Shown: positions 1 through 64,000 of the stretch, in pieces
How positions within the stretch are numbered: position 1 is the first letter of the stretch
Layout of the letters: each line of letters begins with the position of its first letter
From: Anadara kagoshimensis
Taxonomy: Eukaryota; Mollusca; Bivalvia; Arcoida; Arcidae
Direction of reading: 5' to 3'
DNA length: 64,000 bases
Assembly (NCBI GenBank): GCA_021292105.1
Contig: CM037857.1
Span: 32,744,680 to 32,808,679, forward strand
Position numbers and translations under genes: made by a program
The notes under the pieces: generated by a model
Seen by the model: the letters and a program-made list of their open reading frames with translations, nothing else
Database searches by the model: none
What the model was told of the DNA's origin: nothing

Positions 1-149
1 TTAAAATTGAGGAAAATTTAAGTGCATTGTTTAAATAATGCAGCATACATTTACTCAGATTTAGAGGGAAGTCCCTTTTGCTGTATTTTTATGATACATC
101 ACATAATATATGTTGCATGTATTTTTGCAGTGTGAATGTACTGATTTAT
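1..149. other. AT-rich non-coding edge of the window
   Basis: I see no coding signal or recognisable repeat. The following tandem array starts within the short frame that covers this area, so that frame is not a gene. Confidence 0.5.
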
Positions 150-585
150 TCAGATTTGCCAAACACATTCTCAGCCAATCACATAAGGGCAAAATCATAA
201 GCACATGTTCTCAGCCAACTAAAGAAGGAAAACCATTGCCAAACAAGTTCTCGGCCAATCAGAAATTGGCAAATCATGGCCAAACAAGTTCTTAACTAAT
301 CAGAAAAAAGACAAAATCATTGGCAAATGTGTTCTCAGCCAATAAGAGAAGGGAAATCATTGCTGAACAAGTTCTCAGCCAATCTGAAATTGGCAAATCA
401 TTGCTAAATAAGTATTTTGCCAATCTGAAATTGGCAAATCATTGCTAAACAAGTATTTAACCAATCCAAAATTGGCAAAATCATCGCCCAACAAGTTCTC
501 AGCCAATCAGAAAAAAGACAAAATCAATATCAAAGACATTCTCAGCCAATCAGAAAAGGGCAAAATCATTGGTTAATCAATAAAG
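150..585. repeat. Diverged tandem repeat, about 36-42 bp unit
   Basis: About eleven degenerate units built on TTCTCAGCCAATCAGAAA followed by GGCAAAATCATTGC. The spacing varies because some units carry an extra AACAAG or AAAAGAC block. Each unit carries a CCAAT box-like core, but the periodic, diverged pattern is what minisatellite decay looks like, and I infer no regulatory role. Confidence 0.85.
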
Positions 586-681
586 AGGTATATACATATG
601 TACATAAATGTTGTACAATTCATAACAAGCAGGATTAATAACTTGGAACGTTTAAATAAAATGTTTCATAAAACATCTTAA

Positions 682-804
682 AAACTAGATCTGTTCTGTA
701 TATATATATATACATGTATATAAATTAGATCTGTTCTGTATACACATATAAACTAGATCTGTTCTGTATATACATATGAACTAGATCTGTTCTTTATATA
801 TATG
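682..804. repeat. Short tandem repeat with AGATCTGTTCTGTATA core
   Basis: Four units of ACTAGATCTGTTCTGTATA are separated by AT dinucleotide runs of variable length. The last unit has a C-to-T style substitution (TTCTTTATA). Confidence 0.85.
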
Positions 805-1399
805 ATAATGTAGAAATGTAACTTATATGTCAATAAAATCTACATTAAAATTCATTGTGTGTAAAAATGTTTTTAAGGTTAAAATTCTGTGATTTGTATA
901 AAGATAAAATTCATAATTAATGACATTATTTGTCTTGGTTTATTACCATTTCACAAAAAAATTAATTACCTCTGTTATTCTTATTGGTAATGAGCTTCTT
1001 GATATTACTGAAACATCATCAATATTATTATAGACTCTTTGTGCTTCCTTGAAAACTTTCAGGATAAATTTCCATACAAGGGTGTCACTAAGTAGAACAA
1101 GATACGCCCATTTACATTTTTACAATTAAACAGTTAGTAAAAGATCACAAAAAAATGAGAGAAAAAAAAATGATTAAAATTTCAAAGGGGCACAACTCTT
1201 AAAAAATTTGAGATTAAAATTTCAAAGGGGCACAACTTGTGAGAAATTTGATTGGTAAAAACATGATAAAAATTTCAATGGGCAAGAAATAATTTGCAGA
1301 GTTACCTCCTCTTGTGGTGCACACAATGTCAAATCCTGGTAATGATCTGCTATATCAAGTTTACAAAACATATCCTCACAGTGATGGAGAAGTTAAACA

Positions 1400-1490
1400 A
1401 TGGTGTATAATGCCCCAGTCAAGAATATTTAACTTATATCAAGACATCACCAGCTATAAGCAAAGGTGCAGAAATTTTGCATGTGTGTTA
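1400..1490 (-). mobile_element. SINE 3'-tail relic
   Basis: Reverse complement of the tail shared by the SINEs of this window: the CCAGTCAAGAATATTT and ACTTATATCAAGAC blocks followed by the CAGCTATAAGCAAAGGTGCAG block. The tRNA-like head is absent, so this is a truncated or eroded copy. Confidence 0.7.
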
Positions 1491-1868
1491 AAATTAAAAC
1501 TGGATTTAAAGTATATGAAAAATCACATATTCTAAGAATATAAATGGGTATTCATAGTCACCAGAGACACTGTAAATGTATCAATTTTAGTGTATACAGA
1601 TTTTAGGACAAAGAATATATTTTGGGTAAATTAATGTGTACTGGAATTATCGATTAACTAATAGAGCCACCTTGTATTCTGTGAAATCATTCATTTTCAT
1701 GGGGGATCAATTTTCTTGGTTTTACTGGACAGTCTGAACCACAAATCTATGACCACCACAAAATATTAACCACAAGTAAAAAGACAAGATATGATAACTA
1801 ATGACACGTAGGACACTTTATAATTATTATATCTAGCATAACACACACTTTTACACCAAAATCAAACA

Positions 1869-1889
1869 GGGGGGGGGGGGGGGGGGGGG
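1869..1889. repeat. Poly-G homopolymer
   Basis: About 21 consecutive G. Similar G or C runs recur at 6,498, 13,508, 17,810, 19,985, 39,374 and 44,860. Such runs are prone to length errors in assembly. Confidence 0.9.
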
Positions 1890-2447
1890 AAGATGTGTAG
1901 ATGTTTAATTTAATGTTTAAAAATTATTTAAGTAAATATATTGTTTAATAAAATATTTTTTTGTTTAAAAAAAATGTTTATTTTTAATTGGGAACTGGTC
2001 AGGACGATAGGTCGATAGGAACAGACATGTTTCTAGCTGTTGCTTTCATCATCAATTATGACCTGTCTCATTTCAATTCCAATCCAATAACGTATAAATA
2101 ATTTAACAATCTGTAACCTCTTTTACATTTATTTATTACTATATCAACTGTTTGCTTTCCAAAAATGACATAATGCAGTATCAGTATGAGCCGCCATTGT
2201 GCTAATTGGGTCATGAGAGGTCAATAACTAGAAATTTTATGGAGTTGTTGATATAAAAAAAATATCAAACAATTTTGCTTTAAAGGATTATAAAACACAT
2301 TATGATTGATATTCTAAGCATAAACTTGTAAATCTCAATTATCGCTTAATTATACAATGTAAAAGGTAGATCTACTCAGGTGTCACATGAGGTTGATTGT
2401 TAGATATACTGATTGCAGGTATTAAACATCTACCTGAGGTCTTAGTA

Positions 2448-2932
2448 ATTACTGTAGGAACCACTGTGTTTGTGACAGTAAAATACTCTCCGTATCCATA
2501 GAAAATCAAATAAATTTGAATGAAGATTGATATTTGTCACTTACTTTTACCGAGTCGTAACAGGAAATCTGTATGCACATTCACAATTAGCCCTGAATAT
2601 ATCTGCACATGGTAAAACATTGACGCTATATGGATTTGACATGTTGAAAAATCAGGCAAATGGCAGATTCTGTTGCGTATATGACGTAAAACGTCACCAA
2701 GGACATCACTTCCGGTGTAAACTTTGCCATTTTTGCCATGTAAAATCCCCATATCGCCAACATTTTTCTCTCTACAGACATACTTTATGACAATCGCGGA
2801 TGCGCATACATATTTTCTCTTACGACTAGGTGCAAGTAAGTGAAAAATATTAGTCTTTACTTGATTATATTTGATTTTCTATGGATATAAAGAGTATTTC
2901 ACTGTCCCAAACACAGTGGTTCCTACAGTAAT
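2448..2932. mobile_element. Palindromic MITE, TIR ATTACTGTAGGAACCACTG
   Basis: The left end reads ATTACTGTAGGAACCACTG and the right end is its reverse complement. Inverted similarity continues inward for about 120 bp through the ATCCATAGAAAATCAAAT-type block and the GTAACAGGAAATC region. Length is 485 bp with no transposase, so it is a non-autonomous element. A related half copy sits at 28,228-28,489. The opposing short frames inside are products of the palindrome and not genes. Confidence 0.85.
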
Positions 2933-3365
2933 CCATGTCTCTGTCACCGTCTATTGCTTTGTAATCCCAAATAACTCATCCAATAGGTGCCGATAAACAA
3001 ACAAATGACGACTTCCAACTCGTTATAAAGGTTCTAAAGACAGAAACACATTTGACATTTCAGTTAATTTATGAATTTATGCCCCAACGAAATGTTATTA
3101 TTTACCGATTTCACGAAAACTGGGCCACATAATAAAACCATCCACAGTACTTTTTTAGCAATTAATTTGGCAGTGAATTTAAACAGTATCATCTAAAAGT
3201 GAAAATTGCTAGAATAAGTACACCACTAAAATTAATATATTTACAGTAAAATCTTTTTTTTTTTTGAATTTTTTATCTTTTAAAAAAATTACAAAAATTT
3301 AACCCTTCTGAAACATTTATGATTTTAACAATATAAAAATTATGGTTTAAAATGCACAGATAAAA
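2933..3365. other. Region 3' of the TERF-like gene, AT-rich
   Basis: Lies downstream of the stop codon of the minus-strand TERF-like gene and should contain its 3' untranslated region. I see no clean AATAAA on the minus strand close to the stop; an A/T-rich stretch with T-runs lies at 3,258-3,300. No other gene is visible. Confidence 0.4.
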
Positions 3366-3682
3366 TCATTCAACTGGTCCAAATTTCTTCTTCAGTTGTT
3401 CGATTTCTCCGGTTTTGTTTATTGTTCTCCATCTGTCCTTCAACTTAACGTTAGTTCTGAATGTGTTTAAGTGTTCTTTAATTACGGCCCAGTTTCCAAC
3501 ACCGTGCTCTTGAACCGCTTGGTAAAATTCCTCCGTTTCCACTGTATTCCATTTCTTCTTGAGAGGAGATTCATAGACAGGTTTTTTACTGATAACTGGC
3601 TTTTTAAAGTCATGTAAAACATTTTCCACATTTTGATCTTTCTTTATGAGTCTTTTTGTTAGTGATTGTCTTCGATCTTCAC
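3366..3682 (-). CDS. TERF: TERF-like last exon: Myb/SANT telobox domain
   Basis: Follows a TTATCCTTCAG acceptor and starts with two bases that complete a Gly codon. It encodes about 105 residues ending in a stop (TGA on the minus strand, plus 3,366-3,368). A Lys-rich stretch is followed by a single Myb repeat of about 55 residues: the spaced aromatics are W in KKKWNTVE, W in VGNWAVIK and W in KDRWRT. The third helix carries VKLKDRWRT, the telobox signature that contacts telomeric DNA in TRF1/TRF2 and plant TRF-like proteins. The frame stays open upstream of the acceptor by chance for about 30 codons. Confidence 0.9.
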
Positions 3683-6600
3683 CTGAAGGATAAAAAAAAT
3701 TAAACTTTTTATATTGTATATTTGTTAAATTTAGCCAGGATACAATTCCGCGGTTCAGACACTGGAACTTATTCACAGGTCAGGGATTTTTCTGGGTATC
3801 CACAAAGTCCGGTAAAGGGACCCATTCCCAATGCAAAAAAGCATGAACTTTTCCCAATCTATAGCAAAAAATTCCCAATTGGCTACCAGTATCAATTGCA
3901 AAAAAAAAAAAAAAAAAAAAAAAAAAACCACAAGATCATCAACTCCAAGTTTATAATCTGATGATAGTTTTTGAATTCTGATATCAATTTCTTTTATATT
4001 AGCCAACATTTTGTGTTGCTCTTTGCTTCTGCTATTTGGCTGTGAACACTGATATAATTTGTTCAATTACCAGTATTGAAGTGTTCTAGAATTTCTAATA
4101 TGTTGTCGTGATTTTTCCCAAATAACATGTATGTCAAACATATTTCATCCCAAGGTCCTTTTCCCAAAAAGGCCAGAAAAATCCCTGCAGGTATAAAATA
4201 TGGCAGTGCAAGTGAATAAAAGCAACTACAGTGTATACAGTAAACAACTGTATAGGTACATAAATGGTTATGGTTGTCAATCTGCTTAATTAAGGGCTGA
4301 AAACTGGCCCTTTCAAAGATTCAAAACCTATATTTTTTCCCATAAATTTTGTGAATTTTCCAAACTTGGATACATCAAGTACACAATTGTATAGATTACA
4401 TAATTTTTCTTTTATGCCCCCTCTCCCCTCAGACTTTTTCCCAATTTTGTATGAAACAGAGCTTTTTTCCCCCAATTCCAAAGGCCCTTATGATAAAAAG
4501 TAATAACTTGCTATATATAAAGGGCCTCAGTGGCTATGTGGTTTAAAGTGTGGTCACAGTGCCTCTCATTGCCTTGGTACCAATTGACGGATCACTGGCC
4601 ACGCCCACAATGTTCCGACAAAGGTCCGGCATGCTTGAATAACACGCAAAAAGAATGAAAACTCGGTCTGAATTGTGCCATTTAATGATGTCAATGACAC
4701 TTTACGCCATAAGTTGCCGTGGCGCTGCTTTGGTACCATGATGGCGGCCAGTGTCAAAACATAAAAAGCATGACTGGTGATACGTCAATTCCATTAAGTC
4801 TGACAACAGCTAGAGAAAGTTTGTCAGTTTACTTGGCATAGGTTAGTGGTTTTCTCTGGGTACCTCTGGGTACTCCTATTTTCTTCCATCACCCCAATCC
4901 CTGCAGCATGTTTGAAGGGGGGTTGGGGGGGTTGAGAAGAATAAAAATTGTAATCACCTATTGATCTGTTACGAGCACTGCTGTTACGGTTGTCCTGGCC
5001 TGCATCAGAATCTGAAACATCAGAAAATATGTCAATTTAACATTTTGAAGAAATCTGTGATTTTTTACATGGATGATATACATGTATGCATCTTTTCATT
5101 TTTTCGTAAATACTGCATTCTAAAGTACCACCTGAAAACGCTGCCTAGTGTTGGTTCTCTGACATCTTGGACTTCAACACAGTTGATTTTTTGTATTTTT
5201 TCAGCCTTTTTTGTGCACAAATGGACAAGTAAAATAATAATGAATTCTATAGGTAAACAACATTGACCTGTCCGTTTGACCTTTCATTAGGAATATTCAT
5301 ATAGGAGGGTCCAACCAATAAATGGGTAGTGTTAAGATCGAAGTTAATACATACACAGTACACAAGTGTACTCTATGATGTGAGTATATCTTATGATGTA
5401 TACAATATAAAAACCTGCGCTCCCTATACATATACTTGGTCCGTGATAAATATTTAAATGAAAGGTCAAGCGGACAGGTCAAAGTTGTTTACCTATACAA
5501 CTTTTATTAGCCAAACACAAAACGTAAACCTATGTGTGTTGGTAGTGTGCGGTGCACCCAAATGTTCGGTGCTTCGCGAGTCAGTGTGTTCGAATCAAAT
5601 CTCGAGTCAGAAATTCCGGAATACGGTTTGAGTCAATTCGGATTTTATAATCGCCTTACATAAACAACATGGCGGCGCAGAGATCGAAAGTCTGGGATCA
5701 CTTCTCTTTTCTGATAGACAAAACTACCACCGCCTGCAACATACATGGAATCAATATCAAGTGCTACTGTGATCAACAATTTTGTTTTACCTTAAATAAA
5801 GGTATCTTTTTTGTTATAAAGGTGTTGTTACTTGGTGGTGGTAAGAATGATGTCACATGTGATACTAAGAATATAAATACATTACAAAACATGTAGTAAT
5901 TAATTTTATTTGATTCAATTCGAAATTATTCGAACCTGAGGTTTTTTTACTGGAACTCGATTCGATTGGAGGTATGTCTGATTTGTCCCAGCCCTAATGT
6001 GTGTACACATCGAAGCCTCAGTATCGTGTAAAATAGCCGATTTAGATGGAAGTCTATATGTATGTCTAAATAACAATCAACCTTTGGATTAGTGTATCAC
6101 AAGGAAATGCAGGGCTTTATCTACCCTTGATCTAAGGCTGAAATAAGGCCTATTTCCCAATGGCAAAAAAAATTACGGTTATATTTTCCCCAAATTTTAA
6201 ATTATTTTGAGACACCTTACTTTTCACGGTTTAGCTCATCCGAAGAACTAGGATAAATTCATGTACAAATTTAAACGATCTTTTTAATTACACTTTTATC
6301 CACTCTTTGGATTATATAAATATGCATTTCTTTAGACATGTTGAATGAAAAAGTTTGATTTTTAAATTTGAAATTTCCCAATTTTCATGGATTTAAGTGC
6401 GCTCAATTCCTGAAGCCATGGCCCTGATGACCACTTGATAAAGTCCAGATACTGTCCAAATACATAGTTTGTTTTCAGTTTTAATACATTAAAAATCCCC
6501 CCCCCCCCCCCATTTAAGAGAAGGTGGAGTAATGTTGGAAATACGCCCAGTCAAGAGTATTTCACTTATATCAAAGAGGTCAGTTCGAGGATAGTGGAAG

Positions 6601-9600
6601 AAACTGGAGTACCCAGAGAAAACCACCCTCCTGTAGCCAGTGAATTGATGTATCGCCGTCCACGCCCACACTGTTCCGAAACTGGCCGCCATCACAGTAC
6701 CAAAGCAGCATCATGGCAACTAATGACATACTAGTGTCAGTGACATCATTAAATGGTGTTATTCAGGCCGAGTTTTCATTCATTTTGCATGTAAATGAAG
6801 CATCCAGCCATTTGATGAAACATTGTGAGCGTAGCCTGCGATACATCAATTGACTACTATCCTACACTATAATCTGCTCAAGTGGGGTTCACACATAAGT
6901 GCAGATAAGAACTGTAACCATAGGGGTTGAAAATTCTTCAAGCCCGACGTCCAGGACTAGAAAATTGACAAGCAGGACTTGGCAAAAATTTCACTGCCCC
7001 ATTGGGCTTTAGTACTCAGAAAACCAATGAATGTTATTTCTGACTTTCCATGGGTCATCTATGATGAGGATAATATGGCAGTGTATTACTGTATTCTAAA
7101 TACTGCGGAAAATACCCTCAACTGCCAGTAGAAATGATGCATATTGATTTGTGTCTTTGCATATTGATTGGTGTCTTTGCATATTGATTTGTGTCTTTCT
7201 TTAATTCTGCTGTTAATCAAACTCTTGACTTGATAAAAAAAATTGTGGACTTTTGATTTTCTGCATCAAATAGTCCTGGGCTTTAGCTCATCTGGAAAAA
7301 AATTCAACCCCTGGGTAACCAGTGCTTTAGTACTCTTTGTTTCTTTTACAGTAAAGCAGATTCTAGTCAGAGGATACAAATAAACCCAAAGACTTATCTT
7401 AATTGTTCTTTAATGTGGAAGAAAGATCTTGTACTGATTGTTTAAGGCACAATTGTGTTGTGTAGGGTATTTATTTTCATACTTACCTTCACTCTCTGTG
7501 TCTTCCTTATAGCCCCTCTTTGCTGTTGATAAACCTTTAGCAACGAAACTAGAAATTTTCTGAAAACAAAAGAATATGTACACCTAAACAGCTTTTTAGT
7601 AGTAGCAAAAAATTATAATATCAGCACACCACACAGTAAATCCAAATTATAGTAATGGCATAATATCTATCCAGATTGGAGGATGGCACAGAGCTGAAAA
7701 ATAACTTTTTTGGATTAGGAAGGAAATTTTCAACTTGTCTTGACACAAAATCAACTTATATGTGTACTTATAAACTTTGTAGGCAATGGAATAGGCCAAG
7801 TTGAGTTGTTGAGTAATGGTGTTTAATGTCCCAATCAAGAATATTTCACTTATAGAGACACATCCCCAGCTATAGGCATAGATGCTGAAATTTTGCCTGT
7901 GCGACAATGTACAGCAATGTTTTTTATCATAAATTGGTTCCCAAAATGATCAATCTACATGAAATTGTACAACACTAATAATAATATAATAATGCTTACC
8001 AACTCTTGCAGTTCTACAAGTTTATCTTTTAAAACAATTTCTTTTTCGTGGGAAAGCTTGCTAATTTTTTCAGAAGAAAGATCAGCAATTTTCTCTATGT
8101 CACTGCTCTGGTAACTTCTGAAATAATAAATTTTATAGTCAGATAAATATAGTCATCATCATTAAATCACAAACTGTGACAAAGACTGCAAGAATTTCCT
8201 AGTGTGTTCCGATTAATCGATTTAGTCAATGTCTGGTTGTTTGTGCTTCAAAATCTATTAATTGATTTTTATTTTTCATGATTGATCATAGTTCGACTAA
8301 TTTCAATAATACTTAAATTTGCCGAAAACTCTGACTCTGACCAAGCCTTTCAGGTAACAATGGCGCTGATTGGCTAAGGCTCAAGCAGCTCAACCTAACA
8401 ACCAATGAGAACTCGCATTTCACTTTTGAGAGCAATACTGCATGGCTACATAGAATAACAGTAACCATCAGTCACTTAGTGGAGAGTGATGACCGATCAT
8501 GCTTTTAGAAGTGTATTTCCTGCTGTAGAAATGCTGACTGTATTTAACTATCTTTGGAAAGGTCTTTCAGAAAACTCTGAGGATTTTTAGATCTCCAATC
8601 AATGATAAATTCCCAATATATTTGCTAAAATAGGTTATATTTTAAAAGATAGAAATTAGATAATCATTTTGGAAATCAGGAATAGAAACATAGGTTAGTC
8701 TTTTTTATGGGATAAATGTGTGAATATGTGTATTTGGTGTCAGATATTAATGTCCCAGTCACTATAAAAACAAAACATAGCACTGCCGTGCTGTTTTACA
8801 GCGTAGTTGGGAAAATGGTGTTGTGGCAAGACAGAATATAACCGAAAATTCGGGGGTGTCAATCTATGCATAGTCCGACGGATGTTGTTTTTTTTTGGAA
8901 AAAGAAACAATGTACCAAACCATGTATTGCTGAATTAAATGGTAGAAAATAACAATTTCATAAATATATGAAAAAGACAATCGGTAATTAAAATTTAAAA
9001 AAGTTGTACCCGATCGTTTTGTCATTTCGGATAGAGAGAAAGTAGAGTTCTGCAGATCCTACCGTCGCTATGAGGGGGTACATTCTAGCGGTTGTATGTA
9101 ACTGGATCATTTGCTGTTAATCTGGGTTTTAATTAAATGCTGATTATCACTCACAATATTCCCGTTTCATGTTAATGGTGAAGTATTTAAAATCCACATG
9201 TGGTCATTTGCACACAACACTGTACGAATTATCTCCCTTTCACGAAAGTAAAATCTAATCGATAAACAGTTTTAAAATATGACACAATTGCCTCAACATC
9301 AAAATACGTTATCATAACCTTCAAAATAAATTTAAATTTCTGTAGATTTCACGAAGAATTAATTAAATCAACCTGCCGTTGCTGTTCATTTCATAAAAAG
9401 TTATGATTTTACATCGTAGGACGCAAACTTCTCGGACTACTTTTTATTGTAAACATGAGATCAGTTCGCCAAATTGCAGAAATTATTAGATGCATCCTGT
9501 CGCAATATTTTACTAGATTCCGAAATGTATTCCGAAAATTTATTCCAAATGTGCATATGTAACCAAATGCATTACCCGTCTCAGAATACATATCTCACGA

Positions 9601-12600
9601 TAAAACAGATATACTTCTTTCACGCTCATTTACCAGGCGCACTATTTCCATGTGTACTCATATCTTATAATTTCATAGCAAAGAAGCTCGATATCTTGGA
9701 AGAAAGCGATAGCAAAGTACGTGTTCACTATCGTGAAATGCTGTACAAAAAGTTTCACCCTAATTTATCTAGAGAATTTCATAGACAAGCATGGAAACTT
9801 TATAAATAATACCTCCCTTGAACAAAAAGTTGGCTTCAAAAAATAAATTATTTGCACTTCAATGGACTCATTAATAGCATCCCAAAAGACTGGAGAGAGA
9901 TTAACATGTCGTCTTCAGAAATGAAAGATCTATACTTTATCTGGTCTTAAAAGACCTGTCGAAGATGAATGAAAGAAAGTTGAACAGAGCTACATAAATA
10001 AGACACTTTTGAGTTGGGCAAAGCATTGTAGAATGGTATATATACTGACACTGTTCACAAAAGGAACATTTGTTACAGCGAAATCTGAATTATTAAAGAC
10101 AATTTTGTAGATCACAAGTGTTATGTTATAAAATGAACAGGTACAATATGGTCAAGCAGTTGGTTAATGATATATACAGGCACCTTACCTTTTAGTCCAA
10201 CACTCTTTTTTCCCTTTGATCTAGTATTGTCTACTTCTTCCAGTTGTTTTGCCAACTACAAAAAACAAAACATCATCTGTAATACACAACTACTTTACTT
10301 TCACAGTAAAATTATGAATCTAAAACAAGATGCCCAATAGACATGCCATGATCAAAGTGTTTAACATAGAAAGGGGCATTGCATCATTGTCCCCAAAATA
10401 ACACAATAATATTGTCTGTGGGCCAACCTTGGTCTATCTTTGTTGTCTGAGTTAAATCCTGTTTCTTTGACTTTATGCTGTTCTTTTCACATACATGTAC
10501 ATGTAAAACACATTGAGTTTTGTTATAATGTTGACCCAAGTTTGAAAAACAAGGACTGCTTTTTCAAGACCTGGGCAGGTATGATCCCACCAACTACATT
10601 TCCAGATTGAACACTTGGATATATGGATACCAGTTAAGAACTAGAAAAACTGTGAGCCACAAGCTCACAAAAAATACCCCCCGCTTCCCCCACATAAAAA
10701 AATCCATCCGATCAAATTTTTAAATAGGAGGTGCACATCTACATTATATCACAAAGATTGTGTGAAAGTTTCATGAAAATCCATTGAAGGGTTTAGGAGG
10801 AGTTGTGGATAAGAGATAGGTACCCTAAGGTGTAACAGAAGGACGGACGGACACATGGACGGACACCCTACCACTATATACCCCCCACTTTTTAAGTGGG
10901 GGTATAATAACTATCAATACTAGAGCAAAATACAAGTAAAATCCAGGTAGCAACTGTTTCTAAAAAGAATATTACAAGGTGAAGTTGAAAACTGAATGAA
11001 CTGTAAGCTTCCATAATAATCAATATTGTCAAAAAGCCTCCTTGACCTCATTTTAATTACAATAGTGTGTTAGCAAGTATCAAAATAAAAATACAGAACA
11101 ATGACAAAAAGACAGATGTCAAAAAGGCAGTTACTTTTAACTCACATATGTTACATATATGTATACTACAAAATTGATACTGTAGATTACTTTTATTTCG
11201 CCAGAGATTTATTTTCGTGTAAATTCGTGACTCATTCCATTCGTGAATTCAAATATCATGCGAAAATACCCAGCACACAGATATTTCTATGTTGACATAC
11301 ATATTTTGTATTCAATAAGATTCCAAACGTGAATTCAAATATTCGCGAATAAGGCCAAGATGGTCTCGACGCAAAAATTTCTACTCACGAAAAATAAGTG
11401 ATCTACAGTACCTTATCAAACACACTTTCAAGTAGAGTTAGTAATTGCATTGTTACACCTATATGATTTGAAGAAACAACTTGGGATATTGTTAACCCCT
11501 CTCAGCTCTGCATGTCTTTTTTCTCTATTTCCACCAAAACTGCTTGATGGATTTAAACAAAATTTGGTGTCACAACACTGATAATTTGTGGCATACAAGA
11601 ACACTAGGAGAGAGACGATATATCGTTAATTGGTGATAATCAATAGTAAGAATTGTGATTATTTTGATATCATTGGTAGAGAAATGAGATATTAGGTTTA
11701 GTGTGTTATGTAACATTTAATTAAAAATGTCTACATTTATGCATGCATTGACTTATATATTGTGAAGCAAATCATATCTCAAATATACATCGTATCCTAC
11801 CAAATCTACCTGTATCATCCCAGTCCCAAAGAGCACAAAAGTATTTGTCCCTGGTATAGGGTGACAGGGGTCAAAAGGGTGACGAGTAATTAAAATTTGA
11901 TAATCAAAAACAAACATACTAATCCCCTTCACAATCCAGAAGCAAAGTAAAAGCTTTGGAACTGACAAGCCAGGTTAGACATGTGAACTTCCACCAGGGA
12001 AGTGAGGCCAGGTGCTCCGGAAGGGTAAGCACCTCCTGCTTAGCTAGCTACAGCCGCCACGTGTGTAATCAAAATTGTGTGAAAGGAACATGGAACTATG
12101 GGACATCAAATATATCCAGGGCAATCCTGGACATAGAGACATCAAGTTTATCAACAATACTGTGACGAACTTTTTGAGGGCCTTGATAAGCCTAGGCTTG
12201 CAATATCATAATATACTTACCATTAACAGAAAAGGTTGACGAAACTCATCATTTATCTTCCTCAACAAACCAACAATCTTATCAAGGAAAACTTTGTAGG
12301 TATTATTTGTGATCAGTCGGTCTTTGGTGTTACGAGACTTCAACAATTGTTTAATCTGTTTCTTAAGTGCCTACAATGAAATAATACAAATGGATGGATG
12401 GATGGATGAATGGATGGGTGGATGGATGGATGGATGGGATGGATGGATGGATGGATGGATGGATGGATGAAAGCTCTGAAAAATCTGTCCTCAAGTAGAA
12501 ATACAGAAAGGTTGAAGTCAAAATTACAAGTCATGCCATTTTGACAAAGATGGAGAGATCTATACACTAGTATTCAGTAAGTACATTAAAAAGCAAATTT

Positions 12601-15600
12601 GGCTATTGTAAAAAGGACCAGTGTAAATCATGATGCACATTAAAACTAACACATTGAACTTGTGTCAGAAATGATTATCAACTTAGACAGATTGATTGAA
12701 GGAAATTTTACATCCTAGTTAAGAAGGGAAGTGTCATTATTTTTCGTTGGTGGTTATTTAGCGGGCCATGCCTCTGGACAGAGATGATGTCTGATGGGGC
12801 AATTAACAATTGGATTTTCATGGGGTCCTCCTATGAAAAGCTAAAAATTCTAGAAGAAAAAAAGATTATTAATACTTAGGAACAGAAAGTTGCCCAAGCA
12901 AATTTGACAGACTTGTACATGATAAAACTGACATTATGTACTACAGAATATGTATTTTTCTAATAACTTTTAATATTATTTGGCTTTGATCTTTTTGACA
13001 ATTCTGTTTGCTTAAGGACAAACACCTTTTTTTTACTGTTCCCATCAGAAAAGTTCATGTAGAGCCCTGACTATACAGTCATACCTCATCTGTTGTAGAA
13101 GACTCCCATTGCCTCTCAAAAACTTTTACACCGCTTTCAAAATCACCCTTATCACAGCAGACTATAACAGCCTAAAAAGTAAAGGAAATAGTGTTAGTAC
13201 TTTACTGACAATTTTAACATGTAAAGATTTCAATAAAAGATTGTGTAGATTAATCGGTTGTTTTTTTTTTGTCTCAGTCCAAATTATTTCAAATGGAGAT
13301 GTCACAAGCTATATGTGAAGTGGCACAAATTTTTGCCATTGCTGTTTGTTCAAGACAATGTGAAGAAAGAGTTCTTTAATGTGCAAGGCTTACCCTGAAA
13401 AAAAAAGTCTCTACATGTATATACTTTCATCAAGTCTTAGTCAGACCCAGTCAGGCTTAGAACTTTTCATTCCAATCTTAGTATCAATTATTACAGGTGG
13501 TGGTGGTGGGGGGGGGGGGGGGGGGGGGAAACTATCATTTACAAGCACAAGGGATATAACAAATTTTTGGAACTTCAAACAGACACAAAAAATTTCTGGC
13601 CAATTTGGGAAAGGGACTTTGAAATGAAATTAGGAAAATCATTTAATAAAGTACACGTCAGCAAGGGTCATGTGAGTGGCCAAAAAAAATTTGCCTGGAC
13701 CAACTGTTAAAGGAATTATTCTTTTTTATATAATTACCTGAAGTTTTATGGTGGGAATAAAATCAAGGAATTTCTGTCTAAGCGATGTTGGTGCTTGGTC
13801 ACAAATATTTTGGAAGGTCTTTAATAGAACTTCAAGTACTGTTAGATCACTGTCTCCACTGTATCTGATAGCGTAGTCATTACCATCAGATAACATACAC
13901 AAGGCACCAAGGATTAGGGACTTCATCACTGTATTGTAATCCATCGAGTTCTGGTCCACTTGTGTAAGAATCCCTGTAAAAAATGTTGACAGCAAATATG
14001 TAGTTTAATTTAGAAGAACTTCATTTTATTTGGCATTGTAATTAAAACAGCATCCATAAATAATCTGAATGATTGTAGTGGACTTGGTGGATGGATCAAT
14101 ACACAATACATCGGTAACAGTGTAAGACAGAGATATCTTAAAACTCAGATGAAGCGAGTTCTGGACTTTGAAAAAATATTCATCCAAGTTTGAGATATCT
14201 CTTTCTCACATGAGACATGGTTTTTACCCATGTGAGATTTTTCTGTCTCACCCTAGGGTGAGATCACTTGTCTCAAACAACAATTTTCTCAATGTCACAA
14301 TCACTTAAACATGCATAATTGATGATGTCATATTCATTTTACGTGAGAACATCAACATAAATTGATTACATCATTTTCAGTATGCACGGATGACGACATG
14401 AAAACTGAACATTTGATGCAATTTTTTGCTTACATATTATGTTTTTTATTGCAATTGTGCAAGAAATAAATCCTGCACCAGTAACAGCGTAAGACAGAGA
14501 TATCTCAAACTCGGATGTTGCTAAAGCTTGTTTTGGAGAAGAAAATATTCATCCTCGTTTGAGATGTCTCTGTCTTACTGTGTTACTGGTGTAGGATTCT
14601 TTTTCTCACATATTTGCAACATAAAAACATGATTTGTAAACAAATATTTGCATCAAATGTTCAGTTTTCATGCCACCATTTGTTCCTTCTGAAAATGACG
14701 TCATCGAATTTTGTTGATGTTCTTGCATTAAAACTTAAAAGGATTATGATATCATCAATTCAGTGTCCGTAAATAATCCTTCCTCATCCGGAATTCCCGC
14801 TATTTTTTTTTATAGAATCTGATTAAAAAGTCAGAGAAACCCAATAAATGCGGGAGAATGTTCATGTAATCTGTCTCAACCAGGGTGAGACAGGAAAATC
14901 TAGCAACAGTGAAATAGCTGGATTCTCTTGTGACATGTGTGAGAAAAATGAAGGTTGGGCATAGGGTTAATTTTTTCGGACTGATTATTTACACTTAAGG
15001 CCGTATAGCGCAGGTAGTAGGCTGGCGTTATTTACACTTATGCATGCGCAATACGATAACTAATATCAGCTGTATACAGGCAAGGTTGTGGTCCCACGAT
15101 CTTAAGTTGTGATCGCTGAAGTATATCGGCCTAATAATACATGAGATTACGTAAAGTAAACTGTCAAACTAAATGAAACCATTTAAGGTAAATTGATCCT
15201 TAAATGTAAAAAAGTTTGATTGCAACACGTGTCGCGACCGGTAATCAGAATTCTTGTATTTTTTTTAAAATGATACCAAATTAAAATCAATGCAAGCAAT
15301 TTATTCTTATTTTCCTCTAATAATTGATTTTATTTTTTATTTTATATTTATTATTATTATTATTGATGAGAACATAATAATTCATCTTTTAAAAGTTTAA
15401 AATTTAAATCAATATAGATGTACTTGACCTGTTCATAGAAGAATTGTCAACAGGAATTAAAGAGCAACTACTTGATGAGTCGTGTTCGAATACCTAATTC
15501 ATGCGAATTTTCGCTTTGATTGTTAATCTCCATACTCCAATAAGGCTGTGAACACGGGATACCGTTCATCTCTTAATCCAATTAAGACCCATGAACACAG

Positions 15601-18600
15601 GATACTGAGTATTTCATTCACCGCTCAGGCATAGATCTGTGAACATGGGATGCTGCACGGGATCCCATTAAGACTGACTTTGAAGAAATAAATAGTATGG
15701 TGATGCATTTATTTTTTTTTCGAAGATGGGAATTGTTTTAAAATGTATTTGAATTTGAAATTTGACTTAAAACAAAAATTTTTGAAATATTTTGTTCCCA
15801 TATAGTCGTGTTCACGATCTTTTAGGCACCACGATCTATTTTTCCCGAGAAAACGTACTCATGACAAAACAAGGAATATTCTTGACAGACACGAAATATT
15901 CTTGACTAGGATTACAAAAATTAATTTAAGTGGATATATCGTTATAATCGTGAACCTCAAACATATTTGGGAATAACTGATTTAAAAGTCGCGTAATTTG
16001 CTCATAACAGATGATCTCCTACGGTTTGTATTGTGCATGAATCGCGATTATTAATCAACAAACACTTTTTAAAAATCTTTTTTTATGAAATAAACAACAC
16101 AAAAAAGTAATTTTATTATATTTTATTACGGATTTTACAATAATTCTGTGTCCATCGGTGTTTATTTTGTCCCATGAACGAAATCGGGAGGTCACCTGGG
16201 TATATCCTCGGGCAGTGTCGACACACTCCGATATCACAGTGATTTACCTGCCGATAATTAGACGGTCTTGCATTCACATCTTAGATAATCATCTCACTCT
16301 ACTCATAGTGATTAATACCGACCGTTAATTACTTTGTTTATCCCTCACTGGCTTCAATGTGTTATCACCTGTTAATTACAAGTGGTGACCAGGAATTTAC
16401 AAAACGTTGATTAAAACTAAACTTTCTGATATTTTTCCTCTTGTGTTTCTTTGCAAGTCATGTTATCTGTTTATTAAAAGATCCTGCAACTTTTTTCCCC
16501 ATCAGAGTGAAATAAGAGCCCATCTGGTTTTAAAATGTTTAGAACAACAAGAATTTACCTCATTTCCACATTTCCTAGAGCAAAATCGACGAAACATTAC
16601 AAACATGTCCAGCAAAAATCGAAATATATTGCCGTTGCAGAAATATCTACGATCAGAAAACAGCTGAAATGGTAGAATGCACTAATTGTGGGGAATGGTA
16701 CCATGTTTCTTGTATAACTTCTGGGCCTATTGAGTCTTTAGCAAAGTCTGATTCAAAATATTTTTGCAGTGACGTTTGTGAAACTGAACAGCAATCTAAA
16801 ATTTTAAATTTCTTGTAAATGTGTAAATATTTGTTAGTAATTTTTTAAGTAATTATTTTAGAAGTGAATTTGTAGGGACAGTTACAGTAAATTTCTGAGG
16901 TGATCAGTTGCGACTTTGTTTCGTGAGATCCACTCTCTTGTGTAACTTCAGAGATATTAATTGTCCATAAATTTTGTCATATACTAGTATTAGTTATCCA
17001 TTTTAATTTGTATACTATCACAAAAAGCTTCTAAAATTCTCATTTTCTCTTTAATTCTAAATCATTGTGATGGATAACTAATCAAATAGTCCTGTGAGAA
17101 CCACGTCCCCGTCGTGGGATATGGAAACATGTTCAGTTATTGTTCGTCATATTATATAATATAATTAAATTGATTTAATATAAAGAGTACCATGTTTTGA
17201 ATAATTAAATAATTTTTTATTACATAATAATGGCATATGACATTATGTAACTATTCCATGGCAAAGTGTTCTCGATATATTAGCCGATATACTTCATTGA
17301 ACACAACCTTGCCCTTATACAGCTGATATTAGTTATCGTATTGCGCATGCGTAAGTGTAAATAACGCCAGCCTACTACCTGCATTATACGGCCTTAAGTG
17401 TAAATAACGTTCGCCTAATTTTTTCCCTAAAACCAGCTTGTTGCAGAAAAGTTGTGTCTCTTTGTTCCCCAGGGAATTCAGAGGCAAAGGACTGGGATGT
17501 AATCATATGTTGTAATAAACATGATAAAGCTACATGGTATGTACAGCAAAATGATGTTACTACTGTCTCACATATGGGGTACATTTTAGGCTATTTGGTA
17601 GCACGCTATTTTTTACAAATGGGCAACTTGGATTCTAATCCTGGCGTCAACAGAAGGGAGATTTTCAATGTAATCAGTATTTATGTTACAGAAATGGGCT
17701 ATGCACTCAGTCTTAATTTACAAGCTTTAAATATATGGAAGTCATGGGTGCCATATTCACTTGATGTAGATTAAATATGGTTCCCATACTTGACTTCATT
17801 CAAGACAAACCCCCCCCCCCCTGACAATTCCATGACATTCTAACACACCCAAGAATTTAAAAGGTGGAGCAAGATACGCCATTCATATTTTGGGCTTAAA
17901 ATGTTTGTAATGATGGAAAAGTAAAAATGGACATAAAATATTTAAGAAGTATAGTGTGATAGTGTGAAATTAGTGCCTTTGTCCACAATATGTTTAGTAT
18001 CTGAGTGGGTGCTGGTCGTTTCGCCCCATTACATTTCCGCCCCAAACATAAACTTTTCCGCCCCAAAATAAAAGGTCATTCCGCCCCAAGCTTTTCCACC
18101 CCAATTGAATTTTCCGCCCCATTTTTTTAAAATTCATTTTTTCGTCTATTTTTTATTTATTTATTTTCAAGTGTTTTTTTTTTTTTTTTTGTAAAAAAAA
18201 AAAAATTATTTACGTTCTTTTTTCTTTATTTAGCAAACTACTATAGTCTATTTCTTGACCAACCTAAGTCCGGTGTGTTTCCGCATTTAAAATAGATCTA
18301 CAATGTATATGGCTTTATCTGAAATAAATAAAGATTTCACATGGTTACCGAATATTTTTTTACACATCTCTGAACTGTCACCCTGCGTAACATCATTTCC
18401 GTGACCGTCGAGACTTTCACTTATACCATGAGATGTGATTGATTAGCATCATTGATACATTATATCATGTATGTAATTGTGCTATATTGGTGATTTTGCA
18501 ATGTCAGTGAAATAATCTTGACTGGGACGTAAAACGCCGATTAATCAATCAATCAAACAGGTCAGTGTCTGTTGCATCACAAATTATGGAAGACCTTTGC

Positions 18601-21600
18601 GTTAACTAGCAGTATGTTCTTATTGACATTTAAACAAACGAGCCTAAACACAAAAATTGGTAATATAAATTTATTCTATAGAAACAAATTAACCAATGCA
18701 TTAATACAATGTAACAATATACAATACACGTTAAAATTTACATCTTCCTAACCATTGATAACATTATGTAAGAAAGATGATATATATCATATAAATAATA
18801 ACAGCTGGACATTCTATATACAACATATATGTAGCCGTAATTGAGCCGTTTTTCGTTGAATCAGAGACATTTTGTCACTCTTTTCACTCGACACATTGGT
18901 AATAAATAAATAAATAAATAAAAATAAATAAATAGTAAATAAAAATAGTTTTATATATATAGATTTTAGTAAAACTGTTTATCACTCTGTTCAGATATTT
19001 AATCTATAATATATAAGTTAATTTTTGTAATTTTTCTTCCCTTTTTGATTTTGTGGTGCACTTGGATTTCCAGATTTCCATATTGAGGTGAATCCACGGT
19101 CTACATTTTCATTCCAGTGACAAACTGCCAAGTCAGACCCGAATTTGTACTGATTGTCACTGAATGAAAAACGTTTGTCTTGAAATATATTCATAACGTT
19201 ATTGAAACTTTCAACGTATGAAGTATCTTTGGCTAATATATAATCAGATGGAGAAGAATATATAGGTGATTTTTTAATTATTTTTAGCATTTTTACTGGT
19301 CAAAATTATTCTTGATGGTTCATGTGCTGCTTCAAATGTACACGGCGAAAATTCACTACATAATTTATGGTCATTTGAGTAATGATTAACAATGTTTGTC
19401 AAGGAATTTTGCAGTTTCTGTGGGTCGCCATCACATCTACGGACAGCCCATTGAATATGTGTGGCCACAGGTTCAACTTTATCAGACAATGCTCGCTCCA
19501 CTTTATGCCTTCATCTGATTTTGCCCCTTTCGATACATTAGAAATTGACTTTTTAATTTTTTAACTGTGAAACCATCTTTCGTATTCAAATGTATTTAAT
19601 AGTTTCTTTGATATTATTTAGCAAAAGTCATATATTTTACACCTGCCAATATAAGAAAATAGCAATATAAAGTGAAATAAAACAGAAATATCCTCTTTAT
19701 CTTCGTATTTGCATGGCTCCTTTTTTATAACCCAAGAAGAGTTAAGTTATTATTAATACATATTCTTGTTTTCTTCATTTACTTTGATGGTGATTTAAAA
19801 AGATACCGAAGTATTTTTAGCGATTATGAAATCAAAACAAGTTTATTCATATACTTTATTCACAATCGGCAGTGCAAGGAAGCTGTTATACTGGCTAAAA
19901 TAAACTAAACATAGCACGTTGTGCTGTTGTACAGCGTAGTTGGGAAAATTGTGTTGTGGCAAGACAGAATATAACCGAAAATTGGGGGGGAGGGGGGGGG
20001 GGGGTTGTCGATCTATGCATATAGTCCGAAGGATGGTTTTTTTTTTTTTTTTTGGAAAAAAGAAACAAATTTTTATGTACCAAACCATGTATTGCTGGAA
20101 TTAAATGGTAGAAAAAATTAATTTCATAAATATATGAAAAAAAGACAATCGGTAATTAAAATTTAAACAAGAGGCCCATGGGCTTATAACGCTCACGATT
20201 AACTAATGGCTAGCTGATAGATTAAAGAAAACGTAAATACTAAACCCCATGACTTTTTTCTTTACATCAAAATGATCATTGTATCACATACTACAACATT
20301 CTAATATACATGCCTATACAAAACGTTCATAGTTTTCAAGATAATTAACCATTTCAGTATGTGTTTTACATCTGTGACCTTGACCTTTAAACCCATGACC
20401 TTTTTCTATACATCGAAATGATTGTTTTATCGATACCTACAACATTCTAATATACATGCCTATAAAAAAGTTTATAGTTTTCGAGATAATTAACCATTTT
20501 GGGTGTGTTTCACATCTGGGACCTTGACCTTTAAACCAAGAACCTTTTCTATACATCGAAATGATTGTTTTTATCGATACCTAACAACATTCTAATATAC
20601 ATGCCTATACAAAAAGTTTATAGTTTTCGAGATAATTAACCATTTTGGGTGTTGTTTCACATCTGTGACCTTGACCTTTTAAACCAAGACCTTTTCTATA
20701 CATCGAAATAGTTGTTTTATCGTACTACAACATTCTAATATACATGCCTATACAAAAAGTTTATAGTTTTCGAGATAATTAACCATTTCGGTATTGTTTT
20801 CGCATCTGTGACCTTGACCTTTGAACCCATGACCTTTTTCTATACATCAAAATGACCGTTGTATCAATACCTACAACATTCTAATATACCTGCCTATACA
20901 AAAAATTTATAGTTTTCAAGATAATTAACCATTTAGGTGTTGTTTCGCATCTGTGACCTTGACCTTTAAACCCATGACCTTTTTCTATACATCGAAATGA
21001 TTGTTTTATCGATACCTACAACATTCTAATATACATGCCTATACAAAAAGTTTATAGTTTTCGAGATAATTAACCATTTTGGTGTTGTTTCACATCTGTG
21101 ACCTTGACCTTTAAACCCAAGACCTTTTTCTATACATCGAAATAGTTGTTTTATCGATACCTACAACACATGACCTTTTTCTATACATCAAAATGATTGT
21201 TGTATCAATACCTACAACATTCTAATATACATGCCTATAAATTTTTTTTATAGTTTTCGAGATAATTAATCATTTCGGTATTCTTTCGCATCTGTGACCT
21301 TGACCTTTGAACCCATGACCTTTTTCTATACATCAAAATGATCGTTGTATCAATACCTACAACATTCTAATATATATGCCTATACAAAAAGTTTATAGTT
21401 TTCGAGATAATTAACCATTTCTGTATTGATTCGCATCTGTGACCTTGACCTTTGAACCCATGACCTTTTTCTATACATCAAAATGATCGTCGTATCAATA
21501 CCTACAACATTCTAATATACATGCCTATACAAAAAGTTTATAGTTTTCGAGATAATTAACCATTCCAGTTTGTTTCGCATCTGTGACCTTGACCTTTGAA

Positions 21601-24600
21601 CCCATGACCTTTTTCTATACATCAAAATGATTGTTGTATCAATACCTACAACATTCTAATATACATGCCTATACAAAAAGTTTATAGTTTTCGAGATAAT
21701 TAACCATTTCGGTATTGTTTCGCATCTGTGACCTTGACCTTTGAACCCATGACCTTTTTCTATACATCAAAATGATCGTTGTATCAATATCTACAACATT
21801 CTAATATAAATGCCTATACAAAAAGTTTATAGTTTTCGAGATAATTAACCATTTCGGTATTGTTTCGCATCTGTGACCTTGACCTTTGAACCCATGACCT
21901 TTTTCTATACATCAAAATGATCGTTGTAACAATATCTACAACATTCTAATATAAATGCCTATATAAAAAGTTTATAGTTTTCGAGATAATTAACCATTTC
22001 TGTATTGTTTCGCATCTGTGACCTTGACCTTTGAACCCATGACCTTTTTCTATACATCAAAATGATCGTTGTATCAATACCTACAACATTCTAATATACA
22101 TGACTATACAAAAAGTTTATAGTTTTAGAGATAATAATTATAATCAGAGGTAAAAAAAATTAGGTCACGACCTTCACAATTGACCTTGACCTCATTTTGA
22201 AGATACTAACAAGAAGATGTCAAAACTGAAAACCCCATGTCATTATCTGGTCAAATAGTCAAGTTATAACAATTTGAAGCTATTTTACGATTTTTTCAAA
22301 ATTAAACGCAAAAACGCGTAACCCATTTTTCGACCGAATTTCACGAAATGAACAAACTACAGGCTTAAGACCCTAGAGAAGCCAAATATTACATCAGATT
22401 TTTTCTCAAATCAATACTTTCGGAGAAGAAGATTTTTTAAGATTTTTGCACCCCTAGGTCACCTTGACCTAGTTATGGTAGCCATGGCAATGCCACGAAC
22501 AAATCAGAATTGCACCGATCCAGACATGCTTCTGACCAAGTCTCGTTGAAATCTGCCAAGTACTTTCAGAGGAGAAGTCGAAAATGTGTGTTAACGACGC
22601 ACGCACGCACGCACGCACGCACGCACATACACACACTGCACCATACCATAAGCTCACATGACCTTTGGTCAGGTGAGCTAAAAAGTTGTACCCGATCGTT
22701 TTGTCATTTCGGATAGAGAGAAAGTAGAGTTTTGCAGATCCTACCGTCGCTATGAGGGGGTACATTCTAGCGGTTGTATGCATAACTGGATCATTTAGTT
22801 GTTTTACCAGTTCCGAATTTTTACTACCGAATAATCTAAAATTTCAATCCCGTTCAATTAAGGGAATCGCAAAATAACTTTCTCAATTTGCTGTTTCTTC
22901 AACCGCTTCCTAAATGTACGACAGATTGTTGGTGACCTAGTTTAACGATGTAAACAAATCGTGATCACGGAAATGCTTTTTTCAAGAAAACATACTACCA
23001 CGTGTTTTTGATTACAGGTGTCGATATTTTGGAATCAGTAAACATATGTATTATTACACCACATAAATTTTATTTCCTCTGCTTGTGGATGACGTCTGCA
23101 GCAGCGCTTATATGAAACCCTGTTCGGAACTGGTAAAACGACTGTATTTAAAATTTGAACACAACACTGTACGAATTATCTCCCTTTCACGAAAGTAAAA
23201 TCTAATCGATAAACATTTTAAAATATGACACAATTGCCTCAACATCATAATACGTTATCATAACCTTCAAAATAAATTTAAATTCCCGTAGATTTCACGA
23301 AGAATTAATTAAACAACCTGCCGTTGCTGTTCATTTCTTAAAAAGTTATGATTTTACATCGTAGGACGCAAACTTCTCGAACTACTTTTTATTGTAAACA
23401 TGAGATCAGTTCGCCAAATTGCAGAAATTATTAGATGCATCCCGTCGCAATACTTTACTAGATTCTGAAATGTATTCCGAAAATTTATTTCAAATGTGCA
23501 TATGTAACCAAATGCATTACCCGTCTCAGAATACATATCTCACGATAAAACAGATATACTTCTTTCACGCTCATTTACCAGGCGCACTATTTCCAGGTGT
23601 ACTCGTATCTTATAATTTCATAGCAAAGAAGCTCGATATCTTGGAAGAAAGCGATACCAATTTACGCGTTCACTTTGTTCACGCTGTACAAAAAATTCCT
23701 TAACTAATATTTACACTTTTAAAAGAAAATTAAATATTTTATGGACAATTAATGTCTCTGAGGTTACACAAAGAAAGTGGATCTCACGAGCAAAGTCGCA
23801 ACTGATCACCTCAGAAAACTAATTGTACCGGTCCCTACAAATTTATTTCTAAAATAAACTAAAAAAATCCTTAACTAATATTTACACTTTTAAAAGAAAT
23901 TTAAATATTTTATGGACAATTAATGTCTCTGAGGTTACACAAAGAATGTGGAGCTCACGAGCAAAGTCGCAACTGATCACCTCAGAAAATTAAGTGTACC
24001 GGTCCCTGCAAATTTATTTCTAAAATAAAGTAAAAAATTCCTTAACGAATATTTACAAGAAATTAAAAGTATTAATAAAGATTAAATATTCTATTTCATT
24101 TGGTGTTCTGTTTCACAAAAGTCACTGCAAAAATATTTTGAATCAGACTTTGATAGAGACTCAATGGGTCCAGAATTGATACAAGAAACATGGTACCATT
24201 CCCCACAATTATTGCATTCTACCATTGCATCAGTTTTGTGATCGTAGATGTTTCTGCAACGGCAATATATTTCTATTTTTTGCTGGCCATGTTTTGTGAT
24301 GTTTCGTTGATTTGGCTTTAGGAAATGTGGAAATGGGGTAAATTCTTGCTGTTCTAAACATTTAACCAAATGGGCCCTCATTTCACTCTGATGGAAAAAA
24401 AAGTTGCAGGATCATTTCCTAAACAAATAACATGACTGATAGCAATTGCAAATAAACCACAGTCTAAGCCACCGGATTGTTGCTGTACTAATTTATGATC
24501 AATTTCTATATATTTATTTTCACATTTCAAAACTGTACAAACTTGCTTCATCGTTTCAGTAGACGCTGCTTTGTTAAGACTGTCATACAGATTAATATTA

Positions 24601-26993
24601 AAATTTCCAAAACGGGTTGCTGGGCATCATTTTCCAAAATGTTTGTAGACTCATCTATTATACCACCCATTGGAGACCGATTTCCCTGTTCAAGGTTAAT
24701 ACTAATTTCTGAAGTTTTCATTCTCTTCTCAAGTTTATTTGTATTTGACTTTAATTTTCTTTTATTTGGGGCGTGTATTTTACTGGAAAAATGCCAAAAA
24801 GGTTTAGTGCTTTAGTGATTCACACCCGGCGATTTCACAAAATTACTCCTCTTCAGAATCTCACCAACATACACTTCTTTCACGCCTGACGATTTCAAAC
24901 TATCCACTAACGCACAAATATTCCTAATAATTTCCGTTGGTCCACAAGTTGGAGAAACGTCATTACCACCTAACTGAATATACACTACGTGGGGCTTGTA
25001 ACACAACAACGGACGAAATAGTTCACTATCAATACTGTCTGCTCTCATACCGCCTTTCCCGAAACAACGCACATTCACTGGCACCCTAAAATCACCCTTG
25101 CACCACATGTCTACTCTCTTTACATAACTAGATCCAAAAACAGCCACTCTTGTCATTAAATTAACACGTCTGTCTCTAAGCACCATTAACATTTGTCCAA
25201 ACACATTCTCTCCATCACCGTATCTTCCACTTCCCCAATATCTATCGGCCACATTATGCACAAGCACTCTGTCTCTACTTTCAATCAAATATCTCGCAAA
25301 CTCTTTCACTTGTTCAAATTTCTTAATGTCATTCGCTAACTCTAAAAATCCATGGTCCACCGCCTTCCGAAACTGATATGCATGCTCAACACTATTAAAT
25401 ACTTGTCCCATATAATAAACTTTACACGGATAAAAATTTGACAACACACAATCTTCACCTTTGAAAAACAAAGAAGCCATTCTCATAAATAAGTGATTTG
25501 GTTCAGGTTCAGTATCAAACTGTGCCTATTGCTATAACTTAGCCCTTATTTATAGTCCAGAAATTATTGACACCTAATTAAGTAGCAGTGTCCCAAGTTC
25601 ACAGATACCTACTTACCTATACTTGATCGGTCAATTAATTACTCAGAATCCTGTGTTCACGGGTCTTAATTGGATTAAGAGATTAACGGTATCCCGTGTT
25701 CACCGTCTTAATGGGATTAAGTGATTAACGGTTCGGTGCAGCGTCTCATGTTCTATACCTAATTACTTTGACACGAGCGGTGCATTAATTACACAGTATC
25801 CTATGTTCACGGGTCTTAATTAGATTAAGTGATTAACGCTTCCGTGCAGCATCCCATGTTCACAGATATGTACCTAATTACTTTGACATGACAGTGAATT
25901 AATTACTCAGTATCCTATGTTCACAGGTCTTAATTAGATTAAGAGATTAACGTATTCACATCCTTACTGGAGTATGGAGATTAATAATCAAAGTGAATTA
26001 ATTAATTAGTTGTTCGAACACGACTCATCAAGTAATTGCTCTTTAATTCCTGTTGACAAATCCCCTATAAACATGTAAAGTACATCTATATTGATTTTAA
26101 TTTAAAACTTTTTAAAGATTAATTATTATGTTCTCATCAATTATGATAATAATGATAATAAAATCAATTATTAGAGGAAAATAAGAATAAATTGCTTACA
26201 TTGATTTTAATATTATACAAGTATAAATTGAATAATTCTGATTACCGGTCGCGACACGTGTTCCAATAAAACTTGATCAATTTACCTTAAATAGTGACAT
26301 TATAGTTTGACAGTTTACTTTACAAAATCTCATGAATTAGGCCGATATACTTCAGTGATCACAACTTTAGATCGTGCGACAGTATTGCCGACATACTTCA
26401 TTGAACACAACCTTGCCCTTATACAGCTGATACTAGTTATCGTATTGCGCATGCGTAAGTGTAAATAACGCCAGCCTACTACCTGGACTATACGGCCTTA
26501 AGTGTAAATAATCAATCCGAAATAATAATTTAACAGTCAGAGAGGTCGGTCAAAAATAGTTTGCTAAACAAAGAAAAAGTACGTGAATAAAAGTCATTAA
26601 AAAAACCAAACTTGAAAATAAATAAATAAATAAATTAATTAATTAAAAACATGGGGGGGGGAGAAATTTATTTGGGGCGGAAAAGCTTGGGCGGAATGAC
26701 ATTTTGTTTGGGGCGGAAAAGTTTATGTTTGGGGCGGAACGACATAGGGCGGAAAGGATTTGGGGCGAAATGACTATAATTCATCTGAGTATGTCATGAG
26801 CGGCGTTGTGGGTTCGCCTAAACTTCAAAGTTCTCCCTTGTAACGTACATTGTACAAAATCTCGGGTAGTGTTAACATCAACTTTTCTTGTTTTAGAAAA
26901 TTCTTCCCATGTATACCAATAAGAATACTCTAAAAGCCAACTATTCAATCTTTTGTTTGCTTTGTTTTCAATTTCTGTCTTGCCCGCCATCAT
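3366..26993 (-). CDS. TERF: TRF1/TRF2-like telomere repeat-binding protein (whole gene, nine exons seen)
   Basis: Homologue of the shelterin double-strand telomere-binding factors, which dimerise through a TRFH domain and bind TTAGGG repeats through a C-terminal Myb domain in the nucleus. Exons seen (plus coordinates, read right to left): about 26,784-26,993, 13,738-13,973, 13,085-13,171, 12,221-12,370, 10,189-10,255, 8,000-8,117, 7,487-7,559, 4,958-5,011, 3,366-3,682. The summed product is about 435 residues, close to vertebrate TRF1. Order fits the family: N-terminal TRFH helices ([12 protein letters not shown]), middle helices ([16 protein letters not shown]), a late TRFH segment ([15 protein letters not shown]), a Ser/Lys/Glu-rich linker, then the Myb domain with telobox VKLKDRWRT. 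Phases match at every junction except exon 5 to exon 6 (phase 1 against 2), which implies an unseen exon, and exon 1 to exon 2, where no GT donor is visible. The first intron is filled with transposons. Domain order and telobox make the identity strong; whether the gene is intact is less sure. Confidence 0.85.
3900..3927. repeat. Poly-A tract in TERF-like intron
   Basis: About 28 consecutive A on the plus strand. The surrounding intron shows no other recognisable element. The small frames that cross it translate to Lys or Phe runs and are not genes. Confidence 0.9.
4582..4790. mobile_element. 209-bp MITE, copy 1 of 3
   Basis: Begins AATTGACGGATCACTGG and ends with the inverted CCAGT/GATACGTCAATT. 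The interior carries CACAATGTTCCGACAAAGG and ATGAAAACTCGGTCTG, matching the copies at 6,643 (inverted) and 28,775. All three measure 209 bp. It lies in the last intron of the TERF-like gene. The minus frame of 63 residues inside it is a by-product. Confidence 0.85.
4958..5011 (-). CDS. TERF: TERF-like exon: linker segment
   Basis: A 54-bp exon between acceptor GTTTCAG and donor GTGATTA on the minus strand. It begins with two bases completing an Asp codon and ends with one base of the Gly codon finished by the last exon, so both junctions are in phase. It encodes a Ser/Asn/Arg-rich piece ([17 protein letters not shown]). Only one of its three frames is open and phase-compatible. Confidence 0.8.
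   Translation of the reverse strand: MLMQARTTVTAVLVTDQ
5540..5996 (+). pseudogene. Degenerate BED zinc-finger start next to a hAT-like terminus
   Basis: From the ATG at 5,669 the frame reads [14 protein letters not shown], then TTTACNIHG. The RSKVWDHF block is typical of the BED zinc finger at the start of hAT transposases and ZBED proteins, but the second Cys of the CxxC pair is replaced by His and the HxxxH part is absent, so the finger is broken. The upstream text is GC-richer than its surroundings. About 320 bp downstream the sequence TTTGTCCCAGCCCTA (ending near 5,996) looks like a hAT-type right end. I did not find the matching left end. A chance or domesticated exon is the alternative. 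Confidence 0.4.
6528..6580 (-). mobile_element. SINE 3'-tail relic
   Basis: GGAGTAATGTTGGAAATACG followed by CCCAGTCAAGAGTATTTCAC and TTATATC is the reverse complement of the common SINE tail. It lies directly after a poly-C run at 6,498-6,511. The head is missing. Confidence 0.65.
6643..6851. mobile_element. 209-bp MITE, copy 2 of 3 (inverted)
   Basis: Starts AATTGATGTATCGCCG and ends GCGATACATCAATT. The interior is the reverse complement of the copies at 4,582 and 28,775 (TTTCATTCATTTTGCATG, GGTACCAAAGCAGC-type blocks). It carries more substitutions than the other two but has the same 209-bp length. Confidence 0.85.
7139..7198. repeat. Three 20-bp tandem units
   Basis: GCATATTGATTTGTGTCTTT is repeated three times head to tail, with one T-to-G change in the middle unit. 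It is intronic to the TERF-like gene. Confidence 0.85.
7487..7559 (-). CDS. TERF: TERF-like exon: linker segment
   Basis: 73-bp exon flanked by acceptor TTGTTTTCAG and donor GTAAGTATG. It starts in phase 0 and leaves one base. The translation ([16 protein letters not shown], then YKEDTESE) is basic then acidic and joins in phase to exons 8,000-8,117 and 4,958-5,011. No known domain; it is part of the flexible linker between TRFH and Myb domains. Confidence 0.8.
7805..7915 (-). mobile_element. SINE 3'-tail relic
   Basis: Contains GGTGTTTAATGTCCCAATCA, then AGAATATTTCACTTATA and CCCCAGCTATAGGC, the reverse complement of the SINE tail with minor changes. The frame of 86 residues that covers it is not a gene. 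Confidence 0.75.
8000..8117 (-). CDS. TERF: TERF-like exon: heptad-like linker helix
   Basis: 118-bp exon with acceptor TATTATTTCAG and donor GTAAGCATT. It enters with one base and ends in phase 0. It encodes 39 residues rich in Leu, Ile, Lys and Glu with roughly heptad spacing ([19 protein letters not shown], then [10 protein letters not shown]), suggesting a short coiled coil. Its entry phase does not match the exon at 10,189-10,255, so one exon of length 3n+1 is probably missing from my model. Confidence 0.8.
8118..8769. other. TERF-like intron, unique-looking
   Basis: No exon with consistent phase could be recognised, although one small exon is expected somewhere between here and 10,188. 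The sequence is AT-rich and has no repeat match inside the window. Confidence 0.4.
8770..9835 (+). mobile_element. Repeat family X, copy 1 (about 1.07 kb)
   Basis: Matches the interrupted copy at 19,906-23,693 over almost its whole length: the block AACATAGCACTGCCGTGCTG, a C/G-rich run, GGAAAAAGAAACAATGTACC, AGTTGTACCCGATCGTTTTG, and the open frame at 9,474-9,809. It lacks the pearl-like insertion and the 347-bp MITE present in copy 2, so it acts as the empty-site reference for both. No terminal repeats are evident. It lies inside the intron between the 10.2 and 8.1 kb exons. Confidence 0.8.
9474..9809 (+). CDS. Unrecognised 111-residue frame in repeat family X
   Basis: The frame reads from [15 protein letters not shown] to QAWKLYK. 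It is conserved as an open frame in the second copy (23,419-23,703) for about 75 residues before that copy diverges, with mostly synonymous or mild differences. I do not recognise a domain. Further downstream (9,850-9,950) the translated string [14 protein letters not shown] resembles a stretch seen in some LINE-type polyproteins, but this is weak. It is a mobile-element frame and not a host gene. Confidence 0.35.
   Translation: MQKLLDASCRNILLDSEMYSENLFQMCICNQMHYPSQNTYLTIKQIYFFHAHLPGALFPCVLISYNFIAKKLDILEESDSKVRVHYREMLYKKFHPNLSREFHRQAWKLYK
10189..10255 (-). CDS. TERF: TERF-like exon: end of TRFH domain and start of linker
   Basis: 67-bp exon, acceptor TTTTTTGTAG and donor GTAAGGTGC. Only the phase-0 frame is open: [17 protein letters not shown], then SVGLK. 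It continues the end of the TRFH domain from the exon at 12,221-12,370 (PFLLM joined to LAKQLEE, comparable to PYLLTMAKK in vertebrate TRF2), then turns into a basic linker. It ends with one spare base, which does not fit the next recognised exon. Confidence 0.8.
10641..10908. mobile_element. Non-autonomous element with 3' hairpin (Helitron-like end)
   Basis: It contains the stretch TTTCATGAAAATCCATTGAAGG, then ACGGACGGACACATGGACGG, and ends with a perfect stem CCCCCACTT/AAGTGGGGG around 10,884-10,903. The architecture (no TIRs, a GC-rich terminal hairpin just before the end) is like a Helitron-type non-autonomous element. The 5' limit near GTGAGCCACAAGCTCAC is uncertain. Confidence 0.5.
11178..11410. 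mobile_element. 233-bp MITE, TIR TACTGTAGATTACTT
   Basis: The left end TACTGTAGATTACTTTTATT is mirrored by AAAAATAAGTGATCTACAGTA at the right end. The interior is rich in TTCGCGAAT-like segments. No coding capacity. Confidence 0.8.
11991..12072. repeat. Short dispersed repeat, copy 1
   Basis: AGTGAGGCCAGGTGCTCCGG with the following CTCCTGCTTAGCTAGCTAC block recurs at 27,162-27,232. The two copies share about 75 percent by eye. The copies lie in an intron of, and upstream of, the TERF-like gene. Confidence 0.55.
12221..12370 (-). CDS. TERF: TERF-like exon: C-terminal part of the TRFH domain
   Basis: 150-bp exon with acceptor TTCATTGTAG and donor GTAAGTATA, phase 0 at both ends. The 50 residues include [15 protein letters not shown] and [11 protein letters not shown], matching the late TRFH helices of TRF1/TRF2, where a bulky hydrophobic helix ends in a PxLL motif. 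Neighbouring exons join in frame on both sides. Confidence 0.85.
12391..12470. repeat. (GGAT)n microsatellite
   Basis: About 19 units of GGAT with a few interruptions (GAAT, GGGT, GGGAT). The minus-strand frame across it is a Ser-Ile-His-Pro run and not a gene. Confidence 0.95.
13085..13171 (-). CDS. TERF: TERF-like exon: central TRFH helix
   Basis: 87-bp exon, acceptor ACTTTTTAG and donor GTATGACTG, phase 0 on both sides. It encodes 29 residues: [20 protein letters not shown], then QWESSTTDE. The pattern AVxxCxxxGxFExxxxVFER is the same as in vertebrate TRF1/TRF2 (AVCMENGNFKEAEEVFER in human TRF1), which makes this the clearest TRFH signature in the gene. Confidence 0.9.
13496..13528. repeat. 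GGT/poly-G low-complexity tract
   Basis: GGTGGTGGTGG passes into about 20 consecutive G. It produces a poly-Gly frame on the plus strand that is not a gene. Confidence 0.9.
13738..13973 (-). CDS. TERF: TERF-like exon: N-terminal to middle TRFH helices
   Basis: 236-bp exon bounded by acceptor ACATTTTTTACAG and donor GTAATTATA. It enters with two bases and leaves in phase 0. It encodes 78 residues: [12 protein letters not shown], then [20 protein letters not shown], then [16 protein letters not shown]. The LxxxLCMLSxGxxLDxxF...LTxLE order is that of TRFH domains. The Met and short extension upstream of the acceptor are intronic. Confidence 0.88.
14100..14950. mobile_element. Foldback element, about 0.85 kb, with a 125-bp inner palindrome
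   Basis: The inner part (14,472-14,599) is an inverted repeat: CACCAGTAACAGCGTAAGAC on one side and GTCTTACTGTGTTACTGGTG on the other, with GAGATATCTCAAAC inside. Outer arms (about 14,215-14,471 and 14,600-14,945) are also inverted copies: CATTTGATGCAA against TTGCATCAAATG, and two GGGTGAGAC blocks. A partial extra copy of the inner arm lies at 14,110-14,200. The whole can fold into one long stem. It carries no coding sequence. Confidence 0.75.
14978..17415 (+). mobile_element. Mutator-like element A: long TIRs and 10-bp target duplication
   Basis: TIRs of about 110 bp: TTATTTACACTTAAGGCCGT, then GTAGTAGGCTGGCGTTATTT, then the GCGCAATACGATAAC region at the left, and the same inverted at 17,304-17,408. 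TAATTTTTTC flanks both ends (14,968-14,977 and 17,416-17,425), a 10-bp direct repeat. TIRs over 100 bp with 9-11-bp duplications are characteristic of the Mutator superfamily; no MULE transposase is visible, so the class is inferred from structure. The interior holds a degenerate Ulp1/PHD gene (16,420-16,818). The left third is homologous to the right end of element B (23,694-26,518), which is inverted relative to it. Confidence 0.75.
16420..16818 (+). pseudogene. Ulp1-protease C-terminus plus PHD finger, frameshifted
   Basis: Remnant of the gene seen in better condition at 24,091-24,650. Pieces recognisable in shifting frames: [14 protein letters not shown], then [14 protein letters not shown], then a PHD-type zinc finger with [25 protein letters not shown] and YFCSDVCE, ending at TAA near 16,818. 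At least two frameshifts separate these blocks (after the poly-T/C run near 16,490-16,500 and near 16,620). The Ulp1 catalytic Cys region is lost. It sits inside Mutator-like element A. Confidence 0.8.
17426..17998. other. TERF-like intron between the two large insertions
   Basis: About 570 bp that appears to be original intron sequence between element A and the composite element. A 106-residue plus-strand frame (17,454-17,774) has no recognisable domain. A poly-C run lies at 17,810-17,821. Confidence 0.4.
18007..18125 (+). repeat. Left TIR of the composite element (TTCCGCCCC-rich)
   Basis: Reads GGTCGTTTCGCCCC, then CCGCCCCAAACATAAACTTT, then GGTCATTCCGCCCCAAGC. The same order is found inverted at 26,660-26,782. 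The TTCCGCCCC motif recurs five or six times within the TIR at irregular spacing. Confidence 0.75.
18490..18557 (+). mobile_element. SINE 3'-tail relic
   Basis: TCAGTGAAATAATCTTGACT then GGGACGTAAAACGCCG followed by ATCAATCAATCAAAC is the terminal part of the SINE tail with its simple-repeat end. Confidence 0.65.
18898..18942. repeat. (AAAT)n microsatellite
   Basis: Around ten AAAT/AATA units in an AT-rich stretch downstream of the broken transposase. Confidence 0.9.
19018..19564 (-). pseudogene. Kolobok-like (THAP-associated) transposase, C-terminal fragment
   Basis: Two overlapping minus frames together match the C-terminal part of Kolobok-type cut-and-paste transposases. The upstream frame has [20 protein letters not shown], then [19 protein letters not shown], the HxxW...C.G...L...W...NH..N.H pattern of that family. 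The downstream frame has [20 protein letters not shown], then [13 protein letters not shown], equivalent to the conserved E-F-N/H...FS...LAxxHxNEN block. A frameshift near 19,285 separates the frames and another lies upstream near 19,500. The catalytic DDE acidic residues upstream are not visible, so it is non-functional. Kolobok elements normally give TTAA duplications, so it need not belong to the surrounding TIRs. Confidence 0.65.
20166..22683 (+). mobile_element. Pearl-like non-autonomous element with tandem core repeats
   Basis: Begins ACAAGAGGCCCATGGGCTTA and ends TTTGGTCAGGTGAGCTA. It lacks TIRs. A core of about thirteen 145-bp units is followed by a unique 3' part containing TTTCACGAAATGAACAAACT and an (ACGC)n run. 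The plan (left end, tandem core, right end) is that of bivalve 'pearl' elements, considered Helitron-related in the literature. Repeat family X copy 1 (ATTTAAAAAAGTTGTACC at 8,994-9,011) shows the unoccupied target. A second 3' end lies at 36,395-36,772. Confidence 0.75.
20225..22130 (+). repeat. 145-bp tandem core of the pearl-like element
   Basis: Each unit contains CATCTGTGACCTTGACCTTT, ATGACCTTTTTCTATACATC, ACCTACAACATTCTAATATA, and TTTATAGTTTTCGAGATAAT. About thirteen copies are present; one near 21,130-21,170 is internally truncated. Variation is mostly single bases and 1-bp indels, concentrated in the first four units. Confidence 0.9.
22797..23143. mobile_element. 347-bp MITE, TIR AGTYGTTTTACCAGTTCCGA
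   Basis: The left end AGTTGTTTTACCAGTTCCGA and the right end TCGGAACTGGTAAAACGACT are near-perfect inverted copies. The element is absent from repeat family X copy 1 at the corresponding position, which confirms it as an insertion. No coding capacity. Confidence 0.8.
23419..23703 (+). CDS. Second copy of the unrecognised family X frame, truncated
   Basis: Starts like the 9,474 copy ([20 protein letters not shown]) and stays collinear up to [10 protein letters not shown], then diverges and ends at the junction with element B. The conserved frame over about 75 residues in two copies suggests it was once translated in the parent element. No domain recognised. Confidence 0.35.
   Translation: MQKLLDASRRNTLLDSEMYSENLFQMCICNQMHYPSQNTYLTIKQIYFFHAHLPGALFPGVLVSYNFIAKKLDILEESDTNLRVHFVHAVQKIP
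23694..24060 (-). repeat. About 2.1 tandem units of 175 bp at the 3' end of element B
   Basis: TTCCTTAACTAATATTTACA begins units at about 23,695, 23,870 and 24,040. Each contains GTCTCTGAGGTTACACAAAG and CAAAGTCGCAACTGATCACC. Element A has a single copy of this block (16,885-16,970, opposite strand), so the tandem expansion is specific to element B. Confidence 0.85.
24091..24650 (-). pseudogene. Ulp1-like cysteine protease with C-terminal PHD finger (transposon cargo)
   Basis: In translation order on the minus strand: [18 protein letters not shown], then [20 protein letters not shown], directly followed by [20 protein letters not shown], then [20 protein letters not shown], and a PHD finger ([33 protein letters not shown]). 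The Q...[11 protein letters not shown] block is the Gln and catalytic Cys region of C48 (Ulp1/SENP) peptidases; the YDSLN segment precedes it as in that family. The His/Asp part of the triad upstream is missing or scrambled. A one-base shift in a T-run near 24,402 breaks the frame between DPATFF and the HQSEMRAHL continuation. Ulp1 domains are known cargo in animal and plant transposons; the PHD finger may target chromatin. Non-functional as it stands. Confidence 0.8.
24812..25486 (-). CDS. NADAR (YbiA-like) domain fused to an SGNH-hydrolase domain
   Basis: A 224-residue open frame. Residues 7-104 resemble NADAR/DUF1768 proteins, which handle ADP-ribose-type or riboside substrates: FFKGED (7-12), LSNFYPC (15-21), [13 protein letters not shown] (30-42), [15 protein letters not shown] (83-97), then MLMVLRDRR. 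The stretch between residues 52 and 70 is shorter than usual, suggesting an internal deletion. Residues 113-224 resemble the start of an SGNH hydrolase: FGSSYVKR (117-124, block I), [10 protein letters not shown] (142-151, block II) and IQLGGNDV (170-177, block III with Asn175). The block V Asp-His pair is absent because the frame stops at residue 224. It is transcribed in the same direction as the Ulp1/PHD remnant and lies upstream of it in the element. It is probably a truncated accessory protein of the transposon; enzymatic activity is doubtful. Confidence 0.7.
   Translation of the reverse strand: MRMASLFFKGEDCVLSNFYPCKVYYMGQVFNSVEHAYQFRKAVDHGFLELANDIKKFEQVKEFARYLIESRDRVLVHNVADRYWGSGRYGDGENVFGQMLMVLRDRRVNLMTRVAVFGSSYVKRVDMWCKGDFRVPVNVRCFGKGGMRADSIDSELFRPLLCYKPHVVYIQLGGNDVSPTCGPTEIIRNICALVDSLKSSGVKEVYVGEILKRSNFVKSPGVNH
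25630..25960. repeat. 130-bp tandem repeats in the 5' region of element B
   Basis: Two and a half to three units containing CAGTATCCTATGTTCACGGG, CTTAATTAGATTAAGTGATT and ACCTAATTACTTTGACA. Element A has about one and a half units at 15,540-15,660. Such subterminal repeats are common sites for transposase binding, but that role is only a possibility. Confidence 0.75.
26660..26782 (-). repeat. Right TIR of the composite element (GGGGCGGAA-rich)
   Basis: GGGGCGGAAAAGTTTATGTT followed by GGGGCGGAACGAC, then GGGGCGAAATGACT, ends next to the ATCTGAGT duplication. It mirrors 18,007-18,125 with a few indels. Confidence 0.75.
26784..26993 (-). CDS. TERF: TERF-like first coding exon: N-terminal TRFH helices
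   Basis: Starts with two adjacent ATG codons at 26,993 and encodes about 70 residues: [20 protein letters not shown], then a Lys/Thr-rich loop, then [15 protein letters not shown]. NxWLL and FRRTxNxAxxIL correspond to the first TRFH helices of TRF1/TRF2 (DFRRTRNSAEAII in human TRF1). The exon should end here and join the exon at 13,973, but neither the present sequence nor the sequence rebuilt without the transposon has a GT donor; instead the frame meets a TGA at 26,781-26,783. The composite transposon's 8-bp duplication covers the last codons. The exon may be broken or use an unusual donor. Confidence 0.75.
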
Positions 26994-28227
26994 TTCAGGA
27001 GACGGATGTAACTTGACCTAATTAATTTCGAAAAAGAAAACCGGACGAACAATATTCCGGAAATATAATGAATTTATATCTATCCGTACGTCCATTTATC
27101 ATATAATATCATGTCATGTTATAAATAAGAAAGTAGTGATTCATACCCAAATCACAATTCCAAAGCAGAAGTGAGACCGGGTGTTCTGGAATGGTAAATA
27201 CCTCTTGTTTAGTTAGCTACATGCACCAACCGTTTATTTAAACTCACAATCAATCAATCAAGCAATCAATCAATAATCAATCAGAGTCACGTTGTCATTC
27301 TATATATCTTAAGTCGTTTCTCCTTAAGAAGGCATTTACAGTGATTTAAAAAGTAGTCCTAATTCAGCAATTTTAGTTCTTCCGAGTCAAAACAGTTTTG
27401 CTATGAGAGTTGAGCAACATGATACTAAAATAAAATTGGCCAATCAATGAGAAAAAAATCTTTATAATTCATGGAGACTAGACTGTTCAAGGTATTGGGA
27501 ACAAAATTAATAATGAACAATTCATGGCTGAGACTTTCTACGGTTTAATGCGTTAACCAGGTGTAGGTGAGGTGTGGCATTCTGGACCCAGTTGTTCGAA
27601 GCTTGATTAGTTTAATCAGTGATTAACACAAATTAAAAACATCAATAAAAATGAACATAACATCATCAAATTGATGTTTTTATAACAACGTGGTTTAGTT
27701 TGGTGCAATTCTATCTATTTTTGAAATTTTCAATTTTAATTTCACAACATAATTGAAATTATGCTCAAACTTCGAACAACTGGTCCCTGATTTTAGGAAC
27801 GCCAATTAAAACATGGTCACACAGTCTATTTAAATTAAAGCGAATCACGTTAAATTTGAACATGGTGAACAATATACAACCAAATTTGTGGCAAAATAGT
27901 TAAAAGATACAAAAATCACTAAAAATTGAGAATTTTCATTCTATACTTGGATATTTGGTAGCCTTAGAATATGAAGTATCACGCCTGGATAACGCATTTT
28001 AAGAGGATGCAAATATATCGTAGAACATGTTAAGGACCTGGGCCAAAATTATCAAATAATTCCAAAATCTACACATTTATTAAGCAAACCAAAAAAAAAA
28101 CTCAGTACACTAGATTTTGCCTGTTGATTGATAATTTAAACCGTTAAGTTTTGTTTTTGTTCAATTTTCACTACTTTTGCAGCGGCGAATCTGAAATGAC
28201 TCAAAAGATATACATGTATCAAAAATG
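26994..28227. other. Region upstream of the TERF-like gene, no gene seen
   Basis: Contains the presumed promoter and 5' untranslated region of the TERF-like gene; the first 60 bp upstream of the ATG are slightly GC-richer. I see no TATA box at a convincing distance. A short dispersed repeat (27,162-27,232) and a CAAT repeat (27,248-27,282) are the only other items. Confidence 0.4.
27162..27232. repeat. Short dispersed repeat, copy 2
   Basis: Diverged copy of 11,991-12,072: AGTGAGACCGGGTGTTCTGG and the TTGTTTAGTTAGCTACATG block. Confidence 0.5.
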
Positions 28228-28489
28228 ATTACTGTAGAAACCACTGTGGCTGTGACAGTGAAATTCTCTTTATATCCATAGAAAATCAAATAAATTTGAA
28301 TAAAGTTTGATATTTTTCACTTACTTGTACCTAGTCGTAACAGGAAATCTGTATGCAGGTATGCGCATCCGCGACTGTCATAAAGTATGTCTGTAAAAAG
28401 GAAAATATAATGTTGTCGGTATGGGGATTTTACACATGCGAAAATGACGATGTTTACACCGGAAGTGATGTCCTTGGTGACGTTTTTTT
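28228..28489. mobile_element. Half copy of the ATTACTGTAG MITE
   Basis: Matches the left part of 2,448-2,932 (ATTACTGTAGAAACCACTG, ATCCATAGAAAATCAAAT, CGTAACAGGAAATCTGTATG) and then the central segment with ACACCGGAAGTGATGTCCTT. The right TIR is missing. Confidence 0.75.
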
Positions 28490-28547
28490 GTCTATCAGTA
28501 AACATAATTTCTAGTGAATTTCAATAATTTGAAAATATAATTGTAGC

Positions 28548-28620
28548 GGTCTGGGTAACTCAGTGGTAGAGCACTCGCCTATAGTGCGGGAGGTCCCGGG
28601 TTCGATCCACAGTCCGACCC
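28548..28620 (+). tRNA. tRNA-like sequence, probable SINE head or pseudogene
   Basis: Exactly 73 nt with an A box (TGGGTAACTCAGTGGTAGAG) and a B box (GGTTCGATCC). The anticodon stem CTCGC/GCGGG encloses the loop CTATAGT. Six of seven acceptor-stem positions pair. The T stem does not pair properly, and no CCA-ready 3' end is clear, so a functional tRNA is unlikely. Confidence 0.45.
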
Positions 28621-28774
28621 CAGTGCATTTTTTCTCTTTCCTGTTACATAATGAAGTTTTCTCCCTCCATCGTTAATGAACGGTCTTAAACTTGGTGAAC
28701 TTTTATCAGATACAAATTAAGATATGGTACAACATTTATCTGCTCCTAAGATCGTAGTATATCTTGGTAAGGAG

Positions 28775-28983
28775 AATTGACGTATCGCTGACCACACCCA
28801 CAATGTTCCGACAAAGGTCCGGCATGCTTGAATTACATGCAAAAGAATGAAAACTCGGTCTGAATTGCGTCGTTTAATGACGTCACTGACACAAGTACGT
28901 CATTAGTTGCCGTGACGCTGCTTTGGTACCGTGATGGCGGCCTTTGTCGGAACATTGTGGGCGTGGCCGGCGATAAGTCAATT
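28775..28983. mobile_element. 209-bp MITE, copy 3 of 3 (best preserved)
   Basis: Starts AATTGACGTATCGC and ends GCGATAAGTCAATT. TIR similarity extends inward through CACAATGTTCCGACAAAGG for about 50 bp. The internal TGACGTCA-like segment and GGTACCGTGATGGCGGCC match the other copies. Confidence 0.88.
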
Positions 28984-29014
28984 GCATTGTACTAGCACAT
29001 TAGTAACTCTGTTT

Positions 29015-29252
29015 TTCGCATTATGTATACATAATGCACTTTATGGGATTTAATGTGACTACGGCGCACATTATCGCAACTATATAATTATGTATTTTTT
29101 TAATTATCAAGCGATAATTTTCGTTCTAATAATGTGAATTATGTATTAAATGTGATTGCAGCATGCCGTTATGGCAAGCTTTGATCACTTTTAGTCTCAT
29201 AAATGTATTATGTACATAATTATGTATTCTGTACATAATGCATAAATTTGCC
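29015..29252. repeat. AT-rich stretch with TTATGTACATAA palindromes
   Basis: Inverted pairs such as CATTATGTATACATAATG and TTATGTACATAA recur five times over 240 bp. The outer pairs face each other, so this may be a small eroded MITE. Confidence 0.5.
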
Positions 29253-29353
29253 CGCTAACTGGCTAATGAGATACCATTTTGCCAATCAGAAGCCTTGTAA
29301 CAAAAGGGTCTATAGTTAATGATGAAAATACCGGTCGGTAACCAGCTACAGGT

Positions 29354-31100
29354 GAAGTGGCAGAGGCAGACAGTTCTGGGATAGTGACTGAGGCGGACAG
29401 TTCTGGGATAGTAACTGAGACGGGCAGTTCTGGGATAGTGACTGAGGCAGGCAGTTCTGGGATAGTGGCAGAGGCAGGCAGTTCTGGGATAGTGGCAGAG
29501 GCGGAGAGTTTTGAGATAGTGGCTGAGGCGGGCGGCCAGTTCTGGGATAGTGGCTGAGGCGGGCAGTTCTGGGATAGTGGCTGAGGCGGACAGTTCTGGG
29601 ATAGTGACTGAGGCGGGCAGTTCTTGGATAGTGACTGAGGCAGGCAGTTCTGTGATAGTGGCTGAGGCGGGCGGCCAGTTCTGGGATAGTGACTGAGGCG
29701 GGCAGTTCTGGGATAGTGGCTGAGGCGGACAGTTCTGGGAAAGTGACTGAGGCGGGCAGTTCTTGGATAGTGACTGAGGCAGGCAGTTCTGAGATAGTGG
29801 CTGAGGCGGGCAGTTCTGGGATAGTGGCTGAGGCGGGCAGTTCTGGGATAGTGGCTGAGGCGGGCAGTTCTGGGATAGTGGCTGAGGCGGGCAGTTCTGT
29901 TCTTGGTTAGTGACTGAGGCGGGCAGTTCTGGAATAATGACTGAGGCGGGCAGTTCTTGGACAGTGACTGAGGCAGGTAGTTCTGGGATAGTGGCTGAGG
30001 CGGGCAGTTCTGGCATAGTGACTGAGGCGAGCAGTTCTGTGATAGTGGCTGACTCGGGCAGTTCTGGGATAGTGACTGAGGCGGGCAGTTCTGGGATAGT
30101 GACTGAGGCGGGCAGTTCTTGGATAGTGACTGAGGCGTCAGTTTTGGGATAGTGACTGAGGCAGGCAGTTCTGGCATAGTGGCTGAGGCAGGCAGTTCTG
30201 GGATAGTGACAGAGGCGAGCACTTCTGAGATAGTGACGGAGGCGGCCAGTTCTGGGATAGTGGCTGAGGCGGTCAGTTTTCGGATAGTGGCTGAGACGGC
30301 CAGTTCTGGGATAGTGACTGAGGCGGCCAGTTCTGAGATAGTTACTGAGGCGGCCAGTTCTTGGATAGTGGCTGAGGCAGTCAGTTCTGGGATAGTGACA
30401 GAGGCTGGCAGTTCTGGGATAGTGACCGAGGCGAGCAGTTCTGGGATAGTGGCTAAGGCGGGCAGTTCTGGGATAGTGACTGAGGCGAGCAGTTCTGGGA
30501 TAGTGACTGAGTCGGGCAGTTCTGGGATAGTGACTGAGGCGGGCAGTTCTGGGATAATGGCTGAGGTGGCCAGGATAGTGGCTCAGTGGTGGGCAGTTCT
30601 GGGATAGTGGCTGAGGTGGGCAGTTCTGTTCTTGGTTAGTGGCTGAGAGTCGGGCAGGTCTGGGATAGTCACTGAGGCAGGCAGTTATGGGATAGTGCTG
30701 AGGCAGGCAGTTCTGGGATAGTGACAGAGGCGGACAGTTCTGGGATAGCGACTGAGGCGGCCAGTTCTGGGATAGCGACTGAGGCGGGCAGTTCTGGGAT
30801 AGTGATTGAGGCGAGCAGTTCTGGGAAAGTGGCTGAGGCGGGCAGTTCTGGGATAGTGACCGAGGCGAGCAGTTCTGGGATAGTGGCTGAGCGGGCAGTT
30901 CTGGGATAGTGACCGAGGCGAGCAGTTCTGGGATAGTGGCTGACCGGGCAGTTCTGGGATAGTGTCTGAGGCGGGCAGTTCTGGGATTGTGGCTGAGGCA
31001 GGCAGTTCTGGGATAGTGGCGGAGGCGGACAATTCTGGGATAGTGGCTGAGCTGGCCAGTTTTGGGATAGTGGTTGAGGCGGACAGTTCTGGGATAGTGG
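29354..31100. repeat. 27-bp minisatellite, about 64 copies
   Basis: Unit GGCAGTTCTGGGATAGTGAC plus TGAGGCG. Being a multiple of three and nearly free of stop codons, it stays open in several frames: plus (SSGIVTEAG)n and minus (LPASVTIPE)n, (PQPLSQNCP)n and (RLSHYPRTA)n, giving frames up to 319 residues. No signal peptide, splice site or start context is consistent with a gene, so I treat all frames as shadows of the repeat. Units vary at a few fixed positions (GACTGA or GGCTGA; GGGCAG, GGACAG, GAGCAG or GGCCAG), and a few have 1-6 bp indels that shift frame. Confidence 0.95.
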
Positions 31101-31116
31101 AAGAAACAAGAATACC

Positions 31117-31400
31117 ATGAGAAAACAACTGCCCTTCAGCAAGCGGACTGACACGCTTTCTCCTTTCACTTCTTTGGGCGGACAACTTATTCAGGACTCC
31201 ATGAGAAAACATCTGCCGTTCGGCAGACTGACTGACCGTAACGCTTTCTAATTTCACCGCTTTGGGTGGACATATATATAATCTTATCGGTTAGGTTTGA
31301 GACGCCCGGTCACATAAGAAAACAACTGCCCTTTGGCAGGCAGACTGGTTAACTTTCTCATTTCACCACTTTTGGTGGACAAACGATGAATATTATTCAG
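31117..31400. repeat. Three diverged tandem units of about 95-115 bp
   Basis: Each unit contains ATGAGAAAACAACTGCC, a GGCAGACTG segment, CTTTCTCATTTCACC and TTTGGTGGACAA. It directly follows the 27-bp minisatellite, and the SINE at 31,390-31,705 follows it. Confidence 0.75.
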
Positions 31401-31705
31401 GTGTGAGACTCCCGATTGTAAACTTATATCGAGACGTCGCCAGCTATAGGCAAAGGTGCAGAAAGTTTGCCTGTGTGTTGCGCTGATGGCATTTTACAGC
31501 GGGGTTCTTTATCGTGCCAAGTCTACCAAGACACGGGACCTCGTTTATTTTAAGTTCCCTTCCGAAAGAACCGTGACTTTCATTTCGTAATGCCGAGTGC
31601 TTGGCGAAAGAAAAGTCACTACCCACTTTTAGGCCTTGGGTCAGACCTGGCCGGGGCTCGAACCCACGACCTCCCACTCATTAGATTCTTGATCTAATGA
31701 CAAAG
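31390..31705 (-). mobile_element. tRNA-headed SINE, nearly full length
   Basis: Reverse complement of the family at 61,945-62,290. Head end with CGAACCCACGACCTCCCACT (inverted B box), body with TTAAGTTCCCTTCCGAAAGA and GTAATGCCGAGTGCTTGGCG, tail with CCAGCTATAGGCAAAGG. It is non-coding; the 77-residue frame over it is an artefact. Confidence 0.85.
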
Positions 31706-32802
31706 TGGTCTCAAGTTTTGGGGATCCCGACTATGGATGGATAAAAGCACAAATGACAAAAGTGTGTTCATTTGCGACTTTCCCGACTTTGGCGAACACT
31801 GGGTCCAATGAATTAAAAAGTTGGTATTTTTTGTGTCTCACTTATAGATGGAATGTGGATTAGCAATCCAAGAGAGACAACTCGCACTTATTTATACATC
31901 AAATTATTCAGCAAGTGTGGCAGGCATCATATCAGAATTACTTTGGCATAATCAATGCAACTTTTTTTTAAGAAAGAAATACATGTATTAAATACATTTT
32001 AAAATGGTATATACAACATGTACATGTATATTATAATTTTAGTATGCATTATTTTATTATTCACATATAATTGATACAACTGATGTTTTAAATGAAATTG
32101 TATGAAATTAGCAAATATAACAACAACATCAACAACAACAATAATAATAATAATAATAAACAAAAACTTGGGTGTCAGGTTTAACATCGTGATCTGTAGG
32201 ATCCCGATTAGTAGCCCGTGGTCTGTGAACACCGTCGGTTAAAATGTACTGTCACCGAAGTCCGCGTGGTATAAAGTTATATAATGAATGTACTTTTAAT
32301 AAATAGGTCGGTAGTGTGACTGTGGTTTTTATACTAAACTTGTGCTTTAGTCTCAGTGAACAGGATTATTGTATTTTCAATCGAGTTAATCACGGGGAAA
32401 TTTATCAAGGTATGTTTCTTGTTTTATTTCAATGTGTTGATATTGTCGTATATCATACATACATACATACATATATAGTATATATAGCTTGTATTTATAC
32501 AAAATTTTGAACAAGTTCCACTTATCCGAATGAATTCGAATTTTGATATGTTAAAATATAGACTCTAAATATACCAATACACATAAAATAAATTTTGTTG
32601 CAATTAGTTGGAGGTTTGGCCATTTTTTTCCGTAGAATGACTGGAAATATATAGGTCGCGACGACCACGATGTAAAACCTGACCATGCGTTTTGACAATG
32701 TATGCATAATAACTATTTAATCATCGAGTTGCAATTTCTTACAGATTTACCCCTCTTATACAATTACATGTGGTTTTTTAAAGAACAAAATGTTTATAGA
32801 AG
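31706..32802. other. Gene-free AT-rich stretch
   Basis: No exon or element recognised. It has an (ATT/AAT)n run near 32,135-32,158 and a CATA microsatellite near 32,455-32,475. Confidence 0.45.
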
Positions 32803-32916
32803 AGAGAGAGAGAATCGGAGGGAGAGAGAGACACTCGGGAAGAGAGACACTGGGAGAGAGAAAGAGAGAGATTGAGAGAGTCGGAGACTCGCGGATCGGA
32901 GAGAGAGAGAGACTTG
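32803..32916. repeat. GA-rich low-complexity tract
   Basis: Repeated GAGAGAGA and GGGAGAGAG segments, purine-rich on the plus strand over about 110 bp. It adjoins the truncated SINE. Confidence 0.9.
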
Positions 32917-33172
32917 AAAGTGGGTAGTGACTGTTCTTTCGCCAAGCACTCGGCATTACGAAATGAAAGTCACGGTTTTTTCGGATGGGAACTTAAAATA
33001 AATGAGATCCTGTGTCACGGTGGGCTTGGCACACTAAAGAGCCCTGCTGTATAATGCCATCAGCGCAACGCACAGACAAAATTTCTGCACCTTCGCCTAT
33101 AGCTGGCGACGTCTTGATATAAGTGAAATATTTCTAGACTAGGAGGTTAAACGCCATTACCCAACTCAACTT
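32917..33172 (+). mobile_element. SINE lacking its tRNA-like head
   Basis: Starts within the body (ACTTGAAAGTGGGTAGTGAC) and runs through GCATTACGAAATGAAAGTCA, TCGGATGGGAACTTAAAATA to the tail (TAGCTGGCGACGTCTTGATA), ending with GTTAAACGCCATTACCC. The GA tract replaces the head. Confidence 0.85.
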
Positions 33173-33657
33173 AATTCTATTTTTCATGCTGATTTTTTTG
33201 CATCAATACTTTTCACAGTGTGGGAACGGAAGTTGAGTCAAACTGTACAGTTTTCGGTAGCTGTTTTCATTGAAGCGAGAGACGAAATAAAAACAACATG
33301 TCTGAAACGGTTGGTGGGTACTTTTTAACTTGTATTAAGCATATAACGCAAAATCTGGATAGAAATTTAAATGGAGAAATTTGACGATGAAAAATTATTT
33401 ATCATTTTAAGTATTCGTTGTCACTTATATCTTTATACACTCGACAATAATAACACTTGAACACGAGACAGTGAGATAAAATACATCGACTTGTAGCGAA
33501 AAATGCGTAAATTCTCTAGCGTGATGAATTTTCTAGTGTAACAAACAATACTTAAGACAACTTTTAATATAAAGTTACACATATATTAAGATGACATCAC
33601 CCGCCTTTAAATGGTTATTGTTATAAATACGATTTTTCTTCGCACCTTGGAGATGTT

Positions 33658-33735
33658 TACTGTACAGGTAGCTCGAAAAATACTGTACAGGTAGCTCTAA
33701 ATATCTGTAATTTTTCTGTACAGGTAGCTCAAAAT
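33658..33735. repeat. Three subterminal CTGTACAGGTAGCTC repeats
   Basis: ACTGTACAGGTAGCTC occurs three times at about 25-30 bp spacing. Two inverted copies (GAGCTACCTGTACAGT) lie at 35,195-35,245, so the motif is placed symmetrically inside both ends of the CACAGTG element. The TIR itself contains ACTGTACAG followed 12 bp later by GGTAGCT. Confidence 0.85.
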
Positions 33736-33769
33736 TAAAACAAAATAATTCAAGGTTTAATGCATTATT

Positions 33770-34175
33770 ATACCCACCGCAAACAAAGTTCATGGGGTAT
33801 ATAGAAATCAAACTGTCTGTCCGTCAGTCTATTCGTCCGTTCGTGCATCCGTCTGGTTGTCTCTCAATATCGTGTCCTCTCCATATCTTCCATGCCTATC
33901 AATGGATTTTGATCAAACTTGGAACAGATGTAAAACAACATGATCCGATGTGTCGGATACCAAATTGATGTACATAGGTCAATGTCATGAGGTCAAATAT
34001 TAGTTTTTTCGTCACAATATCGTACCCGCACCATATCTTCCACGTCTATCGATGGATTTTGATCAAACGTTGCACAAATGTAAACCAACATGAGACGATG
34101 TGTTGCATTAGGTCAAGGTCATGAGGTGTAATTTTAGTTTTTTCCGTCACAATATCGTGTCCGCTGAAATGTTAC
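33770..34175 (+). repeat. About 2.3 tandem units of 170 bp
   Basis: Units contain GTCACAATATCGTGTCC, ATGGATTTTGATCAAAC, GTAAAACAACATGA and TGTCATGAGGTCAAAT. The leading part (GGGGTATATAGAAATCAAAC, TCTGTCCGTCAGTCTATTCG) looks like the 5' end of a tandem-core element like the pearl-like one, nested in the CACAGTG element. Confidence 0.7.
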
Positions 34176-35682
34176 TTTTATTCTTATTTTTTCTGCGTGT
34201 TGGGGCTATTAGTCTCCTTTAGACAGTTCTGGTTTATTTAATTTTTTTGCAACATTTTCATATATATATATATATTATTGCAACATTTTCTTAATTTCAG
34301 ATGTTAAAAGAACGCTGAAACGATTACATTGTTAATACTGCAAAAGTAAAGCAAAATTAAATTTTTCTAGGTTGTCGACCATTGTATAATATTTCACAAG
34401 GATTTGGAACTGAAATTTAATAAACAGACCTCAATCAAGGAGATATTCGAATTCATCATCCCAAGGGAATACGAGAAAGACAACAAAATTCTCATACCAA
34501 ATGGATAAATTGAGAAAAAAAAAATTCAAAATGCCCAAACGATTCTCCATTCCAAACACCAAAGAAAATTTTGTTACACTCTACGCCTACACTTTGTAAT
34601 CATTATGAAAGATGTAAAATTGTGCATTTTCACAACCATAATGAGTTCCATCGCGGAAAAACAGGTTTAGGTATGAATGCTGAACAAAATTTACCAATCA
34701 ATGGCCAAATAAACAGTCTAGAACGTAACGTTGTTTATTTTGTTTGAAACAAATTTGAGGCTTTATGATATTCAGACAATTTATGCCATAGATCTACGAT
34801 TCAGATGTCTTCTAAAAATGCGTTACACAGGCGTGATTCTTCACATTGTAAGATTATATATAATTATATCCTTTTACTATTTTAGAGACGTAATAGTATT
34901 CAGTTGTAAATTGTTCATAATAAACGGTATTTGCCTTAATTTACATAGAACAGTATTGTCTGATAATGTCCTTTTTATGACTTGGTGTATTTTAGATCAT
35001 TGATGACCTTAGAATATGAATGTCACGCCTGATAAACGCATTTTAGATAGCAACTCTACGTTTATACCCCTGAAACCCAAATATAAAAAAATCAAACCTT
35101 GGGGTTTTTTTTTAAAATTAATTGTGATACATGCATTTCTATTAAATAAAAGCGTTCCTTTTACTTTCTATACTTTGAATTTGAATACCAGTTGTGAGCT
35201 ACCTGTACAGTGCAATGTTATAAAATGTGAGCTACCTGTACAGTAAACAGAAAACCACACAGTTCAATAAAATCGTGTTTTGAAGTTTTCTCCAAACTTC
35301 TACGTACTATTATAAGTCACAAGTTATTTTTAACATTCATAGCTTGCAAACTGTCTTCAGAATAGTATTAAATAGAATAGTCATATTGAGAAAATTGAGA
35401 ATAAATCGTGAATTCATAACAATTCCGCTGTGATCTATCATGTTCAACAAACGAATAAAAGTTTTAGGCTTGATTTTTCTCAAAATGTGCTGGATAATTA
35501 AAAATTGCATTAACATAGTGATATCCACGTACCTATGAAAAATCTCACAACACTTCATAACAACAATAATTTTACATATTTTACTTACGTTCGACTCCAC
35601 TGTTTTCATTCCTCGCTTCGATTAACAGAGCTACCGACAACTGTACAGTTTGACTCAACTTCCGTTCCCACACTGTGCTTTT

Positions 35683-36070
35683 TATCTATCTCTCACAATT
35701 TTAATGAAAATGGCCGAAACAACAAAAATCACAAAAAGTATGACATTTCAGGGGCAATAACTCCAACATGGATGATCATATTTTTATGAAACTTGCTTAT
35801 CAGTTAGATCTTGTCATGTTCATCATTTTTCCAATTTATACTCTTTATCTATCTCTAATAATTCTCAAGAAAATAATCAAAAGCTATAAAAATATGTAAA
35901 AAAAAAAAAAAAAGAAAGAAGAAAAGAACTTTAAGGGGCAATAATTTCTAAATTGTCTATCAGATATTTATAAAACTTCATACATAGCTAGAATTTGTCA
36001 TGCCAATCTTTTTTAAATTGAAAAAAAAATCCAATAAATATCTTTAGTAACAGCTTATATACACCCTATG
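35683..36070 (+). repeat. Diverged dispersed repeat with AGGGGCAATAA motif
   Basis: Two loosely repeated units: TATCTATCTCTCACAATTTT then TTCAGGGGCAATAACTCC, and again TATCTATCTCTAATAATTCT then AAGGGGCAATAATTTC. Period about 180 bp. Confidence 0.6.
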
Positions 36071-36189
36071 TGTAATAACATTGTGATATTTTGTGTAAAA
36101 ATGAGGATTGTGATCAATATTATTATTATTATTATTATAAGCGTGGGTACGTGTGTCAAATTATTTCGTTTACATGTATTTATAAATTG

Positions 36190-36195
36190 ATGAAT

Positions 36196-36264
<69 letters not shown>

Positions 36265-36300
36265 TTGTTTGTTTGTATGTTGCATAATGTTATTGCTATG

Positions 36301-36368
<68 letters not shown>
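36190..36368. repeat. (TTTA)n followed by (TA)n
   Basis: About 18 TTTA units (36,190-36,262), a 40-bp spacer, then about 33 TA units (36,302-36,368). It also gives a spurious Tyr-Ile frame. Confidence 0.95.
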
Positions 36369-36394
36369 TTATGAATAAAAGAAAAAAACCCAGC

Positions 36395-36772
36395 TTATAC
36401 CAAAAACTCAAAGGTCGAAATTTAGGCCATTACCTTTGACCTTGACTTCATTTCGACGGCCATGTAAAAAGAACATCAAATCTATAAACCCCATGTCATT
36501 ATCTTTACAAATACAATATAGTCAAGATATAGCAATTTAAAGCTGTTTTCAAAAATTGCAAATTTAACATAAACACGTGTAACCTATTTTTCAACCAAAT
36601 TTCACGAAATGAACAAACTTTAAGATAAAGACTATGTAGACTCTGTCAAGGACCTTCCACAGCAAATTTGGTTTCAATTGGTCCAGTAGTTTCGGAGGAG
36701 AAGATTAAAGTTTACTGAAGGACACACATACGCACGCTTCGCGCACATGGCCTTGCCAGGTGAGCTAAAAAG
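36395..36772 (+). mobile_element. Pearl-like element, 3' end only (second copy)
   Basis: Collinear with 22,150-22,683: GACCTTGACTTCATTTCGA, AACCCCATGTCATTATCTTT, TTTCACGAAATGAACAAACT, a G/C-alternating run and the terminal CCAGGTGAGCTAAAAA. The tandem core is absent; the TA microsatellite abuts its 5' side. Confidence 0.8.
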
Positions 36773-37045
36773 CCACTGGAAATCAGCCTTGAAAACATAT
36801 ATCAAAACCCTGAATTCTGATACTAGTACATTAATTATAAAGTTAAAACATACCAGAGTTGAGATTTGAAACAGAAGTTTGCTATTGCTGTGTCATGTGG
36901 TACTGACTTTTGAATGTATTATTTCATAAAAATTCAAAAGTAGCACATGGCAGCTAAAATATGTTACAATGAGAATTAAATTGCTTGAGATCATTTCATG
37001 TTTTTTGTCCATTCAATGATAATTGTCAATAGTTATACGTTTTCA

Positions 37046-37307
37046 GGCCCCGGTTTCACAATCATCCTTAGCTAAGATTTTCCTTAACTTAAATCTTTCA
37101 AAATTTCAAATCTTCATAGTTGTGTTAATTTTCAAGATATTCGGGAATGTAAGGTGTTATTTTTAAGATCACCTGAAGAATTAAAACATTTGCATTTAGT
37201 TTTGACAAAAATATTCATCAGCAGTTCCATCAAAGGAGATAACCAAAATTTGCTAAATTTAAGCTAAGAAAATCTTAGCTAAGGAATGATTGTGAAACTG
37301 GGGCCAG
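37046..37307. mobile_element. 262-bp MITE, TIR GGCCCCRGTTTCACAATCAT
   Basis: The left end GGCCCCGGTTTCACAATCAT and the right end ATGATTGTGAAACTGGGGCC form TIRs of about 38 bp that include CTTAGCTAAGATTTTC. There is no clear target duplication (TCA against AGT). It is non-coding. Confidence 0.85.
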
Positions 37308-38599
37308 TTAGGTTATGTGGTCAGAAACAATATTTAAATGACCGTTTACCTATTTATTCTTTTAAGATGCAGATCTGTCTGGTAACCGATAATAAGACTT
37401 TTTTGAAATGTAATTAAAACAGGAATTCTTTATCTTTTAAAATACATGTATTATGGTTTCCAGGCTGAAAATATGCGCTAAAAACCAACCACCATTTATT
37501 TGTAAGTTTTGAATACCAGTACATGTAATAAGATTGAAATGGAAATTTTTTATTGTAAGACCATAGATATACAAAATTTTGATTGAGCCATGTAAAAAAA
37601 AATTAATATTGCTGAAATATTTAACAGCAAAAGTTTAAGTTGTTTTTTTATTTTTGTGTTAATTCCTGATAGATATTTGCATTTGTGTTTCAATCATGAA
37701 CCCAAAAAACGACATTTTAATGATTTTCTTCTAGTTTTGCATTAATATCCGTTGCCATGGTAACCAATATCTGACTAAATTGATGAAAAAAGACGTATGC
37801 TTCTTGATATTTGACAAAATTCAAAACTGAAAAAAATGCCGTGAAATTTATTCATGATAATTTCAATACATGTATAACCAAGGGGTTAAGATAACAGTTT
37901 CCATTTTACAAAAAATTCACGACAAAAATCCGTGTAGCATCTTTACAAAAATCCCATAACAACACAGTGCGTGAAAAAAGAGGGCCACGCCTCTGACAAG
38001 GGTTTTAGTCTGTCAATAAATCTCGCTCATTCCAACGCTGAAAAAAATCACACATGCGCAATCATACATTTGGACACGGTCAATATTCAGGAAAGGGGTG
38101 ACAGGTTTCGAATCTAGCTAGTTGTTTAAATTTCCGTGACAAAAATATGACAGAGTTGGTGTCGCGTGTTTTTCCTTAATTTTTGTCAAATGCTACATTA
38201 ATTTTATCGCCAAAAACGTATTCTTTCTTTGCGAAATGGAACCTCAACATTACAGTCTCCCCCCTTATAAAACAATACAGTGGTCAAAAATTGCCCCTGG
38301 CAAGTAGATCCGGGTACTCTTGAACATTTTTACAGGTAGTGATCACAACTTGGAAGAACAGGTAAGTGAAAGCATGTGTTTTTTTATTGTGGTCCCCGCG
38401 ATCATGGCTGCCAAGAAAGTGAAAATGTGAATGTCTTATTCCTTCAAACTACAGTGTAAAACCACTTTTAAAAGTATTGTCAAATCGTTGTTTAAATAGA
38501 TTTCGAAATTATTTATTTTTTTATCGGGGAAATTTCCACATCATAGTTTATTGTGAATTGGTCTTTTTTGAAAATGGCGCGAATTCGGATTGTAAGAGT
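37308..38599. other. Gene-free stretch
   Basis: I find no exon with splice context and no repeat shared within the window. A GC-richer portion at 38,220-38,420 contains CCCCCCTTATAAAACAATAC, which includes a TATA-like TATAAAA, but no open frame follows it. Confidence 0.4.
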
Positions 38600-39650
38600 A
38601 ACTCGTTTGTAACTACAGCGGAAATAACAAGTTAATCCATCGAGACATAATTTATGATTGAAAACGGAGTTCCCATGAAATAATATTTCCAACTTTAAAT
38701 TTGGCGCCATTTTTGACAACGGGCGTTTTTTGGAGGAGGGGGTTGTCAAAATTTGAACATAAGCACCTTTAAAAAGATTAAATTGCATTTTTTCCTGTAT
38801 CAATTATGATAATATAATATGCTTGGGGTTCCAATGAAGTAATATTCCCCACTTTAATTTTGGCGCCATTTTTTGACAATGGACAATTGATTTTGTTTTT
38901 GGAAGGGGGGTTGTAAAATTTGAATACAAGCGCCTTTAAAACGGTTAAATTGCATTTTTTTTCATGTACCAGCTGTGACAATATAATATGCTTGGGGTTC
39001 CAATGAAGTAATATTTCCCACTTTAATTTTGGCGCCATTTTTGACAATGGACAATTGATTTTGTTTTTGGAAGGGGGGTTGTCAAAATTTGAATATAACC
39101 ACTTTTAAAACGATTAAATCGCATTTTTCCATGTACCAGCTGTGCCAATGTAATATGCTTGGGGTTCCAATGAAGTAATATTTTTCACTTGAGTTTTGGC
39201 GCCATTTTTGACAATGGACATTTTTGGGGGTTGTCAAAATTTGAATATAAGCACCTTTAAATAAAAATGCATTTTATCCTGTATCATTTATGACAATATA
39301 ATAATTATGTTTGGGGTTCCAATGAAGTATTATTTCCCACTTTGAATTTGGCGCCATTTTTGACAATGGACATTGGGGGGGGGGGGGGGGGGGGGTTGTC
39401 AAAATTTGAATATAAGCACCTTTAAAGCGATTAAAATGCATTTTGTCCTGTACCAGCTGTGACAATATAATATGTTTGGGGTTGCAATGAAGTAACATTT
39501 TCCACTTTAATTTTGGCGCCATTTTTGACAATGGGCATTTTCTTTGGAGGGGGAGGGTGTCAAGATTTGGAAATAAGCACCTTTTATACCATTAAAATGC
39601 ATTTTTTTCCTGTACCAGTTGTGGCAATATAACATGCTTGTTGTTTTTCC
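38600..39650 (+). repeat. Six tandem units of about 165 bp
   Basis: GGGGTTCCAATGAAGTAATA marks units at 38,825, 38,994, 39,161, 39,313 and 39,478, plus a diverged first unit at about 38,665. Each continues TTTGGCGCCATTTTTGACAA, a G-run of variable length, TTGTCAAAATTTGAATATAA and a TGTACCAGCTGTGACAATAT block. The inverted TTGACAA/TTGTCAA pair around the G-run could form a stem. The minus-strand frames across it are repeat products. Confidence 0.9.
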
Positions 39651-40224
39651 CTAAAGTTTATTCAACCTGTTTTGCACCAGACATTTGTTGAATTTTTTTT
39701 ACTGGAAAATCACTGGGAACAATTATAGCATGCTATTTACTTTTCAAGTTCATTAAACATGTTTGTAGCAGGAATTTTGTGATTTTTTTATTCTGGAAAA
39801 AGTCATTGTATATGACAGTTTTTTTAGACTGAAGACTTCGTGTACATAACTACGATCCCTATTGTAAAGATATTTTCACAATTTTGTGGGTAAGGACAAT
39901 TAGATTAATTTGCTAGTATTTCAGTTGTTGGTCAAATAGGATTTTTAGTTCTTGTTCCCTAGGGATTAACTATCATTTGGTAGTAATTTTAACCAAACAT
40001 AAACCCTGTTGTTTTGTGTTTTTATAAGTGTTTTCAAGATATTATTCATCCTATGTTTTGATTCCTGGTAGCCAAAACCGCCATTGGCTACTAATTTCTG
40101 AAGAATTCTTTCAATAAGTAACATATTTTAGCAAATTTGTGGAAAAATACTTTAAAAAGGACTATATTTTCGCAAATTTTGGAAATTTTGCTATTATTTT
40201 AAATTTGTAGAAACCTAGTTCATC

Positions 40225-40560
40225 TATGTGGGTGTTAATGTTAAATGTCTATCATATAGGCTTGTTCCATCATGTGAGCATTGGTGTTTAAGTGTCCATC
40301 ATATAGGCTTGTTCTTCATGTGAGCATTGGTGTTTAATTAAGTGTCCATAATATAGGGTCATTCTTCCATGTGAGCATTGGTGTTTAAGTGTCTAATATA
40401 AAGGTTTGACATTTTACCATGTGAGCATTGGTATTTAAGTGTCCAATATAAAGGTTTGATGTTCCCCCATGTGAGCATTGGTGTTGTGTCCATTTCAATG
40501 GCTTGTTCTTCATGTGAGTATTGATGCTAAGTGTCCATCATAAAGGCTTGTGCAAAATGG
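40225..40560 (+). repeat. About seven tandem units of 45-57 bp
   Basis: Unit TGTGAGCATTGGTGTTTAAG then TGTCCATCATATAGGCTTGT. Spacing varies through indels near the end of each unit. The core TGTGAGCATTGGTGTT is the most conserved part. Confidence 0.9.
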
Positions 40561-42129
40561 GGATCCAGTTGTTTAAAAATTGCTTCTTAATTTTAAATTT
40601 TAAATTAATTTTCACAGAAATGTTCAATATTGCTTGATTCTGTCATTTTTTGGCTTTTTTAGTGACAATAGTGCAATAATTTATATTCTTGATGGGGACA
40701 TAAAACCCCATTCAATTAATTAATCAAGGCTGACACATTGACATGTTGCAATTGTTTGTCAATACTGTAAGAGTTATCCCTCTTTGTATGTTTATCATCC
40801 TCAGTCATAATATTTATGGTAATTTGTTTAGCCCAATAGTATGTATAAATTTATGCATGGTTGTCAGGAAATTTGAAAAATTAGGGAAGTGTCTGGTAAT
40901 TTTTTTTCTTAAGACCTGTGCCCCCTTAGAGTTTTAGTTATGCCAGTCTGTCAATCGACCATAATTTTCTTGATTTTTCCCGATTTTGAGTTCTTTCCGA
41001 TTTTTTCATGAATTTGTTAGATAAACTCCTGATTTTAAGCCAAACCTAAAAAAAAACCATAATATGTTGGAATTATTTTAGTGTAAAGCATGTTTGTTTT
41101 TAAGTTTGTGTTTAGCTTGGCAATTATATATTGACATTCTGATAATGACCTTTATTTAAAATCAAAAACATCATATAAGCTGAAGGTCTTTACGTACTTA
41201 GAGGCGAGAAATGCAGCCATTTATTTATTTATTTTATTTTATTTATTTATTTTTTGATTTTTATCAATAAAAATCCCTTATAATCTCCTGATTTTTAACT
41301 AAAATCCCTCCTGATTTTCAAATTTTTTTAGCAAAAAAGTACTTGACAGACTGTTATGCATTTTTCTTATCAGGTCTACTCTTTCAACACTACTGAACAT
41401 ATTGGACTATATTCTAAGTGTTTGTTTTCTACAAAAATTTTCATTCGTGGGACTTTTTGTTTTAACTCTACATTGTTATAATAACGCGTTTATTTATTAT
41501 ATTTTGGGTGTGACATAATGTGTTTGTGTTTACATTTGGATTACATAAAGGACTACCAAAATTTCAGTTGTCATACAGTTTATTAACCTGCCTTTACGGC
41601 CACCTCTGTATAAGGACCAACTGCTTTTAAACACCATTAGATTTGTATCCTAATTGTTCTTTATTAATAATTTTAACCTGGATATAAGGGCCAGATGCCT
41701 ATAAAGGACACTTTTACTGGTTCCCTTGGGTGGCTTTTATAGACAGGTTTGACTGCATAGGTATTATTGGATCTGGTTGGTCACATCACATAATACATGT
41801 ACGTATGTTTAGAGAAATCGTATTGTGATATATCGGTATATCGATAATATTGCACATCATTTATATTTGAAGGTGGTATCTTAATTTAATGATCTAAATG
41901 TATCCAACAAAGTTGGCTGTTTTTTTTTGTTTGTTTGTTTTATTTTTTTAAACAAATTTCTTAGAATTTTTTGCAATTTTGGGAAGATATCTGAAATTTG
42001 AGAAATTATTTTTTTCCAAAGTCAAAACACTGTCTTAGCTGATTAACTCTGATCAGATTAACATTTGTATAAATATTTATGGATTACAATATGTGTTAAA
42101 TTGGATCACCAGTAACATGGTCACACATA
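40561..42129. other. Gene-free AT-rich stretch
   Basis: No exon recognised. It holds a SINE-tail relic at about 40,680-40,722 (GATGGGGACATAAAACCCCA then AATTAATTAATCAA) and a (TTTA)n run at 41,220-41,260. Confidence 0.45.
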
Positions 42130-42133
42130 CATG

Positions 42134-42424
42134 CAGGGTTAGCTCTGTCATTTGCCAATTTAGCTATTGCTAATTATCATATTTTGCTGCAAAATTAGCT
42201 TCTGACTTGTATTTTTGCTCCAAAATTTTGATTAATTTCATGATGAAAATCACTGATTATTTTATTTTTTACAGTGTTAATCAAGAACAATCTTTACAGC
42301 AGTTTAAAAGATCTAAATTTGAGATGTTTCTTATTTTGTGTATCTTAAACCTATAAATTGGCGTCTGAATTTTAAAATTAGCTAATTTTTGGCTTCAACT
42401 TTTTGGGACCCAGAGCTAACCCTG
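42134..42424. mobile_element. 291-bp MITE, TIR CAGGGTTAGCTCTG, flanked by CATG
   Basis: The left end CAGGGTTAGCTCTG mirrors CAGAGCTAACCCTG at the right; CATG stands outside both ends (42,130-42,133, 42,425-42,428). TIR quality drops after 14 bp, but the inner AATTAGCTA segments are also inverted. CAGGG-type ends resemble hAT elements, yet an 8-bp duplication is not present. Confidence 0.75.
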
Positions 42425-43382
42425 CATGTAATGCTATGGTGCAGTGTGTATGTGTGTACACATTTTCCCATTGTCACTCACCAGATTTCAGTCAAACCTT
42501 GTCAAAAGCATGTATGCAGTGTTTGCACTGGGCTTTGCCAATGTCACCAATTTCTACATTTCTTTACAGTGCAGTGTGTGTATGTGTGTACATGTGTCAT
42601 TAACACATTTTCCACTTGTTGCTGGGCAGATAGTGTGGATGGTTTTAATTTTGTTGGGTGCAATTTTCATGGAATCAGTAAAATCTATCATTTTGTTGGG
42701 TCATAAATTTGTGGTTTCACTGAATGTTGAAATTGTAGTATGGAACCTTGATAAGGAGGTCCATAAATCAAGACCTGACAATCACATGCTTCTTGATAAT
42801 GTTTTGGTTTATCGATCTCTGTAGTATGAGTAATTAAGAGATTAGGAATCGGTACTGAAAGAATGATTCTCAAAACGCCGAGCTATCCGCCTATAGGAAT
42901 ATATACGCCAGAAACTAGGTAACACCCTTTTTGAGCCTCTATAGGTGCCACTACGTGAGGCCAAATATAAATAAATCTCTGTGTAAATATATCCGTTGCA
43001 TATGAATAACATTTTTCCTTTTTTATAATGACGTGTGTGGACACTGACTTTACTGGTTGGTTGCCATTACTCTGCTAGAAAGTCGCATGCACAAAAACAA
43101 AAACCCACGTGTCACAATGACTTGATTTGTTTTGCGCCGTAATGCGTATATATTGTGTCAGTATGATATTTCAGTTTAGGTCGACATATTTGCATTTAGA
43201 TGGAATCAGTGATAGAAGACATTCAATGAACTCTGCTGTTAGAACCACCTGTGCTGCACAACTGTGAAGCATTTTGCAGACCGCATAGTGTTGCTAAGAA
43301 TTAATGGGAAAGACCATTTCTAAACTTTGTCAAGAGCAGTCTTAACGCAAAGCTTTTAGATCTTAGTGCTATGGACTTTAAT

Positions 43383-43718
43383 GAGTTGAGTTGAGTAATG
43401 GTGTTTAACGTCCCAGTCAAGAATATTTCACTTATATCGAGACGTCGCCGGCTATAGGCGAAGGTGCAGAAATTTTGCCTGTGCGTTGCGCTGATGGAAT
43501 TATACAACGGGGTTCTTTAGCGTGCCAAGCCCACCGTGAGACGGGACCTCGTTCATTTTAAGTTCCCATCCGAAAGAACCGCGACTTTCATTTCGTAATG
43601 CCAAGTGCTATGCGAAAGAACAGTCACTACCCACTTTCAAGTCATGGATCAGACCCGGCCGGGGATCGAACCCACGACCTCCCACTTTCGCAGCAAGCAC
43701 TCTACCAACTGAGCACTT
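43383..43718 (-). mobile_element. Full-length tRNA-headed SINE
   Basis: Minus orientation: tail at 43,383 (GAGTTGAGTAATGGTGTTTA), CGTCGCCGGCTATAGGCG, body AAGTTCCCATCCGAAAGAAC, head with GGGATCGAACCCACGACCTC and CTACCAACTGAGC (inverted A box). About 336 bp, inserted in the CGCCGAGCTATCC element. Confidence 0.9.
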
Positions 43719-44179
43719 TAATGATATAACCTTTGTTGCAAGATTATCAAGGATGACGTATTTGACGAAAATGTCAATTCTTGCCTGAATTCGAGGACCG
43801 CAGGCTTATGATCTTCAGTCCTGCTCAGCTAGTGACATTTATCGCATATGAAACCTATCCCGACTTTTCATCTATAGCCTTTTTTTCGTGCGACGATTGC
43901 ACTTAAACAATTTAATGTTTTGGCATTTTATTTACTAGCACGTGTTCATCGTACACGAAACACACGGGAAATTACAAGTGGCCTTAAACTGAACTGTAAT
44001 GTCGCTGTATATATTATATGTATAAAGCAAATGTGTGTGCATGCCTTTATTTCTATTATGTTATTTGTGGCAGAAAGAAATAATATTGTAAATGACACAA
44101 AGTAAGATAAAAAAAAAAGAAAGAAATAAAGTAGTAAAATGTACATTCTATTCAAATTAATTAAGATAAAAAATAAATT

Positions 44180-44251
44180 GGTAATGTGGGTATTTGAACC
44201 CACAACATAAGACATAATAGTCCCTACATATATCCACTACACCACGCAGGC
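44180..44251 (-). tRNA. tRNA-like relic
   Basis: On the minus strand, GTGGTGTAGTGGATA (A-box-like) and TGTGGGTTCAAATACCCAC (B box in a perfectly paired T arm) are 72 nt apart end to end. The acceptor stem does not pair, so it is a pseudogene or SINE head. Confidence 0.35.
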
Positions 44252-45023
44252 AATTGTTGTCATTAAGGATTTATTAATATCAAGTACAAGTATAGTACGG
44301 TATATTAAGGGGTTATATTGGGGTTACTCTCTGAACATTGATTTTTACAAAATTCAGTACCAGCGCATATCTCTCCATTGACAAAACTTTGCATACCTAA
44401 CAGTATAATAATATAGTTTTTCTATTCAAAATATCTTTAATGGAGAGGCATGCGCTCTATGTGTATTTATTAAAAACTTGTTGATTTTCACTGACTTGTT
44501 CCATGTTTGTATAGAGTTATACAGAGGCAAACCCAATGAATTATATGTGTTAAACATTTAATGCAATATTTTTCTGAGAATTTTACCATATAAATTTTTA
44601 CATAATGATATTAGCTTTAGGTTTTTTCACTATCAATATGTATTCAACATACTTTTAAATTTTGAATCCTATAGGCGGATAGCTCGGCGTTTTGGGTATC
44701 ATCCTTTGTGTTTTGTGTAAAAAAGCTTGTTACCATTGATCCAATTGCAATAAAATATGGTGGCCTACATGTTACATGTTAGTTACTACAATATCTTTAT
44801 ACTTGTGGATAATATTTCGTGGTGGTCATAAATCCGCTAAACCCACTAAATTGAGCGCCCCCCCCCCCCCCCCTCAAAAAAAAATTGATTTCACAGCATT
44901 TAAGTGAAACTTTGTTGAAAGTATGTTTGCAGTGTATGCGCTTGGCTATACCAATGTCACCAACTGCACTTAGCAAAATTTTGGTGACCTGTACACCTGT
45001 AATTATGAGGTATTGACACATGC

Positions 45024-46517
45024 CAGGTCTGGGATCCACCCGAAACGGGGGATAAATCGAAATCGCCCGATCGGGGGATAAAGCGTCTAAGCGTTTTTGT
45101 GACTATAACATCGCGCATGCGTATTTCATTTGTTTGCCAAGAAACCGGCTTAAAATCGAGTAAAATTGATGACCTTTTATAAAAAACGGCCGCGGGGGTT
45201 CATTTCTAAGTAGGGGGACTCAAAATTTTGAACAGTTATAGTAAACATATATTTCTAAAGATCTGTCGTGCGGAAAAAAATTCTGTCGTGCGGATAAAAA
45301 TGCACTTCCGGTTAAAAATGTTCCAGTTAAAAATACATCGTAGTTACGGGTATAGAAATAATAAAAGAACTGTTTCTTACCTGGTGCAGATGTGTGATAA
45401 GAAGAAAAAACAGATAAATGCACAACTTATTGTTAATGTGCATTTTGTAACTAACTCTTTGAAGATATTTTTTCATTTTCTGTCTGAATTTCGTTTCCCC
45501 GGCCCCTCATCTATTAAATATCAAAACGTTTTACAATCTACACATTCCTTCATGAAATAACTTGTTATTGTTCAGGGTAAAATGTTCAGGTTGTGTTATA
45601 AGTATTCTATTGTAAAGTCAGATGAAAAGCTTGTAAATACGTAATAATAGTATATGTTTCAATTCTCAATCCAATGCCATAATATACTAACTAAGCTTTT
45701 AGTGGCAATTTGATTTTCCTGTTTTTAACCAGTGCATATATAGCTATATGTCGGGAGAATAGGGTAAATCTAGATGGTGCTTTTAGTTCTAACATAATTA
45801 TTATAAACTAAAGATAGCCTCCTGTTCTTTATTACAAACAAAAGAAATCATATTTCAATTGGACATTGATAATGACTGAAATTTATTAAGAGTTGTATCT
45901 TTCTGAGCCGTTCATATCTTTTTGAGCTGTTCATTGTTTAAGCTTATCGGGGGAGGCTAAAAAAATTGAGAGAGACATGTAATACTAATAATTTAAAATA
46001 ATAACAATAAACAAAAGCGGAATTAACTATTACGATTGATTGTATCATCCAATTGGTTTTGAAGTGACTTGCTTGGAATTCCGAACCCAGTTTATACTAT
46101 ATACAAAAATTATTTATAAATTAAAAATAAAAGGAAAAAATCTGAAAAAATGAATGTCGTCCTCTGATTGAAAAACAAGATAAAATAGTGTATTGATTTT
46201 TTAATTGAGTTAATTTTTAGATTATAATTAACAATCAACTTGTGTTTAATTAAAAATCTTCATTCAATTGTTCTTTCATGCCATCATTGGAATACACTGC
46301 CGATATGTCTGCTATTAGTACCTGTTGCCTGTCGGATTGACAAAGCTTTATTGACAACCGCGAGTAGATGTACGATACACCGGATGTCTACATAAGGTAG
46401 TATTACTCACGAGCATCGGAACTCTTCTGTGTACTCGCGTGTATACCCTCAAGAATTACCTCCCTTTGATTGTCCCCCGATCGGGCGATCCCCCGTTTCG
46501 GGCTGATCCCAGACCTG
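45024..46517. mobile_element. 1,494-bp element, TIR CAGGTCTGGGATC, flanked by CATGC
   Basis: The ends CAGGTCTGGGATC are followed by CCCGAAACGGGGGAT, then CGCCCGATCGGGGGA, inverted at the other side (46,469-46,517); the left copy has an 8-9-bp insertion. CATGC occurs directly outside both ends (45,019-45,023 and 46,518-46,522), a perfect 5-bp duplication. The TIRs are strikingly GC-rich and carry CCCCCGATCGGGCG self-complementary parts. A 110-residue frame inside (45,228-45,560) has no recognisable domain. Confidence 0.8.
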
Positions 46518-46644
46518 CATGCTGAAGCCAGTGATGGACTAGTGAACAGTCATTAATGACTGGTATTGTATACCATGTGGTGGTGTAAATTGTTAATTTA
46601 AGTGAAAGCAAGACAATCCAATTAACGACAGGTTAATCGCTGTA

Positions 46645-46865
46645 ATGTCGGAGTGTGTCAATATACACTGGTGCCCTCCCGAAAGTGTAAAACAGTTGAA
46701 CACAGAATTAATTTTATATTCAAAAGGCTCAGTAGAGCTATTGCAATCTATTACTGCGGAAACTTTGCATTCTAATCTCTCCAAACTGGGTCATCATAGC
46801 CACCTCGTGATATATTCTTTCGCATGTGAACTCCTGCCTGTGTATTATTCGACGATGTACCATGG
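46645..46865 (+). CDS. Possible first coding exon of an unrecognised gene
   Basis: From ATG at 46,645 the frame encodes MSECVNIHWCPPESVKQLN, then SKGSVELLQSITAE, then KLGHHSHLVIYSFACELLPV, ending YHG. It stops at TAA, but ACCATGG followed by GTAAATG supplies a good donor at about 46,865. The composition (balanced hydrophobic helices, few low-complexity runs) is more protein-like than any other frame between 27 and 64 kb, and it lies outside the recognised repeats. I do not recognise the family. Later exons could lie in the duplicated region downstream, but I cannot join any of them in phase with confidence. An element-derived or chance frame is the alternative. Confidence 0.4.
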
Positions 46866-47108
46866 GTAAATGTTGGATTATTTCTAAATCTAAGTTAGTT
46901 ACAGTACCTGATAAATGATATACAAACCTTTAACTTAACACCCCTATTAAATTGGATTCTTCCCAATTCTCCCACTTTTAATTACTGGTAAATATAAACA
47001 TTGTTCTTAAATGTTATTTTAGTAATTATAGTCCATTTCCTTATCCTTCAATTCATTACCTGGAATTTTTACCCTGTTAAAACATTTTTGACATGTAAAG
47101 AAAAAAAA

Positions 47109-47113
47109 ATAAA

Positions 47114-47152
<39 letters not shown>
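47109..47152. repeat. (ATT)n microsatellite
   Basis: About fifteen ATT units after an A-run. Confidence 0.95.
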
Positions 47153-47329
47153 GCACTTATTTATGAATTATGATAATTAGATCCAGCCAAATAACACTGG
47201 TCATCTTTAATTGTAAAAAAGTTAAAAAATTTATAAAAAATTAAACAAGAGAAAAGTGTCAATGTAACACATGCCCCCACTTTATTCATGATAGATTATT
47301 TGAATGAGGTTTACTCTCCAATGCAAGAT

Positions 47330-47580
47330 TATTTCACTTATATCAAAACGTCACCAAGTACAGGTGAAAGTGCAGAAATTTATACTTCTGCATTGCACTA
47401 TGCAGTGAAGGTTTTTTAATCTACTGAGGCCTTAACTGTGACTTAAGACTTGGCATCTAAAAGACATGTGAGCTTATATGGTGCAGAATGTGCATGTTTC
47501 ATGAAAAGTTGGTAGAGTGCTCGCTCCATAAGTGGGAGGTCATGTGTTCGAACCCCGGCCGGGTCTGACTCAAGATTTAA
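47330..47580. mobile_element. SINE fragments, rearranged
   Basis: An inverted tail (ATTATTTCACTTATATC, AACGTCACCAAG, 47,330-47,400) lies next to a plus-oriented head (TTGGTAGAGTGCTCGCTCCA, then TGTGTTCGAACCCCGGCCGG, 47,508-47,567). The opposite orientations show two partial copies or an internal inversion. Confidence 0.65.
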
Positions 47581-47793
47581 AAAAACCATTAACCTTGTTA
47601 AAACTATTTTTAACATAAAAAAGTAATTATAAGCTCGAGACCCTGGAAAAGCATCACATTTTTTCTCTCGTCGCTTTTTTAGAAGATTTTGCACCCATAC
47701 ATCACCGTTGTCTAGTTTTCTTAGCCATGGTAGAGCAATGAACTAATTACACTGTATCATGGTTTCAAGCTTTACTGAAATCGACCCATTAGT

Positions 47794-47877
47794 TGCCTAT
47801 AGCTGGCAATGCCTCAATATAAGTGAAATATTCTTGACTGGGATGTTAAACACCATTACTCAACTCAACTCAACTCC
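47794..47877 (+). mobile_element. SINE 3'-tail relic
   Basis: CTATAGCTGGCAATGCCTCA, then AGTGAAATATTCTTGACTGG and GATGTTAAACACCATTACTC followed by a short ACTCA repeat. Confidence 0.8.
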
Positions 47878-48249
47878 ACCTGGATTAAATTGTATTAAAC
47901 AATAAATATAAGTGCATTTGTATTCCATGCCTTTTAAGAAAGATGTGGATATTTAATATAAAGTTCAGTACTTCCAGACACTTCCAGTACAGAGTTATTT
48001 CCAAAACTATGAAGCACTATTTTACTAAACTTGGTGCAAAATAACATTAAAAGGTGCCCATATCACTAGTCTTAGTTGATTTGCCCTTTTTCCGGAAGTT
48101 ATGACATTTATGTTTCTTAAGTAACCTTCAAATTTGGATCAAAGGTCAAGGTCACAGCTAAATGTTTTACCTGCAAAACTCTACACAAGTGGAAATAACA
48201 AAAAAGTGCCCACTGATGGTGGATCCTAATTCACTGAATTTGCTTGTTA

Positions 48250-49350
48250 TATTTGTAGATGTGAAAAAGAGCTATGAGCAGAATCAACAGTTTGCTGAAG
48301 ATTTTGATGTTATTGATGTAACAGCAGTAACAAAAATTAAGTAACCATATCAATATATATATGATGATCAAATGGCTGTTCAGTAAGGATAATATTCAAT
48401 CAGTATGGTCTCAATAAGTGTGTTTTAGATAGCTGCTGTTCAACCCTGCTTTCATGTTGTAATTTGTTTTTGGTGGCTCATTTTTGGTCTTTTTGGTGTT
48501 AAAATTTTAAGTAGTGCTTTATCCTTTCCGCCAGCTTGACCCCAATACTTCTGACAAAGAAATGGATTCAGAAACCTTGACAGTGTTTTGAATTTTAACT
48601 AAGGATCATTGATGTATTGCAAAATCGAATTTTTGGAGTATACAAATGTAATTGATGATCAAATAATGGCATACAGTCCATTACTTACATTTGTCATGTA
48701 GTACTTTTGAGTTTTTATGCATGCTTTTATAAAAATTCAAAAGTTGCACATAACATTCACAAGACTAAAACACTAAAATGTCTTGTTTGCTAATCCTGCA
48801 TTCTTTTTCTTCCCTTTACTTCACTCTTTTTTATCCCATAACATTCATGTCATTATTTGTAAAGGGGTATTTTTGCCCTCATCGAGAAAAATGCTAAATT
48901 AGTTTTGGTCTTTATATACATCAATGTTCCTTGGTTAATTGTAAAGACACTGTCAAGGTTTCTGAATTCAATTCTTCATCAGAGGTGTTAGGATCAAACT
49001 TGAAAATATGAAATTCTGTGTTATAGTGGAGACATCTTGAAAGCATCAACCACTGCATGAGACCAGGAAAAGACTGGCAGTACACACCTTGAGACCAGAC
49101 TAATTGATGAATCCTAACCTGTACAATCATAAGACACTCATATTGCATGCACTTCAGCAAATAATTATAAGCCAAATAAGTGAAATAATTAAAAGAATAT
49201 ATGTCTGTTTAAATGATCACATATTGGGACCAAATTTCACATAGCCTAAAACAGACCTTATAAATCAATGCCCCATGTGACGACAGCCATGGCTTATTAA
49301 AGAACCCTCTCTGCACATTGCCCGGACCTTATTCCAAAGGTCAATATTTC
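48250..49350 (+). repeat. Segmental duplicate related to 60,105-61,100 and 62,722-63,945
   Basis: It opens with an exon-like block (DVKKSYEQNQQFAEDFDVID) followed by GTAACCATATCAATATAT, repeated with changes at 60,108-60,160. Next comes CAATCAGTATGGTCTCAATA (also at 60,205 diverged, 62,735 and 63,351), and then ACCTTGAGACCAGACTAATT (also at 63,003 and 63,619). The order is conserved, so these are diverged copies of one larger duplicated segment flanking the 1.3 kb array. Confidence 0.75.
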
Positions 49351-49354
49351 TCCC

Positions 49355-49430
49355 ACTTCATCTATAGCTGGCAACGTCTCGGGTGTAAGTGAAATATTAT
49401 TGACTGAGACGTAAATACCCAATTCAGTCA
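49355..49430 (+). mobile_element. SINE 3'-tail relic
   Basis: CTATAGCTGGCAACGTCTCG, AGTGAAATATTATTGACTGA and GACGTAAATACCCAATTC. It lies just before the start of the tandem array. Confidence 0.75.
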
Positions 49431-50122
49431 AATACAAGCAGTTGAGACCTACAGAATTAACATCATCAATGGTCTATTTGACTTGTTTTGCTGGGTTTTG
49501 TTGTGGTTTTCTCTTTGTAACATTGGCTAATGTCAAATAATGGGACACTAGCAAAATGCTTAACCAGTCAAGAGTATATTCACTTATATCAAGATAAATG
49601 ATATATTGTATTTTCATGTACACTAATGTAGCTTTCTTTTGCAAGAAAAACGGGTGTTGAATTGGAACAATACCTGTCAATCATCGATGGAGGAAAGATC
49701 AGCAATCAGTGCTGTACACACACATGGAGGATGGAGGTTTCATTCTGCAACCAGGCAGAAGAACAAGACGATGATGCAGTATTATGTTATTGGATAGGTA
49801 TATAAATGCAATACACACATGAACATATTAATCTTTTTAGTTTTGATTTTAAGCCTGTGTTTATTCTTAAATGGTTCTTCCACTGTTCCAGACCAGACTG
49901 CTTCTTCTGTATGAAGAAAATAATCCTTACTGGCATTTAATATAAAAAGAAAACAATTTGTAGCTTAAAACATAAAGACTATAAAACCAATGTGTAAAAA
50001 ATGAAACTGCTGTAGAACAAAGTACTGCTGGGAAATATCTACTATTTTATCTAACATTAAACTAGTTTTTCTATCTGATTTGACGAAATACAAGTTTTAT
50101 CAAACACACGTGATACAGAATC

Positions 50123-50197
50123 TTGTATCACCACACTGTGGTGATACAACATTGGCGGTAAAGTGCACGTGCACTTTCTCATTGTGACGTCACGTCA
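50123..50197. promoter_or_regulatory. Palindrome cluster with CRE-type site, repeated in eight array units
   Basis: Three self-complementary elements in 75 bp: a 27-bp hairpin with 13-bp arms (TTGTATCACCACA), the perfect 18-bp AAAGTGCACGTGCACTTT containing an E-box CACGTG, and TGACGTCACGTCA with a full CRE octamer. Equivalent clusters: 51,427-51,501, 52,734-52,808, 54,041-54,115, 55,348-55,422, 56,651-56,725, 57,953-58,027 and 59,199-59,273. The second copy has lost the E-box (GCATGTGC). Bases between the elements hardly vary. CREB/ATF and bHLH proteins bind such sites in animals; a regulatory role here is inference. Confidence 0.5.
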
Positions 50198-50555
50198 TGT
50201 CAAATGTCATAACATAGTTCAGTGGTTTTCTGTGGTAAAATGTATTTTTTTCACATAAAGTATTGGTTTTTTTTATTATTTTAATAACCTAATTGGAAAT
50301 GTAAGATAAAAATGTCATATACACAGTGTGTATATAATATGTATTTATATAGCTATGGACCACTCATTGTACAATATTTGTTGGAAGATTAAAATCCAAA
50401 TATCTTAAAGAACACATTATATACCATGTTTTTTTACTATATGCAGTTCTTGTAAATAGTTGAAAATGTAATCAATGGTCTATTTGACTTGTTTTTCTGG
50501 GTTTTGTTGTGGTTTTCTCTCGACATTGCCTAATGTCAAGTTCATGGTTTTTCAG

Positions 50556-50650
50556 ATAACAGAAGATGAATTGGACTTCAAGGACCAGATGTGCCCCAAA
50601 TGAAGACACTAGACGACAAGAAGAAACAAAGAATCCAGGATCTCATTGTG
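50556..50650 (+). pseudogene. Exon-like segment 1 of the array unit (repeated)
   Basis: It follows a TTCATGGTTTTTCAG acceptor and precedes GTATTTTTTC. The first frame reads ITEEDELDFKDQMCPK (ITEDELDF in this first copy) and hits TGA; one base over, the rest reads MKTLDDKKKQRIQDLIV. This looks like one exon split by a one-base shift. Equivalent segments appear about every 1.3 kb (51,862, 53,169, 54,476, 55,780, 57,081, 58,325 and 59,592), and those examined carry the same break. Confidence 0.4.
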
Positions 50651-50949
50651 GTATTTTTTCTATTTTTTCTGTAATTGACCTGGCAAGCTGAAAGTCATTT
50701 ATTTGATCTTCACAGCAGGGAATTGCCAGGGAACTAGCATCTCAACTTTGAAGTCAAGATTATTTCACTTGATATTACAATCATAAATCTGATGATTTAT
50801 GATGGCAGATTCTCCAATTAAAAGTCAGTAGCTTAAATTGGGAATACATTGTAGCAGAAATGCTTAACCAGTCAAGAGTATATTCACTTATATCAAGATA
50901 AATGATATATTGTATTTTCATGTACACTAATGTAGCTTTCTTTTGCAAG

Positions 50950-51101
50950 AAAAACGGGTGTTGAATTGGAACAATACCTGTCAATCATCGATGGAGGAAA
51001 GATCAGCAATCAGTGCTGTACACACACATGGAGGATGGAGGTTTCATTCTGCAACCAGGCAGAAGAACAAGACGATGATGCAGTATTATGTTATTGGATA
51101 G
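50950..51101 (+). pseudogene. Exon-like segment 2 of the array unit (repeated)
   Basis: Between TTTCTTTTGCAAG and GTATATAAATG. One frame is open throughout: KTGVELEQYLSIIDGGKISN, then QCCTHTWRMEVSFCNQAEEQ, then DDDAVLCYWI, leaving one base. Copies are present in every unit; the last, at 59,993-60,080, is altered and shortened. No domain recognised. The acceptor lacks a long pyrimidine tract, so real splicing is uncertain. These segments may be decayed exons amplified with the unit. Confidence 0.35.
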
Positions 51102-54100
51102 GTATATAAATGCAATACACACATGAACATATAAATCTTTTTAGTTTTGATTTTAAGCCTGTGTTTATTCTTAAATGGTTCTTCCACTGTTCCAGACCAG
51201 ACTGCTTCTTCTGTATGAAGAAAACAATCCTTACTGGCACTTAATATAAAAAGAAAACAATTTGTAGCTTAAAACATAAAGACTATAAAACCAATGTGTA
51301 AAAAATGAAACTGCTGTAGAACAAAGTACTGCTGGGAAATATCTACTATTTTATCTAACATTAAACTAGTTTTTCTATCTGATTTGACGAAATACAAGTT
51401 TTATCAAACACACGTGATACAGAATCTTGTATCACCACACTGTGGTGATACAACATTGGCGGTAAAGTGCATGTGCACTTTCTCATTGTGACGTCACGTC
51501 ATGTCAAATGTCATAACATAGTTCAGTGGTTTTCTGTGGTAAAATGTATTTTTTTCACATAAAGTATTGGTTTTTTTTATTATTTTAAATAACCTAATTG
51601 GAAATGTAAGATAAAAATGTCATATACACAGTGTGTATATAATATGTATTTATATAGCTATGGACCACTCATTGTACATATTTGTTGGAAGATTAAAATC
51701 CAAATATCTTAAAGAACACACATTATATACCATGTTTTTTTACTATATGCAGTTCTTGTAAATAGTTGAAAATGTAATCAATGGTCTATTTGACTTGTTT
51801 TTCTGGGTTTTGTTGTGGTTTTCTCTCGACATTGCCTAATGTCAAGTTCATGGTTTTTCAGATAACAGAAGAAGATGAATTGGACTTCAAGGACCAGATG
51901 TGCCCCAAATGAAGACACTAGACGACAAGAAGAAACAAAGAATCCAGGATCTCATTGTGGTATTTTTTCTATTTTTTCTGTAATTGACCTGGCAAGCTGA
52001 AAGTCATTTATTTGATCTTCACAGCAGGGATTGCCAGGGAACTAGCATCTCAACTTTGAAGTCAAGATTATTTCACTTGATATTACAATCATAAATCTGA
52101 TGATTTATGATGGCAGATTCTCCAATTAAAGTCAGTAGCTTAAATTGGGAATACATTGTAGCAGAAATGCTTAACCAGTCAAGAGTATATTCACTTATAT
52201 CAAGATAAATGATATATTGTATTTTCATGTACACTAATGTAGCTTTCTTTTGCAAGAAAAACGGGTGTTGAATTGGAACAATACCTGTCAATCATCGATG
52301 GAGGAAAGATCAGCAATCAGTGCTGTACACACACATGGAGGATGGAGGTTTCATTCTGCAACCAGGCAGAAGAACAAGACGATGATGCAGTATTATGTTA
52401 TTGGATAGGTATATAAATGCAATACACACATGAACATATAAATCTTTTTAGTTTTGATTTTAAGCCTGTGTTTATTCTTAAATGGTTCTTCCACTGTTCC
52501 AGACCAGACTGCTTCTTCTGTATGAAGAAAACAATCCTTACTGGCACTTAATATAAAAAGAAAACAATTTGTAGCTTAAAACATAAAGACTATAAAACCA
52601 ATGTGTAAAAAATGAAACTGCTGTAGAACAAAGTACTGCTGGGAAATATCTACTATTTTATCTAACATTAAACTAGTTTTTCTATCTGATTTGACGAAAT
52701 ACAAGTTTTATCAAACACACGTGATACAGAATCTTGTATCACCACACTGTGGTGATACAACATTGGCGGTAAAGTGCACGTGCACTTTGTCATTGTGACG
52801 TCACGTCATGTCAAATGTCATAACATAGTTCAGTGGTTTTCTGTGGTAAAATGTATTTTTTTCACATAAAGTATTGGTTTTTTTTATTATTTTAGATAAC
52901 CTAATTGGAAATGTAAGATAAAAATGTCATATACAAAGTGTGTATATAATATGTATTTATATAGCTATGGACCACTCATTGTACAATATTTGTTGGAAGA
53001 TTAAATCCAAATATCTTAAAGAACACACATTATATACTATGTTTTTTTACTATATGCAGTTCTTGTAAATTGTTGAAAATGTAATCAATGGTCTATTTGA
53101 CTTGTTTTTCTGGGTTTTGTTGTGGTTTTCTCTCGACATTGCCTAATGTCAAGTTCATGGTTTTTCAGATAACAGAAGAAGATGAATTGGACTTCAAGGA
53201 CCAGATGTGCCCCAAATGAAGACACTAGACGACAAGAAGAAACAAAGAATCCAGGATCTCATTGTGGTATTTTTTCTATTTTTTCTGTAATTGACCTGGC
53301 AAGCTGAAAGTCATTTATTTGATCTTCACAGCAGGGAATTGCCAGGGAACTAGCATCTCAACTTTGAAGTCAAGATTATTTCACTTGATATTACAATCAT
53401 AAATCTGATGATTTATGATGGCAGATTCTCCAATTAAAAGTCAGTAGCTTAAATTGGGAATACATTGTAGCAGAAATGCTTAACCAGTCAAGAGTATATT
53501 CACTTATATCAAGATAAATGATATATTGTATTTTCATGTACACTAATGTAGCTTTCTTTTGCAAGAAAAACGGGTGTTGAATTGGAACAATACCTGTCAA
53601 TCATCGATGGAGGAAAGATCAGCAATCAGTGCTGTACACACACATGGAGGATGGAGGTTTCATTCTGCAACCAGGCAGAAGAACAAGACGATGATGCAGT
53701 ATTATGTTATTGGATAGGTATATAAATGCAATACACACATGAACATATAAATCTTTTTAGTTTTGATTTTAAGCCTGTGTTTATTCTTAAATGGTTCTTC
53801 CACTGTTCCAGACCAGACTGCTTCTTCTGTATGAAGAAAACAATCCTTACTGGCACTTAATAAAAAGAAAACAATTTGTAGCTTAAAACATAAAGACTAT
53901 AAAACCAATGTGTAAAAAATGAAACTGCTGTAGAACAAAGTACTGCTGGGAAATATCTACTATTTTATCTAACATTAAACTAGTTTTTCTATCTGATTTG
54001 ACGAAATACAAGTTTTATCAAACACACGTGATACAGAATCTTGTATCACCACACTGTGGTGATACAACATTGGCGGTAAAGTGCACGTGCACTTTCTCAT

Positions 54101-57100
54101 TGTGACGTCACGTCATGTCAAATGTCATAACATAGTTCAGTGGTTTTCTGTGGTAAAATGTATTTTTTTCACATAAAGTATTGGTTTTTTTTATTATTTT
54201 AAATAACCTAATTGGAAATGTAAGATAAAAATGTCATATACACAGTGTGTATATAATATGTATTTATATAGCTATGGACCACTCATTGTACAATATTTGT
54301 TGGAAGATTAAATCCAAATATCTTAAAAACACACATTATATACCATGTTTTTTTACTATATGCAGTTCTTGTAAATGTTGAAAATGTAATCAATGGTCTA
54401 TTTGACTTGTTTTTCTGGGTTTTGTTGTGGTTTTCTCTCTGTGACATTGCTAATGTCAAGTTCATGGTTTTTCAGATAACAGAAGAAGATGAATTGGACT
54501 TCAAGGACCAGATGTGCCCCAAATGAAGACACTAGACGACAAGAAGAAACAAAGAATCCAGGATCTCATTGTGGTATTTTTTCTATTTTTTCTGTAATTG
54601 ACCTGGCAAGCTGAAAGTCATTTATTTGATCTTCACAGCAGGGAATTGCCAGGGAACTAGCATCTCAACTTTGAAGTCAAGATTATTTCACTTGATATTA
54701 CAATCATAAATCTGATGATTTATGATGGCAGATTCTCCAATTAAAAGTCAGTAGCTTAAATTGGGAATACATTGTAGCAGAAATGCTTAACCAGTCAAGA
54801 GTATATTCACTTATATCAAGATAAATGATATATTGTATTTTCATGTACACTAATGTAGCTTTCTTTTGCAAGAAAAACGGGTGTTGAATTGGAACAATAC
54901 CTGTCAATCATCGATGGAGGAAAGATCAGCAATCAGTGCTGTACACACACATGGAGGATGGAGGTTTCATTCTGCAACCAGGCAGAAGAACAAGACGATG
55001 ATGCAGTATTATGTTATTGGATAGGTATATAAATGCAATACACACATGAACATATAAATCTTTTTAGTTTTGATTTTAAGCCTGTGTTTATTCTTAAATG
55101 GTTCTTCCACTGTTCCAGACCAGACTGCTTCTTCTGTATGAAGAAAACAATCCTTACTGGCACTTAATATAAAAAGAAAACAATTTGTAGCTTAAAACAT
55201 AAAGACTATAAAACCAATGTGTAAAAAATGAAACTGCTGTAGAACAAAGTACTGCTGGGAAATATCTACTATTTTATCTAACATTAAACTTTTTTCTATC
55301 TAATTTGACGAAATACAAGTTTTATCAAACACACGTGATACAGAATCTTGTATCACCACACTGTGGTGATACAACATTGGCGGTAAAGTGCACGTGCACT
55401 TTCTCATTGTGACGTCACGTCATGTCAAATGTCATAACATAGTTCAGTGGTTTTCTGTGGTAAAATGTATTTTTTTCACATAAAGTATTGGTTTTTTTTA
55501 TTATTTTAAATAACCTAATTGGAAATGTAAGATAAAAATGTCATATACACAGTGTGTATATAATATGTATTTATATAGCTATGGACCACTCATTGTAATA
55601 TTTGTTGGAAGATTAAATCCAAATATCTTAAACAACACATTATATACCATGTTTTTTTACTATATGCAGTTCTTGTAAATAGTTGAAAATGTAATCAATG
55701 GTCTATTTGACTTGTTTTTCTGGGTTTTGTTGTGGTTTTCTCTCTGACATTGCCTAATGTCAAGTTCATGGTTTTTCAGATAACAGAAGAAGATGAATTG
55801 GACTTCAAGGACCATATGTGCCCCAAATGAAGACACTAGACGACAAGAAGAAACAAAGAATCCAGGATCTCATTGTGGTATTTTTCTATTTTTTCTGTAA
55901 TTGACCTGGCAAGCTGAAAGTCATTATTTGATCTTCACAGCAGGGAATTGCCAGGGAACTAGCATCTCAACTTTGAAGTCAAGATTATTTCACTTGATAT
56001 TACAATCATAAATCTGATGATTTATGATGGCAGATTCTCCAATTAAAGTCAGTAGCTTAAATTGGGAATACATTGTAGCAGAAATGCTTAACCAGTCAAG
56101 AGTATATTCACTTATATCAAGATAAATGATATATTGTATTTTCATGTACACTAATGTAGCTTTCTTTTGCAAGAAAAACGGGTGTTGAATTGGAACAATA
56201 CCTGTCAATCATCGATGGAGGAAAGATCAGCAATCAGTGCTGTACACACACATGGAGGATGGAGGTTTCATTCTGCAACCAGGCAGAAGAACAAGACGAT
56301 GATGCAGTATTATGTTATTGGATAGGTATATAAATGCAATACACACATGAACATATAAATCTTTTTAGTTTTGATTTTAAGCCTGTGTTTATTCTTAAAT
56401 GGTTCTTCCACTGTTCCAGACCAGACTGCTTCTTCTGTATGAAGAAAACAATCCTTACTGGCACTTAATATAAAAAGAAAACAATTTGTAGCTTAAAACA
56501 TAAAGACTATAAAACCAATGTGTAAAAAATGAAACTGCTGTAGAACAAAGTACTGCTGGGAAATATCTACTATTTTATCTAACATTAAACTAGTTTTTCT
56601 ATCTGATTTGACGAAATACAAGTTTTATCAAACACACGTGATACAGAATCTTGTATCACCACACTGTGGTGATACAACATTGGCGGTAAAGTGCACGTGC
56701 ACTTTCTCATTGTGACGTCACGTCATGTCAAATGTCATAACATAGTTCAGTGGTTTTCTGTGGTAAAATGTATTTTTTTCACATAAAGTATTGTTTTTTT
56801 ATTATTTTAAATAACCTAATTGGAAATGTAAGATAAAAATGTCATATACACAGTGTGTATATAATATGTATTTATATAGCTATGGACCACTCATTGTACA
56901 ATATTTGTTGGAAGATTAAAATCCAAATATCTTAAAAACACATTATATACCATGTTTTTTTACTATATGCAGTTCTTGTAAATGTTGAAAATGTAATCAA
57001 TGGTCTATTTGACTTGTTTTTCTGGGTTTTGTTGTGGTTTTCTCTCGACATTGCCTAATGTCAAGTTCATGGTTTTTCAGATAACAGAAGAAGATGAATT

Positions 57101-60100
57101 GGACTTCAAGGACCAGATGTGCCCCAAATGAAGACACTAGACGACAAGAAGAAACAAAGAATCCAGGATCTCATTGTGGTATTTTTTCTATTTTTTCTGT
57201 AATTGACCTGGCAAGCTGAAAGTCATTTATTTGATCTTCACAGCAGGGAATTGCCAGGGAACTAGCATCTCAACTTTGAAGTCAAGATTATTTCACTTGA
57301 TATTACAATCATAAATCTGATGATTTATGATGGCAGATTCTCCAATTAAAAGTCAGTAGCTTAAATTGGGAATACATTGTAGCAGAAATGCTTAACCAGT
57401 CAAGAGTATATTCACTTATATCAAGATAAATGATATATTGTATTTTCATGTACACTAATGTAGCTTTCTTTTGCAAGAAAAACGGGTGTTGAATTGGAAC
57501 AATACCTGTCAATCATCGATGGAGGAAAGATCAGCAATCAGTGCTGTACACACACATGGAGGATGGAGGTTTCATTCTGCAACCAGGCAGAAGAACAAGA
57601 CGATGATGCAGTATTATGTTATTGGATAGGTATATAAATGCAATACACACATGAACATATAATCTTTTTAGTTTTGATTTTAAGCCTGTGTTTATTCTTA
57701 AATGGTTCTTCCACTGTTCCAGACCAGACTGCTTCTTCTGTATGAAGAAAACAATCCTTACTGGCACTTAATATAAAAGAAAACAATTTGTAGCTTAAAA
57801 CATAAAGACTATAAAACCAATGTGTAAAAAATGAAACTGCTGTAGAACAAAGTACTGCTGGGAAATATCTACTATTTTATCTAACATTAAACTAGTTTTT
57901 CTATCTGATTTGACGAAATACAAGTTTTATCAAACACACGTGATACAGAATCTTGTATCACCACACTGTGGTGATACAACATTGGCGGTAAAGTGCACGT
58001 GCACTTTGTCATTGTGACGTCACGTCATGTCAAATGTCATAACATAGTTCAGTGGTTTTCTGTGGTAAAATGTATTTTTTCACATAAAGTGTTTTTTTTT
58101 TATTATTTTAAATAACCTAATTAAATGTAGATAAACTCATGTCATATTTGTTGGAAGATTAAAATCCAAATATCTTAAAAACACATTATATACCATGTTT
58201 TTTTACTATATGCAGTTCTTGTAAATAGTTGAAAATGTAATCAATGGTCTATTTGACTTGTTTTTCTGGGTTTTGTTGTGGTTTTCTCTCGACATTGCCT
58301 AATGTCAAGTTCATGGTTTTTCAGATAACAGAAGAAGATGAATTGGACTTCAAGGACCAGATGTGCCCCAAATGAAGACACTAGACGACAAGAAGAAACA
58401 AAGAATCCAGGATCTCATTGTGGTATTTTTTCTATTTTTTCTGTAATTGACCTGGCAAGCTGAAAGTCATTTATTTGATCTTCACAGCAGGGAATTGCCA
58501 GGGAACTAGCATCTCAACTTTGAAGTCAAGATTATTTCACTTGATATTACAATCATAAATCTGATGATTTATGATGGCAGATTCTCCAATTAAAAGTCAG
58601 TAGCTTAAATTGGGAATACATTGTAGCAGAAATGCTTAACCAGTCAAGAGTATATTCACTTATATCAAGATAAATGATATATTGTATTTTCATGTACACT
58701 AATGTAGCTTTCTTTTGCAAGAAAAACGGGTGTTGAATTGGAACAATACCTGTCAATCATCGATGGAGGAAAGATCAGCAATCAGTGCTGTACACACACA
58801 TGGAGGATGGAGGTTTCATTCTGCAACCAGGCAGAAGAACAAGACGATGATGCAGTATTATGTTATTGGATAGGTATATAAATGCAATACACACATGAAC
58901 ATATAAATCTTTTTAGTTTTGATTTTAAGCCTGTGTTTATTCTTAAATGGTTCTTCCACTGTTCCAGACCAGACTGCTTCTTCTGTATGAAGAAAACAAT
59001 CCTTACTGGCACTTAATATAAAAAGAAAACAATTTGTAGCTTAAAACATAAAGACTATAAAACCAATGTGTAAAAAATGAAACTGCTGTAGAACAAAGTA
59101 CTGCTGGGAAATATCTACTATTTTATCTAACATTAAACTAGTTTTTCTATCTGATTTGACGAAATACAAGTTTTATCAAACACACGTGATACAGAATCTT
59201 GTATCACCACACTGTGGTGATACAACATTGGCGGTAAAGTGCACGTGCACTTTGTCATTGTGACGTCACGTCATGTCAAATGTCATAACATAGTTCAGTG
59301 GTTTTCTGTGGTAAAATGTATTTTTTCACATAAAGTATTGTTTTTTTTTTTTGTATTTTAAATAACCTGTATATAATATGTATTTATATAGCTGTGGACC
59401 ACTCATTGTACATATTTGTTGGAAGATTAAAATCAAATATCTTAAACAACACACATTATATATCATGTTTTTTACTATATGCAGTTCTTGTAAATGTTGA
59501 AAATGTAATCAATGGTCTATTTGACTTGTTTTTCTGGGTTTTGTTGTGGTTTTCTCTGTGACATTGCTAATGTCAAGTTCTGGTTTTTCAGATAACAGAA
59601 GAAGATGAATTGGACTTCAAGGACCAGATGTGCCCCAAATGAAGACACTAGACGACAAGAAGAAACAAAGAACCCAGGATCTCATTGTGGTATTTTTTCT
59701 TTTTTTCTGTAATTGACCTGGCAAGCTGAAAGTCATTCATTTGATCTTCACAGCAGGGAATTGCCAGGGAACTAGCATATCAATGAACATGTTGAAGTCA
59801 AGATTATTTCACTTGATATTACAATCATAAATCTAATGATTTATGATGGCAGATTCTCCAATTAAAGTCAGTAGCTTAAATTGGGAATACATTATAGCAG
59901 AAATGCTTATGCTGTCAAGACTATATTCACTTATATCAAGATAAATGATATATTGTATTTTCATGTACACTAATGAAGCTTTCTTTTGCAAGAAATTTGG
60001 ATGAAAACAGGTGTTGAATTGGATCAATACCTGTCAGTCATCGATGGAGGAAAGACCAGCATTCAGAGCTGTACACATACATGGAGATTTCATTCTGAAG

Positions 60101-60104
60101 ATTT

Positions 60105-61260
60105 GATGTTATTGATGGAACAGAAGTAACAAAAGATAAGTAACCATATCAATATATTTAAAAGATGGACAAATGGCTGTTCAGTAAGGATATTATTAAA
60201 TCAGATTTGTCTCAATAAGTTTGTTTTAGATGCCTATTACCCCTTCTTTCATGTAGTTGGTCAAGACCACTGCAATAGCTCAGTTGGTGGAGTGTTTGAC
60301 CCCACATGTGGAAGGTTGTGAGTTCAAACCCCTACTGGATCTGACACTAGACTTGAAAGTGGGTATTGACTTTTTTTAGTCAGGCAATATACCTTATAAA
60401 ATGAAAGTCAGTTCTTTCGGATGGGAACTTAAAATAAACGAGGTCCCATGTAACGTAGGCTGGGCACGATAAAGAACCCTGCTGTATAATGCCATGAGTG
60501 CAATGCACAGGTAAAAATTCTGCATATTTACCTATAGCTGGTGACGTCTCGATATAAGTGAAATATTTTTGACTGGGACGTTAAACATCATTACTCAACT
60601 CTTGGTGGCAGATTTTTTTTATCTTTTTGGTAGTGCTTTGTCCTTTCCGTAGTTTGACCCCAATACTTCTGACAAAGTAAACGATTCAGAAACCTCGACA
60701 GTGTTTTGAATTTTAATTAAGGATCATTGATGTATTGCAAAATTGAATTTTTGGAGTATACAAATGTCATCGATGATCAAATAATGGCAAACAGTCCATT
60801 ACTTACATTTGTCAAGTGTTGCTTTTGAGTTTTTATGCATGATTTTATAAAAATTCAACAGTTGCACATAACATTCACAAGACTAAAACACTAAAATGTC
60901 TCGTTTACTAATCCTGCGTTTTTCCTTCTTTTTCTTTTTTTTTTTTTATATCCCATAACACTCATTGTCATTATTTGTAAAGGGGTATTTTGCTCCTTTG
61001 AGAAAAATGCTAAATTAGTGTTGGTCTTTATATACATCAATGTACCTGGGTTAATTTAAAAGACACTGTCAAGGTTTCTGAATTCAATTCTTTATCAGTG
61101 TTGTTAGATGCTTGGACCAAAATTATGAAACCAAAATTTAAATATTAGTTATAATGTTAGACATGAAATATTTGAGACCAGTTATAATGGTAAGCATTGC
61201 AAGATAAAGACCTATAGACCTTGGGTTAATAAATCAATGGCATACTACCTACCTTAGTTT
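60105..61260 (+). repeat. Right-flank segmental duplicate of 48,295-49,000 with SINE insertion
   Basis: Shares GATTTGATGTTATTGATG, GTAACCATATCAATATAT, TGGCTGTTCAGTAAGGATA, CCCCAATACTTCTGACAAAG, ATTAAGGATCATTGATGTAT and TTTGTAAAGGGGTATTTTG with the left flank. A SINE is inserted at 60,265-60,605 that the left flank lacks. Confidence 0.75.
60265..60605 (+). mobile_element. tRNA-headed SINE, diverged
   Basis: Head CAATAGCTCAGTTGGTGGAG and GAGTTCAAACCCCTACTGG, body GTTCTTTCGGATGGGAACTT, tail ATAGCTGGTGACGTCTCGAT to GACGTTAAACATCATTACTC. It is full length but more mutated than the 61,945 copy. Confidence 0.88.
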
Positions 61261-61825
61261 TGACTCTTGATCATTCTAGGATTGACTCCCGATCTTGCCA
61301 TCCTAGGAGATCGTCAAGGAAGCTGAAGTACTTTAAACCAGTGAGCATAGTTCTTCTTGTTGCTGAGCGTAAGCCAAAGGACTTTTCTTCACAAGTTTCA
61401 GACCTCAACGTGATATTAAATCATCTTCAGGGAGTAGAGGATCTTGTAGTTCCGTGAAAGTGCCTGTTAAACCATCCAGTTGCCATTAGGGAGTACATGT
61501 TCTTCATGGAAAGTGCCTGTGGAGCCTGTGATGTCAGGGAGTAGTGGACCTGCAAGTTGCCGTGAAAGTTCCAGAAAGTCAAAATCATCAAAGGGAAAGA
61601 ACGAGATTGTGGAGAGTTTGAGTTAACAACCTGGAGTGGATGAAGTACCACCAACGTCATCTTCAGAGGACTCCCGATTTCAAGCATATTCCAACCAACT
61701 GATCATTTAAGTATTTCTGTATTCAACATTCTGATTTTAGCATTACTACTAAATTACAAAATTTCTGTACCTTTGCCTAATGCACATTGCTCTGGGCTTA
61801 TACAAACGTCATTATTTCTTCAACT
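61260..61825. other. Stretch with short internal repeats, no confident gene
   Basis: A 65-residue plus frame (61,260-61,457) and a minus frame overlap here without splice or domain support. AGGGAGTA and GAAAGTGCCTGT recur two or three times about 70-80 bp apart. Confidence 0.4.
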
Positions 61826-61905
61826 TTACCTATAGCTGGCGACGGCTCAATATAAGTGAAATATTCTTGACTGGGACCTAAAACCCCATTCAATCAAATG
61901 CAGTT
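61826..61905 (+). mobile_element. SINE 3'-tail relic
   Basis: CTATAGCTGGCGACGGCTCA, AGTGAAATATTCTTGACTGG and GACCTAAAACCCCATTCAAT. It has only the tail and lies 40 bp before a full SINE. Confidence 0.8.
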
Positions 61906-61944
61906 GAGACCTGCAAAACTAACATCATAATTAAAGAACAGACC

Positions 61945-62290
61945 ACTGTGGTAGCTCAGTTGGTAGAGTGCTCGCTCCGTAAGTGAGAGGTCGTGGGTTC
62001 AAACCCCGGCCGGGTCTGACCCAAGACTTGAAAGTGGGTAGTGACTTCTTTCTCCAAGCATTCGGCATTATGAAAAGAAAGTCACGGTTCTTTCGGATGG
62101 GAACTTAAAATAAACGAGGTCCCGTGTCACGGTGGGCTTGGCACGCTAAAGAACCCTGCTGTATAATGCCATCAGCGCAACACACAGGCAAAATTTCTGC
62201 ACTTTCGCCTATAGCTGGCGACGTCTCGATATAAGTGAAATATTCTTGACTGGGATGTTAAACACCATTACTACTACTACTATTATTAAA
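61945..62290 (+). mobile_element. tRNA-headed SINE, best-preserved copy
   Basis: The head has A box GTAGCTCAGTTGGTAGAGTG and B box GGTTCAAACCCCGGCC, about 75 nt of tRNA-like sequence. The body includes AAGACTTGAAAGTGGGTAGT and TTCTTTCGGATGGGAACTTA, and a region GTGTCACGGTGGGCTTGGCA. The tail is CTATAGCTGGCGACGTCTCG to GACTGGGATGTTAAACACCA, ending in (CTA)n/(TTA)n. This plan (pol III head, conserved body, LINE-like tail, simple-repeat end) defines the SINE used to call all other copies in the window. Confidence 0.92.
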
Positions 62291-62721
62291 GAACATGAGA
62301 GTCAGCAAGTTGCCTTCAAAGACCTTTACAGTCTGTGTACAAGATGAAACAAGATCATGGGGTGAAATAAGTACTAGATATACATTAATGTAATTCCTTT
62401 TAACCATGGATCTTCAAGAGATTGACAGGTGTAATTGGACCAATATCTTGTTTGGCTAGTATGGAGGTATATTGGTATGTTTTGCAGGTATTTAAGTATG
62501 TCGACAGTCTTGCAGATTCGTATCCAGACAGATCTCCTAGTAGCACAAATGTTTTGAATAACACAAAGTAATTTCCACCAGCAGTAGTAACAAAGAGCTG
62601 AATAACATATTAACTTAAAGCCCCCCACACCAGCTGTCTTTACCATCCAGGGCACATAGTTCATATGACTAATGTAGCCAATTTTTTTATTAGGAATTGG
62701 ATAGAGCAGGTGTTGAATTGG

Positions 62722-63945
62722 ACCAGGAATATTATTCAATCAGTATGGTCTCAATATGTGTGTTTTAGATTGCTGTTGGTCACCCCTTCTTTCATGTTGT
62801 AGTTTGTTCTTGGTGTCTGGTTTTTGGTCTTTTTTTGTGTTTAAATTTCAGTAACATTTGTCTTTTCCAGTTTGGCCCCATCACTTCTGATGGGGAATGA
62901 ATCCAGAAATCTGAAGTGTTTTGAAATAAACTTAGAATAATTAAAGTAGAGACATAAAGCATTAACTACTGCTTGAGACAAGGAAAAGACCAGCAGTACA
63001 CACCTTGAGACCAGACTAATTGATGAATTCTTACCAATCATTATGCACTCATATTACATGCATTTAAACAAATAATTTTAAGAAAAATAAGTGAAAAAAT
63101 CTAAGAATATATGTTTGTGCTCTGTTTAAATGATAAAATATTGGGACCAAATTACACATAGCCTCAAATAGACCTAATACATTGATGCCCCATGTCATGC
63201 CAGGCATGGCTTATTAAAGAACTCTCTGCACAATTTAGGATATGTCTTCCATGGTCTACTTACATGGTCAAATATTGAAGCTCTTAAAGAGGTCATATTG
63301 GAAGAATTTGCAGTTATAGGTCATCCTTATGACAGAACCAGGAATATTATTCAATCAGTATGGTCTCAATATGTGTGTTTTAGATAGCTGTTGGTCACCC
63401 CTTCTTTCATGTTGTAGTTTGTTCTTGGTGTCTGATTTTTGGTCTTTTTTGTGTTTAAATTTCAGTAATGTTTGTCTTTTCCACAGTTTGGCCCCTGCAC
63501 TTCTGATGGGGAATGGGTCCAGAAATCTGAAGTGTTTTGAAATAAACTTGGAATAATTAAAGTAGAGACATAAAGCATTAACTACTGCTTGAGACAAGGA
63601 AAAGACCAGCAGTACACACCTTGAGACCAGACTAATTGATGAATTCTTACCAATCATTATGCACTCATGTTACATGCATTTAAACAAATAATTTTAAGAA
63701 AAATAAGTGAAATAATCTAAGAATATATGTTTGTGCTCTGTTTAAATGATCAAATATTGGGACCAAATTACACATAGCCTCAAATAGACCTAGTAAATTG
63801 ATGCCCGATGTCGTGTCAGGCATGGCTTATTAAAGAACCCTCTCTGCACAATTTAGGATATGTCTTACATGGTCAAATATTGAGGCTCTTAAAGAGTTCA
63901 TATTGGGACAATTTGCAGTTAAAGATCATCCTTATGCCACACGAC
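62722..63945 (+). repeat. Direct tandem duplication, two units of about 615 bp
   Basis: Unit 1 is 62,722-63,337 and unit 2 is 63,338-63,945. Both run from CCAGGAATATTATTCAATCA through GTCACCCCTTCTTTCATGTT, CACTTCTGATGGGGAATG, AAGCATTAACTACTGCTTGA, ATATTGGGACCAAATTACAC to TTTAGGATATGTCTT. Unit 1 has an extra CATGGTCTACTTA segment near 63,250. Both are diverged relatives of 48,375-49,330. Confidence 0.88.
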
Positions 63946-64000
63946 TGCTGCTAGGTGGTTGATATTTGATTTTATATAAAAATACTTGAGATCAAATCTA

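Follow-up and report, generated by a model that had tools for sequence, protein, structure and literature searches.

Does an open reading frame on the minus strand of this window (64,000 nucleotides of the Anadara kagoshimensis genome) encode a real fusion of a NADAR and an SGNH/GDSL domain, and what would such a protein do in a transposon? The earlier note had proposed a Mutator-like carrier and, from the motifs LSNFYPC, SVEHAYQ, GENVFG, FGSS, GKGG and LGGND, the fusion. All of these motifs are present in the 224-aa frame, and the fusion is genuine. In our reading the frame is a remnant gene with an accessory role in a Mutator-like element (MULE), and its enzyme would erase ADP-ribose or ester marks (probability about 0.55). 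The frame lies in copy B of a family that we named F1 in this analysis. No 3' terminal inverted repeat (TIR) of this copy was found. Its features, all on the minus strand, are the following.

23690..26519, copy B, the 5' part of a decayed F1 element, broken off at about 23690
26383..26519, 5' TIR, beginning CGGATTGATTATTTACACTTAAGGCC
25585..25952, short tandem repeats of the 5' leader, like the array in sibling L009
24815..25525, NADAR-SGNH frame (stop 24812-24814; first ATG 25486; 224 aa)
about 25486-25163, NADAR half
25316..25323, site within NADAR where about 105 bp (35 residues) present in the siblings have been deleted in frame
about 25162-24815, SGNH half
24812..24816, deletion junction at which the SGNH C-terminus is gone together with most of the transposase, joining positions 5030-7146 of the C16 stretch (about 2.1 kb)
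24601..24812, transposase-gene stretch between SWIM and Ulp1 (97.2% identity to the C16 element; also a protein match)
24381..24626, Ulp1 protease, C-terminal part only (N-terminal part deleted)
24094..24411, PHD-finger frame (PHD about 24264-24124; PF00628, E 7.9e-7, 29.4 bits, cut-off 24)
23690..24057, 171-bp repeat in about two copies, which precedes the 3' TIR in L009

The NADAR half matches PF08719 with an E of 1.8e-11 and 45 bits (Pfam cut-off 35.1). The SGNH half of the window copy stays under its cut-off for Lipase_GDSL_2 (25.5 against 32.9 bits). In the full-length sibling L009 both domains pass (NADAR 72.7 bits, GDSL_2 36.8). It counts against our reading that GDSL_2 is under the cut-off in L018, L019 and L022. 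NCBIfam TIGR02464 is over its cut-off in three of four proteins, and profiles match solved NADAR structures (2b3w, 8bau) and GDSL structures. The fusion is not peculiar to the window copy. The same genome holds many copies (210 matches); in several of them the frame is open over 313-340 aa, and five lineages share 39-45% identity with the window family. Both halves are conserved at the protein level between lineages that are close to synonymous saturation (pS 0.72-0.94 and pN 0.36-0.47 in 15 of 15 pairs). This conservation and the 210 matches place the frame beyond chance. The note named two results that would refute it, a missing PF08719 match and a fusion confined to this truncated copy; the profile match and the full-length copies contradict both.

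Catalytic residues were compared in seven aligned rows, or in the six fuller rows for the SGNH Asp-His. Residues equivalent to E43, K50, D130 and W133 in NADAR from P. nicotianae are invariant in all seven. The SGNH Ser, Gly and Asn are also present in 7/7 rows, and the Asp-His in 6/6. The GENVFG Glu varies between rows (E, Q, Q, E, L, N, E). About 35 NADAR residues are missing from the window copy, as are the final 60 or so of SGNH, the Asp-His block included. This copy is therefore very unlikely to be functional.

F1 is a Mutator-like element. Its copies have long TIRs, and seven of the nine with both ends carry a perfect 9-bp target-site duplication (TSD). The C16 sibling, longer but broken, has on one strand NADAR-SGNH, a MULE-type transposase, SWIM and Ulp1. 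This order shows the parental gene order of F1; in the window copy, PHD comes next. The Ulp1/PHD partner claimed for the same element was also recovered, as remnants downstream of the frame on the same strand. PF02902 gives Ulp1 18.4 bits in C16 and 17.9 in L017, both under the cut-off of 20.7; the C16 Ulp1 matches that of L049 (34.9 bits by profile) in BLASTP with an E of 1e-8.

The window holds a second F1 element, on the plus strand. No NADAR-SGNH match was found within it by tblastn with the L009 protein.

14977..17415, copy A, a shorter non-autonomous element; both TIRs are present, and it contains a PHD relic
14968..14976, left TSD, TAATTTTTT
17416..17424, right TSD, TAATTTTTT
16482..16800, PHD relic in two frames (82-85% residue identity to the copy B PHD)

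The frame could be an accessory protein of the element or captured host cargo. Cargo is the less favoured of the two, because NADAR-SGNH recurs beside transposases of different kinds, a single frame of L045 holds both NADAR and a transposase, and signs of purifying selection are seen in the protein. L020 and L021 carry an OTU-transposase gene and NADAR-SGNH between TIRs, with 10-bp TSDs. L019 is flanked by TIRs of 236 and 247 bp (93.9% identity, 11 gap columns); its DDE triad was identified by eye, and L009 provides an empty site. L045 joins NADAR (70.6 bits) and MULE (32.4 bits) in one frame of 1592 aa, which is followed by Ulp1 (34.9 bits) and PHD (27.1 bits) in L049. Against this, SGNH in L045 is recognisable only by its motifs (15.3 bits), and the 6.4 kb inspected yielded no TIRs. 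Some L045 relatives align only from the point where NADAR ends, so this transposase can perhaps dispense with NADAR. The L020/L021 transposase is frame-broken, that of L024 is without the DDE core, and the sole F1 transposase match that covers the whole query without a stop sits in a broken element. For L018 and L022/L023, no transposase was found within the stretches fetched.

Of the selection across copies that had been suggested as a check, there are signs between L022 and L023 (pS 0.155, pN 0.012). Against it, differences between copies within F1 look neutral: L009 and L015 differ by one synonymous and six nonsynonymous changes, and two L022 units by five and five. On balance the accessory protein is favoured.

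Known NADARs act on guanine-ADP-ribose. In the element, NADAR would strip ADP-ribose off a nucleobase and SGNH would cut a carboxyl ester. Ulp1 or OTU would take off SUMO or ubiquitin, and PHD would position the complex on chromatin. Together, they would clear host-laid marks from excised or broken DNA or from the transposase complex, allowing transposition or its repair to proceed. Because non-autonomous copies spread although they lack a transposase, the protein may well act in trans. Its presence beside or inside the transposases of several Mutator-like elements suggests that these elements bring their own mark-stripping tools.

In the literature searched, we found no report of a NADAR-SGNH fusion or of NADAR in any DNA transposon. 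NADAR and SGNH are each already known from other transposable elements. In most NADARs the catalytic Glu corresponds to E125 of the P. nicotianae enzyme. We take 8bau to be this enzyme, with a numbering 2 higher at all five sites. Here, and against the proposed activity, that position is Val, Ile, Leu or Asp, and an invariant His stands one position later.

The earlier note described a reading frame in the window that joins NADAR and SGNH on a Mutator-like transposon, and this frame is present as described (25525-24815, minus strand). It lies in copy B, a decayed element of the Mutator-like family named here F1. Its N-terminal half, which the note had read as NADAR, matches the PF08719 profile (E 1.8e-11, 45 bits, cut-off 35.1). 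A Pfam match to Lipase_GDSL_2 comes after it, under the cut-off of 32.9 (E 2.1e-5, 25.5 bits). On the 3' side and on the same strand there are a Ulp1 piece (24381-24626, minus strand), with a DCGLFAIA motif (recognized by eye) at its end, and a PHD finger (PF00628, E 7.9e-7). A chance reading frame is rejected by the Pfam matches, the genome-wide relatives and the conservation between lineages.

Copy B presents several losses. Compared with its siblings, about 105 bp (35 residues) are missing in frame within NADAR, and the SGNH C-terminus is gone, including the Asp-His block. Against a longer, broken F1 sibling on contig C16, it lacks about 2.1 kb (at 24812-24816) and about 0.3 kb (at 24600). 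Copy B breaks off near 23690, short of its 3' end. The two stretches that remain after NADAR-SGNH are 97.2% and 99.4% identical to the C16 element. The window holds a second, shorter F1 copy, described by its terminal inverted repeats (TIRs) and target-site duplication (TSD):

14977-17415, plus strand: copy A, with both TIRs, a perfect 9-bp TSD (TAATTTTTT) and a PHD relic.

There is no NADAR-SGNH match in copy A, and the DDE transposase of Mutator-like elements (MULEs) is absent from copies A and B.

Other features of the window were also observed. A transposase remnant region at 19021-19498 (minus strand) shows a Mutator-like PF20700 match at 19277-19498 (E 6e-4, under cut-off), and its part at 19021-19299 is without a match. 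A dispersed repeat has two copies, at 8768-9754 and 19902-23697. The latter adjoins the broken end of copy B and is split by a tandem array of units of about 145 bp at 20244-22188, with 12 overlapping 300-nt copies among those listed. Repeats of the GGGGCGGAA type and related sequence stand immediately outside copy B (26557-26770) and about 600 bases past copy A (18016-18240). Finally, several reading frames of a proline/serine-rich tandem repeat at 29255-31290 (PELPASATI..., SHYPRTARL...) are open over long, overlapping stretches.

The genome that holds the window comprises 1.1 Gb in 36 contigs. The window protein gives at least 210 matches in it (150 of 538 candidates scored), and the F1 5' TIR gives at least 40 (40 of 228 candidates were scored, all matching). 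We fetched nine F1 siblings (L009-L017). The fusion is not limited to the truncated window copy, a possibility that the earlier note had raised against itself: L009, L010 and L011 carry the full 321-residue protein without a stop. L015 and L016 have one stop each, while NADAR-SGNH is deleted, shifted, cut short or fused in L012, L013, L014 and L017. In L017, a deletion joins NADAR, the truncated SGNH and Ulp1 into a single open frame of 368 aa.

F1 copies have common ends, which begin with CGGATTGATTATTTACACTTAAGGCC and GGCTGACGTTATTTACACTTAAGGCC, and the TIRs of the full-length L009 measure 130 bp with 97.7% identity. We surveyed the TSDs in 13 sequences, 9 of them with both ends. A perfect 9-bp TSD is present in seven of these nine, copy A included; L017 agrees at 8 of 9 positions, and L047 is without a match. 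A full pair of ends was not located for the copies at C15:47175005 and C13:16209184, and we do not count these two as separate insertions. L047 (C12:13368200-13375280) is an F1 element; by eye, it encloses endonuclease and reverse transcriptase sequence of LINE type, which we regard as inserted later. No F1 element both intact and self-sufficient was found: the TIR pair on C12 surrounds this LINE, and the C16 element is broken, with another transposon after it.

The C16 element has the F1 5' TIR, a degenerate NADAR-SGNH and then a 659-aa frame on the same strand. This frame contains the last part of an RNase H domain of MULE/ZSWIM1-3 type, followed by SWIM and Ulp1. PF21056 (ZSWIM1-3_RNaseH-like) scores 32.4 bits, above its cut-off of 27.2, and SWIM 25.5 bits, also above cut-off; PF10551 stays under (25.0 bits, cut-off 27.6). 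The Ulp1 region is under the cut-off of 20.7 when searched alone (18.4 bits), as is Ulp1 in L017 (17.9 bits), and the long C16 frame is without a C48 match. The C16 Ulp1 is similar in BLASTP to the Ulp1 of another family, L049 (E 1e-8). No solved Ulp1 structure matched the F1 Ulp1. Immediately beyond Ulp1 in the C16 element, a 588-aa open frame of the PF20700 family (254 bits) adjoins a YqaJ exonuclease frame (L050:1737-4640).

Searched against the genome, the 659-aa frame gives 41 matches from 55 scored candidates. Some of them lie close to a NADAR-SGNH match of the same strand, and the window itself is among the places matched. Only the C16 match covers the entire query without a stop. Two of the pairs are:

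C3:23631310-23632302: match of the C16 frame, beside the NADAR-SGNH match C3:23634483-23635214, same strand.
C7:30159802-30160424: match of the C16 frame, beside the NADAR-SGNH match C7:30160411-30161178, same strand.

NADAR-SGNH also occurs in other transposon families of this genome. Across the relatives, long TIRs, TSDs of 9-10 bp (the criterion being 8-11 bp) and a MULE transposase bear out the proposed assignment to Mutator-like elements. The element L019 measures 6.4 kb, and its TIRs of 236 and 247 bp are 93.9% identical in a gapped comparison. It carries NADAR-SGNH first and then an 814-aa transposase frame, which begins within an OTU-like part. MULE PF10551 stays under its cut-off there (23.6 bits against 27.6); a DDE triad was recognized by eye. 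An empty site with a single copy of the 9-bp GACAAACAT was found for L019 in L009. The gene order is opposite in L020, L021 and L024, and the tested frames of these three gave no PF10551 match. L020 (7.5 kb) and L021 (8.8 kb) are 99% alike where aligned, with different 10-bp TSDs (GTGTGGCACC and ATTAACAACC). Both have a 335-aa NADAR-SGNH frame and a frame-broken transposase homologous to that of L019 (tblastn). OTU is above cut-off in L021; PHD is under it in L020 (16.4 bits). L024 joins PHD (25.5 bits, cut-off 24) and OTU, both above cut-off, in a single 733-aa frame followed by NADAR-SGNH. This frame is homologous to the L019 transposase frame without its DDE core.

The most striking relative found is L045+L049 (C5:3147200-3153600). 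NADAR (70.6 bits) and MULE (PF10551, 32.4 bits, above cut-off) share one frame of 1592 aa. An overlapping frame that follows holds Ulp1 (34.9 bits, cut-off 20.7) and PHD (27.1 bits), and a short frame upstream of NADAR-MULE has SGNH-like motifs that reach only motif level in Pfam (15.3 bits). Further copies of this family are 95-99% identical (C10, most of C15) or 72-87% (C3). In some relatives the match starts only at about residue 136, which leaves NADAR out. No transposase was seen in the fetched stretches of L018 and L022/L023. TIRs were not found for L018, L024, L045 and L046, nor TSDs for L018, L024 and L045. In L022:4535-9629 and L023, NADAR-SGNH units are arranged head to tail and may have short terminal repeats (GAGT...GTCGACTTTAACGA, judged by eye); a LINE reverse transcriptase frame is near L022 and an endonuclease near L023.

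PF08719 is above its cut-off (35.1) in L009 (72.7 bits), L018 (94.6), L019 (62.9), L022 (79.9), L017 (72.2) and L045 (70.6). The SGNH/GDSL profile passes its cut-off of 32.9 in L009 (36.8 bits) and falls under it in L018 (31.5), L019 (30.4), L022 (26.8) and L017 (26.2). All 6 fuller proteins have the SGNH Ser, Gly, Asn and Asp-His. The NADAR of P. nicotianae uses E43, K50, E125, D130 and W133 (PMC11543638). In L009, E34, K41, D116 and W119 are the equivalents of E43, K50, D130 and W133, invariant in the seven rows aligned. The column of E125 shows Val, Asp, Leu or Ile, never Glu, next to an invariant His (seven rows). The alignments place the gap differently and disagree on whether this His substitutes for the catalytic Glu. 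We accepted Glu, Asp (BC4488 type) or His (phage type) as the catalytic residue; phage NADARs are reported to have His instead of Glu, and the E. coli and phage NADARs tested are reported as active (PMC11125620).

We compared synonymous (pS) and nonsynonymous (pN) differences, as the earlier note had suggested for the frame across copies. Six lineages have open frames, with L019 and L024 incomplete at the N-terminus. In 15/15 lineage pairs, pS was 0.72-0.94 and pN 0.36-0.47, and pS exceeded pN in both halves. L022 against L023 gave pS 0.155 and pN 0.012, with 34 synonymous and 9 nonsynonymous differences over 327 codons (L023 is frame-broken, and gapped codons were skipped). This is a sign of purifying selection. 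The two L022 units differ by 5 synonymous and 5 nonsynonymous changes, and L020 and L021 by 0 and 1. Within F1, L009 and L016 show 2 synonymous and 7 nonsynonymous differences. The differences among F1 copies look neutral, as expected of copies once inserted.

In a NADAR tree of 18 sequences, a branch with support 96/98, recovered in 95% of 200 bootstrap trees, has all 8 element NADARs on the same side; this tree has only 10 outside rows, and the program warned of long branches. Among three families, L019 and L024 are the closer pair both by transposase frame (47%) and by NADAR-SGNH (48%), against 25-32% and 39% in the other two pairs. In this single comparison, the same closest pair for both genes fits their shared descent. 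A phage or bacterial source of the entire fusion was rejected: 0/269 matching phage records cover at least 80% of the L018 query. Viral contigs gave no relative with the window protein and one with alignment A1, and genome contigs gave five. In all six, the match ends where NADAR ends (query residue 139-152).

Our observations on NADAR-SGNH concern only its architecture, linkage and selection. Judged from these sequences, an accessory enzyme that would act as an eraser is their most economical reading. NADAR and SGNH might instead serve as folds for binding, be it to membranes or to nucleic acid, ADP-ribosylated or not. The unconserved catalytic Glu of NADAR would agree with binding, as would two SGNH precedents in PMC3905857: ZfL2-1 ORF1p, which binds lipids with slow turnover, and Oskar, a non-catalytic protein. 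However, the SGNH residues are kept in all six fuller proteins, and phage NADARs are reported to carry His for Glu, with activity reported for the tested one (PMC11125620); we hold binding alone to be unlikely. It is quite unlikely that the fusion is Pack-MULE style cargo, with host enzyme genes acquired by chance and carried without use. MULEs are known to hold host gene fragments (PMC6446971), non-autonomous copies hold NADAR-SGNH without transposase, and L018 resembles a lone gene within the fetched stretch. Against this stand the purifying selection and conservation between lineages, the same fusion beside different transposases, the in-frame NADAR of L045 and the position of the element NADARs on one side of the 96/98 branch, with its long-branch warning.

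NADAR acting on riboflavin-pathway intermediates could also be retained as a housekeeping function helpful to the host. TIGR02464, the NCBIfam model of the riboflavin-intermediate N-glycosidase, is above cut-off in 3/4 proteins. Nevertheless, the many copies, the bounding TIRs, the fusion with SGNH and the linkage with transposase, Ulp1/OTU and PHD make a metabolic role very improbable. We disfavour most strongly an open frame of a LINE or other retrotransposon lying by chance in a MULE. In its favour are the reverse transcriptase near L022 and the endonuclease near L023, and NADAR is known from oyster Tx1 ORF1 (PMC12477816) and SGNH from CR1 ORF1. But the gene sits between TIRs with 9-10-bp TSDs in F1, L020 and L021, NADAR shares its frame with MULE in L045, and no reverse transcriptase was recognized by eye in frames of at least 100 aa in L009 and L020 or at least 60 aa in L019.

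Ester-linked ADP-ribose/ubiquitin marks have been described, in the DNA-damage response as well (PMC7615817, PMC11467253, PMC13061329). We conjecture that NADAR, esterase and Ub/SUMO protease within one element could in principle dismantle them. NADAR would strip ADP-ribose from bases, SGNH would cleave the DELTEX-made ester that links ubiquitin to ADP-ribose or nucleic acid, Ulp1/OTU would trim SUMO or ubiquitin chains, and PHD would take the complex to chromatin. In this picture, such marks would be the host's defence against transposing or extrachromosomal DNA and the element would remove them, a eukaryotic counterpart of the toxin-antitoxin style conflict over DNA ADP-ribosylation. That these MULEs carry such a full kit against the hybrid mark and related DNA-damage signals, countering host defence, we consider improbable.

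NADAR roles across eukaryotes, animals included, are described as unclear (PMC11125620). Here the NADAR gene is linked to a transposase and, in one family, fused with it in frame, together with an esterase and Ub/SUMO proteases. This tie is a testable place for reversible ADP-ribosylation in transposition, and it hints at a possible host use of ADP-ribosylation against mobile DNA. Six edible clams are reported to have guanine-specific DNA ADP-ribosylation (PMC11209040).

Among the papers listed in our literature searches, we recognized no report of a NADAR-SGNH fusion, or of NADAR in a DNA transposon; a subscription article or Repbase notice may hold one. NADAR and SGNH are each already known separately in other transposable elements. 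An Ectocarpus Gypsy and an oyster Tx1 LINE likewise carry NADAR (PMC12477816). Those are retroelements, with an SGNH fusion unmentioned in the available text, whereas here it is a DNA transposon. SGNH accompanies CR1, RTEX and Penelope ORF1 (PMC3905857), rotifer LTR and Penelope-like elements (PMC5408684) and, as texim, fish Helitrons (PMC4021074). These bearers are mostly retroelements, and the term NADAR is absent from the available text of PMC5408684 and PMC4021074. NADAR is also known in viruses (PMC9503650, where the available text lacks SGNH and "transpos"). DarT1-NADAR, the YbiA/YarT antitoxins and phage NADARs share the domain and its E, K, D and W positions, but they are prokaryotic or phage, without SGNH in the cases seen, and differ at the catalytic Glu/Asp position.

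Ulp1 and OTU occur in MULEs and Ginger (PMC2836005, PMC6446971). The MULEs with Ulp1 (plants, hydra, lancelet) or OTU (MuDR-6_HM) likewise have a MULE-type transposase, long TIRs, 9-10-bp TSDs and a Ub/SUMO protease in or beside the transposase; our elements differ in carrying NADAR and SGNH, neither of which appears in the accessible parts of those two papers. The main text of an arthropod MULE paper (PMC13359780) nowhere has NADAR, SGNH, OTU or PHD. Rehavkus has a PHD finger with the transposase, a minisatellite before the 3' TIR, a 9-bp TSD and a long TIR (PMC6446971). Its traits are scattered here: L024 has PHD (25.5 bits) but its 3' TIR was not found, L020 has an array before the 3' TIR with PHD under cut-off (16.4 bits), and L009 has such an array with PHD only partly left. 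The likeness is one of features, and NADAR-SGNH with OTU/Ulp1 sets our elements apart. Ginger1 elements are likewise DNA transposons with an added OTU, Ulp1 or PHD (PMC2836005), but their transposase is Gypsy-integrase-like, and here it is of the MULE type.
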